A DNA stretch of 64,000 bases from Prevotella sp. E2-28. GTDB taxonomy: Bacteria; Bacteroidota; Bacteroidia; Bacteroidales; Bacteroidaceae. This document shows positions 1 through 64,000 of the stretch, one piece after another. A program made the translations under genes and the position numbers. The stretch covers positions 124,001-188,000 of the forward strand of contig NZ_CP091789.1 in NCBI RefSeq assembly GCF_022024055.1, in the 5' to 3' direction. How positions within the stretch are numbered: position 1 is the stretch's first letter; each line of letters begins with the position of its first letter. Below the pieces are notes generated by a model. The model ran no database searches. It saw only the letters and a list, made by a program, of their open reading frames with translations, and had not been told where the DNA came from.

Positions 1-384
1 AGATCTTGCTATTATGGAGTGATAACCAGCATATATCAAATAATTATTATCTATATAGACACAATTTCCACATCCCTCCAAATCTTCAGACGTATCAGCG
101 AAAATGAAGTCTCCTTTGTTAACTTTAGAAGAATTATTACCTTCTATATATGATTTAGGGACATAGCGAAGTAAATGCTGCTCAACTTTTGTGCCTGTAT
201 TCTGCTTTGAATGAATCTGACCATAGCTTATTACAGGTATGCCTTCTTCAACAAGGTCTGCTTTTGTAATGGACAAACCTCGCCCGAAAGAAAACAGCCT
301 TTTGAAAGAAACAAGCCTCCATTGACTCGGAATCTTTCCCAGCCACTTGATACCACTATCCTTATATGATTCGTATTGCTTCAT
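1..384 (-). CDS. hsdS: Type I restriction enzyme specificity subunit HsdS (N-terminal part, runs off the window)
   Basis: HsdS recognises the target DNA for the type I methylase and nuclease. Only the first 128 codons lie here; the gene continues past position 1. The start at 384 reads MKQYESYKDSGIKWLGKIP, the usual opening of HsdS proteins (a Y-K-x-SGI/VxWLGxIP motif before the first target-recognition domain), followed by a stretch fitting TRD1 (SYGQIHSK, then YVPKSYIEGN). It starts 4 nt after the hsdM stop codon at 389, so the two are one operon and probably translationally coupled. No hsdR is visible in the window; it is expected further left or elsewhere. Confidence 0.85.
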   Translation of the reverse strand, partial: MKQYESYKDSGIKWLGKIPSQWRLVSFKRLFSFGRGLSITKADLVEEGIPVISYGQIHSKQNTGTKVEQHLLRYVPKSYIEGNNSSKVNKGDFIFADTSEDLEGCGNCVYIDNNYLIYAGYHSIIARS

Positions 385-388
385 GGTC

Positions 389-2134
389 TTAGTCCTCGAA
401 TATGGATTTAATCATTTCAGCCACCTTTACTTCGCGCTCTTTGATACGTTTAGCAATCTCAGATGAAACCTCCTGTTCGTTAATCTTATAGAAATACTTC
501 GTGAAGTTGATTTCATAGAGTTTACGCGTCTTAGCAACATCCACCCATGATTCGGGGTCGATGTATGGTAGAACTTCCTCTTGGAAATATTGCTTCCAGT
601 TGATGTCAAGTGCAATTTTCTCTGTATCACGTTTATTACTGTCAGCTTGTTTCTGACCACGCTTAAGTACTAGCTCATTGTTTTCATCACGCAAAGGTTG
701 CTCGATGGTAAGTTCATATTGACCAAAATCCTTATTCAGGAATATCTTGGAGAACTCACTCTCCTCAAAGTCCAGATAGAGTTTAAGAATTTGCTGCACA
801 TGCTCTTCTAATATATCATAACGCTTGTTTCCAAGTGACTTAGCACTCTGCTTACAGAAGTCAACAGCGTTTATAAGCTGTACTTTCCCCTTGCGTTCAG
901 CAGACTTGTTGTTAGTAAAGAACCACAGATAAGTTGCGATACCAGTATTATAGAAGAGTTCTTTAGGAAGAGCAATAATACACTCCAACCAATCATTTTC
1001 TATTATCCACTTACGGATGTTACTCTCTCCAGAACCTGCACCGCCAGAAAAAAGAGGAGAGCCATTTGTAACTACGCCAACACGGCTTCCTTCGGGTTTC
1101 ATCTTTGAAAGCATATGCTGAATGAACAGTAATTGCCCATCGCTGGTACGTGGAGTACCTGCAAAGAAACGGCCATCTGGGTTTAGACTTTCGTTGATAA
1201 TAAAGTCCTGGTCTTTCTTCCATGTTACACCGTATGGTGGGTTTGCCATAATATAATTAAAGCGAGAAGTAGGGAAGCGGTCTTGGGTAAAAGAGTTGCC
1301 CAACTTAATGTTATCAGCATTCTCACCTGATACCAATGCTTCACTCTTGGCAATAGCATATGATTGCTCGTTTAACTCCTGGCCATAGGTTGTTATGACA
1401 GGTTTCTGTTCCAAATCTCCACAAATATCCTCAAGGATGTATCGCTTACCAACATTAACCATGCCTCCGGTACCACAGGTCGGGTCATAGATAGAACGAA
1501 TGATGCCAGGCATACGCAAATCCTCAGTATCTGGTGTATAGAGAATTGCAGACATCAAGCGTATTACATCACGAGGCGTGAAGTGCTCACCGGCTTGCTC
1601 ATTACTTTGATCGTTAGCAATACGTATGAGTTCTTCAAAAACATAACCCATATCGTGGTTGTCAACAGCTTTGAGTGTAAAGTCTAACTGAGTTATCTCC
1701 TGAATCATACGATAGAGAAGATTATTTCGGTTGAGACGTGCAACAACTTTGTCGAACTGGAAGCATTCGAAGATTATGCGAACCTCTGTATTGAAGCCTG
1801 CCATATAGTTGGTAAAGTTCACAGATACATTCTTCGCGTCATCAAGTAAAGAGAGTAAGGTGTGTTTGGAAGTGTTGTAGAACTTCAGACCTCCAGCTGT
1901 CTTACGAAGTAACGGATCCAACTTTTCCAACGCAATCTTATCCTTGAACTGTTCGTATTGTGCACGAACATTCTTATTATATGGTTCAAGAATGCAGTCC
2001 ATGCGACGGAGTACTACGAATGGTAAGATGACTTCACCTATTTCACTCTTCTTGAATGTGTCTCGAAGAACTACATCTGTAATATTCCAGACGAAGCTAA
2101 CATCAGGGCGGTGTATGTTACTATATTGTGCCAT
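389..2134 (-). CDS. hsdM: Type I restriction-modification N6-adenine methyltransferase subunit HsdM
   Basis: This 581-aa protein transfers a methyl group from SAM to adenine in the HsdS-defined target. SAM-binding motif I is seen as DPTCGTGGMV near residue 216 and the catalytic motif IV as NPPYG near residue 297. An HsdM N-terminal helical domain precedes them and the C-terminal third is the expected tail that contacts HsdS. Length is normal for the family. The gene has its own promoter (-7 element TAACTTTG at 2163-2170) with the regulatory box shared by the next two operons upstream, which suggests that methylase expression is controlled by the local WYL protein. Confidence 0.95.
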   Translation of the reverse strand: MAQYSNIHRPDVSFVWNITDVVLRDTFKKSEIGEVILPFVVLRRMDCILEPYNKNVRAQYEQFKDKIALEKLDPLLRKTAGGLKFYNTSKHTLLSLLDDAKNVSVNFTNYMAGFNTEVRIIFECFQFDKVVARLNRNNLLYRMIQEITQLDFTLKAVDNHDMGYVFEELIRIANDQSNEQAGEHFTPRDVIRLMSAILYTPDTEDLRMPGIIRSIYDPTCGTGGMVNVGKRYILEDICGDLEQKPVITTYGQELNEQSYAIAKSEALVSGENADNIKLGNSFTQDRFPTSRFNYIMANPPYGVTWKKDQDFIINESLNPDGRFFAGTPRTSDGQLLFIQHMLSKMKPEGSRVGVVTNGSPLFSGGAGSGESNIRKWIIENDWLECIIALPKELFYNTGIATYLWFFTNNKSAERKGKVQLINAVDFCKQSAKSLGNKRYDILEEHVQQILKLYLDFEESEFSKIFLNKDFGQYELTIEQPLRDENNELVLKRGQKQADSNKRDTEKIALDINWKQYFQEEVLPYIDPESWVDVAKTRKLYEINFTKYFYKINEQEVSSEIAKRIKEREVKVAEMIKSIFED

Positions 2135-2162
2135 TATTCTTTTTGTTTTCTGTTTCTGGGTG

Positions 2163-2192
2163 CAAAGTTAAACTTTATCTGTGCAAGTTTTC
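2163..2192 (-). promoter_or_regulatory. hsdM promoter with regulon-A operator box
   Basis: On the minus strand the -7 element TAACTTTG (2163-2170) fits the Bacteroidetes consensus TAnnTTTG. Exactly 9 nt upstream sits the box GAAAACTTGCACA (2180-2192). The same box at the same 9-nt offset is present before the ATPase gene and before the 85-aa gene. Confidence 0.75.
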
Positions 2193-2203
2193 TTCGCAGC
2201 TCA

Positions 2204-3208
2204 TTAAAATATTAAGAAATTACTAATTTTATCTTTCTTTACCAATGATGGGTTATTCAATTTTCTTATATTATCTAGAATTTTCTGCATGTCCATAATA
2301 AACTGTTTTGCATCGGCATCATTATCTTTGTCTGCATGACTGTGTGCATGTAGATATCTGCCATTTGTAATTTTCTCACCATTTGAATTAAAATAGTTAT
2401 ACGAATCACCACTAGCGAAATACTTGTAATTGGTAAATATGGTTCTATCATGCTCCTCCAAATTTTGCTTACTAGCTGTCACAAACGTAACATTGAAACT
2501 AGAATGCTTATCAGCGCATTTTCTCAATTTTGAGTAAATTGTATCCCAATCTGGTTCAAACTCAGTCTTAGACATTTGATTATAATTCTTCCTTAATGTA
2601 AAAATGACTATATTAACACGTGAGTTTTTTACTCTTCCAGCAAGAGCACGTATAAGGGAATATATGTTCTGTTGATAGAGCTCTGGACTAGAAAAAAGGT
2701 ACAAATCCGCTACTATAATGTCAGTACAAGGAGAGACATATTTATCCAAATCAGACCAAGAGTTGACTTTGTGGAAGATGTTTTTTGTATATTGGAATGA
2801 GTCAAAAAACAATGTAGATAATGCTTCTATCTCTTGTCCCTCACATGCAATGATAAGATTTCCCTTTTGGATATGTGATTCGAGTTTTGCATCTGACGCT
2901 TTTGCAAGACAATAAACAGAAGATAATTGTTCTGTGTTAAACGTCGATATGTCTAATGGACGATTGGGGAAAATGCTATCCCACCTTATTGGTTCCTTGT
3001 TGCTGCTATTTATACCTGATGCCATTTGGGTAAGCCATTGCATCACGTCTTGTTTGTCATTTTGCCCAAGGCTTAATATATCTTTCTTTGCAAATGTGAA
3101 GAATATAGTAAAATTATCCTTTAGCATTCGCATGCAGTCATTATAGTTCTCCTTTTTGGCAGAACGAATAACTGAAAGCAGATTTGGCTTATCAATAAAT
3201 ATATTCAT
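2204..3208 (-). CDS. Unknown 334-aa protein, possibly a PLD-like effector, paired with the DUF3696 ATPase
   Basis: I do not recognise this protein with certainty. The C-terminal half carries EEHDRTIFTNYKYFASG near residue 250. This resembles the H-D-R-x-I/F-T-N-Y core of MITD1/phospholipase-D-like domains found in some conflict systems, but a classical HxKxxxxD motif is absent. The N-terminal half is predicted soluble and featureless by eye, with no signal peptide or membrane segment. It begins 3 nt after the stop of the ATPase gene, so the two are cotranscribed and probably act together. The arrangement resembles ATPase-plus-effector defence pairs inserted in type I RM loci; that role is inference. 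Confidence 0.75.
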   Translation of the reverse strand: MNIFIDKPNLLSVIRSAKKENYNDCMRMLKDNFTIFFTFAKKDILSLGQNDKQDVMQWLTQMASGINSSNKEPIRWDSIFPNRPLDISTFNTEQLSSVYCLAKASDAKLESHIQKGNLIIACEGQEIEALSTLFFDSFQYTKNIFHKVNSWSDLDKYVSPCTDIIVADLYLFSSPELYQQNIYSLIRALAGRVKNSRVNIVIFTLRKNYNQMSKTEFEPDWDTIYSKLRKCADKHSSFNVTFVTASKQNLEEHDRTIFTNYKYFASGDSYNYFNSNGEKITNGRYLHAHSHADKDNDADAKQFIMDMQKILDNIRKLNNPSLVKKDKISNFLIF

Positions 3209-3211
3209 AGG

Positions 3212-4978
3212 CTAGAACAATTCAAAAGCTAAGTTGGAAGCCGTGTCAAAGAATCCTGTACCAAATTCATTTGAGAACTTACCATCTGTTCTGTATTTCA
3301 TTTCATATGGAGCAGAATCATCACTCGGAAGGTAATATACCCAGAAAGGATTGTTATCATCTAATTCTTCCTGATCTGAATACTTCTCTTCTGCGACAAG
3401 TACTTGTGATTTACGAATTAAATATTCAGAATGTGTTTCTATCAGCATTCTGAGACTTTCGTATTTGGCAAGATAATAGAAAAGGTCTGCAAGATAACTC
3501 TGCATTTTGGGATGCAGATTTTGTTCTGGCTCTTCAATGATTATAATAGAAGTCATCCAACAGGACATCCAGTCAATTCTTTTTTGACTTTTTTTGAAAA
3601 TTATTGTGGCAATCCTAAAAAGAAGTATCATCATCTGAATAGATCCCATACCCTTATCTGCAAGTGGCACAACACTACCATTCTCTTCTATAATAGTAAC
3701 AGTATATGCTTCACCAGGTACTAAGGCATCTATTTTGAAATCAATTCCAATCTCAAATTTCTGCATCCATTCACGAACGAACTCATACTCACTATCGCCA
3801 GGAGCAATCTTTTCTCGCCAGAAACCATGAACTGTTTGAGCAATATAGTCGTTTAAATCATTAGTATTATAGATGGTATTCTGATTTGCTGCATGAGCAG
3901 AAATATATTCGATATTCAAAGTGCTGAGCAGATTCTCTAATTTCCTTTTTGATTGATTCAGGAGGTCTATGTCTTGATACATAGCTTCCCTATAACTTTT
4001 TAGAGTCTTATACTTCTCCAGAGCTATAGTATAATCATTAGGATCTGTTTTTTCTGAAGCTTTGGGAGCGATTTCCTTGGTTGTTGCAAAATTAATTAAA
4101 TTCGAAATTACATTAAGCACAACAGGCTCGTTCACTTCATTATGTGAGATAGATAAAGGTATGTCGTCATAAATAGCCTTATAAGGATTTCTTTTTTTAA
4201 GAAGACTATTAAGCAATTCGGTAGATAACTCTTTCTCATTAAATTCATAATCTTTATCATCTTCCAAATTAAGTATAGAACTTATTTGCATCTTTATCTT
4301 GTCTAAAGATGCTGTTAAGTTGGATATCGCTTCTAAATCTCCATCTTCATTTGCCTTGTTAAGATCTTGTTGGGCTTTTTTAAGGTCTTGAACAAGTTTT
4401 CGAGTTAGAGAAACCTCTTCTTCTCCACCTGCATTTAAAACTTCATAGCACATGGTGTTAGAGCTATAATCGTTCGTATATCGAACATGAGATTGTAAAT
4501 CTTCAATCAAGATTCTGTCTACGTCTCCATATGTAGAACGTTCATCTCTGTCACCTGAAACAACAAATGTGAATTCAAAGGGACTAAGAGTGAATTTGAA
4601 TTGCATAGAAGTGGGAAGTGACTTCTTCTTCTTAATGTTTAATGTCATAGCATCTACGCCAGTGATTTCCACAGGCTTGTTGTGTATGGCACGTGCAAAT
4701 TCTTTTATCTTGATATCATGTATGCCATTAGCATCAAAACGGAATAATGGCTTTGAAAAGGAAAGAACGGACTTGCTTTCTTTCTGTCTTCTATCGCTCA
4801 TGCGCATTAGACGAAGATTGTCAATACATAGAAGCAGGGCCTTTACGATAGTTGACTTTCCAGAATTGTTTCCACCCACTAAAATAGTTATTTCACCAAG
4901 ATCTATTTTGGGGAAATTCGCAAATCTGCGAAAGTTCGTGAAACTTATTGTCGGAAGATAATTTAAATTTGTGCTCAT
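3212..4978 (-). CDS. AAA/ABC-type ATPase with DUF3696-like C terminus (defence-island ATPase)
   Basis: This 588-aa protein has the SMC/RecF-like split ATPase layout. Walker A is GGNNSGKST at residues 35-43, a coiled-coil stretch lies roughly at 200-250, and the ABC signature/Walker B region is IIIIEEPEQNLHP near residue 478. The LIETHSEYLIRKS segment follows as D-loop and switch histidine. The end contains FGTGFFDTAS, which matches the short DUF3696 tail of such ATPases. There is no TOPRIM nuclease, unlike OLD proteins, so an effector activity would have to come from the adjacent 334-aa protein. It is expressed from its own boxed promoter (5007-5036). Confidence 0.85.
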   Translation of the reverse strand: MSTNLNYLPTISFTNFRRFANFPKIDLGEITILVGGNNSGKSTIVKALLLCIDNLRLMRMSDRRQKESKSVLSFSKPLFRFDANGIHDIKIKEFARAIHNKPVEITGVDAMTLNIKKKKSLPTSMQFKFTLSPFEFTFVVSGDRDERSTYGDVDRILIEDLQSHVRYTNDYSSNTMCYEVLNAGGEEEVSLTRKLVQDLKKAQQDLNKANEDGDLEAISNLTASLDKIKMQISSILNLEDDKDYEFNEKELSTELLNSLLKKRNPYKAIYDDIPLSISHNEVNEPVVLNVISNLINFATTKEIAPKASEKTDPNDYTIALEKYKTLKSYREAMYQDIDLLNQSKRKLENLLSTLNIEYISAHAANQNTIYNTNDLNDYIAQTVHGFWREKIAPGDSEYEFVREWMQKFEIGIDFKIDALVPGEAYTVTIIEENGSVVPLADKGMGSIQMMILLFRIATIIFKKSQKRIDWMSCWMTSIIIIEEPEQNLHPKMQSYLADLFYYLAKYESLRMLIETHSEYLIRKSQVLVAEEKYSDQEELDDNNPFWVYYLPSDDSAPYEMKYRTDGKFSNEFGTGFFDTASNLAFELF

Positions 4979-5006
4979 ATATTTGTATCTTTTTGTTTTT
5001 CGTCTG

Positions 5007-5036
5007 CAAAATTACTATTTATGTGTGCAGGTTTTC
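5007..5036 (-). promoter_or_regulatory. ATPase promoter with regulon-A operator box
   Basis: Minus strand: -7 element TAATTTTG (5007-5014), a 9-nt spacer, then box GAAAACCTGCACA (5024-5036). Box and offset are identical to those of the 85-aa gene promoter and one base different from that of hsdM. Confidence 0.75.
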
Positions 5037-5050
5037 TGCATTACTCATTC

Positions 5051-5308
5051 TTATTTTACTATATACAGCTTATTTAGATCTTCATTCAATACCACATGTT
5101 TATTGAAAGAGATGCTTTCACCATCATAAACAGCAGATACATCTACGCCTCTATCAATGAGTGTTTCAATGAGTGCAGTATCGTGAACAGCACGAGCAGA
5201 AGCCCAGCAACGTTTGCCAACCTGACCATTGAATTGCTCCACCAAAGCCAAAGTGCTCTGATGATTCACACTATTCTTGATGTTTCTATACTTATAAGTT
5301 CTAACCAT
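5051..5308 (-). CDS. Small unknown 85-aa protein of the RM island
   Basis: This short protein starts MVRTYKYRNIKNSVN and contains GQVGKRCWASARAVHDTALIETLI, where the CWASARAVHD segment looks like a conserved core. There is no signal peptide, membrane helix or recognised domain. It is supported by its own well-formed promoter, which carries the regulon-A box, and by a position between the WYL regulator and the ATPase. It may be an accessory or modulator of the RM or ATPase system; the function is not known to me. Confidence 0.7.
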   Translation of the reverse strand: MVRTYKYRNIKNSVNHQSTLALVEQFNGQVGKRCWASARAVHDTALIETLIDRGVDVSAVYDGESISFNKHVVLNEDLNKLYIVK

Positions 5309-5336
5309 AATCTACTGTTTTATTGTTTTCTCGCTG

Positions 5337-5366
5337 CAAAGGTAGTATTTAACTGTGCAGGTTTTC
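5337..5366 (-). promoter_or_regulatory. Promoter of the 85-aa gene with regulon-A operator box
   Basis: Minus strand: -7 element TACCTTTG (5337-5344), a 9-nt spacer, then box GAAAACCTGCACA (5354-5366). The box lies inside the last codons of the WYL gene. Confidence 0.75.
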
Positions 5367-6362
5367 TTCATCGCTCAAATATTTTTGATTCATTGAGCGA
5401 ATCTTAGTTGACACTTGTTGTCTAAAATAATCTGGAGATAGAACCTCTATGTCATTTCCGAATGACAAAACCAGAGATTCCAGCTCTTTATTTATCTTCA
5501 CGTTGATATTAATGACTGCAAAGTAGTCATTCTCTTCAACTGTGTGTTGGGTAAGATGGAGCGGTTTGGTACGGATATACTCAAATCGAGGCTTACTAAT
5601 GCGTAGAACCACATCCTCAGAATCGGTCTCTGGTACCGTAACACCAATTACGTCATCGAAATAATCATCGAATTCTATATCTGCATCTTTGTAGGGAATC
5701 GCCACTTCCTCAAAATCGTCAATGCGATCGAGTGCGTAGTGGGCATAGGTATCAAAACCTTTGGCTTGAGCTATCAAATACCATCGGTCGTTATACTCTT
5801 TGAGGTGATAAGGATAGATGGTGGTAGTTATTTGAGATTTTCCGTATGGTGTATATCTCAGCTTCAATACACGCTTGGTCTGTATTGCTTGCAACAGTTT
5901 GCTGAAATGACTAAGACCTGTATAGTCAAGATTGGTTTGGAAAGAAACAACAGGTGAAGATTCACCATCAAACAAACCACCTTCGATTTGCATCAGGATA
6001 GTACGTACCCAGTCGTAAAGAGGTTCGCCTTCAAATTGGCGCAAAACATAGATTGCGTCTTCAATCTTGTTTCGTTCGGTATCATTCATACGATACAAAG
6101 GCAGCATATAGTTCGTATCTGTGTAGCGATAGAGACGCTTGCGGCCTTGCCGAAGATTCTCATTGAGGGTGATATGGTAGTCTGCCTCCAATGTATTGAT
6201 GTCATTCTGGATGGTGCGTTTGGAAACATCAGGCTTGTCGATTCTACGTAATGCCTTGTTGCACTCATCAACAAGGTCGTCGATGGTGTATTCCCTATAT
6301 CTGTTTCTGAAGCACTTGTTCAGAATCTGATATCGTAACAATACTTGCTTATCTACTGGCAT
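5349..6362 (-). CDS. WYL-domain transcriptional regulator (likely controls the RM/ATPase operons)
   Basis: This 337-aa protein has an N-terminal winged helix (roughly residues 1-75, with DVSKRTIQNDINTLE as the recognition-helix region). It is followed by a WYL domain with YPYHLKEYNDRWYLIA (around residue 185) and a C-terminal WCX-like extension ending near residue 330. WYL regulators such as BrxR/CapW sit in defence islands and repress them. Here three neighbouring promoters share one box, and this is the nearest WYL protein, so it is the likely binder (inference). It is transcribed with the GIY-YIG gene, 6 nt downstream of that gene's stop. Confidence 0.9.
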   Translation of the reverse strand: MPVDKQVLLRYQILNKCFRNRYREYTIDDLVDECNKALRRIDKPDVSKRTIQNDINTLEADYHITLNENLRQGRKRLYRYTDTNYMLPLYRMNDTERNKIEDAIYVLRQFEGEPLYDWVRTILMQIEGGLFDGESSPVVSFQTNLDYTGLSHFSKLLQAIQTKRVLKLRYTPYGKSQITTTIYPYHLKEYNDRWYLIAQAKGFDTYAHYALDRIDDFEEVAIPYKDADIEFDDYFDDVIGVTVPETDSEDVVLRISKPRFEYIRTKPLHLTQHTVEENDYFAVININVKINKELESLVLSFGNDIEVLSPDYFRQQVSTKIRSMNQKYLSDEENLHS

Positions 6363-6368
6363 ATCAAA

Positions 6369-7031
6369 TTATTCTTGTATTTCTTTTTCTTTCCTTATAT
6401 CATCTAGAACCTTCCCTTTATATGAGAAATACTTAGCACCTTGATAGGCACCTGACGTGTTACGTTGTTCTTCAGGCATAAACGTCCCAACAAAGGGAGA
6501 GAGTTTATAAATTCGCCCCTCATATTCGATGCTATCGTCAGAAGCAACCTTAACATCAAGACCTGATGGATCAAATTTGATATTCTCTCCAATCCGAATA
6601 CCACACATGGAAAATTTAAAACGAGGGCGCTTAACTTCACGTTTCTGTTGTGGCTTCACTTCACTACCAACGATGGGTTTGTTATCTTCATAGAGTGTAA
6701 CCTCTGCATCGTCTATTGTCATAGCAATATCACGAAAGATATCAAGAGCCATTTGTGGAGCGACATTGAAGAACTCGCGATTCTGACGAATACGTAAATC
6801 TGTGAGGCGATCTATGGTCTTATGAACCAATTTCTCCACTTCATTGAACTTAACCGTCTTCATCGTAGCAAATATTTCAAAGGGCAATGGTACTGCAGTA
6901 TTATCCAATTCCTTGCTCCGTACATCAACAGGACGGCTGCTCTTTCCAATCTTTACCCAGTCCTCACGAAAGCTAGGATTGGTTAGTATATATACATATC
7001 CTGGTTCTTTGTTCGTCATATTGCTATTCAT
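6369..7031 (-). CDS. T5orf172-type GIY-YIG domain protein
   Basis: This 220-aa protein has a T5orf172 (GIY-YIG nuclease-like) domain at about residues 10-85. GYVYILTNPSF supplies the GIY-YIG-like strand pair, VKIGKSSRPVDVRSKELDN is the second block, and NREFFNV carries the glutamate near residue 85. The C-terminal half contains a small unassigned region (FEYEGRIYKLSPF-like, then GTFMPEEQR). Proteins of this class are common in phages and RM islands. The gene lies between an Xre regulator (43 bp upstream) and the WYL gene (6 bp downstream) in one apparent operon. Nuclease activity is not proven. Confidence 0.85.
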   Translation of the reverse strand: MNSNMTNKEPGYVYILTNPSFREDWVKIGKSSRPVDVRSKELDNTAVPLPFEIFATMKTVKFNEVEKLVHKTIDRLTDLRIRQNREFFNVAPQMALDIFRDIAMTIDDAEVTLYEDNKPIVGSEVKPQQKREVKRPRFKFSMCGIRIGENIKFDPSGLDVKVASDDSIEYEGRIYKLSPFVGTFMPEEQRNTSGAYQGAKYFSYKGKVLDDIRKEKEIQE

Positions 7032-7074
7032 ATTATTAAATAATCAAGACTATCTTCATTTAACCTACCTGTAA

Positions 7075-7275
7075 CTATACTCTTAAGAGTTCATTAACAT
7101 TGACCTCCAGACACCTTGCAATATCTATGAGATTCTCTACACTGGGCTGAGCATTATTGGTACACCATTTAGAGATTGTGGCAGGATCCTTGCCGAGTTG
7201 CTCAGCAAGCCACTTGTTCGTACGTTTCTTCTCCGCAAGAACAACCTTCAGTCTATTCAGGTCTTTAGTTTCCAT
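7075..7275 (-). CDS. Xre/Cro-type HTH repressor (66 aa)
   Basis: This is essentially a single helix-turn-helix domain. The LAEKKRTNKWLAEQLGKDPATISKW segment gives helices 1-3, with NAQPSVENLIDIARCLEVN completing the fold. The size and the divergent position opposite the XseA-like gene suggest that it represses the shared 7276-7429 intergenic region. It heads the operon with the GIY-YIG and WYL genes. Confidence 0.9.
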   Translation of the reverse strand: METKDLNRLKVVLAEKKRTNKWLAEQLGKDPATISKWCTNNAQPSVENLIDIARCLEVNVNELLRV

Positions 7276-7300
7276 ATATATACCTTATTTATAATAGGTG

Positions 7301-7410
7301 CAAAAATAGTCATTTTTTTGCAAAAATCATTCTAAAATCAGAAAAATATCTATTCTGTGGTCAAAAAAATGAAGAATTTGCCAATTTTTGATGATATTTT
7401 TGTATATTTG
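7301..7410. promoter_or_regulatory. Divergent promoter region between the Xre operon and the XseA-like gene
   Basis: A minus-strand -7 element TATTTTTG (7301-7308) serves the Xre-GIY-YIG-WYL operon. A plus-strand -7 element TATATTTG (7403-7410), with TTTG 22 nt upstream, serves the XseA-like gene. The region between is very A/T-rich with runs of T and A. The regulon-A box is not present here. Confidence 0.6.
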
Positions 7411-7429
7411 CACCTAACAATTTGAAAAT

Positions 7430-8815
7430 ATGGCAAATATAACAGTCCAACAATATCAGCCATCGGAGATTATTGCAATCTTCAATGATATACTTGCCCA
7501 ACAGAACAATAAGGCAAGTGGAAAGATTGTCTGTATTAGAGGTCTATTCCTGAAAGGGAATGGCGTTGCCTACAATGGGGTGTACTACGATTCACTCCGT
7601 GATGAAAATTCTCCAGTCGAACTTCCGATCAGAATTACAGAAGCCCAGCGCAAAGAGTTGACGGCAGGAAATCTTGTTGATATCCTTGGCACGTTAGGCC
7701 GAAGGATTACCTCAAAGAGTGAAATTAAGCTTGAACTTAATGTTTCTCGTGTGGAAATAGTCAAGGAACAAGTCATTGACGAGAATGAGGTAAAACGCAT
7801 TGAATACCGACAACGTAAGGTCGAAAAGGGGTTTCATAACGTCGATGCAGTATTGGAGTCGTTATTATTCGCCGAGACCAGGCCACAGATAGCCTTGGTT
7901 TTAGCAGCAACCACAAAGACCAAGGGTGATTTCGAGGATGGGATACGAGCAGCAAGAGCATCTATAGATTTTTATGAGGAGCCTGTGACATTTACCCAGA
8001 CAAAGGTATTATGTGCCAAGCTAAAGGAACTTGACACCAAAGGCTTTCATGCCATTGCAATGGTTCGTGGTGGTGGTATTGACCCAAATACTGATGTGGA
8101 TAAACCCGAAGTAATTGAAACTGTCGTTGGTCTAAAAACTCCCTTCATTTCTGGAGTTGGCCATCAGCCAGAAAAAATATTCCTCAGGCAAGTTGCAGAC
8201 AAATGGACTCCTACCCCGCAAGGACTTGGCCAGTACTTTTCTGAACTTGTAGAGACAGTCACGGAGAAGCGTAACAAATCTCAGGCAGCTCTGACTGAAC
8301 AGATCAAGAAGCAATACCAAAAGCAGATTGATGATTCAAACAAGAAGAATAAGGAACTTCTTGAACAGGTAACCAAACTCAATAAGCAGGCAGAAGAACA
8401 GCGTAAGGATAATGCTGAAAACCTGAAGAAATTGAACGAGGAGAATGCTAAAAATCTCCAGAAACAACAGGAGGAGAATAAAAAGAACCTCGAAGCTCAG
8501 CAGAAGAAGAATGACGAAGCTTTGGCTAAGATTCAGGCACAATCAAGGCAACAACAGGAAGCCTCTATCAAACAAAATGCGGCTCTTCAGAAGCAAATTG
8601 AAAACCTTACCAAGTCAAACAAGGAAACGTTTGACAAGATGATGGCCCAGAACAAGGAAGCTCTTGATAAGGAACAGCAGCGTAGTCGTGACCTTGAACG
8701 ACAACTTGAAGAAGCTCGTAATAAGAAAGGGTGTGCAGGCGGCTGTCTGGGCATGATTGTTACAATGATCAGCATTGCCAGCCTGGCATGTTGGATGGTT
8801 TGTTTGGTGTTGTAA
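7430..8815 (+). CDS. XseA-like (exonuclease VII large subunit) protein with long coiled coil and C-terminal membrane anchor
   Basis: The 461-aa protein opens with an OB-fold region (about residues 15-110; GKIVCIRGLFLKGN). It continues with an XseA-like catalytic region in which RGGG (near residue 213) and PFISGVGHQPE (near 240) match the RGGG and P-I-S-G-I-G-H-E-x-D motifs, with the last aspartate replaced by glutamate, then VADKWTPTPQGLGQYF. Residues about 280-430 are a continuous Q/K/E/N-rich coiled coil. The end is a cysteine/glycine turn (GCAGGCLG) and a hydrophobic helix. No xseB is next to it. Membrane anchoring and an Xre neighbour suggest a defence or DNA-uptake role rather than housekeeping exonuclease VII (inference). 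Confidence 0.85.
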   Translation: MANITVQQYQPSEIIAIFNDILAQQNNKASGKIVCIRGLFLKGNGVAYNGVYYDSLRDENSPVELPIRITEAQRKELTAGNLVDILGTLGRRITSKSEIKLELNVSRVEIVKEQVIDENEVKRIEYRQRKVEKGFHNVDAVLESLLFAETRPQIALVLAATTKTKGDFEDGIRAARASIDFYEEPVTFTQTKVLCAKLKELDTKGFHAIAMVRGGGIDPNTDVDKPEVIETVVGLKTPFISGVGHQPEKIFLRQVADKWTPTPQGLGQYFSELVETVTEKRNKSQAALTEQIKKQYQKQIDDSNKKNKELLEQVTKLNKQAEEQRKDNAENLKKLNEENAKNLQKQQEENKKNLEAQQKKNDEALAKIQAQSRQQQEASIKQNAALQKQIENLTKSNKETFDKMMAQNKEALDKEQQRSRDLERQLEEARNKKGCAGGCLGMIVTMISIASLACWMVCLVL

Positions 8816-9044
8816 AAAGGATAATTCGTTATAGAAATGAAAACATGAGTCGTGAGACTCCCTTTTTTATTCGCGTGGGCGTCTGCTTGCTTATTCTTGG
8901 ACTATGTCTTTGAACTGCCAGGTTTCCGACTGCCGAATAAATAGCAAACGCTAAAATTTAACCTACAAAGTCAAGGAGCAGAACACCGTGAGGTATTCTA
9001 CTCCTTTTATTACTGCGCCTTGTGGGCAAGATGTCTTCTGATAC
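8816..9044. other. Intergenic stretch with a possible 22-codon hydrophobic peptide and a hairpin
   Basis: A short open frame at 8845-8913 (MSRETPFFIRVGVCLLILG...) would encode a 22-aa hydrophobic peptide, but nothing else supports it. A hairpin with arms AAGGAG/CTCCTT (8973-8978 and 9001-9006, extended inward by AGAA/TTCT with one mismatch) is followed by TTTT on the plus strand. It may terminate transcription of the XseA-like gene between convergent genes. Confidence 0.4.
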
Positions 9045-10091
9045 TTAATTAAGAATACCCTTGTTACGCTTGGGCTTGTGACGGATATCCATGTCGGCCA
9101 TGCCGGTTGGCATCGAGCCGTTGGCAACTCCTTGCTCGCCACCAATCAGGCCCCAGTAGAACACTTCGGCAGCAGCCTTGTCGTCAGCGGCTGTTACAAT
9201 GTCGTTGGCCAACTTGTCGCCCATCAGCGACTTCTTGGCGGCCTGATAGACCATTTTTGCATTATCACGCGAACTGACCATACCCTTGCGGTTCACATTC
9301 TTGCCAGGCATCATCATGGCAAACAGTCCCGTCATGAACACACCGAAGGCCGTCTCTTCTTTCTCACGGCAGAAGCGCAGCGTATCGCCAGTGGCCAGCT
9401 TGTCTACCACATCGACGAAGTTCCTTCGCAACTCTGCTACATGCTCTTCGCCCTTTGCACATTCCTCGTCGCTCACGTACATCCGCTTCGGCTTCTTCGT
9501 CCAAGGCATTGGCCCGTCGGCCTCACGCAGTCTGGTACGCTCTGCGCTGACATTCAGTACCGTCTCGTGACGATTCATGGCATTCACAAAACGGAGGTTC
9601 TTGCGTTCGTCCTTGCCCAGCCACTTCATCAAGTCCTTGGCCGGGGTATTAAAGAAATATAGTCCGAACAGCGTTGCGTAGGCAGTCTGTAGGATGTCCT
9701 CTTCCCACTCTTCGTAGGGAACATTATCGGGCCACTCAAAACTTTCGTCCAGTCCCTTCTCCACAGCATTCTTCGCTGGAGTGCGGAAGCGGATGAGATC
9801 GAGCAGGTTGATATCTGGATCTTTCTTGTAAAGCTCGATGGGGTTCGTGAACTCCTCATTGGAGGGCGTTTCAAGTTCCTCGGCGAAACGGCTCAGGCAC
9901 CATGAGATAAACCTGAAGAGATTGTTCTCACCGTCAGGTTTGGTACATTGCTCTGCCAGTATATGATACTCGCTAATCATGTGAATCAATACGAATGTGA
10001 TTCTTGCTTCGCGGTCGCTTATCTTGGCGGCTGTATTCACCTGGCGCTTCATTTCAGCCAGTACTTCTTTATTTTGATAGTCCTTAATCAT
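9045..10091 (-). CDS. Unknown 348-aa protein, cotranscribed with the DUF4143 ATPase
   Basis: I do not recognise this protein. It is predicted soluble, mostly helical and acidic, with no signal peptide or membrane helix. Visible blocks are FNTPAKDLMKWLGKDERKN in the middle and a C-terminal helical part (KMVYQAAKKSLMGDKLAND, then AAAEVFYWGLIGGEQG). It starts 3 nt after the stop of the ATPase gene, so the two form an operon. Base composition is visibly richer in G+C than the RM island to the left, marking the start of a different DNA segment. Confidence 0.75.
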   Translation of the reverse strand: MIKDYQNKEVLAEMKRQVNTAAKISDREARITFVLIHMISEYHILAEQCTKPDGENNLFRFISWCLSRFAEELETPSNEEFTNPIELYKKDPDINLLDLIRFRTPAKNAVEKGLDESFEWPDNVPYEEWEEDILQTAYATLFGLYFFNTPAKDLMKWLGKDERKNLRFVNAMNRHETVLNVSAERTRLREADGPMPWTKKPKRMYVSDEECAKGEEHVAELRRNFVDVVDKLATGDTLRFCREKEETAFGVFMTGLFAMMMPGKNVNRKGMVSSRDNAKMVYQAAKKSLMGDKLANDIVTAADDKAAAEVFYWGLIGGEQGVANGSMPTGMADMDIRHKPKRNKGILN

Positions 10092-10094
10092 TCT

Positions 10095-11459
10095 TTAAAA
10101 AATATATTCTTCTTCGTCAGTCTGAGGTGTATCAGCTTCCATAAACATCACGAAATAGACGGGCATATACGTCACTTTGCCTTCTTGATAGACCTTGCGC
10201 TCATTGGAAATGACAGTGGCTGCAAGGACATTGTACTCAGGAACTTTCAGAAGATTGTTGAGAGCACTGTGTTCGGTATAGTCCTTGCCAGACTTGACTT
10301 CTATCGGGTGGGCGCTCATCGTGGTGTGGTTGTCAACCAGATAGTCCACCTCGCCCTGCTTGCGGTTGTCGTAATAGTAGAGCTTATGCCCATGTGCGCG
10401 AAGTTCCTGGGCTACCACATTCTCATAGACGGAACCGAGATTGATGCTACGGATATCGTCAAGAACGGGACGGATGTTATTGCGATAGAGTATGCCGGTA
10501 AGGAGGCCCACATCGTTCAGATAGAGCTTCAGCAGATTCTTTTGGAGTGACTCACTCAACGGGAAATGAGGATTGGATATGGCATTGACGGCCAAGGAAA
10601 TACCTGATGATATCAGGTACTCGAACTCTTCCTTGTACTGGTCGAAGCGGTCGCCCTTCTTATCACGGATGTTTTGAACCACCACACGCTTCTTCTTGTT
10701 TTCCATCTGCGAGGGAATCATCTCGTAGATACGGCGTATAAGCAGCTTCTTATTGTGCTCCTTCTCGTACTTGGAAGCATCGCTGGCATAAAGGCTACGA
10801 ATGCCATCCTGTACCTCGCGCACCTTCACAATGTTATGCGTTTCGAGGTAGGTGTTGACGGCATCGGGCAGACCGCCTACCAGCAGATAGCGGCGGAACA
10901 GGTCGAGCACATGGTTATGGTGTTCTTCCGAAAGGCTCTGGCGATTCTCGTAGGACTTGCGAAGCATGTCAATAGCCTCCATGCCGAAGCCGTTGGCAAT
11001 CAGGAACTCCTCGAAATCGAGCTGGAACATATCCTTGATGGTGATGCTACCTACTGGAATGGAAGTGGTGTCTTTCAGGGTGATACCCAACAGACTGCCA
11101 CTGGCGATATAACGGTAGCGGTTATCCTCACGAAGGAACTTCAGTATGGTGAGGTACTGCGAATAGTGTTGAATCTCGTCGAGAAACACCAGTGTGTCCT
11201 CGCGGTTATTGAGCTTGTCGCCTGCCACCATGCTAAGGGTCAGATAGAAGTCTTCCTTCTTATGGATGTTTTTGAAGAGCTGCTCACCCTCGTCATCCTC
11301 CACGAAGTTGATCTCCACAAAGTTCGGGTACAGACGTGTACCCACCTCACGAATACTGAACGACTTACCAATCTGGCGGGCTCCCTCCAGTATCAGAATC
11401 TTGTCATTATCGGACTTCAGATAGTCCTCGATGTACGATGTAATCTTCCTGTACAGCAT
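10095..11459 (-). CDS. AAA_14/DUF4143 ATPase
   Basis: This 454-aa protein has the common AAA_14 plus DUF4143 architecture. Walker A is EGARQIGKS at residues 25-33, Walker B LVFLDEIQ at 90-97 and sensor IASGSLLG near 118-125. The C-terminal part holds the DUF4143 region with a restriction-endonuclease-like core (GEVDYLVDN then IEVKSGKDY near residues 365-392). Such ATPases are frequent in Bacteroidetes and have no agreed function. The promoter contains three evenly spaced repeats, see the separate entry. Confidence 0.9.
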   Translation of the reverse strand: MLYRKITSYIEDYLKSDNDKILILEGARQIGKSFSIREVGTRLYPNFVEINFVEDDEGEQLFKNIHKKEDFYLTLSMVAGDKLNNREDTLVFLDEIQHYSQYLTILKFLREDNRYRYIASGSLLGITLKDTTSIPVGSITIKDMFQLDFEEFLIANGFGMEAIDMLRKSYENRQSLSEEHHNHVLDLFRRYLLVGGLPDAVNTYLETHNIVKVREVQDGIRSLYASDASKYEKEHNKKLLIRRIYEMIPSQMENKKKRVVVQNIRDKKGDRFDQYKEEFEYLISSGISLAVNAISNPHFPLSESLQKNLLKLYLNDVGLLTGILYRNNIRPVLDDIRSINLGSVYENVVAQELRAHGHKLYYYDNRKQGEVDYLVDNHTTMSAHPIEVKSGKDYTEHSALNNLLKVPEYNVLAATVISNERKVYQEGKVTYMPVYFVMFMEADTPQTDEEEYIF

Positions 11460-11466
11460 GGCAATT

Positions 11467-11557
11467 TACACTTTTCAATAACTTTTGGCAGTCAAAAACT
11501 ACACTTTTCAATAAAATTTAGTGCTGCAAAATTACACTTTTCAATCGAAACGACAAA
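11467..11557 (-). promoter_or_regulatory. Promoter of the DUF4143 ATPase operon with three direct repeats spaced by exactly 33 bp
   Basis: Minus strand: -33 element TTTG (11554-11557), a 19-nt spacer and -7 element TAATTTTG (11527-11534) give a textbook Bacteroidetes promoter. The 13-mer ATTGAAAAGTGTA occurs at 11533-11545 (inside the spacer and touching the -7 element), 11500-11512 and 11467-11479, so repeat starts are 33 bp apart. The last copy ends 8 nt before the start codon. This looks like an operator array. Confidence 0.7.
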
Positions 11558-11587
11558 ACAAATCGACGAAAAAGTGCGAAAATAACA

Positions 11588-11986
11588 TCAAGAAAGCAGT
11601 GCAATGGCCTGCTTGATGCCGTCCATCAGGGCCTGATCGTAGGACTTGCGGGGATGGGTGTCACGGCTTAACCCATCGGAAAGCCGGATGAGACGGCAAT
11701 AGTAATCACCCGTGTTCTGGAAGAAAGTATCACGGTAAACCAGTAATTCAAGGTGCTTCTTCCGGCGCAGCCAGTCCTGGACGGCTGATAAAGTGGGTGC
11801 TGAATAGCATCTGGCACCGCGACCGCGCGTTTCCTTGGGGGCATTGTAGTCTTTCAGTTCCAGGGTGTCGCCTTCTGCATTCTGTAACTGGCCATCCACA
11901 TCATAGTATGATAAGGTGGGTTCCTTGAATCCCAACTTCCACAACTGTCGTGCCGTGACCTTATCTACTACTATCTGCTTAAGCAT
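11588..11986 (-). CDS. Unknown 132-aa mobile-element protein
   Basis: This small protein starts MLKQIVVDKVTARQLWKLGF and contains YYDVDGQLQ, YSAPTLSAVQDWLR and a C-terminal S-YDQALMDGIKQAI helix. The pattern 'x-LGF-EP-YY ... YSAPTLxxxxxWLR' is one I associate with short proteins of Bacteroidetes phages and conjugative elements, but no function is known to me. A -7 element TACCTTTG lies at 12006-12013, 20 nt before the start codon. It is a single gene with no cotranscribed partner. Confidence 0.75.
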   Translation of the reverse strand: MLKQIVVDKVTARQLWKLGFKEPTLSYYDVDGQLQNAEGDTLELKDYNAPKETRGRGARCYSAPTLSAVQDWLRRKKHLELLVYRDTFFQNTGDYYCRLIRLSDGLSRDTHPRKSYDQALMDGIKQAIALLS

Positions 11987-12446
11987 ACTGATACCTTTCG
12001 GGTTGCAAAGGTACGAATTTATTTTGAAATGGCGGTATTCTATGGCATCTTTGATGCAATTTAACGCGATTTACGTTGTGCTGCATCTTGACCGCCTGAC
12101 ATCTCGCAGTTTTTTACTGTCAGGGTTACTCGGTTCTTAACACCTTTACGGGTGCAAAGTTAGCAGAATGCGCAATCCACCAATAACCAGTCGCTGGCTC
12201 CCTATCCAGAGGAATTTTTCGCAGCAGACTTCCCAAATGCGCGTATTTGGGTATTCTGCGAAAAATTGCACTGGATTTCTTGGATTTGATTGCCTGACCA
12301 TTCCGCACTTTCAGCACCAGTAAAGGTTAAACCGCGATAACGCAGACAATGAATTTAAAAAAAACTACGTGTCAGGCAAGATGAACCTGAACAAAAAAGT
12401 AAGGTTTCCCGTTCCTCCGTAGGCAATAAAATCAAGTTCAACAGTT
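11987..12446. other. 460-bp noncoding stretch with several inverted repeats
   Basis: No convincing gene is seen; a 63-codon frame at 12126-12317 (minus) spans the hairpins and is not credible. The region holds promoter-like TACCTTTG (12006-12013) and TAACTTTG (12155-12162) on the minus strand. It also has a CTGACA/TGTCAG hairpin near 12094-12118, the nested inverted repeat at 12213-12267, and two related segments of the form GCCTGACnATnnCGCAnTTT around 12092 and 12291. This may be a regulatory or origin-like region of the mobile element. Confidence 0.4.
12213..12267. repeat. Nested inverted repeat (two stacked stems)
   Basis: Outer arms AATTTTTCGCAG (12213-12224) and CTGCGAAAAATT (12256-12267) are perfect over 12 bp. 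The inner arms CCCAAAT (12232-12238) and ATTTGGG (12245-12251) enclose the loop GCGCGT. The result is a cruciform-capable 55-bp structure upstream of the radC operon. Confidence 0.7.
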
Positions 12447-13148
12447 ATGCAGACAGCAACATTAAAGAGAATGCCGATTTCTTCATGGAGTGTGGAGGAT
12501 AGGCCGACAGAGAAGATGCAGGAATTAGGTGTTAACGCCCTCACGGATGCTGAGCTCCTGAGTGTTATCATCGGGTCAGGTACGCATAAGGCTTCGGCAG
12601 TGGATATTGCCAAGAAACTATTAGCAGACCATCAGAACAACCTCAATGAACTGGGCAAGGCTGAGTTTTACGAGATTTGCGAGACGGAGGGAATCGGCAC
12701 CAGTACGGCATGTCGTATCATGGCAGCCATCGAGTTAGGCAAGCGCAGGCAGATGGCGCAGATGGGTGACCATCCTGACCTGTCAACGGCTTTCAGAGTA
12801 CACCAGTTCATGCGCCCGTTCTGCCAGGATCTCAAAGTAGAGGAAGCCCACTTGCTCCTGATGAACCAGAACTACCGACTGATTAAGCATATCAAGTTGT
12901 CGCAGGGCAGCATTACAGAGACCTTGATGGACATTCGCCTGATCATGAAGTATGTAGTACTCAACAACGCCACCATCCTGACCGTCTGCCATAACCACCC
13001 CTCGGAGAACACTTGCCCCAGCAGGATGGATGACGAGATAACGAAGGCCATCCAGAACGCCTGCAAGCTGATGCGCATCTATTTCGCCGACCATGTGATC
13101 GTATGCACGGAGAACTATTACAGCTATCGGGAGAACGGCAAGGTATAA
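12447..13148 (+). CDS. radC: RadC-family JAB/MPN-domain protein
   Basis: This 233-aa protein has an N-terminal helix-hairpin-helix-like region (GIGTSTACRIMAAIELGKR, residues about 75-95) and a JAB domain (about residues 110-230). The metal-binding motif is CHNHPSENTCPSRMDDEIT near residue 177 (H-x-H-P-S-x7-D). RadC homologues are carried by many mobile elements; the enzymatic role is unsettled. It is the first gene of a plus-strand run of small genes to 15299. Confidence 0.93.
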   Translation: MQTATLKRMPISSWSVEDRPTEKMQELGVNALTDAELLSVIIGSGTHKASAVDIAKKLLADHQNNLNELGKAEFYEICETEGIGTSTACRIMAAIELGKRRQMAQMGDHPDLSTAFRVHQFMRPFCQDLKVEEAHLLLMNQNYRLIKHIKLSQGSITETLMDIRLIMKYVVLNNATILTVCHNHPSENTCPSRMDDEITKAIQNACKLMRIYFADHVIVCTENYYSYRENGKV

Positions 13149-13184
13149 ACGGAATCAATTCATAACATATAAATCAATATAACA

Positions 13185-13517
13185 ATGAACAAGTGCGTTA
13201 AAATCACATTCCAGCCCATTATCTGGAGAGACGAGAATCTGAACAATGCAAGTGCAAGGATTGGCAGCACGACATGCCATGTGTTCGGCGAGACCAAGGA
13301 ACAGTTATTCGAGAACATCAAGCAAAAAATATGGGCGATGTCCTCAGAGGCTCACATCCTCGACGAGGAAGTGGCTGCAGAGTATAACCAGTGGATTGCC
13401 GACAGATGGAAGGCAAAGAGCATACCGGCAGAGATCAAGAACATGGGAATGCGGGATATGCGCTATGCCCTTCCCTACTCCAAAGAATTCAAACAATGGC
13501 TCAGAAAACACAACTGA
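13185..13517 (+). CDS. Unknown 110-aa protein
   Basis: The product begins MNKCVKITFQPIIWRDENLN and contains GETKEQLFENIKQKIW, and a basic C terminus (FKQWLRKHN). It is predicted cytosolic, with no known domain. It lies 36 bp after radC and 1 bp before the next small gene, so a shared transcript is likely. Confidence 0.65.
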   Translation: MNKCVKITFQPIIWRDENLNNASARIGSTTCHVFGETKEQLFENIKQKIWAMSSEAHILDEEVAAEYNQWIADRWKAKSIPAEIKNMGMRDMRYALPYSKEFKQWLRKHN

Positions 13518-13518
13518 T

Positions 13519-13767
13519 ATGGTGAACATCAATGGATTCGACTTCTATGAGGAACCGGGCATCTGTGGAACATGCCCCTTCCTCATTACTGGCAACACCA
13601 GCGTGCCAGGCATTTCCTGTCATAGCGACCGAGGCCTGTGCATCCAGTGGAATGAGGCGCATCACACATGGGCCAACATACCACGTCGATGCAAGAAACT
13701 CTTCAAAAGTGCCTTTGCGCTATACAACGACAGCGGAGAAACATTAGTAATAACCAAGAAGGAATAA
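13519..13767 (+). CDS. Unknown 82-aa cysteine-rich protein
   Basis: I place the start at ATG 13519, one base after the previous stop. The protein contains GICGTCPFL, GISCHSDRGLCIQW and RRCKKLF, i.e. five cysteines arranged C-x2-C ... C-x6-C ... C, which could bind zinc or an Fe-S cluster. No family is recognised. A longer overlapping frame is out of phase with the neighbours and is not preferred. Confidence 0.6.
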   Translation: MVNINGFDFYEEPGICGTCPFLITGNTSVPGISCHSDRGLCIQWNEAHHTWANIPRRCKKLFKSAFALYNDSGETLVITKKE

Positions 13768-13772
13768 GATAT

Positions 13773-14093
13773 ATGAAAACGATTATTTGCAAATTCAAGT
13801 CCGATGGTACGGACATCAGAAAAACAGCCGTCATCAATGATACGCTGGACGGCTTCAGTAAATCAAAGAAGAACGAGGCTACTGACATCATTGAGCCTGA
13901 CACACTTGACTTCGAGGGATGGTGTATCTACTTTGAGATAACAGACACGCTTGCCTATGAAGTTATGTTCGTATATGACCCGGAGAACGGCATCAAGACA
14001 CTGAAACCTGTCAAGGCCATCACATGGGATGGGTCAGACATTGACCATGTAGCCATTACGGATGTGCAAGCGGTAAGCGTCACAATTCGTTAG
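13773..14093 (+). CDS. Unknown 106-aa protein
   Basis: The start at ATG 13773 (MKTIICKFKSDGTDIRKTA) is chosen because it follows the previous stop by 5 nt; an upstream ATG would extend into the preceding gene. The product is acidic, beta-rich by eye and lacks a signal peptide. Function is unknown. It belongs to the radC run of genes. Confidence 0.6.
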   Translation: MKTIICKFKSDGTDIRKTAVINDTLDGFSKSKKNEATDIIEPDTLDFEGWCIYFEITDTLAYEVMFVYDPENGIKTLKPVKAITWDGSDIDHVAITDVQAVSVTIR

Positions 14094-14157
14094 GAAATAA
14101 AAGTGTTAAAATGCCGTCAGAAGTGAGAATATAGTTAATTTTGCAACCATTTAAACG

Positions 14158-14769
14158 ATGATGAAGATGAAGAAACTTATGCTTTTACTGATGCTGATGA
14201 TGGCAATGCCATCGACAGCCCAGAACACAGATAACTCATTCCCCAAGAAAGGCTATAAGGTCAAATGGATTAAGAGAACGCCAAATGGCTTTGAATCATA
14301 CGTCTGCACTATCAGGAAGTTCGAGGACAGCGACACCATCTACTGCATGACCTATTCCCCACCCGACCTGCAGCCCTATTGTGTCTGCTTCAGTCTGATA
14401 CACCAGAAAGGGGCAGAGATGATTGCTGATGCGATGGAGCATCTGAACAAAAGCGAACGTATCAAATGGATAAAAGGATATTTGAGATACACCCACGCCA
14501 GTCAGGTAGATCCTGTCAACAGGTACAACGACTATTGGACTTATTTCAAACCCAAGATACGGGAGAGAACACTGGCCAAGAACTTCTCCTTATCCGCAGC
14601 TATCTACGCCTACAGCAGAGACCGGTCCAAAGATGCAAAGTGGGCTGACACGACACCTGAGCAATGGCTACAACTCTATCAGGCTGCAAAGGTCGTCCTG
14701 CCTCTGATGGGAGCCGGAGAAGATACGAAAACCCTCTATGACAAGATATGTACCGAGGGTGGCTATTGA
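14158..14769 (+). CDS. Exported 203-aa protein of unknown function
   Basis: A clear type I signal peptide (MKKLMLLLMLMMAMPSTAQ) precedes a mature protein of about 180 residues with no recognised domain. The mature part has YKVKWIKRTPNGFESYVC near its start and conserved-looking W/Y residues (YNDYWTYFKPKIRERTLA). There is no lipobox. The context between mobile-element genes suggests a periplasmic role in conjugation or cell-envelope passage, but this is only inference. Confidence 0.7.
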   Translation: MMKMKKLMLLLMLMMAMPSTAQNTDNSFPKKGYKVKWIKRTPNGFESYVCTIRKFEDSDTIYCMTYSPPDLQPYCVCFSLIHQKGAEMIADAMEHLNKSERIKWIKGYLRYTHASQVDPVNRYNDYWTYFKPKIRERTLAKNFSLSAAIYAYSRDRSKDAKWADTTPEQWLQLYQAAKVVLPLMGAGEDTKTLYDKICTEGGY

Positions 14770-14807
14770 TGCACCAAAGTATTTAATCTTTAATAAAGAA
14801 AAAATAT

Positions 14808-15299
14808 ATGATAGATAAAATACTGTCCTTTACCGCCTTTATTATCTTATGGGCTATCCTCTTCATTGGGTTGGTGATAGTGCCCAGGGAGAAAAGAAAG
14901 GATGTCCCCCGTACCAAACAGCCCAAGGACAAGCTGCCTAAGCTGCGGAAGCCCTCAGAGAAGCCCCTGAAGAAGGATGCCCCTCGTGCTGATAAGGAGC
15001 GGAAAGAAGAGGATAAGCGCCAAGAGAAAGATGAGAAAGCCCGTCGCAGGCGCGAGAAGGAGTTGGCCAAGAAGCAAGTACAGGAAAGCGAGGCACTGGA
15101 GCGTAAGACCCGTGAAGAGAAGCGACGCAAGGAGACTGAGAGGAAAGCCCGCGAAGAGGAAGAACGCAAACGGGATCGTGAACGTAAGAAGAAGCGTGAG
15201 CGCGAACGTCGCAGACGGGCAGAGGAAGACCGTAGGAAGCGGGAATACGAGGCGATGCTCTATGACGAGTACCGCCGCCAGCAAGGTTTCAGCTCATAG
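14808..15299 (+). CDS. Membrane-anchored, highly charged coiled-coil protein (163 aa)
   Basis: One N-terminal transmembrane helix (residues about 7-26, FTAFIILWAILFIGLVIV) is followed by roughly 130 residues almost entirely of K, R and E, predicted as one long helix (blocks like EKELAKKQVQ and EEERKRDRERKKKRERERRRR... in lower complexity). A short Y/Q tail ends the protein. The topology places the charged helix on one side of the inner membrane, reminiscent of TolA-like or scaffold proteins. It ends 3 bp from the convergent hydrolase gene. Confidence 0.65.
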   Translation: MIDKILSFTAFIILWAILFIGLVIVPREKRKDVPRTKQPKDKLPKLRKPSEKPLKKDAPRADKERKEEDKRQEKDEKARRRREKELAKKQVQESEALERKTREEKRRKETERKAREEEERKRDRERKKKRERERRRRAEEDRRKREYEAMLYDEYRRQQGFSS

Positions 15300-15302
15300 C
15301 AC

Positions 15303-16322
15303 TCATGGTTGTACGAGTCTGTCATAACGAAAGAGCTGGTATTTGCGGATAATCTGTTCGCAGAGCTGGACATAATCCCTGGCAGTGGCGTAGCCTGCGG
15401 CCTTCAGGGCCAGGAGCCAGTGGTGATAATCGGTAGAGGGATAGCTATGACAGCGTTTGTAGCGGTCGGACATCAACAGTCGTGAATGATGGTCGATACT
15501 TTCCTCGACAGTGGCGTAGTTGCAGAACTTCTCATCGGGCTTGTCATCATTGTGCAGACTATAGGGCCTGCCCTCGGCCAGCCACTGCGGACTACACTTA
15601 ATGCCAAAGTAGTTATTACCCTTGCGAGCCAGGTATGAACGGCCCCAATCGCTCTCAAAGGCCATTTGGGCCAGCGTCACTGAGGCTGGGATGCCGTATT
15701 GTCGCTGTTGCTCCATGGCGGCAGGGGCATAGTGCGAGAGGAACGTCTTACGATCCATCCGCTGGTGTTGGCTGATACTGTCGATGTCGGCAGTAACACC
15801 CTCGCCCAACAATGCCGTACAGGCTTCAGCCCTCACGTCCCCTATATATAATAATAATGTATAGGGGTCGGTCAGTGTGCCCTTATAGCGGCAAGTGATA
15901 TGCAGATGACTTCCAGTAGAGCGCCCGGTATTCCCGCTGATGGCTACCACGTCACCGGCGATCAGTTCGTCACCCTCACTGACCCTGACCTTCGACAGGT
16001 GGCAGTAGCTGATGGTATATTCCCCATGCTGTAGCACTATATAGTTGCCAGAGCGAGGGTCAGCGCCAACCTTCTTCACCGTGCCATCGAACATGGCATA
16101 TACCTCTTCATAATATGCTTTCAAGTCGAGACCGTTGTGCGAGGCCTTGGCTCCAGTAAACGGGTCACGACGAGTACCAAACGGCGAATTGACCTTTACA
16201 TGCTTCAACGGATACGATACGCTCAGGTATCGCTGAATCCAAAAATCTCTGTCCGCAGCCCACGCTTGGGCTGACAGACAGAGCAGGATAACGCATAAAA
16301 TGAGTGAACAAAATCTTCTCAT
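15303..16322 (-). CDS. Secreted two-domain peptidoglycan hydrolase: M23 peptidase then glucosaminidase
   Basis: This 339-aa protein has a signal peptide (residues 1-22, ending SAQAWA). A LytM/M23 metallopeptidase domain lies at about residues 35-160, with HNGLDL and GSHLHI as the zinc H-x3-D and H-x-H motifs. A FlgJ-like N-acetylglucosaminidase domain follows at about 195-335, with GIPASVTLAQMAFES carrying the catalytic glutamate and GNNYFGIKC. Such enzymes open the wall for a secretion or conjugation apparatus. The glucosaminidase part is closely similar to that of the gene at 18046-19509, where the domain order is reversed. Confidence 0.93.
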   Translation of the reverse strand: MRRFCSLILCVILLCLSAQAWAADRDFWIQRYLSVSYPLKHVKVNSPFGTRRDPFTGAKASHNGLDLKAYYEEVYAMFDGTVKKVGADPRSGNYIVLQHGEYTISYCHLSKVRVSEGDELIAGDVVAISGNTGRSTGSHLHITCRYKGTLTDPYTLLLYIGDVRAEACTALLGEGVTADIDSISQHQRMDRKTFLSHYAPAAMEQQRQYGIPASVTLAQMAFESDWGRSYLARKGNNYFGIKCSPQWLAEGRPYSLHNDDKPDEKFCNYATVEESIDHHSRLLMSDRYKRCHSYPSTDYHHWLLALKAAGYATARDYVQLCEQIIRKYQLFRYDRLVQP

Positions 16323-16415
16323 TGGATAATTTTAATTGTATAAAATGAATAAAATATTACGAGTGCAAAGGAACACATTTTCATCGGAACCCGATGCCAA
16401 TATAAATTTTGTTCC

Positions 16416-16513
16416 CTGAATTAACAACTCACGATGTCATTCTTTCGTGAAACGTTAATTCACGAACGAAAACTTCATCTGACTGCCAGTCTCACCATAA
16501 AGCCATACCTTTG
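16416..16513. promoter_or_regulatory. Operator palindrome and promoter of the DUF4099 gene
   Basis: The inverted repeat TTCGTGAA-N7-TTCACGAA occupies 16444-16466 and its core GTGAAACGTTAATTCAC is identical to that upstream of the polyvalent-protein operon (32384-32400). A degenerate copy CTGAATTAACAACTCAC lies at 16416-16432 towards the divergent hydrolase gene. A plus-strand -7 element TACCTTTG is at 16506-16513, 39 nt after the palindrome. Confidence 0.7.
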
Positions 16514-16542
16514 CAGCACATTTACAAAAACTGAATAGACAA

Positions 16543-17307
16543 ATGGCAAACAAAGAACATTTCAAGCAAGAAGAAATTCCATACGGAATCCTTGCGAAGT
16601 TTGGTCTCACTCAGGAAATGATTGAGGACCTTCCACAGAACGTGATACACCGTCTGCTTTCATCGCGTACCACGCCCGTGTTACCTATAGTTACTGAGAA
16701 TATCGACGGCGAGACAATTCTGTCATACGCCCGTATCTCACTCATCCGTCTGGATGACGGCTCAGTAGATGTGTACTTCATTCCCAAATGGGTGGACGAA
16801 GATCTGGAGGAGTTCAGCATCGACCAGCAGGAACAGCTGAAAGCTGGTCGCGTCGTTAAGGCAGACCTGGGGAAAGAAGGACGCTGCTTTGTGCAGTTCG
16901 ACGAGGTGATCAATCAGGTGATGGCCGTTCCCGTGGAGATTATCAACCAAAACATTTCCATCCTGACACGTACCCTTTTCCTTTCCGACGCTGACAAGGC
17001 CCTGTTGGAGGATGGCGGCATCGTGGAAATGGAAATCCATCATCAGAACATCAGTGCAGGCATCGACCTGAACGAACTCACCGGCATCCGTATCTCTGAT
17101 GGCGACAGTATCGCATGGCGTGAGGATGCCAAGGTAGATAGTCTGCCACGATATAACTTTGGGCTCTTCGGCTGCTGGGTATGTGGTGATGACAACACGC
17201 TCAACTATATCTCTGAGGATGACTATACTGAAGAGATCCTGGACGAGCAGAAGCGTACACAGTCGATGAATGCCGCTAAGGCTCAGTTGAGCCAACTAAA
17301 AGTATAA
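16543..17307 (+). CDS. DUF4099 domain-containing protein (254 aa)
   Basis: The N terminus (FKQEEIPYGILAKFGLTQEMIEDLP) is the typical opening of DUF4099, a domain frequent in Bacteroidetes conjugative elements, often next to DUF3945. Residues about 45-250 are beta-rich and contain LLSSRTTPVLP and two similar segments (PIVTENIDGETILSYARI; PRYNFGLFGCWVCG). It is cytosolic. The function is not established; association with topoisomerases/primases in mobile elements is known for the family. It has its own palindrome-controlled promoter and a strong terminator. Confidence 0.8.
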   Translation: MANKEHFKQEEIPYGILAKFGLTQEMIEDLPQNVIHRLLSSRTTPVLPIVTENIDGETILSYARISLIRLDDGSVDVYFIPKWVDEDLEEFSIDQQEQLKAGRVVKADLGKEGRCFVQFDEVINQVMAVPVEIINQNISILTRTLFLSDADKALLEDGGIVEMEIHHQNISAGIDLNELTGIRISDGDSIAWREDAKVDSLPRYNFGLFGCWVCGDDNTLNYISEDDYTEEILDEQKRTQSMNAAKAQLSQLKV

Positions 17308-17345
17308 GGATGTTTTTTGCATATTATTCATAGAATTAGATTTTT

Positions 17346-17384
17346 AGAGCCGTGCTGCCTGAGATAGGTCGCACGGCTCTTTTT
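17346..17384 (+). terminator. Rho-independent terminator after the DUF4099 gene
   Basis: Perfect 10-bp arms AGAGCCGTGC (17346-17355) and GCACGGCTCT (17371-17380) with a 15-nt loop are followed by a T run (17380-17384) on the plus strand. The minus strand reads A's after the stem, so it is not bidirectional. Confidence 0.9.
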
Positions 17385-17391
17385 AGATGGG

Positions 17392-17994
17392 TCACTTCTT
17401 TTCCAGCGTCCAAGGCTTGACTTCGGTGACTCTGCAGTCGAGGGTAATGGCATCGTTATAGACACCGAACTGCACTGGTCCCTTCGCATCGATATAGGTG
17501 CCGGGCTTCAGAAAATCCTCGTTCTGTGGGTCGAAATAGAGGAAATTGACCCAGGTGAACTCAGCCACGTCCTTGGTCTTATCGACGGAGAAGGCGCTAA
17601 AGACAAGGAAGATCTTACCATTCTTGTCCTCCTTCAGCTCTACGTCCTTCTTGCCGAGTTTACCACGGAAGGAGAGGACGCCCTCGATAGCATCAGTGCC
17701 ATCGTTGGTCAGTTCAACACTCTCAGGACGCAGATAGCAGCACGTTTTACCGTTATGCTTCTGGATGCTCATCTCACCGGCAAGATTCACACGACGGCCA
17801 ACGGTCAGTTCTGACACGTTTCCCTTGCTTGGAGCCATCATCACATTGATGAAAAGCTCTTTCGTCTCACCATTCTTGCCAGTGATAGGCAGTACAACAC
17901 CACAAGAAAGATAGCTTGCGCCCTTCTTGTTTTTCTTCACACTTGCTGCGCGATTGATGGTAGCGCAGACTTTCAATTCTTCAATCTTAATCAT
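17392..17994 (-). CDS. OB-fold, SSB-like protein (200 aa), last gene of the polyvalent operon
   Basis: The protein looks like two OB-fold units. The first (about residues 1-95) starts EELKVCATINRAASVKKNKKG and includes ELTVGRRVNLAGEMSI; the second (about 100-195) includes FRGKLGKKDVELKEDKNG and TYIDAKGPVQFGVY. This resembles single-stranded-DNA-binding proteins of plasmids and phages, although a Q/P-rich acidic SSB tail is absent. It lies 51 bp after the hydrolase gene, and cotranscription with the helicase-methylase polyvalent protein fits a role in incoming ssDNA metabolism. Confidence 0.7.
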   Translation of the reverse strand: MIKIEELKVCATINRAASVKKNKKGASYLSCGVVLPITGKNGETKELFINVMMAPSKGNVSELTVGRRVNLAGEMSIQKHNGKTCCYLRPESVELTNDGTDAIEGVLSFRGKLGKKDVELKEDKNGKIFLVFSAFSVDKTKDVAEFTWVNFLYFDPQNEDFLKPGTYIDAKGPVQFGVYNDAITLDCRVTEVKPWTLEKK

Positions 17995-18045
17995 AACTAT
18001 AAATACTTTAAAACTATAAAACTTATACTTCTATTCTCAATTTGT

Positions 18046-19509
18046 CTAAGCCAGACGCTGGCCTGTATTCTGCTGTTCTTCCGGGTACTCCGCATCGAAA
18101 TTCATCATGGCAGTCTCTCGCGCCACAACGGGGTCGATGGACTCGCGCTGACGTCTAATCAGGGTGGCAGCCTTTTGCTGTTCTGCCTGTTCATGCTGCT
18201 GAACAGCTTTCGCCTGTTCACTGGCTGTATCGTCATTGCCTGTATGGTCAAGCAAGACAGCCATGCCAATGGCCGAGGTGAACAGACCCGATATCAGGCT
18301 GGTGAAGAGGTCGCCACCTTGCTGGTAGGTACTCTCATTCGCCTGGTTTTGGCCCATCAGATAGGCCAAGAGCGTATTCGGATCATTGCTGCCCGTCTGT
18401 TGGGTGAGTTGTGCGCCAGCCTGGGCATTCTGCTGCTGTTGGGGAGTCAACTGTATCTGGGCCATCAGCCTGTCTGCCTGAGTTGGGGACGTATCTACCC
18501 CACTCTTCCGACTGGCCAGCAAGTCTGTGTTGGTTCCTTTCTTCAGTACCGTCGCAGTCAGATTACCACGGACGGCAATCTCTGCGAGATAGTTAAGCGG
18601 GTCAACAGTCTTCAACTCCGTGGTTCCTGAATCTTGATGTTTCACGGTCAGATGCAGGTGGGGGCCAGTACTATTGCCTGTGTTCCCAGACACGCCAAGC
18701 TTTTGCCCGGCATTCACCACATCACCCTGTTTCACGGCCACACTATCCAGATGACAGTAGGACACCCGCCATTTGGCGCCATCAACACGGTCGTACTCCA
18801 CAACAGCATAGTTGCCACTGGACTTGTCGCTACCGACGGTTACAACACGGCCCTGGTTCTCCGTGGCCAGCACATCCTCATACTTCGCCCGTAGGTCAAT
18901 GCCGTTATGTGCATGGTTCCTGTAGCTGGTAGGCGAAAGACCGAAGCCATCGGACATGACCATATTTTCACCAGCGAGAGGAAAAGAATAGCCCTGAGTC
19001 GTAGCCAGCAGCATCGTCTGCTGCTCTGCTACTCGTGGCAAGGTCTTCGCCTGTTGGTCGTACTTGCTCAGGCCATACGCCTCGATGTCTGCTATCAGCA
19101 TATTGGCATAGTTGCGATTGGTGGCATAGCCAGCCGCCTGCAGGCCGTTGGCCCATCCGCGATAGTCATCATCCGCACACCGGCGACACGCTGCATAACG
19201 GTTGCCCATCAGGAACTGCGAGTGATGGTTGATGCTCTCCTCGACGGTGGCGTAGTTGCAGAACTTCTCATTCGGCTTATCATCATGATGCAGACTGTAC
19301 GGCTTGCCCTCGGCGAGCCACTGCTGGCTGCACTTGATGCCGAAATAGTTGTTACCTGTCTGTGCCAGGTTCGACTTACCTCCAGCCGACTCGATATACA
19401 TCTGCGCCAACGTCACTGAGGCAGGAATACCATATTTCTGCTGCTGTGCCATAGCCAGAGTTGCATAGCGCTCAAAGAACGCAACCTTTTCTTGATTCAA
19501 CTTTCCCAT
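18046..19509 (-). CDS. Two-domain peptidoglycan hydrolase: glucosaminidase then M23 peptidase, with C-terminal hydrophobic segment
   Basis: In this 487-aa protein the FlgJ-like glucosaminidase is first (about residues 10-155; GIPASVTLAQMYIES with the catalytic glutamate). The M23 domain is second (about 185-315), with HNGIDL and GPHLHL zinc motifs. Unlike its paralogue at 15303-16322 it has no signal peptide. Residues about 325-395 are Q/T-rich linker, then a hydrophobic helix (LFTSLISGLFTSAIGMAVLL, about 405-425) and a Q/E-rich tail. It could be anchored or delivered by the transfer apparatus. It lies 12 bp downstream of the giant gene. Confidence 0.9.
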   Translation of the reverse strand: MGKLNQEKVAFFERYATLAMAQQQKYGIPASVTLAQMYIESAGGKSNLAQTGNNYFGIKCSQQWLAEGKPYSLHHDDKPNEKFCNYATVEESINHHSQFLMGNRYAACRRCADDDYRGWANGLQAAGYATNRNYANMLIADIEAYGLSKYDQQAKTLPRVAEQQTMLLATTQGYSFPLAGENMVMSDGFGLSPTSYRNHAHNGIDLRAKYEDVLATENQGRVVTVGSDKSSGNYAVVEYDRVDGAKWRVSYCHLDSVAVKQGDVVNAGQKLGVSGNTGNSTGPHLHLTVKHQDSGTTELKTVDPLNYLAEIAVRGNLTATVLKKGTNTDLLASRKSGVDTSPTQADRLMAQIQLTPQQQQNAQAGAQLTQQTGSNDPNTLLAYLMGQNQANESTYQQGGDLFTSLISGLFTSAIGMAVLLDHTGNDDTASEQAKAVQQHEQAEQQKAATLIRRQRESIDPVVARETAMMNFDAEYPEEQQNTGQRLA

Positions 19510-19521
19510 TTCTATTCACTT

Positions 19522-22500
19522 TTAAAGATGCATTGTGCGCTTCGGCTCAGGCTCCGACTCGGTGACCTTTGCTCCGTCCTTCGCTTCTGATACCGGCTCG
19601 CTTTGTTGCTGTGACTGGTTTACACAGAGCTCGTTCTGAAACAACTGGGCAGCAAGTGCCACCTTGAACGCCTCACGGTCTTCAGAGAGCCAGAACCGCT
19701 GAATCTGCGACTTGCTGAGTTCGACGGGTTTCTGACGCTCGCCATCGATGGTGGCAAACATAATCGTCGCTCCCTCATGGTATCTGTCCTTGGTGATGTT
19801 AACCTTCGATATACGCGAGAGGTCAGCCCCTTCAGGAACTTTCGGCATCAGCACGTCGGCCTTGCTCTCAGGATGGTTGACCACCATCTGGTAGTATTTC
19901 TGCGCCAGCTCACTGCGCACCGTGTCAAACTCCGGCGTGCGGAACGACTGGAAAAAACGGTCTATATCCTCGCGCTCTGGGTAGATGGTGAAGGCTTTCT
20001 CGTCAGCGGGTTTCACATAGAGCACATAACGGTCACGGTCGTCACGGGTCATAGACACCTGTTCGAATGAAACCGAACGGTTCACCTCTTCGGCAACGGC
20101 ACCTTGGGCGACTGTCTGTGGCTCTTCGCCACGCATGGCCGAATAGTCGATGTCCTCACCCTTCATAATCTTGCCCAACACCCTGATGGCATCGTTCATG
20201 TCATGCTCCAGGTGCTCCACCATCTGCGGATTCTCCTGCAACTGCTGCAGCCAGTCGGGAATCATCGACAGACTGTCACTCGACAGCTGGGCTGGCAGAT
20301 TCTGACGGGCCATGATAACTCCCGCCGCCAGTTCCTGGACCAAGCGGTCATACCGATGGGCTTCTGCAGGTGTCATGTCCGGCTGGTTCTGACGGTTCAG
20401 ACGCTGGGGCGCACCTGTATAGGCTATGGCGGCACGATAGATATCGTTTGCCCGCTCGATGGCAGTTTCCTTCTCTTCCCCAACAGCGGCTTTGCGCGAG
20501 TTGTTAATGAGCAGGCCATCGTCATTGCTGTCATAATCCGTCAGCAACAGCGGGTTCACCTGTATGCGGTCATCATTTTTCTTGAGGGCAGTCACCAGTT
20601 CATCCACTTGGTCGTAGATGGGCTTCGCTTCCTTCTCATTCTGTTTCGGGTCAACGAGCGCATCACAGATGGCAATGCGCAATCCGGCTCTTACCAGTTT
20701 CGGCAGATAGATATCCAGCGAATGGTGAGGGAAAGAGGTGTAGTCAAACTTCTTTCTTCCCGCAGACTGCTTTGACAGGGCGATTCCAAGGATACGCGAC
20801 GCCTTTTCGGCATCCTCGCCAAAGGCTTCGTAGAAGTCGCCGTTGCGCATCAGGATCATCGCATCAGGATGCTTTTCCTTCAGCTCCTGAACCTGATGAT
20901 AGGCCTGGGCCTCGCGGTTTAGAGCCACCACCTTGGGACACTCACCCTTCGTATCGTTCTGGAGCACCATAGTCAGAGCCTCGTAAGGACGGGACAGACG
21001 AGAGGCAGTTACCACATCATCACTCAGGTTGCAACATTTGTTCATCCAAACGCCTTTGTTAGTTTTCGCCATCTCCAAGGCACCGACAATCAAACCGGCT
21101 GTCACTACGGCTGCAGCGACGTCCTTGCCCGAAGACTCTTTAGCCTCACGGTCACGTTTCTCGTCCTCTTTCTTCTTGATCTCATCGAGGGCTTTCTGGT
21201 CTTCTGCCTTCTGCTCTTTCTCCTTCTTCAGGTTTTCATCAAGGGCCTTTTGCTCCTCCTTTTTCTCTTTCTTATCCTCTGTAACGATATTGGCTTTTTC
21301 TTCCCGGAGTTGCTTGATAGTAGCCAGTCGGACAATATCCATCTTAACACAGTCTGTTGGCTTGCCAAAGGCAGGGTTCTTGTAAAAGCTGGGGCTTTCT
21401 TCACGAGGACTGAAGATATGACCAGGATATTTATCCATAAATGCCTGCACATCCTCTGTTTCCTCAGCATCGAGATTGCCGAAGTCACCATTGATGATGG
21501 CAGAAAGGGCATATTCTGGCACCGTCACAGTGTCCACCTGCACGGTTATCTGCTGATCCTCTGAGGTCAGCACTTCGTCCATCAGAGTAATCACCTGTTG
21601 ACGGGCTTCCTCCGGCAGGTCTTTCAGATAGAGTTGGTTTCGGTGGTCGTAAGCATCCTCGCGATTCTCGAATAGCTCGATGTCATCACCAACGGCCATA
21701 GCATGACTAAGCACCCTATCCTTTGTTTCCGATCCATCAAAGAACTTAGGAACCATAACAGGTACACGCAGAGCCAGTGGGAGATAATCCAACTTTGCAT
21801 CATTGGCCAAACTGCATATATGCTCAACTGCTGATTTCTCCTGTGAGCTTTTCAATCCATCAGACAGTTCCTTCAGTACTTGTTTCTGCACCTCTGGAGA
21901 GAAGTCCGTGAGCATCATGGCTCCTTCACTTTTCGCAGCTGCATCCATGCCCTCATAGAGCATGATATACGGGGGATCGACAGTCACAGCACTGTACTTT
22001 TCCATCTCACCTGTATCTTTACGCAGGAGTTCTACCTCCTTTAGCAAGAAGACTGGCGTATTGGTTAGCTCTGCGTCTTTATACTGCTGCACCACTTCGT
22101 CATGCTGTCTGGTGAGCTGGCTTTTCTGACTATCCTCTTCGCGCCACTTGACATCACGAGCCAACCACTCAGCCGTATTCATGGAATAATACGGATTGAT
22201 AGGGTTGATATCCACAGGGATGCCGTTTATCTCCAGTCGGTTCTCATTGAGGACATTGAAAAGAGCATCTTCCTTCACACCTTCACCACCATATTCGAGC
22301 AAGATATCGAGGTCACTGCCCTCCTTGGCTTCACCTCTGGACCGGCTGCCGATAATGGTCACCTGCTTCACATAAATGTCTTCACCAGGGAAGTCTTCTG
22401 CCAGTTTCTCATTCACATAGTCCTCGACCATCTGCTTGACCTCATACTGCGTATAGTCCTCCAGTCCCTGAACCTTCGGGCCAAGTTTTAGCGGATTCAC

Positions 22501-25500
22501 ACCGTTCAACAGGTCATAAAGCACGCGGTCGGCCACCTCTTCCTTATTGGTGTACTCGATATGCAGGAAGTCGGCAACGGCACTCCAGAACTTGCTCAGT
22601 ACTGCAGAGACCTTTTCGAAGATGCCAGCGGCATTCTCCTTGTCAGCCACGAACTCCTGCAGGCGCTGGGTGCCACGCTGGCCACTATACTGAGCCAGAG
22701 CCTCGGAAGCGATTTCATCATCCGTATGCAGATTGGGGTATTGGCTCTTGACATCATTCCACACCTCCGGCGTGTCTTTCATCATCTGGACGACCTTTTC
22801 CCACTCTTTCGGATTCTGCTGGCGCAGGACTTCGGCCCACAAGTGGGTATATTCGTGGATGGGCGTCTCTACCGTGGCCACATTGGGGTCAAGATAGACC
22901 TTTCCCTCATGGACAAAGCCATAGACCTGACCTTCCTTGTCACGGAACAGGATGGGTTTCCTGCTCTCGTTGGCCTGATCCTTATACTTCTCAAGGACGC
23001 GCTCACCTTCGGCAGCATCGAGATTCACGTCAATACCCGCACCACGCATACGCTCAATCAGCGCATCACGCAGCCCTAAAGAGGGCATTTCTACCTTCTG
23101 TCCCTGCTTTCCCACTTGGGCAGCAATGCGAACAGGTTGTGAAACCACCGGCTTCTTCTGTATCTCCTGGGCGAGCGGCATCTTCACCGCCAGCTCAGGG
23201 TGATACTGCAGATAGTTGTCGGTATGAGCCAACACGACAGCACGGACTTCCACATCCTTGCCGAAGTTGGCCTGTGCGGCCTGAGAGAGGGTATGACCTG
23301 TGTCGAGCACATTATCCACCAAGACGACAATCGTACCCTCCGACAACTCATCATTGAAGGTGAAGTCTATCTTCGGCAGGTTCTCGTTGCCGTTCTCCTT
23401 CTTCAGGTCGTAAAGCGAGGGATGGGGAGAACTGATCAGGCTGCTGTTGCTGTCTATCTCCATATAGTCACCAAGGTCGTAGGCGATATCATCCGTATAG
23501 CCGGGGATGCCCGTCTTTCCTGGCATGGGGACAAGCACCATCCTTTCACGTTCAGCCTCTGGAATCTTCCCAAAGAGATCAGACAGTTGGTTCACAGCCT
23601 CGGTGATGGCATCGTTGCTGCCCCCTTCCTTGACCTGATGGGCCAAGGTACGCAGCTCCTCGCCACGCTCCCCCACCCCATACTGGCCCAGAGAATAGAC
23701 AACGATAGGCTTTTCTGCGGCATGGACAATCTCCACAGTCTCTGCCTTGGCCTCCGGCTCAACAGTAACAGCAACATCCTCGCCTGTGTGCCAGTCGATG
23801 TTATGCTCCTGCAAATACTTTCGTGCGGCAAAGATGACTTCATTGTCCTGGCATACCTTGTCACCTTCAGTATCATTGTTGGCCATATTGACCAGCCATT
23901 CCTTATCCTCCATGCGCTGTTTGTTGGTATCAACAATCTGCTGCATGAACTCCTCACACTTCTGGCGCAGGGTGAACTCTCCCTCGGCCTCCGGGTCGCT
24001 GACCATCAGGTCACCGTCCCAATGGCCACAGCGCACATAGCCGCGATTGCGCCAGCTGCCTGTATCGGCCATCTCACGCATCTCGCTGATGCTGACAAAC
24101 GGATAGGCCTCACGGGCGAACGTTACCTTATGATAGCGGCCTTCCTTCGAGAACTTATAGGGCAGTTCCTCGGGCTTGGGTATGTTCTTGGTGGTCTCGT
24201 CGAGCGAAGCCTGGATCTGCTTCTCCAAGGCATCCAGCTCCGTCTTCAGCCCCTTCAGGTCATCTTCCTTTCCCCAAGGCTTTCCGGCAATACGCTGATA
24301 CTCGGCAATGTCCTGTGCCAGTTTCGCATTGCGCTCCTGATACTGGGCAATGACACCGGGAATACGCTCCAGTGCCTGCACACCATAGCGCACGGCCCCC
24401 AAGCGGTTGTCCTTGCTCATGGCCAAATGGCCGTTGTTATGCTCATAGAGGTAATGGCCTTTCACATAGAAGGTGTTGCCAGCATAGACTTCCTTCTTCA
24501 TCTTCTCGTCGTACATATAAACCGTATTGACAATCAGCGGGAAGCCATAGACCTCACCCATCTGACGGTCTTTGTTGCCGATAGTTCGTCCGGCATCCTG
24601 CAAGGCAGCACCCATCCCTTCCACGTTATAGGTGCCGTCAGCCGCAAACTCCTTGACCTTGGGCATCGTCAGACCTGGCAGAGAAGTACCGTCCTCGCCA
24701 TATTTGGCAGCGGCCTTGAACTTTTCATAGTCCTCTGTCATATCCTTGATGATGACGTCGTTCTTCTGTACCTTCTCCTGAGCCACCTCCAAGCGCCACT
24801 CGGTTTCCCTTCGGGCCTGCATGTAGGTCTTACGCTCAGACTCCAAGGCCATGATCTTCTTCTCCAGCTTGGCCTTCTGAAGCAGGTCGTCATTACCGGA
24901 GAGGATGGCCACATACTCGGCGAAGTTCATGCCGTTCTCTTCATCCATCGCTCCCTCGTCGATAACACGGGAACCAAGGCTGTTGGTCTTCAGCTGGGTG
25001 ATGAAGAGCTGCTTGTTCTGAAGCAGGTTGAACTTATAACTGTCGAGGGTACGCTCTACAGCATAGATGATGATATCCACGTTGTTATTGGCGTAGAGCT
25101 TGGCAACCTCATTACCCGAACGTCTGGCACGGCCATTACGCTGTTCCAAGTCGGAGGGTCGCCAGGGTATGTCGATGTGATGGACTGCCACGGCACGCTT
25201 CTGGGCATTGACACCAGTACCAAGGGTAGAGGTAGAACCGAAGAGCACGCGGATGGTGCCTTCGTTCATCTGCTTGATAATCTCCTTGCGCTGCTTCTCG
25301 TTCTTCGCCTCCTGAATGAAGCGGATTTCCTCGGCAGGGATGTTATAGTCACGAACGAGCTTATCCTTGATCTCCTGGAAAATATTCCACTCACCCGGCT
25401 TATAGGTCGAGAGGTCGCTGAAGATGAACTGTGTTCCCTTCTGCTCGTTGTATTTCTGGTAATAGTCTGCCACCAGACGCGCACAGTGACTGGCCTTGTT

Positions 25501-28500
25501 TTCTGGGTCATCGCCAAAGAGTTCCTGGTCAACCAGTCGCATATCGAGTGAGGCCTTTCGACTGGCATCGGTGGCAATGAGCATCTTTCCCTTCTGTTCA
25601 CGGTCGTTCAGCGGGCCACGGAAGATGAGTTCGCCGTCACCTGTCTGTGCGAACTGCACCAGACGCTCATTGAAGTCCTGCTGGTCTGCCGTCGGCTTGA
25701 TGTTATGCAGAATGACATTCATGGCAGGACGGTCGAGACCGACATCCTCGCCTGTGCGGTAATCGGTAATCTCGTTATAGAAGGTGGCCAGCTCAGGAAC
25801 TTTCACAAAGTAACGGAAACGCTCCTTCTGGACAACGGCATTGGTCACGGAGAACTCATAGTCTGAGGTCTTCTTGGCATAGACTGCCGCCCAGGCATCA
25901 AAGCTATGGATGCCCTGCTGCTCCATCGCCTTCGGACGAAGATACTTGAACAGCAGATACAGCTCCGTCAATGAGTTACTGATGGTCGTACCACTCAGGA
26001 ACGTTGCTCCCAAGTCTTTTCCCGTGCGCTTCTGAATGGTGCGCAGGGCATAAAGGAGATTGAGCGCCTTCTGGCTACCCGCAGGATTACCCAATCCTGA
26101 CACGCGCTGATGACGGGTCGTGAACATGAGGTTCTTGAACTGATGGCTCTCATCAATGAAGATATGGTCGATACCCATGTTCCCGAAGTCCACAAAGTCA
26201 TCCTTACGGGATGCCATGTCACTTTGGAGTTCCATGATCTTCACCTGCAGGTTCTCCTTGCGCTTCTCCAGTCCTGTGAGCATACGCCCGGAGATATTGC
26301 CGCCCTGCTGGCGCAGGATGTCGAGGGCTTCGTCGATGTCTCGCAGTTCATCCGACAGGATCTGCTGCTGAATATCCATCGACTGCGGAATCTTGCCAAA
26401 CTGGTCGTGAGACATGACGACGCAGGCATAGTCGTTGTTCTTGATGCGGTTGAAGAAGTCCACACGGTTAGCCGGTGAAAAGTCCTTCTCACTGGCATAG
26501 AGAATCTTATCGTCAGGGAAAGCGGCCTGATAGGTGTTGGCTATCTCGGCGACATTGGCCTTCAGCGCGATAATCATCGGCTTATTGGCCAGTCCCAGAC
26601 GGTGCATTTCGTGGGCAGCCATACACATGATGAGCGTTTTTCCTGTCCCCACCTCATGGTCGCAGATGCCACCACCGTTCTGGAGGAGCATCCATACGCA
26701 GTCCTTCTGGGACTTGTAGATGTCCTTCACATTGAAACGGCTGCTACCAAGAGCCTTCATGTCGATACCGGGGAAGGTCTGGTGACTGCCATCGTATTTC
26801 GCCTTGACAAAGCAGTTGAACTTGCGGTTGTACATCTCCTGCAGCTCATCGCGCTTGTCCTTGGACAGGTTTGTAAGGTAGTCCGTGAAACCCTCACGGA
26901 TTTCCTGAATCTTCGAGCTGGCCAACTGGATTTTCTCCATGTCCGGCGCCTTGATGTCGTTGCCGTTATCGTCGGCACCCACACACTTCTGAATATCAGG
27001 AGTGGTGTCGTGGAAGGCATGCTGTAACAGTGCCATACCGTCGTAGTCCTTATACTCGCCACGCACACAGTATTCCTCACGGATCTTGAGGTTATAGCGG
27101 TTCTCGGCCTTGATAGAGTATTCATCAATATGCTCGGCATAGTGAATCTCCATCTTCGTGTCGAAGAGCTTGCCGACATATTCCTCGTAATACTCCGTGG
27201 GAATCCATCGCTCACCGAACTGCAGACCGATGTCATCAAAGGCAATCTGCTGGGGCAGCGACTGCTCCAGTGCGGCCTTGGTCTCTTGTAAGGCGGGAAC
27301 GATCTTGGGGTCATCGGCATGTTCCTGAGCCAGTTCAATGGCATCGTTCACATAGGCCAGCTTATCATAGACATTGCCAGAGAGGGCCTTGCTGCTGATT
27401 TCATAGCGGCCATCGGGCATATAATAGATACGTCCTTTCAACTCATTGACCAAATCGGTCTGGGTATGGCCAGTGATACCGGCCATATACTCCAAGTCCA
27501 CCTGACCATAGCGGTTCAGCGAGGCAAAGAGGGCTTCCTCCGGGGTATCGACATGACTGATCTCGTAGGCCACAAAGGACACGGGACGCTCGAAGATGTC
27601 GGCTTTGACAAAGTTCTTGTCAACGGCATTCTCCAGCGTCAGCACGTCACGTCCCTTGCTGTCGTTCATGATGGCACGGGCATTCTTGCGCTCGTTGAGA
27701 TAGCCGAACTTCTCGACAAACTCGTCGTAATACTGATTCAGCTTCGCACGGAGTTCCGGCTGAGCCTCACGCGACTGTGCCTCGGTGTCGTATAGTTCTT
27801 CGTAGGCATCGCGAATATGATAGTAGAGCTGCATGCGCTGCTCATCCTTGGTAAGTTCCTTGGGTTTTTCCTCCTGCTGAACTATTGGCTGTGCCTGCTG
27901 CACTTCCTGACTGTCCCACATAGAAAAGAGGTCGAGCTGGACGGGAGCGCTTTGCTGCACCTGTTGCACCTGCGGCTTTGCCTGAACCTGCTTAACTGGC
28001 TCCGGCTTCAGCTCCACGACTTTCGGTGCATTGGCCTTATAATAGTCCACAAAATCCTTATACAGGTCACGCTTGAAATACTCGGTAAGGAGTTGGGCTA
28101 TCCCCTCCATACCGCCGTCATGGGTGCATACCAATGTCGGCTTGCCGTAGGGGTCGGTGCCTTTTTCCATCTTCGTGGCCACGATAGCCTCTGAGTCAGG
28201 GGCCATCATCGATTTCCACCAGTGACAGTTCATGGAGATATCCGTCCAGTCCTCACCGCTCATCGCCTTGAAGCCTGTGTTCACATCACAGAAAGCCTGT
28301 GTGTCGGGATCGAGCGACATGTCATAGCCCGTGTATTTCTGGAGGACTACTAAGTCGGAACCTACATCCGTTCCTGCCTCGTCGCGGAACATCCCGTCGG
28401 GCAGACGGAAGGCTCCAACCAGACGGGCATTCCTGGCCAGTTCCTCGCGGATGGGATTGTTCGACGGTGAATCCATGAATCCCCTGGAGGTGATGAACGC

Positions 28501-29226
28501 CACAAAACCGCCCTCACGCACCTGGTCGAGGGCTTTCAGGAAGAAGTAGTTGTGGATGGTCGAGACGGCATAGCGTTTCGCATCGTTGCCACTCTTGCGG
28601 TATTCATCATCCATCACCTTGATGTCGCCGAAGGGAATATTAGAGGTCGCAACGTCAAATGTCCCCTTCAGCTCAGGCCTGATGGTCTCAAAACCGTCTA
28701 TTGTAACACTGTCGTGTGGGTTCAGAGCCTTCAGGATGCGACCAGTAAGCAGGTCTTTCTCAAAGGCACTGACCCTCACATCGGGATACTCGCCCTTGAA
28801 GGCATCGCCGAACTTGCCGATACCTGCCGAGGGGTCGAGCATCGATCTCACCTCCACACCCGCGTCCTTCATCACCTTGGCGATTGCACCGATGACAGGC
28901 GCAGGGGTGTAGAAAGCGGTATTGACCGACCGCTTGATGCTGTCCGTCAGTTCCTTGGCCTCCTTGTCGTCACTGGCACCCTCACGGATGGTATCAAACA
29001 GTTCCTTGGTCTGGTCGAAATAGGTCAGCTCCGACTGGTTCCAATACTGCTTGTCTGCATCCGAACCTGTCGGCTTGAGTACGAACTTCAAACCGCCAAA
29101 ACCGCTGTATCTCTTCAGGACTTCACGCTCTGCATCCGTTGCTGCCCTATCCTCTTCTTTGAGCTGGAAGACAGTACGGATAGCGGCAATGTTATCCTGT
29201 AACTTTTGTCTCTTGTTATATGCCAT
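19522..29226 (-). CDS. Giant polyvalent protein (3234 aa): adenine methylase, SNF2-like helicase and at least four other domains
   Basis: Domains in order by approximate residue: N6-adenine methyltransferase (100-300; LDPSAGIGKF motif I, SNIPFGD in place of NPPY); superfamily 2 helicase (840-1380; Walker A HEVGTGKTLI near 856, DEAH-like IFIDESHQF near 1025, motif VI EQRNGRARRSGN near 1362); coiled coils; phosphoribosyltransferase-like (about 1840-2000; VVLVDNVLDTGHTLS); metallopeptidase-like HEYTHLW near 2126; MNT-type nucleotidyltransferase (GSRSRGEAKEGSDLDI near 2296); K/E-rich coiled coil (2645-2700); hydrophobic segment (about 2705-2723); MutS-I-like domain (2762-2856; MRNGDFYEAFGEDA). 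This matches the polyvalent proteins of conjugative elements and phages, which enter the recipient with the DNA and protect it. The domain boundaries are by eye. Confidence 0.92.
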   Translation of the reverse strand: MAYNKRQKLQDNIAAIRTVFQLKEEDRAATDAEREVLKRYSGFGGLKFVLKPTGSDADKQYWNQSELTYFDQTKELFDTIREGASDDKEAKELTDSIKRSVNTAFYTPAPVIGAIAKVMKDAGVEVRSMLDPSAGIGKFGDAFKGEYPDVRVSAFEKDLLTGRILKALNPHDSVTIDGFETIRPELKGTFDVATSNIPFGDIKVMDDEYRKSGNDAKRYAVSTIHNYFFLKALDQVREGGFVAFITSRGFMDSPSNNPIREELARNARLVGAFRLPDGMFRDEAGTDVGSDLVVLQKYTGYDMSLDPDTQAFCDVNTGFKAMSGEDWTDISMNCHWWKSMMAPDSEAIVATKMEKGTDPYGKPTLVCTHDGGMEGIAQLLTEYFKRDLYKDFVDYYKANAPKVVELKPEPVKQVQAKPQVQQVQQSAPVQLDLFSMWDSQEVQQAQPIVQQEEKPKELTKDEQRMQLYYHIRDAYEELYDTEAQSREAQPELRAKLNQYYDEFVEKFGYLNERKNARAIMNDSKGRDVLTLENAVDKNFVKADIFERPVSFVAYEISHVDTPEEALFASLNRYGQVDLEYMAGITGHTQTDLVNELKGRIYYMPDGRYEISSKALSGNVYDKLAYVNDAIELAQEHADDPKIVPALQETKAALEQSLPQQIAFDDIGLQFGERWIPTEYYEEYVGKLFDTKMEIHYAEHIDEYSIKAENRYNLKIREEYCVRGEYKDYDGMALLQHAFHDTTPDIQKCVGADDNGNDIKAPDMEKIQLASSKIQEIREGFTDYLTNLSKDKRDELQEMYNRKFNCFVKAKYDGSHQTFPGIDMKALGSSRFNVKDIYKSQKDCVWMLLQNGGGICDHEVGTGKTLIMCMAAHEMHRLGLANKPMIIALKANVAEIANTYQAAFPDDKILYASEKDFSPANRVDFFNRIKNNDYACVVMSHDQFGKIPQSMDIQQQILSDELRDIDEALDILRQQGGNISGRMLTGLEKRKENLQVKIMELQSDMASRKDDFVDFGNMGIDHIFIDESHQFKNLMFTTRHQRVSGLGNPAGSQKALNLLYALRTIQKRTGKDLGATFLSGTTISNSLTELYLLFKYLRPKAMEQQGIHSFDAWAAVYAKKTSDYEFSVTNAVVQKERFRYFVKVPELATFYNEITDYRTGEDVGLDRPAMNVILHNIKPTADQQDFNERLVQFAQTGDGELIFRGPLNDREQKGKMLIATDASRKASLDMRLVDQELFGDDPENKASHCARLVADYYQKYNEQKGTQFIFSDLSTYKPGEWNIFQEIKDKLVRDYNIPAEEIRFIQEAKNEKQRKEIIKQMNEGTIRVLFGSTSTLGTGVNAQKRAVAVHHIDIPWRPSDLEQRNGRARRSGNEVAKLYANNNVDIIIYAVERTLDSYKFNLLQNKQLFITQLKTNSLGSRVIDEGAMDEENGMNFAEYVAILSGNDDLLQKAKLEKKIMALESERKTYMQARRETEWRLEVAQEKVQKNDVIIKDMTEDYEKFKAAAKYGEDGTSLPGLTMPKVKEFAADGTYNVEGMGAALQDAGRTIGNKDRQMGEVYGFPLIVNTVYMYDEKMKKEVYAGNTFYVKGHYLYEHNNGHLAMSKDNRLGAVRYGVQALERIPGVIAQYQERNAKLAQDIAEYQRIAGKPWGKEDDLKGLKTELDALEKQIQASLDETTKNIPKPEELPYKFSKEGRYHKVTFAREAYPFVSISEMREMADTGSWRNRGYVRCGHWDGDLMVSDPEAEGEFTLRQKCEEFMQQIVDTNKQRMEDKEWLVNMANNDTEGDKVCQDNEVIFAARKYLQEHNIDWHTGEDVAVTVEPEAKAETVEIVHAAEKPIVVYSLGQYGVGERGEELRTLAHQVKEGGSNDAITEAVNQLSDLFGKIPEAERERMVLVPMPGKTGIPGYTDDIAYDLGDYMEIDSNSSLISSPHPSLYDLKKENGNENLPKIDFTFNDELSEGTIVVLVDNVLDTGHTLSQAAQANFGKDVEVRAVVLAHTDNYLQYHPELAVKMPLAQEIQKKPVVSQPVRIAAQVGKQGQKVEMPSLGLRDALIERMRGAGIDVNLDAAEGERVLEKYKDQANESRKPILFRDKEGQVYGFVHEGKVYLDPNVATVETPIHEYTHLWAEVLRQQNPKEWEKVVQMMKDTPEVWNDVKSQYPNLHTDDEIASEALAQYSGQRGTQRLQEFVADKENAAGIFEKVSAVLSKFWSAVADFLHIEYTNKEEVADRVLYDLLNGVNPLKLGPKVQGLEDYTQYEVKQMVEDYVNEKLAEDFPGEDIYVKQVTIIGSRSRGEAKEGSDLDILLEYGGEGVKEDALFNVLNENRLEINGIPVDINPINPYYSMNTAEWLARDVKWREEDSQKSQLTRQHDEVVQQYKDAELTNTPVFLLKEVELLRKDTGEMEKYSAVTVDPPYIMLYEGMDAAAKSEGAMMLTDFSPEVQKQVLKELSDGLKSSQEKSAVEHICSLANDAKLDYLPLALRVPVMVPKFFDGSETKDRVLSHAMAVGDDIELFENREDAYDHRNQLYLKDLPEEARQQVITLMDEVLTSEDQQITVQVDTVTVPEYALSAIINGDFGNLDAEETEDVQAFMDKYPGHIFSPREESPSFYKNPAFGKPTDCVKMDIVRLATIKQLREEKANIVTEDKKEKKEEQKALDENLKKEKEQKAEDQKALDEIKKKEDEKRDREAKESSGKDVAAAVVTAGLIVGALEMAKTNKGVWMNKCCNLSDDVVTASRLSRPYEALTMVLQNDTKGECPKVVALNREAQAYHQVQELKEKHPDAMILMRNGDFYEAFGEDAEKASRILGIALSKQSAGRKKFDYTSFPHHSLDIYLPKLVRAGLRIAICDALVDPKQNEKEAKPIYDQVDELVTALKKNDDRIQVNPLLLTDYDSNDDGLLINNSRKAAVGEEKETAIERANDIYRAAIAYTGAPQRLNRQNQPDMTPAEAHRYDRLVQELAAGVIMARQNLPAQLSSDSLSMIPDWLQQLQENPQMVEHLEHDMNDAIRVLGKIMKGEDIDYSAMRGEEPQTVAQGAVAEEVNRSVSFEQVSMTRDDRDRYVLYVKPADEKAFTIYPEREDIDRFFQSFRTPEFDTVRSELAQKYYQMVVNHPESKADVLMPKVPEGADLSRISKVNITKDRYHEGATIMFATIDGERQKPVELSKSQIQRFWLSEDREAFKVALAAQLFQNELCVNQSQQQSEPVSEAKDGAKVTESEPEPKRTMHL

Positions 29227-29238
29227 AGTATTTTCTCT

Positions 29239-30729
29239 TTATCGGTGCAAAACCACTGACACGTCGCGCACCTCTCCTCGTGCCAGTCCGCGCAGCTCGG
29301 CCTTGACATCAGCCTTCCACGCATCGGGGATGTTTCCCATTGCCTTTTCTGAATTGCTGAACAACACTTCGTAGAAGAAGTCCCTGCCCTTGGGCCGCAG
29401 ATAGAAGCCGCCACAGTCGGCAGCCAGTTCAATGGCTTTCCGCTGTTCGGGCGAAAATTCCCTGGCCGACGGGTCGGTGGTACGCTCCACCAGGGCCTTC
29501 TTTGCAGCATCATAGCGATAGTCAGGGCAACGCATTCGCGAGGCCTGACCGAACTTCAGGGCGACATCGAAGGGTGTCACCTCTTGTCGGCCCGTGTAGG
29601 TCTGGACAGCTTTCAGCTTCGCAGGGTCGTGCCGCAGTTCCTCCAGCGTCGGATAGTACAACGCCACACGGTCATAGAAACCGAGTCCGTGTGGATTAGT
29701 ATCGTAGGCGAAGCCGTCGTGGAACTCCATGTCTATCGCAAACTCGCCGTTCTCATCGAACTTGACGTAGGGCGGAAGTGTATCAACGCTTGACAATCCC
29801 TTGCCACTGAGCACAGGGAAACTCTCACGGTTCAGGATGATGTTGTCCACGGGACCTTTCGGACATTCCAGTTCGGAGCAGCTGATGCCCGACTGTGACA
29901 GCAACCGCCGACGGCTGTATTCCAGCGCATGGAGAAAGGTCTCGAAATGGGGAGCATCTTCCAAAGCACAGATCTTGTTGGCCTTACGGGCAGCAGGAAC
30001 GATTTCGGTCAATGTGAAATCGCGGGTGCTGTCATTATCCATCACCCGGATGCCATGACTACGTGCATGGTTGGCATCCTCGGCAAACGCCTTCATGGTG
30101 GAAGCAAGCTTCGTGTAGAGGTTCAAGCCGTATGGAGGCAGTTGTTCTGCATCGATACGGTTGCCGCGCTGCAGAATGACAAAGTCTGCAGGCACGATGC
30201 GGTTGTCGCTGAAATACACACCAAGCACAAGCTCTTCCTCTGCGAAACGGTTCAGCCAGCCACTGCGCTCATCCTCCGTAAAACTGACGATGCACGGCTT
30301 GTCCATGAAATAGGCCACGCCATCAGAGTCACCGCCACTGATACGACCATTCAACTGCTTGGCCATGTCCACACACTGGGCATAGAGTTCACGGGAACGA
30401 TGACGGTCACGGATGAGCGAGGTCTCAAACTCATGGACCTGGTCTGTGTCCATCAGCCCACGACACCACTTCTCGGCACCAATCTTCGTCCTGAACTCCT
30501 CCACCCAACAGTCGTTGGTGCTGTTGTCGAAGGCCACATATTTGGCTCCGTCACGGAAATAGCCCTGCGCACCTGTATGAGCAGGAAAGGTCAGGCTACG
30601 TGACCTGCGCTCGCTTTCGAGTATCTCGCCCAATACCTTCTGGGCTTCCTCGCCAGTAAGCAGCTGCTGTCTGTTGTAGCCTGACCCCTGATTTGCCGCC
30701 ATGTTATGTGTGTTCATCTCCGATGCCAT
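29239..30729 (-). CDS. Unknown 496-aa polyvalent-associated protein
   Basis: I do not recognise the N-terminal two thirds, which include YFRDGAKYVAFDNSTNDCW, a serine/aspartate-rich ISGGDSDGVAYFMDKP and YGLNLYTKLASTMKAFAED. The C-terminal ~90 residues (VERTTDPSAREFSPEQRKAI then AWKADVKAELRGLARGEV) resemble the end of the 449-aa protein two genes upstream, so both carry the same small C-terminal module. It lies 12 bp upstream of the giant gene and overlaps the preceding 71-aa gene by 26 bp. There is no signal peptide; a cytosolic helper or co-delivered protein is likely. Confidence 0.75.
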   Translation of the reverse strand: MASEMNTHNMAANQGSGYNRQQLLTGEEAQKVLGEILESERRSRSLTFPAHTGAQGYFRDGAKYVAFDNSTNDCWVEEFRTKIGAEKWCRGLMDTDQVHEFETSLIRDRHRSRELYAQCVDMAKQLNGRISGGDSDGVAYFMDKPCIVSFTEDERSGWLNRFAEEELVLGVYFSDNRIVPADFVILQRGNRIDAEQLPPYGLNLYTKLASTMKAFAEDANHARSHGIRVMDNDSTRDFTLTEIVPAARKANKICALEDAPHFETFLHALEYSRRRLLSQSGISCSELECPKGPVDNIILNRESFPVLSGKGLSSVDTLPPYVKFDENGEFAIDMEFHDGFAYDTNPHGLGFYDRVALYYPTLEELRHDPAKLKAVQTYTGRQEVTPFDVALKFGQASRMRCPDYRYDAAKKALVERTTDPSAREFSPEQRKAIELAADCGGFYLRPKGRDFFYEVLFSNSEKAMGNIPDAWKADVKAELRGLARGEVRDVSVVLHR

Positions 30730-30919
30730 CCACTAACACGGCCATAGCCAACTCCTGTGCCTGGTCGACGGTCAAGCCGTCGCGACGGGCATTCTCATAC
30801 TTCTCCTCGGCAGCATCGGCCAGATCGTCGAGGACTTCATCACTCACGGGGAAACCTGTGCCCCACTCCTCCTTAAGTCGCTGGAGGTAGCGGCGGTAAT
30901 AAGACATCTCCTTCGGCAT
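30704..30919 (-). CDS. Unknown 71-aa helical protein
   Basis: This small acidic protein starts MPKEMSYYRRYLQRLKEEWG and continues with FPVSDEVLDDLADAAEEKYENAR, predicted as two or three helices. The 26-bp overlap with the next gene and the 4-bp gap to the upstream stop argue for a real operon member. It may be an adaptor for its neighbours; no family is recognised. Confidence 0.65.
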   Translation of the reverse strand: MPKEMSYYRRYLQRLKEEWGTGFPVSDEVLDDLADAAEEKYENARRDGLTVDQAQELAMAVLVDGIGDEHT

Positions 30920-30923
30920 GACG

Positions 30924-32273
30924 CTAACGCTTTAATCCCTGAGCTTCTGAACGCACGATACCCTCGGCGAGATCCTTCAGCTCGTTGTGGGCATCCTTCT
31001 GCCAAGCATCGTTCACACCAGCAGCCTTCAACTGCGACTCGGCCTTCTCCCACAGTCCGGCAAACACCTTCGAACGCTCGTCGGGTGTCTCGGCACCGGC
31101 AGCGAAGTCATTGAGTGTCTTCATCTGCTCGGGCGAGAAGTTGCGAGCGGTGGAGTCAGAGGCACGATCGACGATGGCCTTCACGGCAGCATCCTCTTTG
31201 GCATTGACCTCCTGCTTCTGACCAGGACCAACGATATCGAGGGCTTTCTTGTGGAAGTCCCTGTTGGCAGCGGCCACCTGTTCGAGAGTGGCGAGACGGT
31301 TCTTGACAGCCGTGGTCTCGTTGACTGAAAGCAGGCTGACACACTCGATGCCGTTCACCTTACCACTGAGCCATACACGGTCGGGATTGTCCTTTGCGGC
31401 AGAATAGCGCAGACTGGTGACGTTGGCGGCGCTGGGCAACTTGAACTTGCTCCAGTCTACCTTTTGGGCAGCGTCGAGCTTTTCGCCGTTGGTCTGACGC
31501 TGGGCCTGTACACGCTGCTCCATGCGTCCGGCGATGTCGGCCATCGTCATCGGCTTGCCAACAGACTTCACCTGGTCTTTCTCGTCGAGCGTCACCTCGG
31601 CACGATGACGGAGAGAGGCAAGATCCTCGGCATTCATGATGCCATAGAAACGGGATTCCTTGTTGCCCTTCTCGCCAAAGGCCAACTGCCACTTACCTAC
31701 GAGGCCCTCAGAGCCTTTCACCGCCATGTCCTTGGCATCGGGAGTCATCGAGGCAATCAGGTTGGCACGCTGTTCCTTGTTCATGTGGTCAACGTCCACG
31801 CCGTCCTTGCGAAGGGCATTCAGGAGAAGGGTGTCCTCGGTGATCTTCTCGATGGTGATGTAGTTCACGTCACGACCATTGATGTTGGCATTCTTCTGGT
31901 GGAAGGCGGCATCATCGACGTGCATGGGATAAGCGGTCTTTACCGCAAACTCCTTGGCCTGAACGGGGTCTTTGGCGTACAAGTCCTGATAGGTCTTGGC
32001 CTGCTCGGGAGTCAGCTGGCGTGACATCTGGGTACGCATACCCGCACGCTTCTCCTCAGGGGTCTTACCGTCAGGGTTCAGTTTACCGTAATCGACCTGT
32101 ACCATCGTAGCGTCGTCCTTTTGGAACACGCGGATGCGGTCGATGGTGTTGCCCTCGGTGGTGGTCACCTTCGCCTTAGCGGTCTTCTCATTGTTCTCAT
32201 TCTGGTTCTCGACCTGAGAACCCTCTGCTGCAGCAGCCTTGGGCTGTGCGTTTTCTGTTTTCACTTTTGCCAT
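30924..32273 (-). CDS. Unknown 449-aa protein, first gene of the polyvalent operon
   Basis: The N-terminal 40 residues are low-complexity (A/K/E/N-rich, linker-like). The middle contains RAGMRTQMSRQLTPEQAKTY and PMHVDDAAFHQKNANINGRD, and a segment VWLSGKVNGIECVSLLSVNE that loosely resembles DUF3945-type units. The last ~85 residues (VDRASDSTARNFSPEQMKTL ... AWQKDAHNELKDLAEGIV) match the tail of the 496-aa protein. It is an alanine/lysine/glutamate-rich cytosolic protein, possibly a co-transferred or structural partner of the giant protein. Confidence 0.75.
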   Translation of the reverse strand: MAKVKTENAQPKAAAAEGSQVENQNENNEKTAKAKVTTTEGNTIDRIRVFQKDDATMVQVDYGKLNPDGKTPEEKRAGMRTQMSRQLTPEQAKTYQDLYAKDPVQAKEFAVKTAYPMHVDDAAFHQKNANINGRDVNYITIEKITEDTLLLNALRKDGVDVDHMNKEQRANLIASMTPDAKDMAVKGSEGLVGKWQLAFGEKGNKESRFYGIMNAEDLASLRHRAEVTLDEKDQVKSVGKPMTMADIAGRMEQRVQAQRQTNGEKLDAAQKVDWSKFKLPSAANVTSLRYSAAKDNPDRVWLSGKVNGIECVSLLSVNETTAVKNRLATLEQVAAANRDFHKKALDIVGPGQKQEVNAKEDAAVKAIVDRASDSTARNFSPEQMKTLNDFAAGAETPDERSKVFAGLWEKAESQLKAAGVNDAWQKDAHNELKDLAEGIVRSEAQGLKR

Positions 32274-32333
32274 TGTGCTAAAATTTAGTTTTTGTGTTGG
32301 TTATAAACTGAGGGGCTTTCCCTCATCGGTCGG

Positions 32334-32400
32334 CAAAAGTACAGCATTACCCTGGCACCAGCGGTCTCGGAAAATTATCTTGCGTGAATTAACGTTTCAC
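32334..32400 (-). promoter_or_regulatory. Promoter and operator of the polyvalent operon
   Basis: Minus strand: -7 element TACTTTTG (32334-32341). The palindrome GTGAA-ACGTTAA-TTCAC lies at 32384-32400, 42 nt upstream of it, identical in 17 bp to the one before the DUF4099 gene. A TGAGGG/CCCTCA hairpin in the leader (around 32309-32325) precedes the start codon. Confidence 0.7.
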
Positions 32401-32497
32401 TATCGAATTGTTGTTGGTTTCGTGTGTTTTTGGCGGTTTTTCATGTTCATAGAGATGCTATATCGATAACTATTCGTATCTTTGCACGAGATTTTGG

Positions 32498-33589
32498 ATG
32501 CTGATGAAAGTCATTCATGTGGATATGGACCAGTTTTTCGCGGCTGTAGAGCAGCGAGAAAATCCTGAGCTTCGTGGCAAGCCGATAGCGGTGGGACACG
32601 ATGCCGAACGGGGTGTGGTATCAACAGCCAGCTACGAAGCACGGCGGTTTGGCGTGCATTCGGCGCAGTCCATTCAGGTAGCCAAGCGGCTGTGTCCGCA
32701 ACTGATAATCGTGGAGCCGCACTTCCAAAAATATAAGGAGGTGTCGGCACAGTTGCATGAGATATTCCATGACTATACCGACCTGATAGAGCCTATATCC
32801 CTCGACGAAGCCTTTCTTGATGTGACAGAGAATAAGAAAGGGATTGAGTTGGGTGTGGATATTGCGCTAGAAATCAAGCAGCGCATCCGTGAGACCACTG
32901 GACTGACAGCATCGGCTGGTGTGAGCTACTGCAAGTTCCTGGCGAAGATTGCCTCCGACTGGCGTAAACCCGACGGGCTGACGGTGATTCATCCTGACAG
33001 GGCATTGGACTTCATCGCACAACTGAAGATAGAGAAGATTTGGGGTGTAGGTCAGAAGACTGCCGAGAAGATGCACCGCATGGGTATCTTCACGGGCCTT
33101 GACCTGAGAAACATGTCGCTGAGCCGACTGACGCAGGAGTTCGGCAAGATGGGACAGGTGTTCTATGATTTCTCACGAGGCATCGATAACCGGCCTGTGA
33201 TTTCTGAGTGGGAGCGGAAGAGTGTCAGCTGTGAACAGACCTTTGAGTCGGACATCAGCGAGAATGCCGCCGTCACCATCCACCTGTATCATACGGTACT
33301 TGAGCTTGTCAGACGCATCGAGAAAAACGACTTCGAGGGCCGCACCCTGACACTGAAGGTGAAGTTCCTGGACTTTCAGCAAATAACCCGCAGCATCACT
33401 GTAGATCACATTCTCCGCACCAAAGACGAGATCCTTCCATTGGCCAAACAGCTTATGCAGCAAGTGGAGTTCCACTCCCACCCCATCCGTCTGTTAGGGT
33501 TGGGCGTTTCCAATCAAAAGAACGCCACACCACAAGAAGAAAATCAATGGATTGAGCTGGAATTGGAATTTGAGCCGTGGCCCGATTGA
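32498..33589 (+). CDS. dinB: Y-family DNA polymerase IV (DinB)
   Basis: This 363-aa protein carries out error-prone translesion synthesis. Seen motifs are HVDMDQFFAAVEQRENPELRG at the start (first catalytic aspartate, steric gate F), SLDEAFLDVT near residue 100 (catalytic DE), helix-hairpin-helix KIWGVGQKTAEKMHRMGI near 180 and the little-finger domain after residue 235. Length is normal. It is divergent from the polyvalent operon with a -7 element TATCTTTG at 32477-32484. It is a second Y-family enzyme besides UmuC at 61411. Confidence 0.95.
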   Translation: MLMKVIHVDMDQFFAAVEQRENPELRGKPIAVGHDAERGVVSTASYEARRFGVHSAQSIQVAKRLCPQLIIVEPHFQKYKEVSAQLHEIFHDYTDLIEPISLDEAFLDVTENKKGIELGVDIALEIKQRIRETTGLTASAGVSYCKFLAKIASDWRKPDGLTVIHPDRALDFIAQLKIEKIWGVGQKTAEKMHRMGIFTGLDLRNMSLSRLTQEFGKMGQVFYDFSRGIDNRPVISEWERKSVSCEQTFESDISENAAVTIHLYHTVLELVRRIEKNDFEGRTLTLKVKFLDFQQITRSITVDHILRTKDEILPLAKQLMQQVEFHSHPIRLLGLGVSNQKNATPQEENQWIELELEFEPWPD

Positions 33590-33916
33590 CATTCTCTAGC
33601 CAAATATATCGTAGCAAGGTCGTTTGAAAGTCGTAGCATAGGCCTTGCACTGACCGAGCCGAGAGATAGCCGAGACCTTCGGCTGGGTTCGAGATAGATT
33701 AGATGATTTTTCGGTAGGATAAGAAGAGGGGTAGAACACCCCAAGGAGAGTGGTTCTATAAAGAAATGGTAGAGGCAGCACTTGAGCAATTTGACAATGT
33801 CTGGATAGGTAAGTTCTGCAAGAACTGTGGCCGCCGTGAGTATTGTGCAGATCCGATTACTTAACCAAAAGTCAATATAGAGGTGGGCGTGAACGCCGCC
33901 ACACCCACCTAAAGAA
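33590..33916. other. Intergenic stretch with a possible gene remnant
   Basis: A plus-strand open frame ends at 33864 and can start at ATG 33766 (MVEAALEQFDNVWIGKFCKNC, then GRREYCADPIT). Two C-x2-C-like pairs (CKNC and EYC) hint at a zinc-ribbon remnant, and the frame stays open back to 33718 without a start. I see no clear promoter. The rest of the stretch shows nothing clear. Confidence 0.3.
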
Positions 33917-34141
33917 CTAACCGATCTTCTCACACGTCAAATATGACATAGTCATCTTAGACTTATCAAAACTGGTAGAATACTTGGTGTTAAAAGCCCG
34001 TGCAATAGCTTCTTGATTCTTTGTCTGGCCAAGTGGGGGTGTTGTCGTCTGAGTTGACATTTCAATAAACATCCCTTTTACCAATTGTTTTCCGGAACCC
34101 CAGTTCCAATTGTTTTTTGCAGAAATTTTCCAGAGTGGCAT
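33917..34141 (-). CDS. Small 74-aa protein, resembles DUF6140-type mobile-element proteins
   Basis: The layout MPLWKISAKNN ... LVKGMFIEMSTQT ... NQEAIARAFNTKY ... MTMSYLTCEKI follows the pattern of short Bacteroidetes proteins (a strand with K-G-M-x-V/I-E, a helix AFxxKY and a terminal YxxxEKI). The function is unknown. It starts 23 nt after the stop of the W-repeat gene and shares its operator-controlled promoter. A direct search would be needed to confirm the family name. Confidence 0.6.
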   Translation of the reverse strand: MPLWKISAKNNWNWGSGKQLVKGMFIEMSTQTTTPPLGQTKNQEAIARAFNTKYSTSFDKSKMTMSYLTCEKIG

Positions 34142-34164
34142 AACTTTTTGTTTTAATGTTAATA

Positions 34165-34695
34165 TTAGGCTGTTATCTCAGCCATTAATTGTATCTTCAG
34201 TTGCTCAACAATACAATTCCACAGACTGGAATTTTGGAGTTTGCCAGTTGGTATGTAATTCTTGTATTTCTCATAGAACTCCATACCCGTATCTTCAAAC
34301 AGATGATGAGGGTAGATGTTGATAATACGCTCCCAATCCCATTTGTCTGCATACTTTTCCAGCAATTCATGCGTCATTGTTAGATTTCTATTATCTGACA
34401 GTTCACTCCAATTCCATTTCTCCTTAAAGGCATCCAGGAAGGGTTCTGTCATGACTGCCTCACTAGCATATTCAGAAAACTTGTTCCAGTTTATTCGATT
34501 CTTGAACTTCTGAACCATGGGAACAGTCCACACCACGCTACTGTTACATGAAATTGCATGCCAATCGACTTGATCCTGATATTTCTCCAATAATGCTTCT
34601 GACCACGAGAAATTTTCGGATAGTTCTTTCCATGCCTCAGAAACTGCCGTCTGGTGCATGAAATCATTACTTAAAATCTTTGTTGCCATAATCAC
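34165..34695 (-). CDS. Tandem tryptophan-repeat protein (176 aa)
   Basis: The protein is built from about five repeats of 23-25 residues with a common core of the form LLEKYxDKWDWxxLSxNxxLxWT. Examples: SWSEALLEKYQDQVDWHAIS, PMVQKFKNRINWNKFSEYA, PFLDAFKEKWNWSELSDN, ELLEKYADKWDWERIINIY. Aromatic W-D/N-W steps recur at the repeat junctions, suggesting a helical solenoid that binds a peptide or protein. It is cytosolic and under the regulon-B box (34741-34759), so it belongs to the WYL-controlled island. Confidence 0.75.
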   Translation of the reverse strand: MIMATKILSNDFMHQTAVSEAWKELSENFSWSEALLEKYQDQVDWHAISCNSSVVWTVPMVQKFKNRINWNKFSEYASEAVMTEPFLDAFKEKWNWSELSDNRNLTMTHELLEKYADKWDWERIINIYPHHLFEDTGMEFYEKYKNYIPTGKLQNSSLWNCIVEQLKIQLMAEITA

Positions 34696-34723
34696 TTTTT
34701 GTATTTAAATGAAAAATATACTG

Positions 34724-34759
34724 CAAAGATAGCTCAGAGTTGTGCCGTATCAAGGCATA
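34724..34759 (-). promoter_or_regulatory. Promoter with regulon-B operator (W-repeat gene)
   Basis: Minus strand -7 element TATCTTTG (34724-34731), then 9 nt, then the box at 34741-34759 which on the plus strand reads TGTGCC-GTATCAA-GGCATA, a near-palindrome. Confidence 0.75.
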
Positions 34760-34767
34760 AGATATGA

Positions 34768-37497
34768 TTATTTCATTAATTTCTTTCCTAAATGTATTTC
34801 ATCGCCAACTATTTGAATTTTATATTTATCTATGACATCTGAAGAAACGAGGCATAACCCCATACGCTTACATTCCTTAATGAGAATATTAAGTTCTGAC
34901 TTTTGACTCTTGCGGGATTCCATTATCGCAGCCATATACTCAACAGGATAATTAGCTTTGAGATATGCAGTCTGATAGGCAATCCATGTATAGCAGACTG
35001 CATGAGACTTGTTAAAGGCATAGCAACCGAAATGTTCCCAATCTTTCCATATCTTTTCCAATATTCTGGGATTATGTCCATTCTTCTTTCCTCTCTCAAT
35101 GAACTGGGGTTTTAGTACATCTATGATATCTTTTTTCCTTTTACCCATAGCTTTGCGCAGGATGTCACTTTCTTCTCTGGTAAAATCTGCAAGCAGACGG
35201 GAGAGCATCATTATCTGCTCCTGATACACAGTTACACCATAAGTATCTTTTAGATATTTCTCCATACATGGAATGTCATAGGTAATTTTGTCTCTTCCAT
35301 TCTTTTTTGATACGAATGCTGGAATGTAGTCCATCGGACCTGGGCGATAAAGAGCATTCAAAGCAACAAGGTCATCAAACACTGTTGGCAGGAGGTAACG
35401 AAGCCACTTTCTCATGCTTGAAGATTCAAACTGGAAAACACCAATGGTATTACCTTGTTGATATAGTTCAAAAGTATTGGGATCGTCTATAGGAATCTCA
35501 TCCAAATTGATGTCAATTCCACGAGAATATTTAATGTTCAAGAGAGCTGTCTTTATTTCTGAAAGTGTTTTCAGTCCTAAAAAGTCCATCTTCACAAGGC
35601 CAGCAGACTCAATGCGCATTCCATCATACTGGGTACAGACAATACTATTCCCTTTCTCATCTGGATTGTCAGTAGTAAATACAGGAGCCCAGTCGTTTAT
35701 TGGGCCTTGACTGACAACAAACCCACAAGCATGAACACCTGTTCCACAAATCGCTCCTTCCAGTATTTTAGAATACTTGATTAGATTCCTCATAGCTGGT
35801 TTCCGTGACTTTTCTGCCTTTTTAAAGGCTGGGACGGTAAGACAGATGTTCGTCATATTCATTCTCATCCAATTCGGCAGATATGGAGGTATCTCTTCGC
35901 ATAAGGATTCCGACACTGAATCTGGGATTTTTTCCAGTTTAGCTACATTCTTGATGACTCTTTGGGGGTACATTGTTGCGAATGTGACAATATGGGCACA
36001 ACAATCCTTCCCATACTTGTCTTCAAGATATTTATGAGCTAGAAAACGTCCTTCTTCATCAAAGTCTATGTCAATATCAGGTAATACATCTCGATTCAAA
36101 TTGATAAAACGCTCAAATAGCAAATCGTATTTCAAAGGATCTATCCTAGTTATTCCTAAGCAGAATGAGACCAAGCAACCTGCTGCAGAACCACGACCTG
36201 GTCCAACCATCACACCATAGTTATTTCTCAACGAGTTTACAAGATCCTGCATTATCAGGAAGTATCTGGAGAACCCTTTTGTCTTTATGACATGTAACTC
36301 GAACCGAAGTCTGTCCTCCACATCTGACGGCAAAGGTTTTCCATATATCTGATATGCTCTATCTATGGAAATCTTTTCCAGATAGTCATGCTCTAACATA
36401 ATCTGATATAACTCGTTTATTCCTCCTAATCGGTTAATCCTTTCGATGCATTCTATTTCAGACATGCAATTTTCACCATTTTCATCACAAGAAAAATCAT
36501 GCAGAAGAGATTCTTCTGTATATTTCTCGCGCCACTCCTTTTCTGTTCCGAATTCAGTTGGAATTGGATATGCTGGCAATACAGGCTTATGATCGATGCT
36601 GTATAGCTCAATCTTATTCAGTATATCAAGTGTATTGGATAATGCCTCTGGAATATCCTCGAAAACAGTGGCCATCTCATCATAAGTTTTAAGCCATTCC
36701 TGCTTAGAATAATAGGTTCTATTTGGTTCTTCAAGTTCTTTACCTGTTCCCAAACAGATCAATCTGTCATGAGCTTCTGCCTGGTCTTGATTAGTAAAAT
36801 GAACATCATTTGTGCAAACCACTTTAATACCATACTCTTTGGCAAGTTGCTTTAACTGTCGGTTAACCTTCTCTTGACACTTGTATTTTTCTCGATCGGC
36901 AATGATGGATGAGTCTTTCACCTCATGGCGTTCCAACTCCAGATAATAATCATCACCAAATACCCCATGGTACCATTCAATAGCTTCACGAGTACCGATA
37001 ATATCATCATTTAAAAGTTTAATAGGAACTTCACCTGCAAGGCATCCCGATAGAACTATCAGGCCCTCATGATATTTCTCTAACTCTTTACGGTCTGTGC
37101 GAGGCCTCATGAAGAACCCGTCCGTCCAGGAATTACTGACTATTTTGATAAGATTCCTATAACCTCGCTCATTTTTGGCCAATACTGTCAGGTGATAGCC
37201 CCCAAGGTCTTTAGGAAATGCTTTATGATCCTTAGTGCCGTTCTTTGTAACATACAATTCACAGCCGAAGATGGGCTTAAAAGGGTCTATACCTTTCGCC
37301 TCACGTTCTTTATTGAGTCTATTCACATAGTCATAAAAGTCTTTGATGCCAAACATATTTCCATGGTCTGTCAATGCCATGCCAGGCATACCACATTCTA
37401 TGGCCTTGTCCACGAGATTCCTTACGCTTGATAGAGCATCATAAATTGAATAATGTGAATGTACATGTAGGTGTACGAAGTTTTTTAAACTATCCAT
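34768..37497 (-). CDS. dnaE: Short DNA polymerase III alpha (DnaE-like) with PHP domain, lacking the C-terminal region
   Basis: I choose ATG 37497 (MDSLKNFVHLHVHSHYSIYD), since the upstream in-frame start lies at the promoter; the product is 909 aa. The PHP domain (HLHVHSHYS near residue 8, TDHGNMFG near 43) and the polymerase core with PDIDIDF are intact. The protein stops at EIHLGKKLMK, right where normal DnaE (about 1150-1250 aa) has FGLxAIKxxG and the HhH/OB domains, so the tau/clamp and ssDNA-binding end is missing. It is expressed from a boxed promoter of the WYL regulon rather than a housekeeping one. It could be a defence or mutagenic polymerase. Confidence 0.88.
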   Translation of the reverse strand: MDSLKNFVHLHVHSHYSIYDALSSVRNLVDKAIECGMPGMALTDHGNMFGIKDFYDYVNRLNKEREAKGIDPFKPIFGCELYVTKNGTKDHKAFPKDLGGYHLTVLAKNERGYRNLIKIVSNSWTDGFFMRPRTDRKELEKYHEGLIVLSGCLAGEVPIKLLNDDIIGTREAIEWYHGVFGDDYYLELERHEVKDSSIIADREKYKCQEKVNRQLKQLAKEYGIKVVCTNDVHFTNQDQAEAHDRLICLGTGKELEEPNRTYYSKQEWLKTYDEMATVFEDIPEALSNTLDILNKIELYSIDHKPVLPAYPIPTEFGTEKEWREKYTEESLLHDFSCDENGENCMSEIECIERINRLGGINELYQIMLEHDYLEKISIDRAYQIYGKPLPSDVEDRLRFELHVIKTKGFSRYFLIMQDLVNSLRNNYGVMVGPGRGSAAGCLVSFCLGITRIDPLKYDLLFERFINLNRDVLPDIDIDFDEEGRFLAHKYLEDKYGKDCCAHIVTFATMYPQRVIKNVAKLEKIPDSVSESLCEEIPPYLPNWMRMNMTNICLTVPAFKKAEKSRKPAMRNLIKYSKILEGAICGTGVHACGFVVSQGPINDWAPVFTTDNPDEKGNSIVCTQYDGMRIESAGLVKMDFLGLKTLSEIKTALLNIKYSRGIDINLDEIPIDDPNTFELYQQGNTIGVFQFESSSMRKWLRYLLPTVFDDLVALNALYRPGPMDYIPAFVSKKNGRDKITYDIPCMEKYLKDTYGVTVYQEQIMMLSRLLADFTREESDILRKAMGKRKKDIIDVLKPQFIERGKKNGHNPRILEKIWKDWEHFGCYAFNKSHAVCYTWIAYQTAYLKANYPVEYMAAIMESRKSQKSELNILIKECKRMGLCLVSSDVIDKYKIQIVGDEIHLGKKLMK

Positions 37498-37557
37498 ATT
37501 TGCTGTTTTTATATATGTTAAACTTGAATTACTTATTATATAATACGAATGAGACTG

Positions 37558-37593
37558 CAAAGCTAAAACAAAGATGTGTCTATCTGGGGCAGA
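37558..37593 (-). promoter_or_regulatory. Promoter with regulon-B operator (dnaE-like gene)
   Basis: Minus strand -7 element TAGCTTTG (37558-37565), then 9 nt, then the box at 37575-37593 reading TGTGTC-TATCTGG-GGCAGA on the plus strand. Two positions differ from the palindromic consensus. Confidence 0.7.
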
Positions 37594-37607
37594 TGTGGTG
37601 AGTTTTA

Positions 37608-38228
37608 TTATTTCTTCATCAAAAACATATAGAAGTCCCAGTATTTAGAGACTGCCATATCTTGAATCTTATTCTGTTGTTCTGCATCTTCTCCAATCAA
37701 CATTGAAAGATAATTCCAAAAAGACTTCCGGTGATGGTGGTGTTTTAAATGAGCCATTTCGTGCAGTATTACTACGTCCATCAATCTATTGGGAAATATT
37801 ACAATAATGGGGGAGAGCCTGATATAATTCGAATGGGTACACTGTCCTAAAACACCTTTTCGCAGTTTCTTAACTACAATCCCGTTTGCATAAAGGTTAT
37901 GTAGGGATTCCAGCTCATGTAACCTTTGGGGTAAAACCTTCTTTGCCCTCAGAACAATGTGGTCACGAATAGTCTCCCTAAGCCATTTTTGAATACGAAT
38001 ATTCTCAAACTTAGTTTGATTAGTATATAAAAAGTCTAGCCCAGAGTTGCCTTCCCTAACAATCGCATGAATACAATTCGTTCCATAACCGTATACCAGC
38101 CTTTCCTTGTCATATAATTCATTCAGTTCCAAATCGCATGTATCACAAAGATGCCATTCTACACTAAAGGATGGAAAGTTCAGACGGAATCTTGGGTTAA
38201 TCCAATATAGAGGTGTTCTTTTGCTCAT
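37608..38228 (-). CDS. YgjP/SprT-like zinc metallopeptidase (RavA-ViaA operon)
   Basis: ATG 38228 gives an ATGA overlap with the VWA gene; an ATG 9 nt upstream is possible. The C-terminal half has VILHEMAHLKHHHHRKSFW near residues 160-180, the H-E-x2-H-L-K-x-x-x-H arrangement of the YgjP-like/M48-related zinc peptidases. An N-terminal part has a C-x2-C pair (LCDTCDLE). It closes the operon RavA-VWA-peptidase. The triad recalls MoxR-vWA-protease conflict systems, where the ATPase and VWA proteins could license the peptidase. This link is inference. Confidence 0.8.
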   Translation of the reverse strand: MSKRTPLYWINPRFRLNFPSFSVEWHLCDTCDLELNELYDKERLVYGYGTNCIHAIVREGNSGLDFLYTNQTKFENIRIQKWLRETIRDHIVLRAKKVLPQRLHELESLHNLYANGIVVKKLRKGVLGQCTHSNYIRLSPIIVIFPNRLMDVVILHEMAHLKHHHHRKSFWNYLSMLIGEDAEQQNKIQDMAVSKYWDFYMFLMKK

Positions 38229-39577
38229 ACTTTCCATATTCGATCTAATATATCATCATATCCGGAAACGGTACTCTCTATCTGCAAGCCATAAAACCTT
38301 GTTCCTTTGTTGTGTTCTATTTCCATTTGTTCCAACGTTTTGGTTCTTGGCGGTGGAAAATAGAAATCGCTAATAATAAGGACATCGGCCATCGAATAAC
38401 TGTCGGTGTTTAGCATCTTCAAAGCGTTTTTTATCATATCCTCCCCGTCAGTACCTCCTGTAAATGGATTATTCAGGAAACGATTCAACCGGCTCCATGA
38501 ACCAGGTCGGGATAAATCCATACACTCAGCTCTGACAGAAAAAGTTATTAAGAAACATTTTCTTTTTTGTTTCTTGGCCATTCTAAGAAGCTGAAGCAAG
38601 AGACAACGGGCAACTTTTTCTGGCCTACCTGACATAGAACCACTGGTATCAAGACTGACAATAATTGGACCTTTTTCTAATCTCGGCTTTTTATTACGTT
38701 TCTTCTCAGTCTTTTCTACACTCTCTTGTTTGGGCTTGTTGGCAAAAAGCTGCAGTTGGCGTGAAGCATATTTCAGGTAAAACAGATCCTCTGTTCCTTT
38801 ATCTGCTAGGATTGTAGTTTCCATCGGCAGGAGATGCTGTAAGTCATTTCCTACAGATACTTGCTCTATCTCGACAGCAGGTGTTGGCGGTGAGGGTAAT
38901 AGTGGCATATAACTTTTTACTGTCTCGTCATATTCGTCATCTCGTTCAGGCTGTTCCCTTCCGATGATACGAACTATATCTACCAACTGCGGGTAGGAAT
39001 AGAAAGCTTTTTCTATTTTCTTACGCTGTTTAAAGTCAGTATTTCCGTGTTCTTTAACGCCCTTTTCCCATTTTTCTCTATTAAACTCAATGATTTCGAC
39101 TTTCTTTTTTCGGGCAAGTTCGTCACAAGCTTTATCCCAATCAGACAATAAAGAGGAAAAGACTGCATCAAGATCTTGACTTTTCATTTGTTCAACATAG
39201 CCGTCAATGTTCACTTCTTCTGGGGCATATTCCCTTGTGATAGTGCTATACACATCTTTCCACATGTTTCTCTTTTGGTCAATGTCTGCATCTGCAAAGA
39301 CTACGATGTAGGACTTTTCACGTTGATGCGCCTTTTCTATTGGCTGGAACAGTTCCAACATAGCCTCCAAGAACTTCATAACCTCCTCTTTCAAGAGTTC
39401 CTTCCATACAGGATCCTGACTGTCGAGCTGCGGATTTTCATCAATCGTCTGCTGCAAGAAGCCTCCTAACAGGTCTTCTTGCGGGATGTTATCTGGCATT
39501 CGGCCTCTTTCCATATAGAAGTCGAAAGCATCGTCATATTCCTTTAACCTGTTGGCTATTTCTGTTTCATTCATCAT
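38225..39577 (-). CDS. VWA-domain protein, ViaA-like partner of RavA (450 aa)
   Basis: The C-terminal third is a von Willebrand A domain with the MIDAS motif VSLDTSGSMSGRPEKVARC near residue 310 and TGGTDGEDMI near 380. VLIISDFYFPPP follows. The layout matches ViaA, the RavA partner. The N-terminal 250 residues are helical and partly acidic, as in ViaA. The gene overlaps the RavA-like gene by 4 bp. The MIDAS site binds Mg2+ and probably a peptide or the peptidase encoded next. Confidence 0.88.
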   Translation of the reverse strand: MMNETEIANRLKEYDDAFDFYMERGRMPDNIPQEDLLGGFLQQTIDENPQLDSQDPVWKELLKEEVMKFLEAMLELFQPIEKAHQREKSYIVVFADADIDQKRNMWKDVYSTITREYAPEEVNIDGYVEQMKSQDLDAVFSSLLSDWDKACDELARKKKVEIIEFNREKWEKGVKEHGNTDFKQRKKIEKAFYSYPQLVDIVRIIGREQPERDDEYDETVKSYMPLLPSPPTPAVEIEQVSVGNDLQHLLPMETTILADKGTEDLFYLKYASRQLQLFANKPKQESVEKTEKKRNKKPRLEKGPIIVSLDTSGSMSGRPEKVARCLLLQLLRMAKKQKRKCFLITFSVRAECMDLSRPGSWSRLNRFLNNPFTGGTDGEDMIKNALKMLNTDSYSMADVLIISDFYFPPPRTKTLEQMEIEHNKGTRFYGLQIESTVSGYDDILDRIWKV

Positions 39578-41124
39578 ATGAGCGATTCTGCATTGGTAGC
39601 TTTAACTTGAAGTTCATTCAATCGCTTATCACAATTGACCATGTATTTCTTAACCACAGTCAGATCATCATCCGACAAGAACAGATGCTTAGTTTTCGAA
39701 AACATTTCCTGTAATTGAGCCAGTTTAGGACGTAAATCCTTTTGGATGATATTCAGGGTGACTGTAGCAACATTGGCTGGAATAATACCTGGATTATCGA
39801 ATAATCCCAGACCATCCTGCGCACTCTTCCGTTCAAAGGCATAAGCTGTTCCATTGATAATTATGCCTCCTTGGCACTTGGTCAGTTTTACCTTCATCGA
39901 TTTTGCTCCAGTTTTTGTTTTGTAATCATACGGTGTGCCTGTGTAGATGGCATGAACTATCCACGCTTTCTTGTCCTGGTCATAGAACAGAATGCCATCC
40001 ATAGAGCGGTGTATTTCGACGTGACTATAATCTGGTTTAAAGAACAGACATTTCCCATTAGGATGGTTACGTAGCTGATAATAGAAGTAGTTTACTTGCT
40101 TATACTCATCGTCTGCAGCTCGATTTGTCTGAGCAACAGTTTGTGAGTTCTTTTTAAGGGCAGCTTCAATCTCCTTGGTTTGTTTATCTATATTGAAATC
40201 AATTACCGCCGTTATACTTCGACTCACAATATCAATGGTAGCAGGAATCGTTTCTGCCTTATTCCATAGACATGAAAACAACAGCGGAACGTCAGTTACA
40301 TCAATCGTCTTGCGTCCATTAAGGAAAGCAGACGCTTGCATCAGATGAAAGCACTTTTTCCATCGACGGTCAGAGATATAGAAGTCCATTTCATTATTAT
40401 CCTCTTTTTTTCCTTCTTCTTTTAAGAATTTCCGAATATAGGAAACAACATTGCAAACATCGTCAGGAATCGTTACTTCATCGATCTTTTCCTGCCACTC
40501 ATGATAGATTTCGTCTGTTATCTGCAAATCAAACGGCACATCAATGGTTTTCAATGGTTTCTGCCTAATCATTTTGAAAAACGTTGATTCGCTCTTGATA
40601 CAATTAGAAACCATCCTGACTAGAAATCTATCCCATAGCGCTTCCAATCCTTCATCCTCTGCAGGCAACTCATTACTGGCTGCAATCAAAGCTTTCATCG
40701 GGAGTCGGATGATATTACGTCCATTCTGGAAAATCTTCTCGTTGATAGCAGTCAGTAAGGCATTTTGGATAGAGGGACCGGCTTTCCATATCTCATCGAG
40801 GAAAACGACATCTGCAGTAGGTAGAAAACCATCAACAACACGTTCATACTTATCTTCATTCTTTAAAAGGGAAATAGATACAGGGCCAAATATCTCATCT
40901 GGCGTACTGAAGCGTGACATAAGATATTCAAATGATTTCCCTCCACGGAAAATAAGTTTCAACCTTCTGGCCACAAGACTTTTTGCTGTGCCTGGAGGTC
41001 CTAACAAGAATATACTTTCACCTGCAACAGCACATAGCAACGACATCGCTAAGATGTGTTGCTTCTCATAGATCCCCTCAGATATTATCTTTATAAGGGA
41101 CTTTATATGTATGTCCTCCTTCAT
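39574..41124 (-). CDS. RavA-like MoxR AAA+ ATPase (516 aa)
   Basis: Walker A is GPPGTAKSL near residue 42, followed by the RavA-diagnostic FEYLMSRFSTPDEIFGP. Walker B is VVFLDEIWKAGPSIQNALLT near 110 and sensor 1 AASNELPAEDEGLEALWDR near 150. A C-terminal region of about 200 residues matches the LARA-like tail length of RavA. In E. coli RavA-ViaA is a chaperone-like complex, and here it is coupled to a metallopeptidase. A plain promoter (TAATTTTG at 41147-41154) lies upstream; the regulon-B box is not seen there, although read-through from the 41220 gene is possible. Confidence 0.9.
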   Translation of the reverse strand: MKEDIHIKSLIKIISEGIYEKQHILAMSLLCAVAGESIFLLGPPGTAKSLVARRLKLIFRGGKSFEYLMSRFSTPDEIFGPVSISLLKNEDKYERVVDGFLPTADVVFLDEIWKAGPSIQNALLTAINEKIFQNGRNIIRLPMKALIAASNELPAEDEGLEALWDRFLVRMVSNCIKSESTFFKMIRQKPLKTIDVPFDLQITDEIYHEWQEKIDEVTIPDDVCNVVSYIRKFLKEEGKKEDNNEMDFYISDRRWKKCFHLMQASAFLNGRKTIDVTDVPLLFSCLWNKAETIPATIDIVSRSITAVIDFNIDKQTKEIEAALKKNSQTVAQTNRAADDEYKQVNYFYYQLRNHPNGKCLFFKPDYSHVEIHRSMDGILFYDQDKKAWIVHAIYTGTPYDYKTKTGAKSMKVKLTKCQGGIIINGTAYAFERKSAQDGLGLFDNPGIIPANVATVTLNIIQKDLRPKLAQLQEMFSKTKHLFLSDDDLTVVKKYMVNCDKRLNELQVKATNAESLI

Positions 41125-41146
41125 ATGCTATCAAATTTTAATGCGA

Positions 41147-41154
41147 CAAAATTA
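41147..41154 (-). promoter_or_regulatory. -7 element of the RavA-VWA-peptidase operon
   Basis: Minus strand TAATTTTG, 23 nt upstream of the start codon. The TGTGCC-N7-GGCACA box is not present at the standard 9-nt offset. Confidence 0.55.
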
Positions 41155-41219
41155 CTCTATATTTTGGTTTTAGCTGCATCCTAATTCATCACAAGCCTTG
41201 CGAACTGGAATAATTATTG

Positions 41220-41648
41220 TCAGCAACTACATACCAACATTAATAACACTTTCTCGTCCAGACTATTATCGTACCCCATTCCCCATCTGATTTCTACGCC
41301 ATTTGGAAACAGCTTGATAACGTCATGGATATAACGAAGTTCTTCCATAAGAAGAGGATGTTTCTGCGATGTACTAACCAGCAGAACAACTTTATTATAG
41401 CATCCGAAATCAATGGATGCATATTCTGTGAGTTCACGAAGTATAGACTCCATGCGACTCTCATTAGTTCGAGGGAAGGAGTTTATTCTACGTTTAAGCA
41501 CAACCTGCTCCTTGTATAGATATATCAGGTCGCTTTTGTCTAAACGAACCAAAGTTGCTTGCTCCACAATCTGTTGAATCAATTCATCAATCTCTGGCTT
41601 ACTACCTCTGAGGTTTAAAAAGCGTGTCTCGTTTACCGTCTGCTCCAT
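41220..41648 (-). CDS. Unknown 142-aa protein, FtsZ C-terminal-domain-like (tentative)
   Basis: The C-terminal 70 residues read YNKVVLLVSTSQKHP ... ELRYIHDVIKLFPNGVEIRWG ... DEKVLLMLVCSC. This order of strands and helices, with a P-N-x-x-I/V-x-W-G and a final hydrophobic strand, resembles the C-terminal (regulatory) domain of FtsZ/tubulin proteins without the GTPase domain. The N-terminal half is helical (PEIDELIQQIVEQATLVRLD). The gene starts 13 nt after the AAA+ gene's stop. The match is by eye and could be wrong; the neighbourhood also has a ZapA-like protein, which normally binds FtsZ. Confidence 0.55.
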   Translation of the reverse strand: MEQTVNETRFLNLRGSKPEIDELIQQIVEQATLVRLDKSDLIYLYKEQVVLKRRINSFPRTNESRMESILRELTEYASIDFGCYNKVVLLVSTSQKHPLLMEELRYIHDVIKLFPNGVEIRWGMGYDNSLDEKVLLMLVCSC

Positions 41649-41661
41649 ATATTATTATCAT

Positions 41662-43314
41662 TTAAAAACCAATCTTTCTTTGCTCTTTTTTCTCTAATCG
41701 TTCATTGTCACAGTGAATTGACAGCGTTTCAAGAACATTACTTGAAGAACCATGAAGTATGTTATCTATAGCATAATGACGTGCTATGTTTTCTATCTGG
41801 CCACCACTGAAATCGTACTTCACAGCCAAAGCATGGGTGTCAGCCTCTGAGAGAGTTGGAATCATCTCACGCCAGATGCTCATACGCGCCTCTATAGTAG
41901 GTTTGGTGAATTTTATCTTATAGAGGAAGCGACGTTCAAAGGCCTTATCCATATTCTGTGCTAAATTGGTTGTAGCTATCAGAATACCATCAAGAGTTTC
42001 CATTTCCTGAAGAATAATATTTTGAATGGAATTCTCCATCTTGTCAACAGCACGTTCAGCACCTTCCTGACGTTTACCAATAATAGCATCTGCCTCATTG
42101 AACAATAGGACAGGAGTCAACTTAGACTCCCTTACCTTGTTTCGATAGTTATCGAATAGGGCTTTAATGTTCTTCTCGCTCTCACCAACCCACATACTTT
42201 TTATTTCAGAGATATTCACTTGCATGATGTCACGACCAGTCTCCTTGGCAAGCTGCAGGACTGTTTCGGTTTTACCAGTACCAGGCATTCCATAGAAAAG
42301 ACACGTGAAGCCACATCTGAAACCAGACTCTTTGAGACGGTTCCGGATTTCTTGATAATGGTCATCATTCAACAGCTGCGTTAGTTCTGACACCTGTTTT
42401 CTAACTTCTTCGTCGTAATAGAGCTTTTTTATTGCAATATCATCTGCCTTTAGGAGTCCGGCCTTCTTTTGATTAGTATTCAGTGAAGATAGATTCAACT
42501 CCTCAAATAAAGTTCGCTTGGCTTCCATTGTCATTCGGAACGATTCTCTATTGACAAAGCCATCGTCGTTATTATATTCAATCATCTTGGCAGATAATAG
42601 AATATGTTCCCCTGCGTTCAAAGATGACTTTATTCGATTCCATCTGCGCTTATCAAATAGAAAATCCAAGTCGTGATATCCAATATTGTCATCGCTGTTA
42701 TTAACAAACAGATGGGAAAACAAAATTAAAAGGAGTTCATCTTCAACATCAAAATTGAAACTCTTCAGTTTCTCCACAAAAATGAGGTTGGGATTATTTG
42801 TGAACAATTCTCTTATCTTTTCGCAAACGCCTTTTTCTGTGAGTTCATCGTTTTTTCTCATGTCAAAAATGTCTTCCAACTCAGCAAAAAGTTCTGCACA
42901 AGAAAGACCAGAAAGATCATCTGGTTTATACAACTCATTGTGTTGAAAAGCTTCTATGACCTTCATGGGAACACGATAAGAGCGGCCTCTTCTATCGCGG
43001 CAACATATTATAAGACCTCTTTTTTCCAATACGTCGATATCGTTCATAAAACGAATAATTCTGGTGGTTCGACAGCCAAGAAAAGTACCAAAATCACTAA
43101 TAGAAATACTGGAATCTTCACTATTATCAATAAATAGTGACATCATTACACTTTGTTCCTTTGTAAGGTCTAGGGCTTCTGATAAGTATTTGATATACTT
43201 GCCTGCCTTACGAAAGAAATCCTTACTAAGTTGAGAATCTTTAGCCAACTCAACGATTTTTTCTACTGCCTGCAACAGATCCAACTCTTGCTTTTTTGAT
43301 TGTTTTGCTGTCAT
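41662..43314 (-). CDS. AAA+ ATPase with N-terminal regulatory region (550 aa)
   Basis: ATG 43314 is preferred because an upstream in-frame ATG lies within the operator. The AAA module is at about residues 310-520: Walker A FYGMPGTGKTE, Walker B LLFNEADAIIGKR (the aspartate of the usual DExD is N), sensor IATTNLAQNMDKAFERRFL and the sensor-2 region FSGGQIENIARHYAI. The N-terminal 300 residues are helical and winged-helix-like (SISDFGTFLGCRTTRIIRFM). The family resembles phage-defence and cell-cycle AAA proteins of Bacteroidetes. It starts the operon that includes the 142-aa protein. Confidence 0.85.
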   Translation of the reverse strand: MTAKQSKKQELDLLQAVEKIVELAKDSQLSKDFFRKAGKYIKYLSEALDLTKEQSVMMSLFIDNSEDSSISISDFGTFLGCRTTRIIRFMNDIDVLEKRGLIICCRDRRGRSYRVPMKVIEAFQHNELYKPDDLSGLSCAELFAELEDIFDMRKNDELTEKGVCEKIRELFTNNPNLIFVEKLKSFNFDVEDELLLILFSHLFVNNSDDNIGYHDLDFLFDKRRWNRIKSSLNAGEHILLSAKMIEYNNDDGFVNRESFRMTMEAKRTLFEELNLSSLNTNQKKAGLLKADDIAIKKLYYDEEVRKQVSELTQLLNDDHYQEIRNRLKESGFRCGFTCLFYGMPGTGKTETVLQLAKETGRDIMQVNISEIKSMWVGESEKNIKALFDNYRNKVRESKLTPVLLFNEADAIIGKRQEGAERAVDKMENSIQNIILQEMETLDGILIATTNLAQNMDKAFERRFLYKIKFTKPTIEARMSIWREMIPTLSEADTHALAVKYDFSGGQIENIARHYAIDNILHGSSSNVLETLSIHCDNERLEKKEQRKIGF

Positions 43315-43342
43315 AATTGAAGCTTTTTCATTAATCTTGCTG

Positions 43343-43378
43343 CAAAGGTAAAACGAAGATGTGCCTATTTGGGGCATA
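43343..43378 (-). promoter_or_regulatory. Promoter with regulon-B operator (AAA+ gene)
   Basis: Minus strand -7 element TACCTTTG (43343-43350), then 9 nt, then the box at 43360-43378 reading TGTGCC-TATTTGG-GGCATA on the plus strand. Confidence 0.8.
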
Positions 43379-43419
43379 TCTTACATGATTTTGCGCAATC
43401 ATCGCAATTTTTTCAGAAA

Positions 43420-44142
43420 TCAATCATAATAATCAGATTTATTCCAATCAAGATCATCACCGTAATCATCATTATTATATGTATTAGAGTCCACTTCTGC
43501 ATTGACCTCTATGTTAAAATCACGAACCCACAAAAGATCAAAGATAGAGAATTCCATATGACTATACAGATTGTGGAAAGGAAAGATAAGATGCATGTCT
43601 TCTGTCAATTTCCTGTCCAAACCTTCATTCCAATTATTCAATTTATCATCTAAATATAGAACCTGATTTTCGGAGGGTATCTCTGGATCCCAGTTGCTAA
43701 CACTGATTAAATCAACGCCATCCTCATATAAAGGGATATATTTGTCAATGGAGCCATTGAGAATAGCCCACATTTTCTTAGCTCTTATAGTCTGAACAGG
43801 ATGAATTTTAGAGTATTCGTAGCCGAGGAAACACTTACCGGTCACTTCAAAATCTCCAGTTATACCAGACTCGCTTACAGAATTAAACAATGTAACAACT
43901 CGTTTCCGTGTTTCAAGCACCTGTATGCGAAGAGCTTCATTGAACTCAGCTAGCAATTGCTTATTGGTTTCATCAAGCACAAACATACTATTTAGAAGAT
44001 GGCATCTTACTCCCAAAAGATGCTCTATGGCAAAGCCTTCAGGACCATCGTAATGCTTTCTCTCATTAGCCATTTGGAGATTCAAAATCTCCAACTCCAC
44101 ATCACGAACAGCTGTAGTGTTGAAAATCTCTTGTACTGTCAT
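43420..44142 (-). CDS. Unknown 240-aa protein of the regulon-B island
   Basis: Not recognised. The protein has no signal peptide or membrane helix. Visible features are VRDVELEILNLQMANERK near the N terminus, a leucine-rich HLLGVRCHLLNSMFVLDE and an acidic D/N-rich C terminus (NDDYGDDLDWNKSDYYD). It starts 4 nt downstream of the ZapA-like gene and is the third gene of a three-gene operon. Functional linkage to the AAA+/RavA genes is likely because of the shared operator. Confidence 0.65.
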   Translation of the reverse strand: MTVQEIFNTTAVRDVELEILNLQMANERKHYDGPEGFAIEHLLGVRCHLLNSMFVLDETNKQLLAEFNEALRIQVLETRKRVVTLFNSVSESGITGDFEVTGKCFLGYEYSKIHPVQTIRAKKMWAILNGSIDKYIPLYEDGVDLISVSNWDPEIPSENQVLYLDDKLNNWNEGLDRKLTEDMHLIFPFHNLYSHMEFSIFDLLWVRDFNIEVNAEVDSNTYNNDDYGDDLDWNKSDYYD

Positions 44143-44146
44143 ACAT

Positions 44147-44428
44147 TTAGGATTTTAAGTATTCAATAATTTTTCTCCAGATAGAACGATACCCTTTCTT
44201 ATATTCATTTGTCGATGTCAGGTTAATGGCTATGTCCAACATCGTCATAAGTAAAATAGTATGTGTAGTCTTCCACCCACAATGTAACTTTTCATAAGTA
44301 ATAATTCGTTTTGTAACAAACCTTGCTGCATCATAATACTTATCTTCTTCACCTTTGATGACATTCACTTCTATTTGTTCGTCATAGACTTGCAATGTAA
44401 TCTTTTTCTTGTCGGCTTTCATATCCAT
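44147..44428 (-). CDS. ZapA-like protein (93 aa)
   Basis: The short protein follows the ZapA pattern: N-terminal strands (KITLQVYDEQIEVNVIKG), EEDKYYDAARFVTKRIITYE for the YR-AA-x-x-I-N-K helix, and a hydrophobic helix (ILLMTMLDIAINLTSTNE) for the dimer region, ending KKGYRSIWRKIIEYLK. ZapA crosslinks FtsZ filaments. Its occurrence in this regulon next to a protein with an FtsZ C-domain look suggests a target in cell division or a decoy. It overlaps the upstream gene by 10 bp. Confidence 0.65.
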   Translation of the reverse strand: MDMKADKKKITLQVYDEQIEVNVIKGEEDKYYDAARFVTKRIITYEKLHCGWKTTHTILLMTMLDIAINLTSTNEYKKGYRSIWRKIIEYLKS

Positions 44429-44808
44429 AAATCCCTATAATAATCAATAAATAATTGCATTCCTTCCTTAATCTTCTCTTGCTTCTCTAAAGGAAGCATG
44501 TCAAAGTCGTTTCCACCAATACACCACTGGTATTCTTCAAAAGCATAAAGCATCTTACGGATGATTGCTAACCACTTTTTATGACCTTCTCCAGCACTGC
44601 ATCCTTCAGCTAATTTTCCTGGACATCCTCCATTTGGTCCCTTTTGAGCCTTCAAAAATGCCCTTAAATGAACGGAAATAATACGAGCAAGTCTTGTATC
44701 AAGACTCCAAACATCTTCATACGATACCTCTGCATAGCCAGCATGAGCCACTTTTCTCCAATAATCATCTTTCCACTTGGGCTTCTCACCAAACATATAA
44801 TCATCCAT
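44419..44808 (-). CDS. Unknown 129-aa helical protein, first gene of a three-gene operon
   Basis: The sequence resembles small phage/mobile-element proteins: a VWSLDTRLARIISVHLRAFL helix, a PNGGCPG loop, then KWLAIIRKMLYAFEEYQW and LPLEKQEKIKEGMQLFIDYY. No catalytic motif is visible and the family name is not known to me. Its promoter carries the only perfectly palindromic regulon-B box (44851-44869). Together with the following ZapA-like and 240-aa genes it forms one transcription unit. Confidence 0.7.
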   Translation of the reverse strand: MDDYMFGEKPKWKDDYWRKVAHAGYAEVSYEDVWSLDTRLARIISVHLRAFLKAQKGPNGGCPGKLAEGCSAGEGHKKWLAIIRKMLYAFEEYQWCIGGNDFDMLPLEKQEKIKEGMQLFIDYYRDLWI

Positions 44809-44833
44809 AATGCACCATTTTTAATTCATGGTG

Positions 44834-44869
44834 CAAAAATAAAATAGAGCTGTGCCGTTTTGGGGCACA
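44834..44869 (-). promoter_or_regulatory. Promoter with perfect regulon-B palindrome
   Basis: Minus strand -7 element TATTTTTG (44834-44841), then 9 nt, then TGTGCC-GTTTTGG-GGCACA (44851-44869), in which both 6-bp arms are exact inverted copies. Confidence 0.85.
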
Positions 44870-44897
44870 ACCCTATTCTTTTTTGCAGACTGATTTT

Positions 44898-47009
44898 TTA
44901 AGCCGTTAATGAATTGATAACTGACAACAATGCATCACGATACATCAGATCTAATTGATAACATCGGCTATCTTCATTCCAATCCCATTTGTTTTCCTGG
45001 TCTTTAGATACGAAAGCAAGTAATGATTGTTTGAAATGATCTATCTCATCTATTGTTATCTGATCTTTACCTCTTTGAGATACTAATAGATTGTAGATGT
45101 AGGAATTGTCATCGGTGCGAATGCATCTTATATCTAAATAAATAGACGTCAATTTGTTCTGGAAATATACGCAGGATTCCCATGATGGCCAGATTTCAAT
45201 CGTCCAATTATCATTTTTACCATAAATATCAAGTAATTCATGATAGAGATTCATATTCTTTACTGATATTGGCTTTGCCCATGAATTCTGAACTAGTAGC
45301 CAGCCATATTTGTCATTCCAATAAAGGTGCTTTGTATTACAATATCCCAACAGATAATCGCGCTGAACAAATTCTGCCCATAAATTTTCGGGAGTTTCAG
45401 GATAATTCCTTCTCATTTCATCAAGAACCTCTTCCTTCTCCTTCTCATGGAAACAATTAATAAAAGCTAAGAAATCGTCGCTATTCTTGGAAATGATTTC
45501 CTTCCATTCGTTTGAGGTGTAACCGAATTTTTCATTATCCGGATAATGAGGCATTCGTCGTGTTATCAATGCCTGCCGAACCTTGTCTGTTGTCCATCCA
45601 TTGTTCGCATTAGAAGAGAATAATTCATGGAAAATATTAGTAACTCTAATAAACTCAGAATATGAAAAAGTATCGTCTATGGTAGCCCACTTAATCAATT
45701 CCTTTATATTGCCATTCCAGAATTTTGATTCTTGCTCTTTCCAAATAGAATTTTCAACCTTTTTATCATGGGCATAATAACACAATTTCACTTTGTCAAG
45801 TTCGTGGCCTGTGAATACTTTAGATGCATACTCATTTTGAGTATCAATGATAAATGAATAGAACCCAAAATCAGAATTTTTGTAGCAATCTAAATAATTG
45901 AGGAAATCAATATGGCTTTTTATCTTATTACGTCTTACGTGATTAATAATTGTTTGATATACTCTTTCGTATTCATGCTCATCAGTTTGTCCTTTTAATA
46001 ATTCGGTCAAGAGGGATTTTAGGACATAAAATTGTCCATCGCTTTCTGCGTCACCATACAGCCTTTCTACTTCTTCCTTGTATTTGCCATTGGACAATGA
46101 TATTAAATGCTTGATTGCATTCATGTAACATTCAATATCAGCAAGTGTTATTACTTCTGCATCCTCAACAGGATTGATGTTGTCATGCTCTCTCTTGGAT
46201 ATAAGTTCAAGAGTAATCCTAATCATATTATTCATGGCGGCATCTATCGAGTTTACACTTCTATCTCCACGCAAACTCCTGTTATAGAAGAATTCTTCCC
46301 AGTCATCCCATTTCTTGCCATACTTTTCTTTTTCCATGACATCGCCCATCTTATTAAGTAATCTAGGCTTTATCTGTTCAGAATCCGTAAGTTTCTCACC
46401 TCTACTATTCATTGTAATGTACAATTCTTCTCCTTGGGACGTTTGAGCCACGTCAAAATACCAAAAGCAGACATTATTAATGACTCCTTTATATGTTAAA
46501 TTCTGGAGTTTTGGAACCCACTCTTTGAATACTTCCAAAGCTCCTATCATGGATTTTATGGTCGTATCTTTTCTATAATCCCTCTTAAACCACGTTTGGT
46601 CTTCTATCATTTGAGGATCTGTTGTCTTTGATTTCAATAAGTTAGTAAGGAAAGAATCAGTGTGTGTACGTACTCTGTATGAGAATGATGGCCTTACACT
46701 ATCAAGCTTCTGGAGTGCCATGTATTCCACATAAGTTTCTTCAGAATCCACAATGGACAAATAATATAGTAACAACAATATAGTTGTGTATCGTTGTTGA
46801 CCATCAATAAGATAATGTTCCTGACCAGACTGGTAAGAATACAAAAAGCCTATATTTGTTTCGCCCAATTCTATCTTTTCATTAAGATCCCTAAGGAATT
46901 GAACGAGTACTTGTTTATTCTTATTATCTCCCCATACATACTCTCTTTGTATCTCAGGGACTACAAAGTCGAAATTCTTCAGCAATTCGCTTATATTCTT
47001 TTTTTCCAT
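44898..47009 (-). CDS. DUF262 (GmrS/ParB-like) protein without an obvious HNH domain (703 aa)
   Basis: DUF262 is recognised by VVPEIQREYVWGDNKNKQ near residue 18 and by the DGQQR motif YLIDGQQRYTTILLLL near 68. The following 450 residues are helical. The C-terminal 150 residues (WPSWESCVYFQNKLTSIYL, then ITIDEIDHFKQSLLAF) form a separate domain that I cannot assign; no EHxxPQ-type HNH motif is seen, unlike in its upstream neighbour. It is the last gene of the WYL-DEDDh-DUF262-DUF262 operon. The pair looks like a split GmrSD-type modified-DNA restriction system. Confidence 0.85.
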   Translation of the reverse strand: MEKKNISELLKNFDFVVPEIQREYVWGDNKNKQVLVQFLRDLNEKIELGETNIGFLYSYQSGQEHYLIDGQQRYTTILLLLYYLSIVDSEETYVEYMALQKLDSVRPSFSYRVRTHTDSFLTNLLKSKTTDPQMIEDQTWFKRDYRKDTTIKSMIGALEVFKEWVPKLQNLTYKGVINNVCFWYFDVAQTSQGEELYITMNSRGEKLTDSEQIKPRLLNKMGDVMEKEKYGKKWDDWEEFFYNRSLRGDRSVNSIDAAMNNMIRITLELISKREHDNINPVEDAEVITLADIECYMNAIKHLISLSNGKYKEEVERLYGDAESDGQFYVLKSLLTELLKGQTDEHEYERVYQTIINHVRRNKIKSHIDFLNYLDCYKNSDFGFYSFIIDTQNEYASKVFTGHELDKVKLCYYAHDKKVENSIWKEQESKFWNGNIKELIKWATIDDTFSYSEFIRVTNIFHELFSSNANNGWTTDKVRQALITRRMPHYPDNEKFGYTSNEWKEIISKNSDDFLAFINCFHEKEKEEVLDEMRRNYPETPENLWAEFVQRDYLLGYCNTKHLYWNDKYGWLLVQNSWAKPISVKNMNLYHELLDIYGKNDNWTIEIWPSWESCVYFQNKLTSIYLDIRCIRTDDNSYIYNLLVSQRGKDQITIDEIDHFKQSLLAFVSKDQENKWDWNEDSRCYQLDLMYRDALLSVINSLTA

Positions 47010-47045
47010 AAATAATCAATTTGAGATTCTTTTAAATGACAGACG

Positions 47046-48908
47046 TTATTGAGCAAAATCTATTTCTGACCGTGCTGGAAAATGGAGATAGTCACTAATA
47101 CGCGAATCTATATTATTAACAGTTCGAATTATGTCTTCATCTGACCAAAATAGTTCACTATCATCGATTCCGTTATTGTCTATGTTCTTTAACTTAGATA
47201 TAAAAACTTCATAGGTGTGAGGTCTTATATAACAATCATTCATTAAAAATTCATTTACTATCCTATCCATTTTTAAGGTATATCCAGAATTTCCATAACT
47301 CCGATTGACCCCATTGTCAAGTAGAACAATATTTCCGATAGAATTAATGCCATTCTTGTTTTCCTCTTTCAATGCTTGTTCCTCTTCGGTTGTTAGGATG
47401 TCACTATTGGTTTTGCGATTTTGAGAACGGACATGTTCCTTATCTTCTCCACAATCCCCTTTAATACATTTTAAATAGTTAACCTTAACTTTTTTGTATA
47501 TGATTTTTGTTCCTTTATTTGTTTTTTTAATAACTGGAAGTATATCTAATAAAGGTAGGAACTTTGTCGTAAAATCATCATGATACCAATCGTAAGATAA
47601 ATCAAGGATAGCATTACGTAAAGATACCAGTTTGTTATCCAAAGCATCGTCATCACCACTAAAATTAGATGCCAATTGCTCACGAATAATCGCTTTTATC
47701 TCGTCTTTAAACTTTTGTTTGGAATGTAGCTGCTTCCATTTCCCCCATAATAATTCAAATGATATGGTTGCGCTTTTATAGTTATACATTAGATATCCAA
47801 CCAGATTAAATATTTCTTCATTTTCAAACCATTCAACCATCGTCATATGGAATTCCTTAACTGCATAATAAAATTCCAAGTGGTCGTCACTTGCATCGCC
47901 ATTAAAATCAATACCATTTTCAAAAAACCTTAATTCAAGATCACGTTCTTTGTCAGAAGCTATAAGCTTATCTTTGTAAGCCTCATAAAAAGCATAATAC
48001 AAAAGATCAATAGGATATTGATTGTATTTAAAAGATTTGTTTTTGACAATTCGATTAGGGAGGAGCTGTTCGAAATAACTTTGAACATCAGGATTTGACC
48101 ACCATTTGTTCATTTCATCTAGCTCTATGCCAAGTTTTATTCGGAATTCATTTATTTTACCTTGTGAAGAGACTGTTACATCAATATTCAGATTAATATC
48201 TTCTCCCGCGATTTTATTTATTATATCTTTAGAGGAAATAGTTGGATATTTCTGCTTTGCCGCTCTTGTAACGAGAATTGCCCTTACCAGATCTGCTCCA
48301 TCAAGTTCAACTTTACCACCATTCAAACTGGCAAATACAGTTTCCTCCTCACCACTATCTACCTGATTGACTATTAATTTCAAGTCATCAAGTATAGTGT
48401 TGCTCTGTAACTCATTCTCCTTAAACCAATCTGAAATAGCTTTTGCGACGGCCATAATATAGTATTGGTCTTTTGTGTTAGCATTTTGCGGATCTATTTC
48501 GGAGTTCCATAATGAGCCCGACAATATCTCCTGACGAAGGAAGATATCTGTACTTTCTCTAACAGAATATTTGAGAATATCTGCACCAGTTTCTATAATC
48601 TTGTTTATCATGTTTCTTTGGATATATGAAACCAGGATAAATAAGGTCGTTAGTCTCTGCTGTCCATCAATAACATTCAAACACTGCTTTCCATTCAGAA
48701 AGGTTTTTGTAATAGTGATATTTTGAAGACAATAAAAGGACGAAGCATCTCCTTTCCTGAAATTCTTCAAATCAACTAATAATTGTGTAACATTATCATC
48801 TGTCCATTTATACCCTCTTTGGTATTCTGGAATATTGAAGAAATTACATTTTTCTGCTGGCAAGTAACTGCGAAAGACCTCTCTAACGCTATATATTAAT
48901 TCACTCAT
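47046..48908 (-). CDS. GmrSD-like DUF262 + HNH (DUF1524-type) restriction protein (620 aa)
   Basis: ATG 48908 (MSELIYSVREVFRSYLP) is the start, 1 nt after the exonuclease stop; the upstream in-frame ATGs lie inside that gene. The DUF262 domain has IPEYQRGYKWTDDNV near residue 30 and VIDGQQRLTTLFIL near 90. The C-terminal HNH-like part has EHVRSQNRKTN near 490 and IGNIVLLDNGVNRSYGN near 525-540, the H...N...N nuclease pattern of DUF1524. GmrSD enzymes cleave DNA with glucosylated or other modified cytosines using NTP in the DUF262 half. The substrate is not predictable here. Confidence 0.88.
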   Translation of the reverse strand: MSELIYSVREVFRSYLPAEKCNFFNIPEYQRGYKWTDDNVTQLLVDLKNFRKGDASSFYCLQNITITKTFLNGKQCLNVIDGQQRLTTLFILVSYIQRNMINKIIETGADILKYSVRESTDIFLRQEILSGSLWNSEIDPQNANTKDQYYIMAVAKAISDWFKENELQSNTILDDLKLIVNQVDSGEEETVFASLNGGKVELDGADLVRAILVTRAAKQKYPTISSKDIINKIAGEDINLNIDVTVSSQGKINEFRIKLGIELDEMNKWWSNPDVQSYFEQLLPNRIVKNKSFKYNQYPIDLLYYAFYEAYKDKLIASDKERDLELRFFENGIDFNGDASDDHLEFYYAVKEFHMTMVEWFENEEIFNLVGYLMYNYKSATISFELLWGKWKQLHSKQKFKDEIKAIIREQLASNFSGDDDALDNKLVSLRNAILDLSYDWYHDDFTTKFLPLLDILPVIKKTNKGTKIIYKKVKVNYLKCIKGDCGEDKEHVRSQNRKTNSDILTTEEEQALKEENKNGINSIGNIVLLDNGVNRSYGNSGYTLKMDRIVNEFLMNDCYIRPHTYEVFISKLKNIDNNGIDDSELFWSDEDIIRTVNNIDSRISDYLHFPARSEIDFAQ

Positions 48909-48909
48909 A

Positions 48910-49401
48910 TTACAATATTTTAATTGCAATGGCAGCGCAGGCTTCTGCATCGGCCAATGCATGGTGATGATTCTCTAAATGATATCCGCACAACTCTGAA
49001 ATTGTGTGAAGTTGATGATTCTCTGCATCAGGAAAAGCCTTACGCGAAGCTACACAGGTACAGAAGAATTCATAGTCTGGATAATCCATCTGATAACAGC
49101 GGAACACAGCTTTCAGACAACTTTCGTCAAAAGCCTTATTGTGAGCGACAAGAGGTAATCCTTCTATGAGGGGTTCTACCTGCTTCCATACTTCGGGAAA
49201 GGCTGGAGCCTCTTCTGTATCATTTCGTGTAAGACCATGAACCTGAGTACACCAATAGTTATAGTAATTGGGTTCTGGCTGTATCAGCGAATAGAAACTA
49301 TCCACAATTTCCCCGTTCCTGACAATTATAATTCCAACACTACAAACACTACTTCGCTCGTTGTTGGCTGTTTCAAAATCAATTGCTGCAAAGTCTTTCA
49401 T
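48910..49401 (-). CDS. DEDDh 3'-5' exonuclease (DnaQ-like, 163 aa)
   Basis: ExoI is AAIDFETAN near residue 8, ExoII VAHNKAFDESCLK near 85 and ExoIII HHALADAEACAAI near 148, so all catalytic residues (D, E, D, H, D) are present. The size is that of stand-alone exonucleases, not of polymerase subunits with a tail. It lies between the WYL gene (8 bp) and the GmrSD-like gene (1 bp). Together with the short DnaE-like polymerase, which lacks its own proofreading domain, it might form a proofreading pair, or it may process the restriction products (inference). Confidence 0.93.
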   Translation of the reverse strand: MKDFAAIDFETANNERSSVCSVGIIIVRNGEIVDSFYSLIQPEPNYYNYWCTQVHGLTRNDTEEAPAFPEVWKQVEPLIEGLPLVAHNKAFDESCLKAVFRCYQMDYPDYEFFCTCVASRKAFPDAENHQLHTISELCGYHLENHHHALADAEACAAIAIKIL

Positions 49402-49409
49402 TATTATTA

Positions 49410-50321
49410 CTAATCCTCCTTATATTTGTTCCACATTCTTTTTATCTTGCCTGCCAATTCTTTTCTAAGCCAAATAGGTTCCAAAACCTCAAAATCCTCA
49501 CCTTTTGCCAAAACCTCTTGTTGAAAGTCAAATTCTGGGCAAATGCGTAGTTCAAACAAACTATACTCATCTGACCTTTTGATTTCTTCCTGAGTCCAAT
49601 GTAAGGGTAAAGAACGCATATAATTCGCCTGCCCCGCAGATACTTTCAGAATGACCTTTTCAACTTTTGGTTGGCTATTAGCGATAATGCCATAGAAACT
49701 GTCAAAGAACTCAGAGGGCACAAAGTCCTCTGGCATTTTATATTTTTGATCTTTCAATATGTTCATATCATAAATCCTATCTACGGCATATATCATTAGC
49801 CTCTGGTAATAAGGATTCCATGCCAACATATACCAACGCTGCTTGAACAATTTGATACAGTAAGGATGCACATTAAACGTATTGCTCTCTTCTCGCCAAT
49901 AGCTCTGATATGTCATTCGAATCACATTATTCTTTTTCATGGCATCAATTATCGTTGAAAGATAACCCTGCCCAGAAGGTATCTCTTCCAACAATATTCT
50001 TTCCTTCAGATTCTGGTTATCTATAAGCAAATTGCTTACAGATATAGTATTGAGTAACCAACTGCGTAAACTCCCGCTTTTAATTTCATCAGCATTCTCA
50101 ATATAGTAGTGGTATCCACCCTTGCGTTCACATTCAATAACCAGCCCAAACATTTCCTCTGCAGCAATGCGCCACTTATGGAAAGTGCGAAGTGCAAGTT
50201 CAACGCCTTCGCTCATATCATTGTCAAGCCACTTTTCGTTGATTTCTTCAAATGTTATACGTTTAGCCTTGTAGATGGTTTCTACAAGCCAAACATATTT
50301 ATTTAACAGATTCTTTGCCAT
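49410..50321 (-). CDS. WYL-domain transcriptional regulator (likely controls regulon B)
   Basis: ATG 50321 (MAKNLLNKYVWLVETIYKA) is the start; longer frames run into the promoter. A winged-helix region (about residues 1-70), then the WYL domain (about 125-210) with VHPYCIKLFKQRWYMLAWNP, then a C-terminal WCX-like region. It is the first gene of the operon with the exonuclease and two DUF262 genes and its own promoter contains a degenerate form of the operator, consistent with autorepression. Four further promoters between 34.7 and 44.9 kb carry the same box, so it is the best candidate repressor for all of them. Confidence 0.9.
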   Translation of the reverse strand: MAKNLLNKYVWLVETIYKAKRITFEEINEKWLDNDMSEGVELALRTFHKWRIAAEEMFGLVIECERKGGYHYYIENADEIKSGSLRSWLLNTISVSNLLIDNQNLKERILLEEIPSGQGYLSTIIDAMKKNNVIRMTYQSYWREESNTFNVHPYCIKLFKQRWYMLAWNPYYQRLMIYAVDRIYDMNILKDQKYKMPEDFVPSEFFDSFYGIIANSQPKVEKVILKVSAGQANYMRSLPLHWTQEEIKRSDEYSLFELRICPEFDFQQEVLAKGEDFEVLEPIWLRKELAGKIKRMWNKYKED

Positions 50322-50339
50322 AATAAAACAATTATGGTG

Positions 50340-50375
50340 CAAATATACAAAAAAGATATGTAAAAACAAGGCACA
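50340..50375 (-). promoter_or_regulatory. Promoter of the WYL operon with a half-degenerate regulon-B operator
   Basis: Minus strand -7 element TATATTTG (50340-50347), then 9 nt, then TATGTA-AAAACAA-GGCACA (50357-50375): the distal arm GGCACA is intact, the proximal arm is changed. A weaker site would suit autoregulation. Confidence 0.65.
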
Positions 50376-50476
50376 ACTTTGAAAATCATCAATATAAATG
50401 TTCATTATTGGCAGTTTAAGACTTAATGAACGTTAATTTTATGGGGAAAAGGTTAAGCTACGTGAACACTCTGCGG

Positions 50477-50500
50477 TGTGTCCGAACACAATTCTGTGTT
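50477..50500 (+). repeat. Two mutually exclusive small hairpins
   Basis: TGTGT-CCGA-ACACA (50477-50490) and AACACA-ATTC-TGTGTT (50485-50500) share the middle arm, so only one stem can form at a time. The element is about 85 bp before the 75-aa gene. Confidence 0.45.
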
Positions 50501-50583
50501 AAAATTTCGGATTCGTATAGATAATTATGCAAACCAGAAAGATTGAACAACTAATGAGGCAGAATCATAATAAATAATATACA

Positions 50584-50811
50584 ATGAATAAGAAAAAATG
50601 TCGTAAAGACTACACGCCCCAAAACCATCCTTCAAAATACATCACATGCAGATGCGCGTCATTTAAAGTTGAATGGGTTCAGCGACATAGCTGCGTATGG
50701 TCTCATAAACCAGATAAGCATGGTCGTACAAGAGTTGCTGGCATCGTGAGACAGAAAGCAAAAGAGGAAATTCGGGAAGAAATAAAAAGAGAAATAAAAG
50801 ACCTTTTATGA
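50584..50811 (+). CDS. Unknown basic 75-aa protein
   Basis: The protein opens MNKKKCRKDYTPQNHPSKYI and has C-x-C (ITCRCASFKVEWVQRHSC), then a highly charged K/E/R helix (KEEIREEIKREIKDLL). Cysteines and histidines might form a small zinc site. It has no known domain and nothing is known of its role; the start fits the first ATG of the frame. Confidence 0.5.
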   Translation: MNKKKCRKDYTPQNHPSKYITCRCASFKVEWVQRHSCVWSHKPDKHGRTRVAGIVRQKAKEEIREEIKREIKDLL

Positions 50812-50924
50812 AGAAAAGTTTTTTTGAGAACAAGTTATCAGAATTATTTCGTATATTTGCACCAAAAAACAAAATGGAACCTTTATTTCAGGATATATAA
50901 CACCAGATTATTAACATAGAAGTT

Positions 50925-51131
50925 GTGCACGACACGAACTTAGTGTGGAAACGTATGATAGGAATGGCAAAACAACAAGGAACAAATGTTATGGTTTATA
51001 GTGAAACTGGCAGTTTTATGTTTAACAAAACTGGCACTCTTGTTGGCTATACATCAAATACTGTTACCGTGAAGCAAGGTGCAACGACCTATGTCTATGG
51101 TAATCATGGTGAGATTAAGTTTACCAAATAA
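50925..51131 (+). CDS. Unknown small protein (up to 68 aa) ahead of the RNase J-like gene
   Basis: The frame can start at GTG 50925 or at the in-frame ATGs 50958 or 50967 (MAKQQGTNVMVYSETG); the last gives a natural start of 54 codons. The body is short beta strands (GSFMFNKTGTLVGYTS; NTVTVKQGATTYVYGNHGEI). A -7 element TATATTTG lies at 50852-50859. It is 12 bp upstream of the metallo-beta-lactamase gene and appears to be its operon leader. Confidence 0.6.
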   Translation: MHDTNLVWKRMIGMAKQQGTNVMVYSETGSFMFNKTGTLVGYTSNTVTVKQGATTYVYGNHGEIKFTK

Positions 51132-51143
51132 AACTGGCGACCT

Positions 51144-52649
51144 ATGGCTATTATTAGAAAAAGTGCAGTTAGTGAGCGTATTAATAACCCTTTAAATATT
51201 AAGATTCATCGCGGCACCCACCAGATAGGTGGTTGCGTCACAGAATACGAGTATAATGGCTGGCATTTGTTTGTCGATTATGGCGAAGAACTGCCTGGTG
51301 GTCCAAAGTCTGGCGACTTACAGGTTGAAGGCTTAACGCATGGCGACCTTTCGAAGAGTGCGTTACTCATCACGCACTATCATGGCGATCACATCGGTAG
51401 TATCCCCAAACTGCCTAAAGAACTTCCAATATTCATGGGTAGTGTGGGACGTGAAATACAGAGACTTCTTTCTAATCGCCTAAAATCAATCTCAACCACT
51501 CACAAGGAGATGCTGTTTCGTTTAGAGGATGTTCGAACTTTTGAGGCAGGCAAAAGCTTTGCTTTCGGGCCTTTTACCATTATGCCTATCGTCATGGACC
51601 ATTCTGCTTTCGATGCATATGCCTTTAGAATTGAGGGCGGCGGTGTAATTGCATTCCATACAGGAGACTTCCGTACACACGGATTTCGCAGCAAAAAATT
51701 GCCTGAAGTCATCAAAAAATATGTTGGAGAGGTCAATTATGTGGTCTGCGAAGGTACTAATGTATCTCGCCCCACTGCCGCCAGTCTGCCTGAGCATGAG
51801 CTTCAGAAACAGTTCAAGAAGGCGTTTGCTGAGCACAAGAGCAATATCGTTTATGTCTCTTCTACCAATGTCGACCGTCTTTTCGCCCTGTATCATGCAG
51901 CGGTAGCAACTGGGCGTAAATTCATTGTAGACAATTACCAGATGAGTATCATGAAAGAAGTCATAAAACGTGATTCTCTTTGGGGCAAGTCAAAACTTTA
52001 TAATTTCAAAGAAGAGTCCATGCCGATTGTGCTCCAATTTGAAGAAGGCGAGTTCAGGGCAAACGATAAATTCAAGTGGTTGCTTGATCAGGTCGGTTAT
52101 GTGCTGATAGCTCGTGCCAATCCGCTTTTCGACGACTTCATTGAACGTATCCCTGGTGAGAAGCAGAAATACCTCTCAATGTGGAAAGGCTATGTTGACC
52201 CGAAGAACGAGGCTTACAATGAGTCAATGGCCTCTTCAGTAGGCAAAGACTTTCTCTATATGCATACCAGTGGCCACTGCGATATGGATAGTCTGAATGA
52301 ATTGTTCCAAATGCTATACCCCAGAGCCATTATCCCTATCCACACGGACAATCCAGAAGCATTTGCCCAGTTATTCCGTAAAGAATGGCCTATTATCGTT
52401 CTCAACGACGGCGATTCGATGTCACCCTTTACAGACAGCTATGTCGATTCTAAATACGCAATGGTGGTAAGCGGTAGGAAAAAGAAGTGCATCGGATATT
52501 TCAAGTCTGACGAGCAAGCACGTTTCGCACTTGCCCATACAGTGTTTGGCTCTACCAATAAAACTCGTTACGAGATTATTGAAGAGGAAGATATGGCTGA
52601 TTATAAAAGCGAAGAGGGTTTTCTGTCTAGTTTGAAAGTAACGAAATGA
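51144..52649 (+). CDS. RNase J-like metallo-beta-lactamase fold hydrolase (501 aa)
   Basis: The MBL metal motif is ITHYHGDHIGSI near residue 75 (H-x-H-x-D-H). GDFRTHGFRS near 175 and GHCDMDSLNEL near 375 followed by IIPIHTDNPEAF near 395 match the beta-CASP/RNase J arrangement of metal ligands. The fold class processes RNA 5'-ends or linear nucleic acids. The C-terminal ~90 residues contain no clear RNase J C-domain. It overlaps the phosphoesterase gene by 4 bp, so the two are translationally coupled. Confidence 0.85.
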   Translation: MAIIRKSAVSERINNPLNIKIHRGTHQIGGCVTEYEYNGWHLFVDYGEELPGGPKSGDLQVEGLTHGDLSKSALLITHYHGDHIGSIPKLPKELPIFMGSVGREIQRLLSNRLKSISTTHKEMLFRLEDVRTFEAGKSFAFGPFTIMPIVMDHSAFDAYAFRIEGGGVIAFHTGDFRTHGFRSKKLPEVIKKYVGEVNYVVCEGTNVSRPTAASLPEHELQKQFKKAFAEHKSNIVYVSSTNVDRLFALYHAAVATGRKFIVDNYQMSIMKEVIKRDSLWGKSKLYNFKEESMPIVLQFEEGEFRANDKFKWLLDQVGYVLIARANPLFDDFIERIPGEKQKYLSMWKGYVDPKNEAYNESMASSVGKDFLYMHTSGHCDMDSLNELFQMLYPRAIIPIHTDNPEAFAQLFRKEWPIIVLNDGDSMSPFTDSYVDSKYAMVVSGRKKKCIGYFKSDEQARFALAHTVFGSTNKTRYEIIEEEDMADYKSEEGFLSSLKVTK

Positions 52650-53215
52650 AGATATTGCACCTTTCAGATACGCACGGTCTACATCATAAGATAAAAGATA
52701 TGCCTGCTGCAGATGTCATCATTCATAGTGGTGATATCAGCCATAATGGCACAGAAGAAGAGGTTCTTGACTTTCTGAATTGGTTCATAGAGTTGCCTTA
52801 TCAGCATAAAATCTTTGTGACAGGCAATCATGATCTGTGTCTATGGGATGCAGAAGGTATAGAAGATTTGCCTGAAAACATTCACTTTCTTCAGGACTCG
52901 GAAGTTGAAATAGATGGAATTAAGTTCTTTGGCCTTGCATATAATCATCAGGAGGACAAGATTCCTGATAATACTGATGTAGTTATTACCCACGAACCAC
53001 CAGTGATGATACTTGACAGTTCAGCAGGTACACACTGGGGTAATGCCCCCTTGCGCAATCGCATCATGGAGGTAAAGCCTCGCTATCACCTATTTGGTCA
53101 TGCCCACGATGGATATGGCATATTGAAACAAGACGGCATAGTATTTTCCAATGCAACCCTGCTAGATGACATGAACAAACTAGTAAGAAAACCCCGTCTA
53201 TTCATGCTGAAGTAA
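52646..53215 (+). CDS. Calcineurin-like metallophosphoesterase (189 aa)
   Basis: The family motifs are all present: DTHG near residue 8 (LHLSDTHGLHH), SGDISHNG near 28, GNHDLCLWD near 60, THEPP near 113 and HLFGHAHDG near 148. These bind two metal ions for phosphodiester or phosphomonoester cleavage. The start ATG overlaps the stop of the RNase J-like gene (ATGA). The coupling suggests joint action on nucleic-acid ends, for example repair or degradation of RNA termini; the substrate is unknown. Confidence 0.88.
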   Translation: MKILHLSDTHGLHHKIKDMPAADVIIHSGDISHNGTEEEVLDFLNWFIELPYQHKIFVTGNHDLCLWDAEGIEDLPENIHFLQDSEVEIDGIKFFGLAYNHQEDKIPDNTDVVITHEPPVMILDSSAGTHWGNAPLRNRIMEVKPRYHLFGHAHDGYGILKQDGIVFSNATLLDDMNKLVRKPRLFMLK

Positions 53216-53253
53216 AACTGCTGTCCCCTACCTATTTTCGCCAACTTTGACTA

Positions 53254-54387
53254 TTAGGACAAAAATCTCTTCTCTTTGTAGAATTTATCAGGCTCTTCTT
53301 TGTACATATCGTCCAACTTGCGGTTGATATCCCCTTCAAGGGTCTGGACGGTATAGAACCAGTCCGTCGGAACAGGACCTATTTTGTAACGATGAGAGGC
53401 ATCGCTCTCTTCTGCATAGGCAATGACCAGTACCTTCAGATTCGGTTTGTGGAAGAACCAAGAAAGTGAAAAGACATCATCGGCTATCTGCTGAACAATC
53501 TTGTCATAAAGGTATTGTGTCTGCTTTTTCCCTTCTCTTGCATCTTGGTAAAGTTCATCATCGGTACCCACATGGAAGAAGCGTCTCGGTATATAATAGC
53601 TATCCTGATGGGAGTCTAACCTGAAATGATGCTTGCCTGGAATCTTGGAAAGTTCAATGACGACAGTATCCGACAACTCTTCTGGCGAATCAATAGCTTT
53701 TCTATTTGATATTGTTATCCCCTTTCTTTCCAAGCCCACCAACAATTCGTCATAACCACACACATGCTCTCTAGCATTGTAATCGGCTGCATCCTTTAAC
53801 GCTCCCAAGGGAATAGTATCGCCGGTCTTACCAACAATCAACCTTTCAAGACCATCTGATATATCTTCATCTTCTAATACCTTCCAGTCTTCATCAACAA
53901 TCGGGAAAGTAATAAAACGGTTGCAATAGTATTTCTTCTTATCCTCTTCTGTGGCCTCACATATCAATACGCCTTTGAGGTCGTAGAAATACGCGCCTAT
54001 ACGGATAACCTTTTTCTCATGATCAAGCTTCACTTCAAAGCTCTTGCGGACATCCTCTGTTCTGGCCGACTCGTTGACGTTCTTTCCAGAATCATCGATT
54101 TCCTTATGGTCAACGGATTCCAGGACCTTGAATTCCTTTTGCAGAGCATCTTCCTTGAAATGCGGATTATCGAGTATGAATTTCGTTTCAAACACCTTCT
54201 TGTTACCTGAACAGTGATCCATGACGCTACAGCAGCGGAAGAATGGATTCTTCTTCAGCTTGGAAGCAACAAGTTCCAAGACTTCATTCTCGCTACCATT
54301 GACCACAGACGATGCGTAAGGAATGACGTTGAAAATGTCCTTTGCGCTGTTCGTATTCTTAACGTAATATGTGACTAAATATTCCAT
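53254..54387 (-). CDS. Unknown 377-aa protein
   Basis: Not recognised. The protein is soluble, with no signal peptide. Blocks include PYASSVVNGSENEVLELVAS, VIRIGAYFYDLKGVLICEAT in the middle, HFRLDSHQDSYYIPRRFF and DWFYTVQTLEGDINRKLDDM near the end. It is transcribed alone, convergent with the phosphoesterase gene. The TACCTTCG motif on the minus strand near 54439 is a possible weak -7 element. Confidence 0.65.
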   Translation of the reverse strand: MEYLVTYYVKNTNSAKDIFNVIPYASSVVNGSENEVLELVASKLKKNPFFRCCSVMDHCSGNKKVFETKFILDNPHFKEDALQKEFKVLESVDHKEIDDSGKNVNESARTEDVRKSFEVKLDHEKKVIRIGAYFYDLKGVLICEATEEDKKKYYCNRFITFPIVDEDWKVLEDEDISDGLERLIVGKTGDTIPLGALKDAADYNAREHVCGYDELLVGLERKGITISNRKAIDSPEELSDTVVIELSKIPGKHHFRLDSHQDSYYIPRRFFHVGTDDELYQDAREGKKQTQYLYDKIVQQIADDVFSLSWFFHKPNLKVLVIAYAEESDASHRYKIGPVPTDWFYTVQTLEGDINRKLDDMYKEEPDKFYKEKRFLS

Positions 54388-54521
54388 CTAACTCTCAATT
54401 AATACCTATCCTGCCGAATAATTAAGGCAGAAGTGGCTGCGAAGGTACGAATTTTCGATGAAATAAAGGCCAATTATAGCATAAAACGTCAATTAGAAAG
54501 CTGTTTTCGCCCTTTTTTTCG

Positions 54522-54529
54522 TACCTTTG
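54522..54529 (+). promoter_or_regulatory. -7 element of the LMW-phosphatase operon
   Basis: TACCTTTG, 22 nt upstream of the first gene's start codon, fits the Bacteroidetes consensus. No clear -33 element is seen. Confidence 0.55.
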
Positions 54530-54551
54530 CACCCGCTTAAGAGGTAAAAAG

Positions 54552-54866
54552 ATGAAGAAGAAAAGCATGATTCCACAATATCTGCAGGACGAACTCAGCA
54601 ACTTAGTTCAGAAGAAGAATGCCTACACAGAGGAGGATATCGACCAGCTAAGCCGTGACTATGATTATGTCCTAAAACAGCGGGAACAGCTGAAGGAGGC
54701 AGAAAAGTATGGCGCAATCCCCAAAGAGGAAGCCGCCATCACCAACCTGACACTGATGGTAAAGCAGTTCATCATACAGGAAACTACGAAAGATGCCGTG
54801 CGCTACTTGGAGCAAGAAAAGGAAAGACTTGATAAAAAGATAAAAGAGCTGGAACAGGGTAATTAG
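54552..54866 (+). CDS. Unknown 104-aa coiled-coil protein
   Basis: Starts MKKKSMIPQYLQDELSNLV; residues 20-104 are mostly charged helix, ending ERLDKKIKELEQGN. There is no signal peptide or known domain. It lies 3 bp before the phosphatase gene and shares its promoter, so it may be a partner or scaffold of the phosphatase. Confidence 0.65.
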   Translation: MKKKSMIPQYLQDELSNLVQKKNAYTEEDIDQLSRDYDYVLKQREQLKEAEKYGAIPKEEAAITNLTLMVKQFIIQETTKDAVRYLEQEKERLDKKIKELEQGN

Positions 54867-54869
54867 ACA

Positions 54870-55337
54870 ATGGATAATAACACAAAACATAGAATACTTT
54901 TCGTCTGTCATGGGAACATCTGCCGCAGCCCGATGGCGGAGTTCGTAATGAGGGACTTGGTGAAGAAAGTGGGACTGGAGGACCGTTTTATGATTGAGTC
55001 GGCGGCCACCTCAACGGAGGAGATAGGCAATAGTGTCTATCCTCCAGCCCGACGAAAACTGGCGGAGCACGGCATCGGCTGTGCCGGCAAGACGGCACGA
55101 CAGATGACGCGCTCGGACTACAACAGCTACGACCTGCTGATTGGCATGGACTCGTGGAATATCCGTAACATGCGAAACATCTGCGGTGGCGACCCTGAAG
55201 GGAAGATTGTGATGCTAATGGATTTCACAAAACGGCCTGGCGACGTAGCAGACCCTTGGTACACGGGCAATTTCGAGGCCACTTGGCGCGATGTTCTTGA
55301 AGGATGCCAGGCATTGTTAGATAGATTTGCAAAGTAA
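54870..55337 (+). CDS. Low-molecular-weight protein tyrosine phosphatase (155 aa)
   Basis: The active-site loop VCHGNICRSPMAE near residue 12 is the C-x5-R-S motif, and the general-acid aspartate appears in DPWYTGNFEAT near 125. Length and fold fit LMW-PTPs, which dephosphorylate tyrosine residues or arsenate (as reductases). No tyrosine kinase is encoded nearby. It is the second gene of a two-gene operon. Confidence 0.93.
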   Translation: MDNNTKHRILFVCHGNICRSPMAEFVMRDLVKKVGLEDRFMIESAATSTEEIGNSVYPPARRKLAEHGIGCAGKTARQMTRSDYNSYDLLIGMDSWNIRNMRNICGGDPEGKIVMLMDFTKRPGDVADPWYTGNFEATWRDVLEGCQALLDRFAK

Positions 55338-55510
55338 CAACGTATGACTTGTTGCTCAATATCCCCATTTTTTCAACCTTTTGGAATTACTCTATTATCT
55401 TCTTCTCGACCTTCTTTGTCATAAAATACAGGCATCTCGCTTTAAGTTTACTTCAAAATCGCTATCGCTTGCAATACCACTTATGCGATGGTTAAACTCT
55501 ATTATAAGTA

Positions 55511-55924
55511 TCAAAAGAGGTTGAAAAAGAATAAAACAGCAGCATATTTCGTATTGATACCACTGGCCGTACCTATCCTCATATTGTTATTATCACGTAC
55601 AGTCCCATCAGAACTGATAGTACCAAGACGCATATTGTTATTATCACGTACAGTCCCATCAGAACTGACGGCGCCCAAACGCATGTTGTTTTTATCCCTG
55701 ATAGTGCCGTCCTTCTCGATAGTGCCAACCCTCATGTTGTTATTATCCCTGATGGCTCCATCATCGAAGATCTTACCAATACTCATATTATTGGCATTAC
55801 GAATTGTACCATCAGTCTCCACTTTGCCGAGCAGCATATTATTGTTATCGCGGAAAGACTGGGAATAACCAGAACATGATATAAACAGGAACATCAATAT
55901 TGCGATAATAAATCTATACTTCAT
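55511..55924 (-). CDS. Exported protein with five 17-residue repeats (137 aa)
   Basis: An N-terminal signal peptide (YRFIIAILMFLFISCSGYS, with FISC as a possible lipobox) is followed by five full and one partial repeat of 17 aa with consensus NNNMRLGTISSDGTVRD. At the DNA level the period is 51 bp, and two adjacent copies share about 38 identical bases (around 55580 and 55631), so recent expansion is likely. The C terminus (INTKYAAVLFFFNLF) is hydrophobic. A beta-solenoid-like structure seems likely; the function is unknown. Confidence 0.75.
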   Translation of the reverse strand: MKYRFIIAILMFLFISCSGYSQSFRDNNNMLLGKVETDGTIRNANNMSIGKIFDDGAIRDNNNMRVGTIEKDGTIRDKNNMRLGAVSSDGTVRDNNNMRLGTISSDGTVRDNNNMRIGTASGINTKYAAVLFFFNLF

Positions 55925-55960
55925 GTTGCAAAATTACAAATAATATCTGAAATAACAATC

Positions 55961-56662
55961 TTAAAATGGTAAAAACGAGTCTTTTCCCTCTGGTTCGAAG
56001 GGTAAATCCGGTTTGTCATTAATTAATAGTATCGAATTAACGTGAACTGCTACAGTAACATTATGGTTAAAATCTAATTTAAAAAGATTGTCATAGTCCA
56101 TATTTATATCTATAATGTTGTTCCACATAGACGTATATTCTAAGTCAAATGCAGGATCAAGACAAAAAAGCCGAAGTTTTCTTCCATACATTGTATATCC
56201 AACAGCGACAACAGAATGCCCTACTTTTCCTTGAGGGAACGAAAACCCTATCTGAACTGGCCATTCTGCATCCAATTGTTTCTTAATCATAGAATGTAAC
56301 TTTCTTAAGTCATCTTCAACAAAATTTCTGATTGAAAATACTTCAACAGGTATATGGTTATTGAAAGAGAGCAAAAGCTTATCTCGCAAACTCCTCATTG
56401 AGTATCCTCTTTTGGTCCTCAATAGGAATTGTTTCTTCAGTTCTTTTATGTATGGTGGAACTTCACAATTTACTTTAGATAATAGATCATCTCTATTTAT
56501 TCTTTTATGCAAGATAAGCATCATCATAAGACTATATACTGCACACTTACCTACTAGATCACCTCGTTTTAGGAATACTATTGTCTCTTTCCCTTCCCTG
56601 TCGTAGGTACGAAGTGTTCCATTCTCTATAAAAATATTATCTATTAAATGTATAGTTTGCAT
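55961..56662 (-). CDS. C39-like cysteine peptidase candidate (233 aa)
   Basis: Residues around GDLVGKCAVYSLMMML (cysteine near 39), GHSVVAVGYTMYGRKL (histidine near 148) and FCLDPAFDLEY (aspartate near 170) line up with the Cys-His-Asp triad order of papain-like C39 peptidases. The rest is without recognised domains and there is no signal peptide. It starts 4 nt after the stop of the agmatine-deiminase-like gene. The combination may modify arginine-derived or peptide substrates; both assignments of substrate are inference. Confidence 0.6.
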   Translation of the reverse strand: MQTIHLIDNIFIENGTLRTYDREGKETIVFLKRGDLVGKCAVYSLMMMLILHKRINRDDLLSKVNCEVPPYIKELKKQFLLRTKRGYSMRSLRDKLLLSFNNHIPVEVFSIRNFVEDDLRKLHSMIKKQLDAEWPVQIGFSFPQGKVGHSVVAVGYTMYGRKLRLFCLDPAFDLEYTSMWNNIIDINMDYDNLFKLDFNHNVTVAVHVNSILLINDKPDLPFEPEGKDSFLPF

Positions 56663-56666
56663 ACTA

Positions 56667-57947
56667 TTATTTCCTTATGTTCCATGTAATACAATGGAGG
56701 GCTCCACCATTCCCTGCAATATCTCTCATGCGGAATCCTCGTACGATACAGTCTGGGTTTGCCTCTCTTATATACTTTAAGGCTTGTTTATCTTCAGGTA
56801 TTCCAAATGTTGGAACAATGATCTTTTTGCCAACTTGTAGATAATTGACATAAGCCCAATTAAAGTCTCTGTTTGGATTTGGTACATCAAAAAGCATTTC
56901 TATTACCTCGAATCCTACAGCCTCCAAGCGGTATATGATTTCCTCTGCCTCTTCTGGGAAAGAATCTCGATGATTACTCATTAAAACTCTATTATCACCA
57001 GCCAAATGTACAAGACCGTCTGCATGTCCATAAACATCAGCATTAGGCTCCTGTGGATTATCACAATGCCAAGGCAGGTAAATGACTCTGGAATGTAGAA
57101 CTTCGCTTATATATTCACAAAACTCCGGATCATATTTTTTCTTTCCGTTTTCTTGGAATACCTTATCCGTGAGTACCATATGACCGGCACACGTCACAAT
57201 GTTTCCTCCATCAAGCGTTATATCATAGTGCTCCTTATTACAATGATCTAGGATTCCATCGGCTATGGCTTGTGAATCAGTGAGATAATCTTTTCCTGAA
57301 TCTTTCAGATAGTCAGGATTATAATTGTAAACGATGAAGCGGTCATCAGATATCTGAATGGGCATGTAATCACGAATCCAAATGTCTTTAGTTCCCTCTA
57401 TCTCACCCCATTCAATAGTCATCTCATTGAATAGTTTGGTAAGCCGTGAATAGGTTCTTGGATAGAACTCTTTCAATTTATCGGAAATATACACGAAATT
57501 CGTCATGGTATCATTAAAGTTATCGACTGGAACACCAGATAAACTTGGCAATAGGTCTTTAAGATTACGTTCATGTTTCTTAATCTCCTGACGGATTCGT
57601 TCAGTCTCTTCATATCTATGAGGGACAACCACTTCGCTATCATCGAGAGTCGCTCCAGGAATTTGTTCAATCCAGTCAAACATAACGTTCACGATGGTTG
57701 CAATCTTATCCAATGAAAAGATAATATGTTCCTTTTGCAACCAATTTGAGATAGATCTGACGGCAGAATTGAAGTCTGGCCAGCCACCATAACCAACTTC
57801 AACATTCCAGTAATTACCAAACGCATCGTCAATGGCATCCCAAATATCGTCTGGGAGTTCGAAATCAATGCCATTTAATACAACTTTGTGCATCACATCA
57901 GAAGAAAATGCTCCAGGAGCTTTGGGGTCTAAAAGAAACTTTTCCAT
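56667..57947 (-). CDS. Agmatine deiminase / peptidylarginine-deiminase-like (PAD_porph) enzyme with N-terminal extension (426 aa)
   Basis: The catalytic domain (about residues 160-426) shows DIWIRDYMP near 190, VYGHADGLV near 305 (histidine and aspartate), and GNGGALHCITW near 415 (catalytic cysteine). These match guanidine-modifying agmatine deiminases. The first 150 residues are an additional domain absent from normal AguA (about 340-370 aa), with PDDIWDAIDDAFGN and WLQKEHIIFSLDKIA. Promoter -7 element TATCTTTG lies at 57974-57981. The extra domain and the C39-like partner suggest a non-housekeeping role. Confidence 0.88.
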   Translation of the reverse strand: MEKFLLDPKAPGAFSSDVMHKVVLNGIDFELPDDIWDAIDDAFGNYWNVEVGYGGWPDFNSAVRSISNWLQKEHIIFSLDKIATIVNVMFDWIEQIPGATLDDSEVVVPHRYEETERIRQEIKKHERNLKDLLPSLSGVPVDNFNDTMTNFVYISDKLKEFYPRTYSRLTKLFNEMTIEWGEIEGTKDIWIRDYMPIQISDDRFIVYNYNPDYLKDSGKDYLTDSQAIADGILDHCNKEHYDITLDGGNIVTCAGHMVLTDKVFQENGKKKYDPEFCEYISEVLHSRVIYLPWHCDNPQEPNADVYGHADGLVHLAGDNRVLMSNHRDSFPEEAEEIIYRLEAVGFEVIEMLFDVPNPNRDFNWAYVNYLQVGKKIIVPTFGIPEDKQALKYIREANPDCIVRGFRMRDIAGNGGALHCITWNIRK

Positions 57948-58265
57948 ACCTGTACTGTTTTGAAATGTGAGTGCAAAGATAGGCTGATTATGCTATCGAA
58001 CCAAATTTTAAAGGCAGGAAATTGCACCTTAATAACAAAGTTTAACTGCCTGGTTTTCAATTATTTAAATATAGATTTTATATAAAAATATACAGGGGTT
58101 TACCCCTGTTAAAATTATAATAAATATATAGCAGGAAAAGGGCAATTTACATTTTTTAAGGATGCGTTTGGTGTGATGTACAAAAATAGGAGCAACACCG
58201 CAAAGGATGCTGCTCCCGACTGTTTTTAGATGTTTCAATCCTTTTTAGACAAAGCCGTGAAAGGC
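57948..58265. other. Intergenic stretch with a -7 element and two hairpins
   Basis: No gene is seen. TATCTTTG on the minus strand (57974-57981) serves the deiminase-like gene. The hairpin ACAGGGGT-TT-ACCCCTGT (58092-58109) and the pair GGAGCA/TGCTCC (58189-58194 and 58211-58216), followed on the minus strand by TATTTTTG, probably terminate hsp20 transcription. Confidence 0.55.
58189..58216 (-). terminator. Possible terminator after hsp20
   Basis: On the minus strand the stem GGAGCA/TGCTCC is followed by TATTTTTG. The stem is short (6 bp), and a second, perfect 8-bp hairpin lies further downstream at 58092-58109. Confidence 0.5.
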
Positions 58266-58688
58266 TTATGAGACCTCAATGGCCTTGGTGACCTTCTGCT
58301 TCGGCTCGGTCTTCGGCATGGTGACGGTCAGGATGCCGTCCTCGACCTTGGCAGAAATCTTATCCTTCACCACATCATCCGGCAGCGTGTAGCTCTGCTC
58401 GTAGTTCGAGTAGCTGAACTCGCGGCGTAGATAATGATGGTGCTTGTCCTCATGCTTGTGCTCCTGTTTGTTCTCGATGGCGATGGTGAGGTTGCCCTCG
58501 TCGTTGATGGCCACACGGCAATATTCTTTCTTAATGCCAGGGGCTGCAAGCTCCATCGTGTAGGCCTTCTCATCCTCCTTGACATTGACTGCGGGTGCTG
58601 TACTGTTGGCACGAGGCATCCAATCATTGTTCAAGAAATCCTCAAATACTGTTGGCATCCAACTGTTCTGAAACATTACTGGTAACAT
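58266..58688 (-). CDS. Small heat-shock protein Hsp20 (alpha-crystallin family, 140 aa)
   Basis: The start is ATG 58688 with a Shine-Dalgarno-like AGGAGG 8 nt upstream (58697-58702); the longer frame would begin with TTG. The alpha-crystallin domain spans about residues 35-135: AYTMELAAPGIKKEYC, the strands LTIAIENKQEHKH and REFSYSNYEQSYTLP, and VEDGILTVTMPK as the final conserved strand. The C-terminal I-x-I-like motif is AIEVS. It is a cytosolic holdase chaperone with a histidine/lysine-rich loop (KHEDKHHHYLRR). Confidence 0.95.
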   Translation of the reverse strand: MLPVMFQNSWMPTVFEDFLNNDWMPRANSTAPAVNVKEDEKAYTMELAAPGIKKEYCRVAINDEGNLTIAIENKQEHKHEDKHHHYLRREFSYSNYEQSYTLPDDVVKDKISAKVEDGILTVTMPKTEPKQKVTKAIEVS

Positions 58689-58908
58689 AATCAATACCTC
58701 CTAATTATACTTTTAGTTTAACGTATGTTCTGAGTGCCTTTGCCTTTTGAGCTCCGGCTCTCACACACCTAAAAGCAACTTACGTGCCGAATGACAAAGT
58801 GGCACTCCAAAGAAGCCATTATAGCACCGAATTTAAACCTGCTTAAACTATGCTGACAATTTATTAAACTCGTTTAAACATTGGCAATCCAGAAGATGTC
58901 ATCTTTGT

Positions 58909-59052
58909 TCATTGGATACTCACTATTGGCTGCAAAGTATTGAAATCTACATAGTCAACCTTCTTTCCGTATGTCTCCAGAATGATCTTTGACTCGGCAT
59001 TGAGTTCTTCTTTAGGCATTCTCGCCAGCTTACTATGCATAAACTTCATCAT
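58909..59052 (-). CDS. Small 47-aa protein, divergent from the UmuD operon
   Basis: The frame reads MMKFMHSKLARMPKEELNAE, then SKIILETYGKKVDYVDFNTL. A -7 element TAAATTTG on the minus strand (59093-59100) sits 41 nt upstream of the start, which supports expression. Homology is unknown; the product may be a small regulatory peptide or the remnant of a longer gene. Confidence 0.45.
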   Translation of the reverse strand: MMKFMHSKLARMPKEELNAESKIILETYGKKVDYVDFNTLQPIVSIQ

Positions 59053-59092
59053 CAACTTATGTTCATATCACGCAAATGCTTAATATTTGTTG

Positions 59093-59140
59093 CAAATTTA
59101 GTCATTTAAGGCGAAATATGAATAATAATGCGTAAATTTG
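59093..59140. promoter_or_regulatory. Divergent promoters at the UmuD operon
   Basis: TAAATTTG on the minus strand (59093-59100) and TAAATTTG on the plus strand (59133-59140) are separated by 32 bp, so divergent transcripts of the small gene and of the umuD operon start close together. No clear LexA-type operator was recognised between them. Confidence 0.55.
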
Positions 59141-59168
59141 TGCCTGAAATTGAGAATTATTAGGATTT

Positions 59169-59606
59169 ATGGGTAACATTAAGATAATCAAAGGTGTATT
59201 TGACACCAAACTGGAACTGGAGCATGCGGAGGTTGCAGCAGGATTCCCGATTAACATTGACTATTCGCATGAAACGCTGGACTTCAACCGCGACTACATC
59301 AAACATCCAGAAGCTTCATTCTATGGCGATGTCGAAGGGGATTCAATGATAGACGCTGGCATCTTCGATGGTGACCGCGTTATTATCGACAGGGCAGTTC
59401 AGCCGCATGACGGTTCAATTGTCGTGGCATGGTGGGGTGGTGAAGGATTCACGATGAAGTATCTGGATTTGACCCATAAAGACGATGGTTATATCGAGTT
59501 GCGCCCTGCTAATGACGAATATCCTGTATTCAAGATTGATACCCCAGAGTATTTCGAGGTCTGGGGTGTAGTGATTCACGTGATTAGAACATTAGAAAAG
59601 ATATGA
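59169..59606 (+). CDS. umuD: UmuD-like S24 serine peptidase (145 aa)
   Basis: The self-cleavage pair is seen: VEGDSMIDAG (serine near residue 60) and FTMKYLDLTH (lysine near 97). The Ala-Gly in AAGFPI near 24 is a plausible autocleavage site, as in UmuD. The product lacks a DNA-binding domain, so it is UmuD rather than LexA. RecA-stimulated self-cleavage would activate DNA polymerase V, whose UmuC subunit is encoded at 61411 in the same operon. The stop overlaps the next start by 4 bp. Confidence 0.9.
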   Translation: MGNIKIIKGVFDTKLELEHAEVAAGFPINIDYSHETLDFNRDYIKHPEASFYGDVEGDSMIDAGIFDGDRVIIDRAVQPHDGSIVVAWWGGEGFTMKYLDLTHKDDGYIELRPANDEYPVFKIDTPEYFEVWGVVIHVIRTLEKI

Positions 59607-59905
59607 AGAAATTACTATTCTTGTTCGCCATATGCTTTATGGCAATTGGTTGTGAGAAAGAAATTATAGGTGAGGGCTATCCTGAAATGCAAGGATTTTA
59701 TGTCGAATCTTGTGGCTTACCTGCCGTGACAATAGATAGCGTTAAGTTGTTTTCCACAAAGGTTAATGACTACACTACTGAGTACCCCGAATCTAAGGAA
59801 CATTCATTGTACCCGAAAATCCAGGCAAACATAAAATCTGCCTCATTCCGTATAACAATAACTTGTGATACGACATGGGATGGTGAGACGCATATTAACT
59901 TTTGA
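59603..59905 (+). CDS. Putative lipoprotein coupled to umuD (100 aa)
   Basis: The N terminus MKKLLFLFAICFMAIGCEKE has a lipobox (AIGC) with cleavage before C17, so this is a lipoprotein of the inner or outer membrane. The mature part of about 84 residues is unassigned, with ESKEHSLYPKIQANIKS and a terminal TCDTTWDGETHINF. Its ATG overlaps the umuD stop (ATGA). A lipoprotein inside an SOS polymerase operon is unusual. Confidence 0.75.
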   Translation: MKKLLFLFAICFMAIGCEKEIIGEGYPEMQGFYVESCGLPAVTIDSVKLFSTKVNDYTTEYPESKEHSLYPKIQANIKSASFRITITCDTTWDGETHINF

Positions 59906-60987
59906 TGGCGATGGAAAGTAGATTTGAGAGAGCCAAGTTATATCTCATAGACCTTTTAAGAGCCTATGGACATAGGCCTGTGGTAGTAAAGGTCAGGATG
60001 GACGGCGAGCCAGTAGAGGTAATGGCTAAGAACATGGTCAAAAAGCAACTGACTGCAGCTAGTATTCTTTTCCCTTACGGTGAAGGTAACAAGCCCAATC
60101 AGCATACCATCAATACGGCTCTTGATACTGACATGCTGAGCGTCATCTTCTATGAAGCATTGTTTGAATTTGAATCTGCTTATATAGAGGCTAACTGTAA
60201 GGACAAGCGTAAGGCTGCCCGATTTATAGATTCCGTTTATGATTGGATTGAGCGTAAGCAGGCTTGGATGATTTGCACGTTCCCGTCCTATTCAGATGAT
60301 GAACTACAGCCATTTTTGCCCGACAAAGAAATCGAAGAAGAGAAAATTGACAAGACCGCCAGAAAGAAAGCCAAAGAATTTCTGGCCTCTATCGGCATTA
60401 CGAGTTTGGAATCAACAGACGATATCAATAGGATCTTCTGGGATATGGCTGTGCAAAGGAAGCCTTTGAACAGTCAGATAAGGGAAGCCGTCAGGATTGT
60501 TTTGACCAGTGATCGGCTAATGAAGGTCTTCAATCATAATCTCAGCTTATATAATACCTATATTCAAGAAAAGACAGAGAATCCTGAGTTCAAGGAAGAT
60601 GAAAAGCTCTTTAAGGAACTGTCCAAAGAGCATAAAAGGGCGTTGAATGAGATTGACCAGCTGAAAAGCAGTGAGAGGAAAGAACAGAATAAACTGAAGC
60701 AGGAACGTCTTCAGGAGGAAAGCATGTACAGGAAACTTAGCAAGAAGTTCATGAATATGCTTAAAAGCAATGGCAGCAGGTTTAATTCTGCCTATGACCT
60801 CACCAGCGAGGCTGATATTACAGAGTTCCTTTCATGGTACAAGACCGTAAAACGCCCTGTCAATAAGCAGACTATTAAGTCCGTTTGCAGGGAGATTGTC
60901 AAAAGAGAAGGCTCTGATGAACTGTTTATGAAGATGGTTCAAGAGCACAATGCTCAATATGTTGTAGTTGAGGAGGACGAAGATTAA
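59905..60987 (+). CDS. Unknown 360-aa protein of the umuDC operon
   Basis: The ATG at 59905 shares its A with the lipoprotein's TGA and is preferred over a TTG three bases upstream. Residues about 1-120 have a helical region (MESRFERAKLYLIDLLRAYG; FEFESAYIEANCKDKRKAA). A charged coiled coil covers about 215-275 (ELSKEHKRALNEIDQLKSSE). The C-terminal part looks like a small DNA-binding domain (FLSWYKTVKRPVNKQTIK). No known domain is recognised. Confidence 0.65.
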   Translation: MAMESRFERAKLYLIDLLRAYGHRPVVVKVRMDGEPVEVMAKNMVKKQLTAASILFPYGEGNKPNQHTINTALDTDMLSVIFYEALFEFESAYIEANCKDKRKAARFIDSVYDWIERKQAWMICTFPSYSDDELQPFLPDKEIEEEKIDKTARKKAKEFLASIGITSLESTDDINRIFWDMAVQRKPLNSQIREAVRIVLTSDRLMKVFNHNLSLYNTYIQEKTENPEFKEDEKLFKELSKEHKRALNEIDQLKSSERKEQNKLKQERLQEESMYRKLSKKFMNMLKSNGSRFNSAYDLTSEADITEFLSWYKTVKRPVNKQTIKSVCREIVKREGSDELFMKMVQEHNAQYVVVEEDED

Positions 60988-60992
60988 GAACA

Positions 60993-61409
60993 ATGGATAT
61001 AGGAAAGGCATTTGAGGTTGCTTTCAACCGTAAGAAGGAGAAGAACTGGGAGAAGATCTATGTCGTGGTAGATATTCACGATACTATTCTACGGGCCTGC
61101 TATGAGAATGAGGAGACCTACGACTACTATCCGTATGCCCGTGAGGCCTTGCAGCTGATGACTAACCGTGACGACATCTGCATGATTCTCTGGAGCGGAT
61201 GCTACGATGAGCAGATGACTATATATAGAAGCCGTTTTGCTGAGGAGGGCATCCGTTTCGACTATGCCAACGAGAATCCGGAAGTGGGAAAGACGAGCTT
61301 CCAGAACTTCGAGGTGAAGCTCTATTTCAACGTAGGTATTGACGACAGGTTCGGCTTCGAGGCAGAGACGGACTGGGTAAAGGTGATTGAAGCTTTTGGA
61401 AGGTTCTGA
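60993..61409 (+). CDS. HAD-like hydrolase (138 aa)
   Basis: Motif I reads VVVDIHDTILR near residue 25 (D-x-x-x-T with both aspartates), motif II LWSGCYDE near 65 and motif III/IV KLYFNVGIDDRFG near 110-120 (lysine and the two aspartates). The cap domain is very short. HAD phosphatases act on many small substrates; none can be named here. It lies 5 bp after the preceding gene and its stop is separated from the UmuC start by 1 nt. Confidence 0.75.
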   Translation: MDIGKAFEVAFNRKKEKNWEKIYVVVDIHDTILRACYENEETYDYYPYAREALQLMTNRDDICMILWSGCYDEQMTIYRSRFAEEGIRFDYANENPEVGKTSFQNFEVKLYFNVGIDDRFGFEAETDWVKVIEAFGRF

Positions 61410-61410
61410 T

Positions 61411-62715
61411 ATGTACGGCATCATAGACTGCGACAATTGCTACGTAAGCTGCGAGCGTGTTTTCCGTCCCGATCTGAACGGAAAGCCAGTTGTGGTTTTG
61501 TCAAATAATGACGGTTGCGTAGTAGCACGCAGTAATGAAGCCAAGGCAATGGGTATCAAGGCAGGAATGCCATATTTCCAGCTTGCAGAGCAATTCCCTA
61601 ATCAGAAAATCGCAGTCTTTTCCTCGAACTATGAACTTTATGGGGAACTGACAGGCCGTGTGGTGAGCATCATCAGACAGGAGGCTCCTGCATATTTCCG
61701 CTATTCCATTGACGAGTGCTTCGTCTATCTCGACGGGATGGAGAACGTGAATCTTAAGCAATGGGGCGAAGACTTACATAAGAAAATCAAACAATATGTG
61801 GGTATGCCCGTAAGTATCGGCTTGGCCCCTAACAAGACACTGGCGAAGATGGCCTCGCACTTTGCAAAGAAATATCAGGGCTACCGGCATTGTTGCGTGA
61901 TAGACTCCGACGAGAAGCGCATCAAAGCTCTGAAGCTTTACCCGATTGATGATGTCTGGGGCATCGGCAGACGGTATGCCGCCAAATTACAAGCCCTCGG
62001 CATACATACCGCCTACGACTTTGCGCAGCACCATAAGGACTGGGTACGACTGACGTTCAATAACATCAACATTGTCCGCACCTGGCAGGAGCTTAACGGT
62101 GAGGATGTAGTGCCGAATGAGGAACTGGCGAAGAAGAAATCCATCTGTACCAGCCGTTCTTTTAATGGTATGATAGGTGATATAGAAACATTGCGTACCC
62201 ATGTTTCGAACTATGCCGCCCGCTGTGCTGAGAAACTGAGAATGCAGAACACAGTGGCCTCTATCGTCGGCGTATTCCTGAACACGAACGCTTTCCGTGA
62301 AGATTTGCCACAGTATTGGAACTTTTTGGAAACCAGACTGATAACGCCGACAAGTTCAACCATTATTATCACGAAGGTCGCGAACGAGACCTTGGGTAAG
62401 ATCTACCGTCAGGGCTACCAGTACAAGAAGGCCGGAGTCATCGTCATGGGCATCGGTGCCGACTCTCCAATCCAGCAAGACCTCTTTGACATCAATGCCG
62501 AACAGTTCCAGAAAATGAAGCGGCTCGACAAGGTGGTTGATAGGATTAACCGAATGCATGGAAGCGAAACCATCGTCCTTGGTTCGCAACAATACACACA
62601 AAAGAATGGCAAAGGCAAGGCTGATGTTTTTGCCAATGCCATCAAACATGATTTCAAGAGTCCGTCGCCCACAACGCGGTGGTCGGACGTGATAAAACTC
62701 AATAAAAAGAAATAG
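61411..62715 (+). CDS. umuC: DNA polymerase V catalytic subunit UmuC (434 aa)
   Basis: ATG 61411 (MYGIIDCDNCYVSCERVFRP) is chosen over an in-frame ATG 24 nt upstream, inside the HAD gene. Y-family motifs are YGIIDCDNCYVSCERVF, the palm motif YSIDECFVYLD near residue 100 and the HhH region VWGIGRRYAAKLQALGI near 185. The length (434 aa) is that of UmuC, not DinB. It lies in an operon with its activator UmuD and with RecD2, giving a self-contained mutagenic repair module. Confidence 0.95.
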   Translation: MYGIIDCDNCYVSCERVFRPDLNGKPVVVLSNNDGCVVARSNEAKAMGIKAGMPYFQLAEQFPNQKIAVFSSNYELYGELTGRVVSIIRQEAPAYFRYSIDECFVYLDGMENVNLKQWGEDLHKKIKQYVGMPVSIGLAPNKTLAKMASHFAKKYQGYRHCCVIDSDEKRIKALKLYPIDDVWGIGRRYAAKLQALGIHTAYDFAQHHKDWVRLTFNNINIVRTWQELNGEDVVPNEELAKKKSICTSRSFNGMIGDIETLRTHVSNYAARCAEKLRMQNTVASIVGVFLNTNAFREDLPQYWNFLETRLITPTSSTIIITKVANETLGKIYRQGYQYKKAGVIVMGIGADSPIQQDLFDINAEQFQKMKRLDKVVDRINRMHGSETIVLGSQQYTQKNGKGKADVFANAIKHDFKSPSPTTRWSDVIKLNKKK

Positions 62716-62773
62716 TTCATAATTAAAAAATGAAAGAATCACTTTATCACTCACTTTTAAAGATTTATAGGAA

Positions 62774-63304
62774 ATGGCAGATGTTAGTGTAAACGGATGG
62801 ATTGCAGAGGGTGGCCATACAATCATTGAAGGAAAGAAAAACAATATCATTCTTTTCGATGTTGTTGAGAATCTATCCCCAGTCAATGGTATCGGTGATG
62901 ATATATACAAAACCAATAGTGCCTGGTTTCATTGCAGCTTTGAGATTAACATAGATGATCCTTCCAAGACCTCATTCATCCCTACAGGATATACATTAGA
63001 CAGGATACAAAGCAACGGATGGGCGTGGGTAAAAAAAGAAGGAACGACTCTCGGTTGGTCACAAAACGACATCTTTTTATATGGCGAACAAATTTGCGAA
63101 TATATCCAAGAAGGTAAACTCGTAAACGTCAAAGGCCAAGAATTCCTTTTGAAAGGACAAGACGGGAATATTCTCAGAGTAATAGATGTAAGTGAAATGT
63201 GGTTTGATCCGATGTGGGTTAAAGAGAAACCCAAGATTCTCAATGTTCCATATAAATCAGGATTGTTTTTCACAAAAACATATTCAGAAGAGAAGAAGGC
63301 ATAA
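62774..63304 (+). CDS. Unknown 176-aa protein between umuC and recD2
   Basis: The product begins MADVSVNGWIAEGGHTIIEG, with a possible beta-rich fold (TSFIPTGYTLDRIQSNGWAWV) and a hydrophilic C terminus. It has no signal peptide and no motif I recognise. It is in phase with the operon, the next start ATG lying right at its stop (63304/63305). Confidence 0.6.
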   Translation: MADVSVNGWIAEGGHTIIEGKKNNIILFDVVENLSPVNGIGDDIYKTNSAWFHCSFEINIDDPSKTSFIPTGYTLDRIQSNGWAWVKKEGTTLGWSQNDIFLYGEQICEYIQEGKLVNVKGQEFLLKGQDGNILRVIDVSEMWFDPMWVKEKPKILNVPYKSGLFFTKTYSEEKKA

Positions 63305-64000
63305 ATGGAGAAAATAAAATGTACCATTGAGCGTATAACGTTCCAGAACCCCGAGAACGGCTATTCAGTCCTTCAGGCCTCTATTAAAGGCTTCAGGGAA
63401 GAGCAGACTATTGTCGGTACTTTCCACGAAGTAACTGTTGGTGCCGTTCTAACTGTAGAAGGTGATTGGCGCGTCGATAAAAGATATGGCAGACAATTTG
63501 CTGCAGAATCTTGGACAGAGGAGATGCCTGCCGATATCATTGGTATAGAAAAGTACCTTGGAAGCGGACTTGTTAAAGGTATTGGTCCCAAATTCGCAAA
63601 ACTGATTGTTTCTCACTTTGGGCTTGAAACCTTTGAGGTCATTGATACAGACATAGACCGATTGCTTGACGTCCCGGGTATAGGAAAAGGACGTGTAGCG
63701 AAGATTAAGGAAAGTTGGGAGAAGCAGAAAGATGTAAAAGATATCATGGTCTTTCTGCAGGGGCATGGTGTTAGTTCTACCTATGCTGCCAAAATCTACA
63801 AACAATATGGCAAAGATAGTATCGAAAAAGTACAAGACAACCCATATTGTCTTGCTGATGACATCTGGGGTATAGGTTTTAAAACCGCTGATGGTATCGC
63901 AGAGAAGTTAGGTTATGAGAAGAATGATCTTAAAAGATGTCGAAGCGGAATACTCTATACACTCAGTAAACTATCAGAAGATGGCCATGTCTATTCAGAA
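63305..64000 (+). CDS. RecD2/TraA-like helicase, N-terminal part (runs off the window)
   Basis: The first 232 residues have the opening of RecD2: an OB-like N-terminal domain (KCTIERITFQNPENGYSVLQ), then helix-hairpin-helix tandem repeats (LGSGLVKGIGPKFAKLIVSH near 85, LDVPGIGKGRVAKIKESW near 120, and DIWGIGFKTADGIAEKLGY near 190). The motor domains lie beyond the right end. RecD2 is a 5'-3' SF1B helicase involved in recombination and repair. The stop/start distance to the upstream gene is zero, so it belongs to the umuDC operon. Confidence 0.88.
   Translation, partial: MEKIKCTIERITFQNPENGYSVLQASIKGFREEQTIVGTFHEVTVGAVLTVEGDWRVDKRYGRQFAAESWTEEMPADIIGIEKYLGSGLVKGIGPKFAKLIVSHFGLETFEVIDTDIDRLLDVPGIGKGRVAKIKESWEKQKDVKDIMVFLQGHGVSSTYAAKIYKQYGKDSIEKVQDNPYCLADDIWGIGFKTADGIAEKLGYEKNDLKRCRSGILYTLSKLSEDGHVYSE

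Follow-up and report, generated by a model that had tools for sequence, protein, structure and literature searches.

Does the cluster of short operons at this locus of Prevotella sp. E2-28, in which a MoxR-type ATPase, a VWA protein and a zinc peptidase lie beside relatives of the division proteins FtsZ and ZapA, constitute a single system, and is cell division its target? The window, the whole stretch of 64,000 nucleotides that was analysed, holds all eight open reading frames of the preliminary description where it had placed them, on the minus strand and for the most part correctly read (Table 1). The cassettes resemble antiviral or stress genes, and a common promoter signal precedes most of them. 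No published description of the combination was found in the literature searched.

Table 1. Genes and predicted promoter boxes of the locus, in window positions.
Feature	Position	Strand	Evidence or remark
176-aa protein	34165..34695	-	phrog_3532
Box TATGCCTTGATACGGCACA, 176-aa gene	34741..34759	-	
DnaE-like polymerase	34768..37560	-	PHP + DNA_pol3_alpha; likely start ATG 37497
Box TCTGCCCCAGATAGACACA, dnaE	37575..37593	-	imperfect
YgjP/SprT-like zinc peptidase (HEMAHLKHHHHRKSFW)	37608..38237	-	PF01863, 1.7e-19
ViaA-like VWA protein	38225..39577	-	VWA_CoxE + NF008230; no beta-propeller detected
MoxR/RavA-like AAA+ ATPase	39574..41124	-	PF20030, AAA_lid_8, NF010054; P-loop GPPGTAKS (sequence)
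142-aa FtsZ C-domain-only protein	41220..41648	-	T7-like D-x-x-D motif
AAA+ ATPase, C-terminal half IetA/CDC48-like	41662..43377	-	PF00004, IetA PDLC02196; start likely ATG 43314, as the box falls within the listed 5' end
Box TATGCCCCAAATAGGCACA, AAA+ operon	43360..43378	-	
240-aa protein	43420..44142	-	often near FtsZ C-domain genes
ZapA paralogue, 93 aa	44147..44428	-	PF05164; alignment with 19 ZapA proteins
129-aa protein	44419..44808	-	phage family phrog_11543, 2.3e-10
Box TGTGCCCCAAAACGGCACA, 129-aa/ZapA/240-aa operon	44851..44869	-	
GmrSD_N protein	44898..47009	-	PF03235, 2.7e-26
GmrSD_N + GmrSD_C protein	47046..48962	-	PF03235, 3.6e-28; PF07510, 8.2e-7
DnaQ-type exonuclease	48910..49401	-	PF00929, 5.4e-22
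WYL+WCX regulator	49410..50405	-	PF13280, 8e-16; PF25583, 4.9e-11; likely start ATG 50321
Box TGTGCCTTGTTTTTACATA, WYL gene's own promoter	50357..50375	-	imperfect

The genes for the MoxR/RavA-like ATPase, the ViaA-like VWA protein and the YgjP-type peptidase form a single overlapping operon, as had been proposed. The moxR and vwa genes overlap by 4 nt, and vwa and ygjP by 13 nt counting from the first ATG or by 4 nt (ATGA) from the second. In Pfam scans, the MoxR protein matches bpMoxR (PF20030, 1.4e-52, 178.2 bits, cut-off 27) and AAA_lid_8 (8.3e-20), while the VWA protein reaches 26.2 bits with VWA_CoxE (6.2e-6), just under the cut-off of 26.4. The best NCBIfam models are those of RavA (NF010054, 4.5e-107) and ViaA (NF008230, 5.8e-42, residues 179-448), and the gene order, MoxR followed by VWA, is likewise that of RavA-ViaA; however, both equivalog cut-offs are missed by far (359.1 of 681 and 144.5 of 500 bits, respectively). 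No C-terminal beta-propeller was detected in the VWA protein, for which the Pfam scan returned VWA families, extending to residue 434 of 450, and two chance-level matches. The motif HExxH..FW is present in 28 of the 31 collected YgjP-family open reading frames, the other three being short. The MoxR-vWA ternary conflict systems described by Kaur et al. (2020, eLife, PMC7159879) are built on a MoxR and VWA core with the P-loop variant GXXXTAKS, and use effector domains with links to division, FtsZ/tubulin members being rare among them. The locus shares with the systems outlined there the core, a GXXXTAKS-type P-loop and a putative division-related effector, but differs in its YgjP peptidase, its stand-alone FtsZ C-domain and a VWA protein in which no beta-propeller was recognised (PMC7159879). 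General scans with Pfam and NCBIfam models recognised no VMAP, iSTAND or FtsH third component among the eight proteins.

Loci for comparison were fetched by VWA, AAA+ or 240-aa queries, and all counts are conditional on that choice; they comprise 40 loci among the matches listed for the AAA+ gene, and 20 regions among the matches for the VWA and 240-aa genes. Intact-ORF counts refer to 42 VWA loci and tblastn-match counts to 43 (L225 added), hence their differing numbers. An intact VWA frame is present in 40 of the 42, representing 32 clusters at 95% and 21 at 80% identity, or 23 including the other two loci. The 42 loci have a mean length of 17.3 kb, many stopping at contig ends, compared to 19.0 kb for nine control RavA-ViaA loci (L146-L154), which are a selection from the distant RavA-ViaA matches. 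The VWA gene recurs in these 42 loci with an intact moxR in 36 and ygjP in 28. At least one of ten other gene families of the window, a count that leaves out PLD as a family absent from it, accompanies the VWA gene in 33 loci, and at least three do so in 17; WYL relatives occur in 16 and the 176-aa gene in nine. Only two of the nine controls hold a window family, one each, and none of the nine has a YgjP-type peptidase gene or a WYL gene. Defence-type neighbours include GmrSD, PLD-like and PD-(D/E)XK nucleases. The expectation that the neighbours are conserved together thus holds for their co-occurrence in 33 of 42 loci, in shuffled gene order. The 40 loci around the AAA+ gene contain no intact VWA or YgjP relative, and one holds a MoxR relative; we therefore reject the three operons as an obligate single machine.

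The FtsZ C-domain-like partner of the AAA+ ATPase proved both real and recurrent. The 142-aa protein gave no Pfam match above cut-off in a single-sequence scan; its family profile and predicted fold both correspond to the C-terminal domain of FtsZ, and it contains neither a GTPase domain nor a GGGTGTG-type signature. Iterated HMM searches, whose weakest members belong to form U4, especially L216, place the FtsZ-type domain in five forms, among them the stand-alone protein, full or GTPase-decayed FtsZ paralogues, and fusions to a zinc-peptidase front (L185) or to DUF6557 fronts (U4). Proteins carrying the domain are encoded in 15 of the 42 VWA loci (11 of 23 clusters; 12 of 42 loci when U4 and the peptidase-fused form are left out) and in one of the nine control loci. 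As judged from sequence, the MoxR-VWA-YgjP module recurs near FtsZ-family proteins, reduced in the window to the C-domain. Operons of FtsZl1 and vWA genes, in which FtsZ-like proteins are accompanied by OmpA-like, kinase and GTPase partners, were described by Makarova and Koonin (2010, PMC2875224), whose main text does not mention MoxR. The adjacency of a VWA protein and an FtsZ-family protein is common to both arrangements; in contrast to the operons presented there, the window has the C-domain only, together with MoxR and a peptidase (PMC2875224).

Since the FtsZ-type domain is also fused to DUF6557 and found away from MoxR-VWA, a mere adaptor role unconnected with division is possible for it. 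It could serve as a general docking domain of the island, being either a tag on partners that the 240-aa protein or MoxR-VWA would recognise, or a building block of a private filament, and would have no bearing on host division. Such a role, possible if somewhat doubtful, would suit the two kinds of fusion and the case of L187 and L188, each with a full FtsZ paralogue in the same gene run as the stand-alone form. It would also suit the position of the 240-aa gene, whose product has no fold match: of 20 such genes, 6 have an FtsZ C-domain gene on the same strand within 300 bp and 12 have one within 5 kb. Against it, the remaining 8 lack such a same-strand neighbour, and the presence of a ZapA paralogue in the island speaks for FtsZ biology.

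A 19-bp dyad precedes the AAA+ operon, the ZapA operon, dnaE, the 176-aa gene and the WYL regulator, and all five dyads end exactly 9 nt ahead of a TAnnTTTG(C) box. The cassettes have in common an operator-like dyad that keeps a constant 9-nt distance to the TAnnTTTG box downstream. Perfect matches to TRTGCCN7GGCACA number three in the entire 3.76-Mb genome, all inside the window, and bear out the box proposed for the AAA+ and ZapA operons. With up to two mismatches the pattern is common genome-wide (464 matches versus 374 for the reversed control), so that the argument depends on the perfect sites together with the spacing; within the window, 14 such matches compare with 6.85 expected, a number reached in 2 of 100 shuffles. 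The box count over 104 stretches, the window included, takes in only two of its five boxes because gene starts were picked mechanically, and is slightly inflated by the identical-sequence pairs L069/L070, L143/L200 and L144/L202. The idea of one regulon embracing the RavA operon was not borne out, as no dyad lies upstream of that operon in the window; a box does stand before moxR in the relatives L190, L207 and L212. The WYL protein is probably the master regulator of the cassettes, and would bind the dyad. BrxR/CapW proteins are WYL regulators of defence islands with inverted-repeat operators (PMC9122601), and the locus likewise places a WYL regulator beside restriction genes and has inverted repeats as putative operators. 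Unlike in the BrxR/CapW cases reported there, a single dyad type, the predicted operator, is placed ahead of five promoters, with constant spacing to the -7 box (PMC9122601).

The AAA+ ATPase matches PF00004 (1.5e-25) and, over residues 317-556 in its C-terminal half, the IetA model PDLC02196 (2.7e-30). Its assignment as IetA was rejected: the equivalog score lies far below the cut-off (97.2 of 510 bits), and no S8 peptidase (IetS) adjoins the gene or appears among the Pfam matches of the window genes scanned. The match to FtsH is of the general AAA kind (50.2 of 600 bits). The 93-aa protein is indeed ZapA-like (PF05164, 26.8 bits, cut-off 23.8), and its C-terminal part, when aligned with 19 ZapA proteins from other genomes, is gapped and diverged. 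Those 19 matches are full-length ZapA proteins, and ZapA is encoded in none of the 42 VWA loci (intact ORFs), for which reasons we reject it as a conserved core part; among the loci compared, ZapA within such a cassette is peculiar to the window. The AAA+ loci devoid of intact VWA and YgjP relatives, the absence of ZapA from the VWA loci and the lack of a box at the RavA operon in the window together argue for a modular island and not one fixed machine. A sceptic might go further and see an ordinary defence island in which unrelated systems pile up, with meaningless co-occurrence and with ZapA and the FtsZ C-domain as drifting captured fragments. The shuffled order and the solitary ZapA would agree with this, as would the AAA+ gene, which is present in 61 of 301 genomes of the family and has other neighbours in the 40 loci examined; L075 and L086 even carry a ZapA gene about 5 kb from an AAA+/WYL cassette, a possible source of that in the window. 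We consider this decidedly unlikely, given the promoter architecture shared among cassettes, the enrichment over control RavA-ViaA loci and the recurrence of the same adjacencies in separate clusters.

The mimicry of FtsZ and ZapA by two proteins suggests a system that stops or guards cell division. SulA, which arrests division, offers a model for comparison. Our tentative reading is that of a modular Bacteroidales defence or stress island, probably WYL-switched, in which the FtsZ C-domain protein would cap FtsZ, MoxR-VWA and YgjP would act, and division would arrest. We postulate that attack or damage leads the WYL protein to switch the cassettes on. The FtsZ C-domain protein, keeping a T7-type loop in the absence of a GTPase domain, would dock on host FtsZ filaments at their growing face, or alternatively on a system-specific FtsZ paralogue, and cap them. 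The MoxR-VWA chaperone pair would then remodel the capped complex, which YgjP may cleave, and division would stop in a SulA-like arrest while the island nucleases act. In this scheme the ZapA paralogue would likewise bind FtsZ, as a second, local component. Put in terms of what is shared, namely one operator among the cassettes and a detachable FtsZ C-terminal domain among the proteins, a MoxR-VWA-peptidase machine of a Bacteroidales immune or stress island that acts on FtsZ-type polymers, or is steered by them, and so arrests division under attack is conceivable, though we lean towards doubt. Judged from sequence, division targeting is plausible and the division-targeting abortive response raised in the preliminary description is possible. 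Against an arrest of division we count the following: the FtsZ-type domain is not seen in 27 of the 42 VWA loci within the stretch examined; the T7-like motif is absent from 4 of 11 stand-alone forms; the front of the peptidase fusion's relative in L194 has no Pfam match; the RavA operon is boxless in the window; ZapA is not conserved; and the likeness of box letters within one locus is modest, with 32 of 2000 permutations equally good.

Phage inhibitors attack division proteins, and the FtsZ C-domain and ZapA-like proteins could instead be decoys that mimic these targets, the capture of an inhibitor triggering the MoxR-VWA machine and the nucleases. The five forms of the FtsZ-type domain and the defence-type nuclease neighbours accord with this proposal; yet the sensing by the two proteins is putative and no FtsZ inhibitor is known to us from phages of Bacteroidales, and we regard the proposal as unlikely. 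If the arrest of division holds true, the coupling of a chaperone-peptidase machine and a common promoter signal to FtsZ mimics encoded away from the division gene cluster would represent a new way to turn off or guard division under attack, and the 142-aa protein provides a concrete small target that is biochemically approachable.

In favour of a phage origin are the matches to phage families of four products, namely the exonuclease, DnaE, and the 129-aa and 176-aa proteins. Counted against it are the AAA+ protein, whose matches to 66 phage records never cover more than 80% of its length, the 240-aa protein, for which 50,697 phage records gave no match and viral contigs one locus, and the FtsZ paralogues, with no match in viral contigs. 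A related island is carried on a plasmid in Segatella hominis HDD12, where it includes a separate pair of an S8 peptidase and an ATP-binding protein.

The island comprises eight ORFs, all on the minus strand, with protein names backed by Pfam and NCBIfam matches. A MoxR/RavA-like ATPase, a ViaA-like VWA protein and a YgjP-type zinc peptidase are encoded in one operon, as the preliminary description proposed. Of the ATGA overlaps it named there, one measures 4 nt; the other measures 13 nt, or 4 nt if counted from the second ATG. Upstream lie the genes for a 142-aa protein and an AAA+ ATPase and, beyond these, the 129-aa, ZapA and 240-aa genes. The matches to the RavA and ViaA models are strong, but reach about half and less than a third of the curated cut-offs, respectively, and we therefore regard the proteins as relatives of RavA and ViaA, not as RavA and ViaA themselves. 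Two GmrSD-type proteins, a DnaQ-type exonuclease, a WYL+WCX regulator, a DnaE-like polymerase (930 aa as listed) and a phage-type 176-aa gene flank the island. The source genome consists of two contigs; that holding the window (C2, 205 kb) may be a plasmid or a second chromosome.

Coordinates of the island and of further features
Feature	Sequence	Position	Strand	Remark
Eight-gene island	window	37608-44869	-	
DnaE-like polymerase and 176-aa genes	window	34165-37593		same box as the island
dinB-type polymerase gene	window	32498-33589	opposite	near the DnaE-like and 176-aa genes
Second RavA-ViaA-like pair	C2	58023		
418-aa gene, family U6	L206	726-1982		TGCGCA-N7-TGCGCA, same 9-nt spacing
418-aa gene, family U6	L215	2933-4189		TGCGCA-N7-TGCGCA, same 9-nt spacing

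The 142-aa protein is a stand-alone FtsZ C-domain, bearing out the division-protein-like partner assigned earlier to the AAA+ ATPase. Iterated searching recovered this domain in 28 ORFs from 24 of 104 stretches (L-numbers denote those from other genomes), in five forms: the domain alone; full FtsZ paralogues (L151, L187, L188, L204), with a member in L218 reduced to the GTPase part; proteins whose front is shortened and for which the Pfam scan gave no FtsZ match (L206, L209, L214, L215); a zinc-peptidase front (L185; WLM 28.1 bits, YgjP 26.6 bits, both cut-offs 26), whose relative in L194 gave no match in the Pfam scan; and a DUF6557 front (U4). Its fusion to a peptidase suggests a link between the FtsZ C-domain and cleavage. 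The GTPase signature is intact in the L187 and L151 paralogues and decayed in L188 (GGYTGT) and L204 (GGETGT).

Of the 11 stand-alone forms, 7 retain the D-x-x-D motif of the T7 loop. Having a T7-type loop but lacking a GTPase domain, such a C-domain could attach to the tip of a filament and prevent the next subunit from joining. Alternatively, the domain may act as a decoy for phage division inhibitors, or as a plain docking domain. The analysis shows which genes are present, that the 142-aa protein is an FtsZ C-domain, that the genes recur together and that promoters have a common architecture; in the proposed mechanism the domain would contact host FtsZ, MoxR-VWA would act, YgjP would cleave and division would be arrested.

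In a quick tree, built without support values and including 31 FtsZ proteins from family genomes, the L187, L188 and L204 paralogues form a branch separate from all 31, and the L151 paralogue joins one family-genome FtsZ (L251). Second FtsZ copies are not rare among family genomes, so that a paralogue alone is unsurprising; its location is surprising. One genome (G060) has five FtsZ_C matches, and several have at least two FtsZ_C genes, some in tandem in genomes other than G060.

Scanning a species-genome collection with the VWA alignment yielded 42 loci, by title almost all Bacteroidales/Bacteroidia (rumen and gut Prevotellaceae, Muribaculaceae, Paludibacteraceae, Bacteroides); the exceptions are single records titled 'bacterium', Alistipes and Lachnoclostridium. 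Intact ORFs were counted for moxR (36), ygjP (28), wyl (16), an FtsZ-type domain (15), GmrSD (14), AAA+ (10), exonuclease (10), 176-aa (9), 240-aa (8), dnaE (5) and 129-aa (2). When the loci are grouped at 80% VWA identity, 11/23 clusters have an FtsZ-type domain and 14/23 have WYL; without U4 and the peptidase-fused form, FtsZ falls to 12/42 loci and 9/23 clusters. Nine control RavA-ViaA loci from the same taxonomic family gave moxR 9, AAA+ 1, FtsZ 1 and zero for every other counted family. L189 carries, in a single direction, wyl, exonuclease, AAA+, a 301-aa ORF, moxR, vwa, a broken ygjP, 240-aa, 142-aa and 176-aa.

The AAA+ gene, present in 61/301 family genomes, is more loosely linked: 40 loci retrieved around it gave, as intact ORFs, wyl 14, exonuclease 6, GmrSD 4, the 142-aa family 2, and moxR, 240-aa, 129-aa and dnaE 1 each. 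Conservation of the neighbours holds around VWA, where at least one of the ten window families other than moxR, vwa and ygjP occurs in 33/42 loci (at least two in 26, at least three in 17); it is looser around AAA+ (intact vwa and ygjP 0/40) and does not include ZapA (0/42).

The commonest additional cassette encodes a PLD-like nuclease of ~170 aa (U0, L183-L224; 18/42 loci), which is not in the window. Broken copies lie beside otherwise whole cassettes (ygjP in L189, L204, L210, L220; AAA+ in L075). A contig classed as viral (L225, IMGVR_UViG_3300028886_003644) carries co-directional exonuclease, dnaE, 240-aa and FtsZ-C (U4) genes.

Five promoters of the window share a dyad, TRTGCC-N7-GGCACA or a variant: those of the 176-aa gene, dnaE, the AAA+ operon, the 129-aa/ZapA/240-aa operon and the WYL gene itself, with imperfect dyads at dnaE and WYL. 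At all five, the dyad stops exactly 9 nt upstream of TAnnTTTGC, the Bacteroidales -7 box. The box earlier ascribed to both the AAA+ and ZapA operons is real, but the single regulon proposed is not confirmed for the RavA operon, upstream of which no dyad was found in the window; moxR is preceded by one in L190, L207 and L212. Perfect matches occur at three places genome-wide, all within the window. With up to two mismatches there are 464 against 374 for a reversed control, so loose matches carry little meaning; the window holds 14 against 6.85 expected. Across the 104 stretches, window included, the 9-nt spacing accounts for 55 palindromic 19-mers, spread over 32 stretches; counts for the individual other spacings between 3 and 17 nt range from 0 to 14. 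Half-site letters vary between loci and are somewhat closer within them (mean distance 4.54 versus 5.79; 32 of 2000 permutations as low). The fixed distance suggests a regulator touching RNA polymerase. We infer from its gene's position and own box that this is the WYL protein, which would then control the cassettes. The U6 palindrome perhaps serves a second regulator.

The 93-aa ZapA-like protein is confirmed as such, passing the Pfam cut-off and aligning with 19 ZapA proteins of other genomes, gapped and diverged in its C-terminal part. Another ZapA copy in the source genome is 40% identical. Besides the window, ZapA ORFs occur among the 104 stretches in L075 and L086 only. In both, an AAA+/WYL cassette lies ~5 kb away, and a ZapA gene may have been captured in this way.

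Four MoxR-vWA systems are described in the available text of Kaur et al. 2020 (PMC7159879); their effectors likewise include division-related domains (~7.5%), with FtsZ/tubulin members rare. The available text of Makarova and Koonin 2010 (PMC2875224) describes FtsZ-like/vWA operons; MoxR, present in the window module, is absent from its main text. RavA, ViaA and FtsZ are mentioned together in three papers, Kaur et al. 2020 among them. As the preliminary description supposed, a literature search, covering mostly titles and abstract openings and few subscription journals, found no account of MoxR-VWA-YgjP combined with FtsZ-C/ZapA.

A related island lies on a 317-kb plasmid of Segatella hominis HDD12, encoding MoxR (48%), VWA (36%) and YgjP (40%), the last missing from PLSDB's table. 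A diverged 142-aa relative (41% over 75 aa) is divergent from moxR. The 9-nt spacing recurs on this plasmid for three palindromes, none of which has the window's letters. The plasmid also carries AAA+ (53%), WYL (47%), PLD, PD-(D/E)XK and HAD genes, and an S8-peptidase/ATP-binding pair of IetAS-like appearance.
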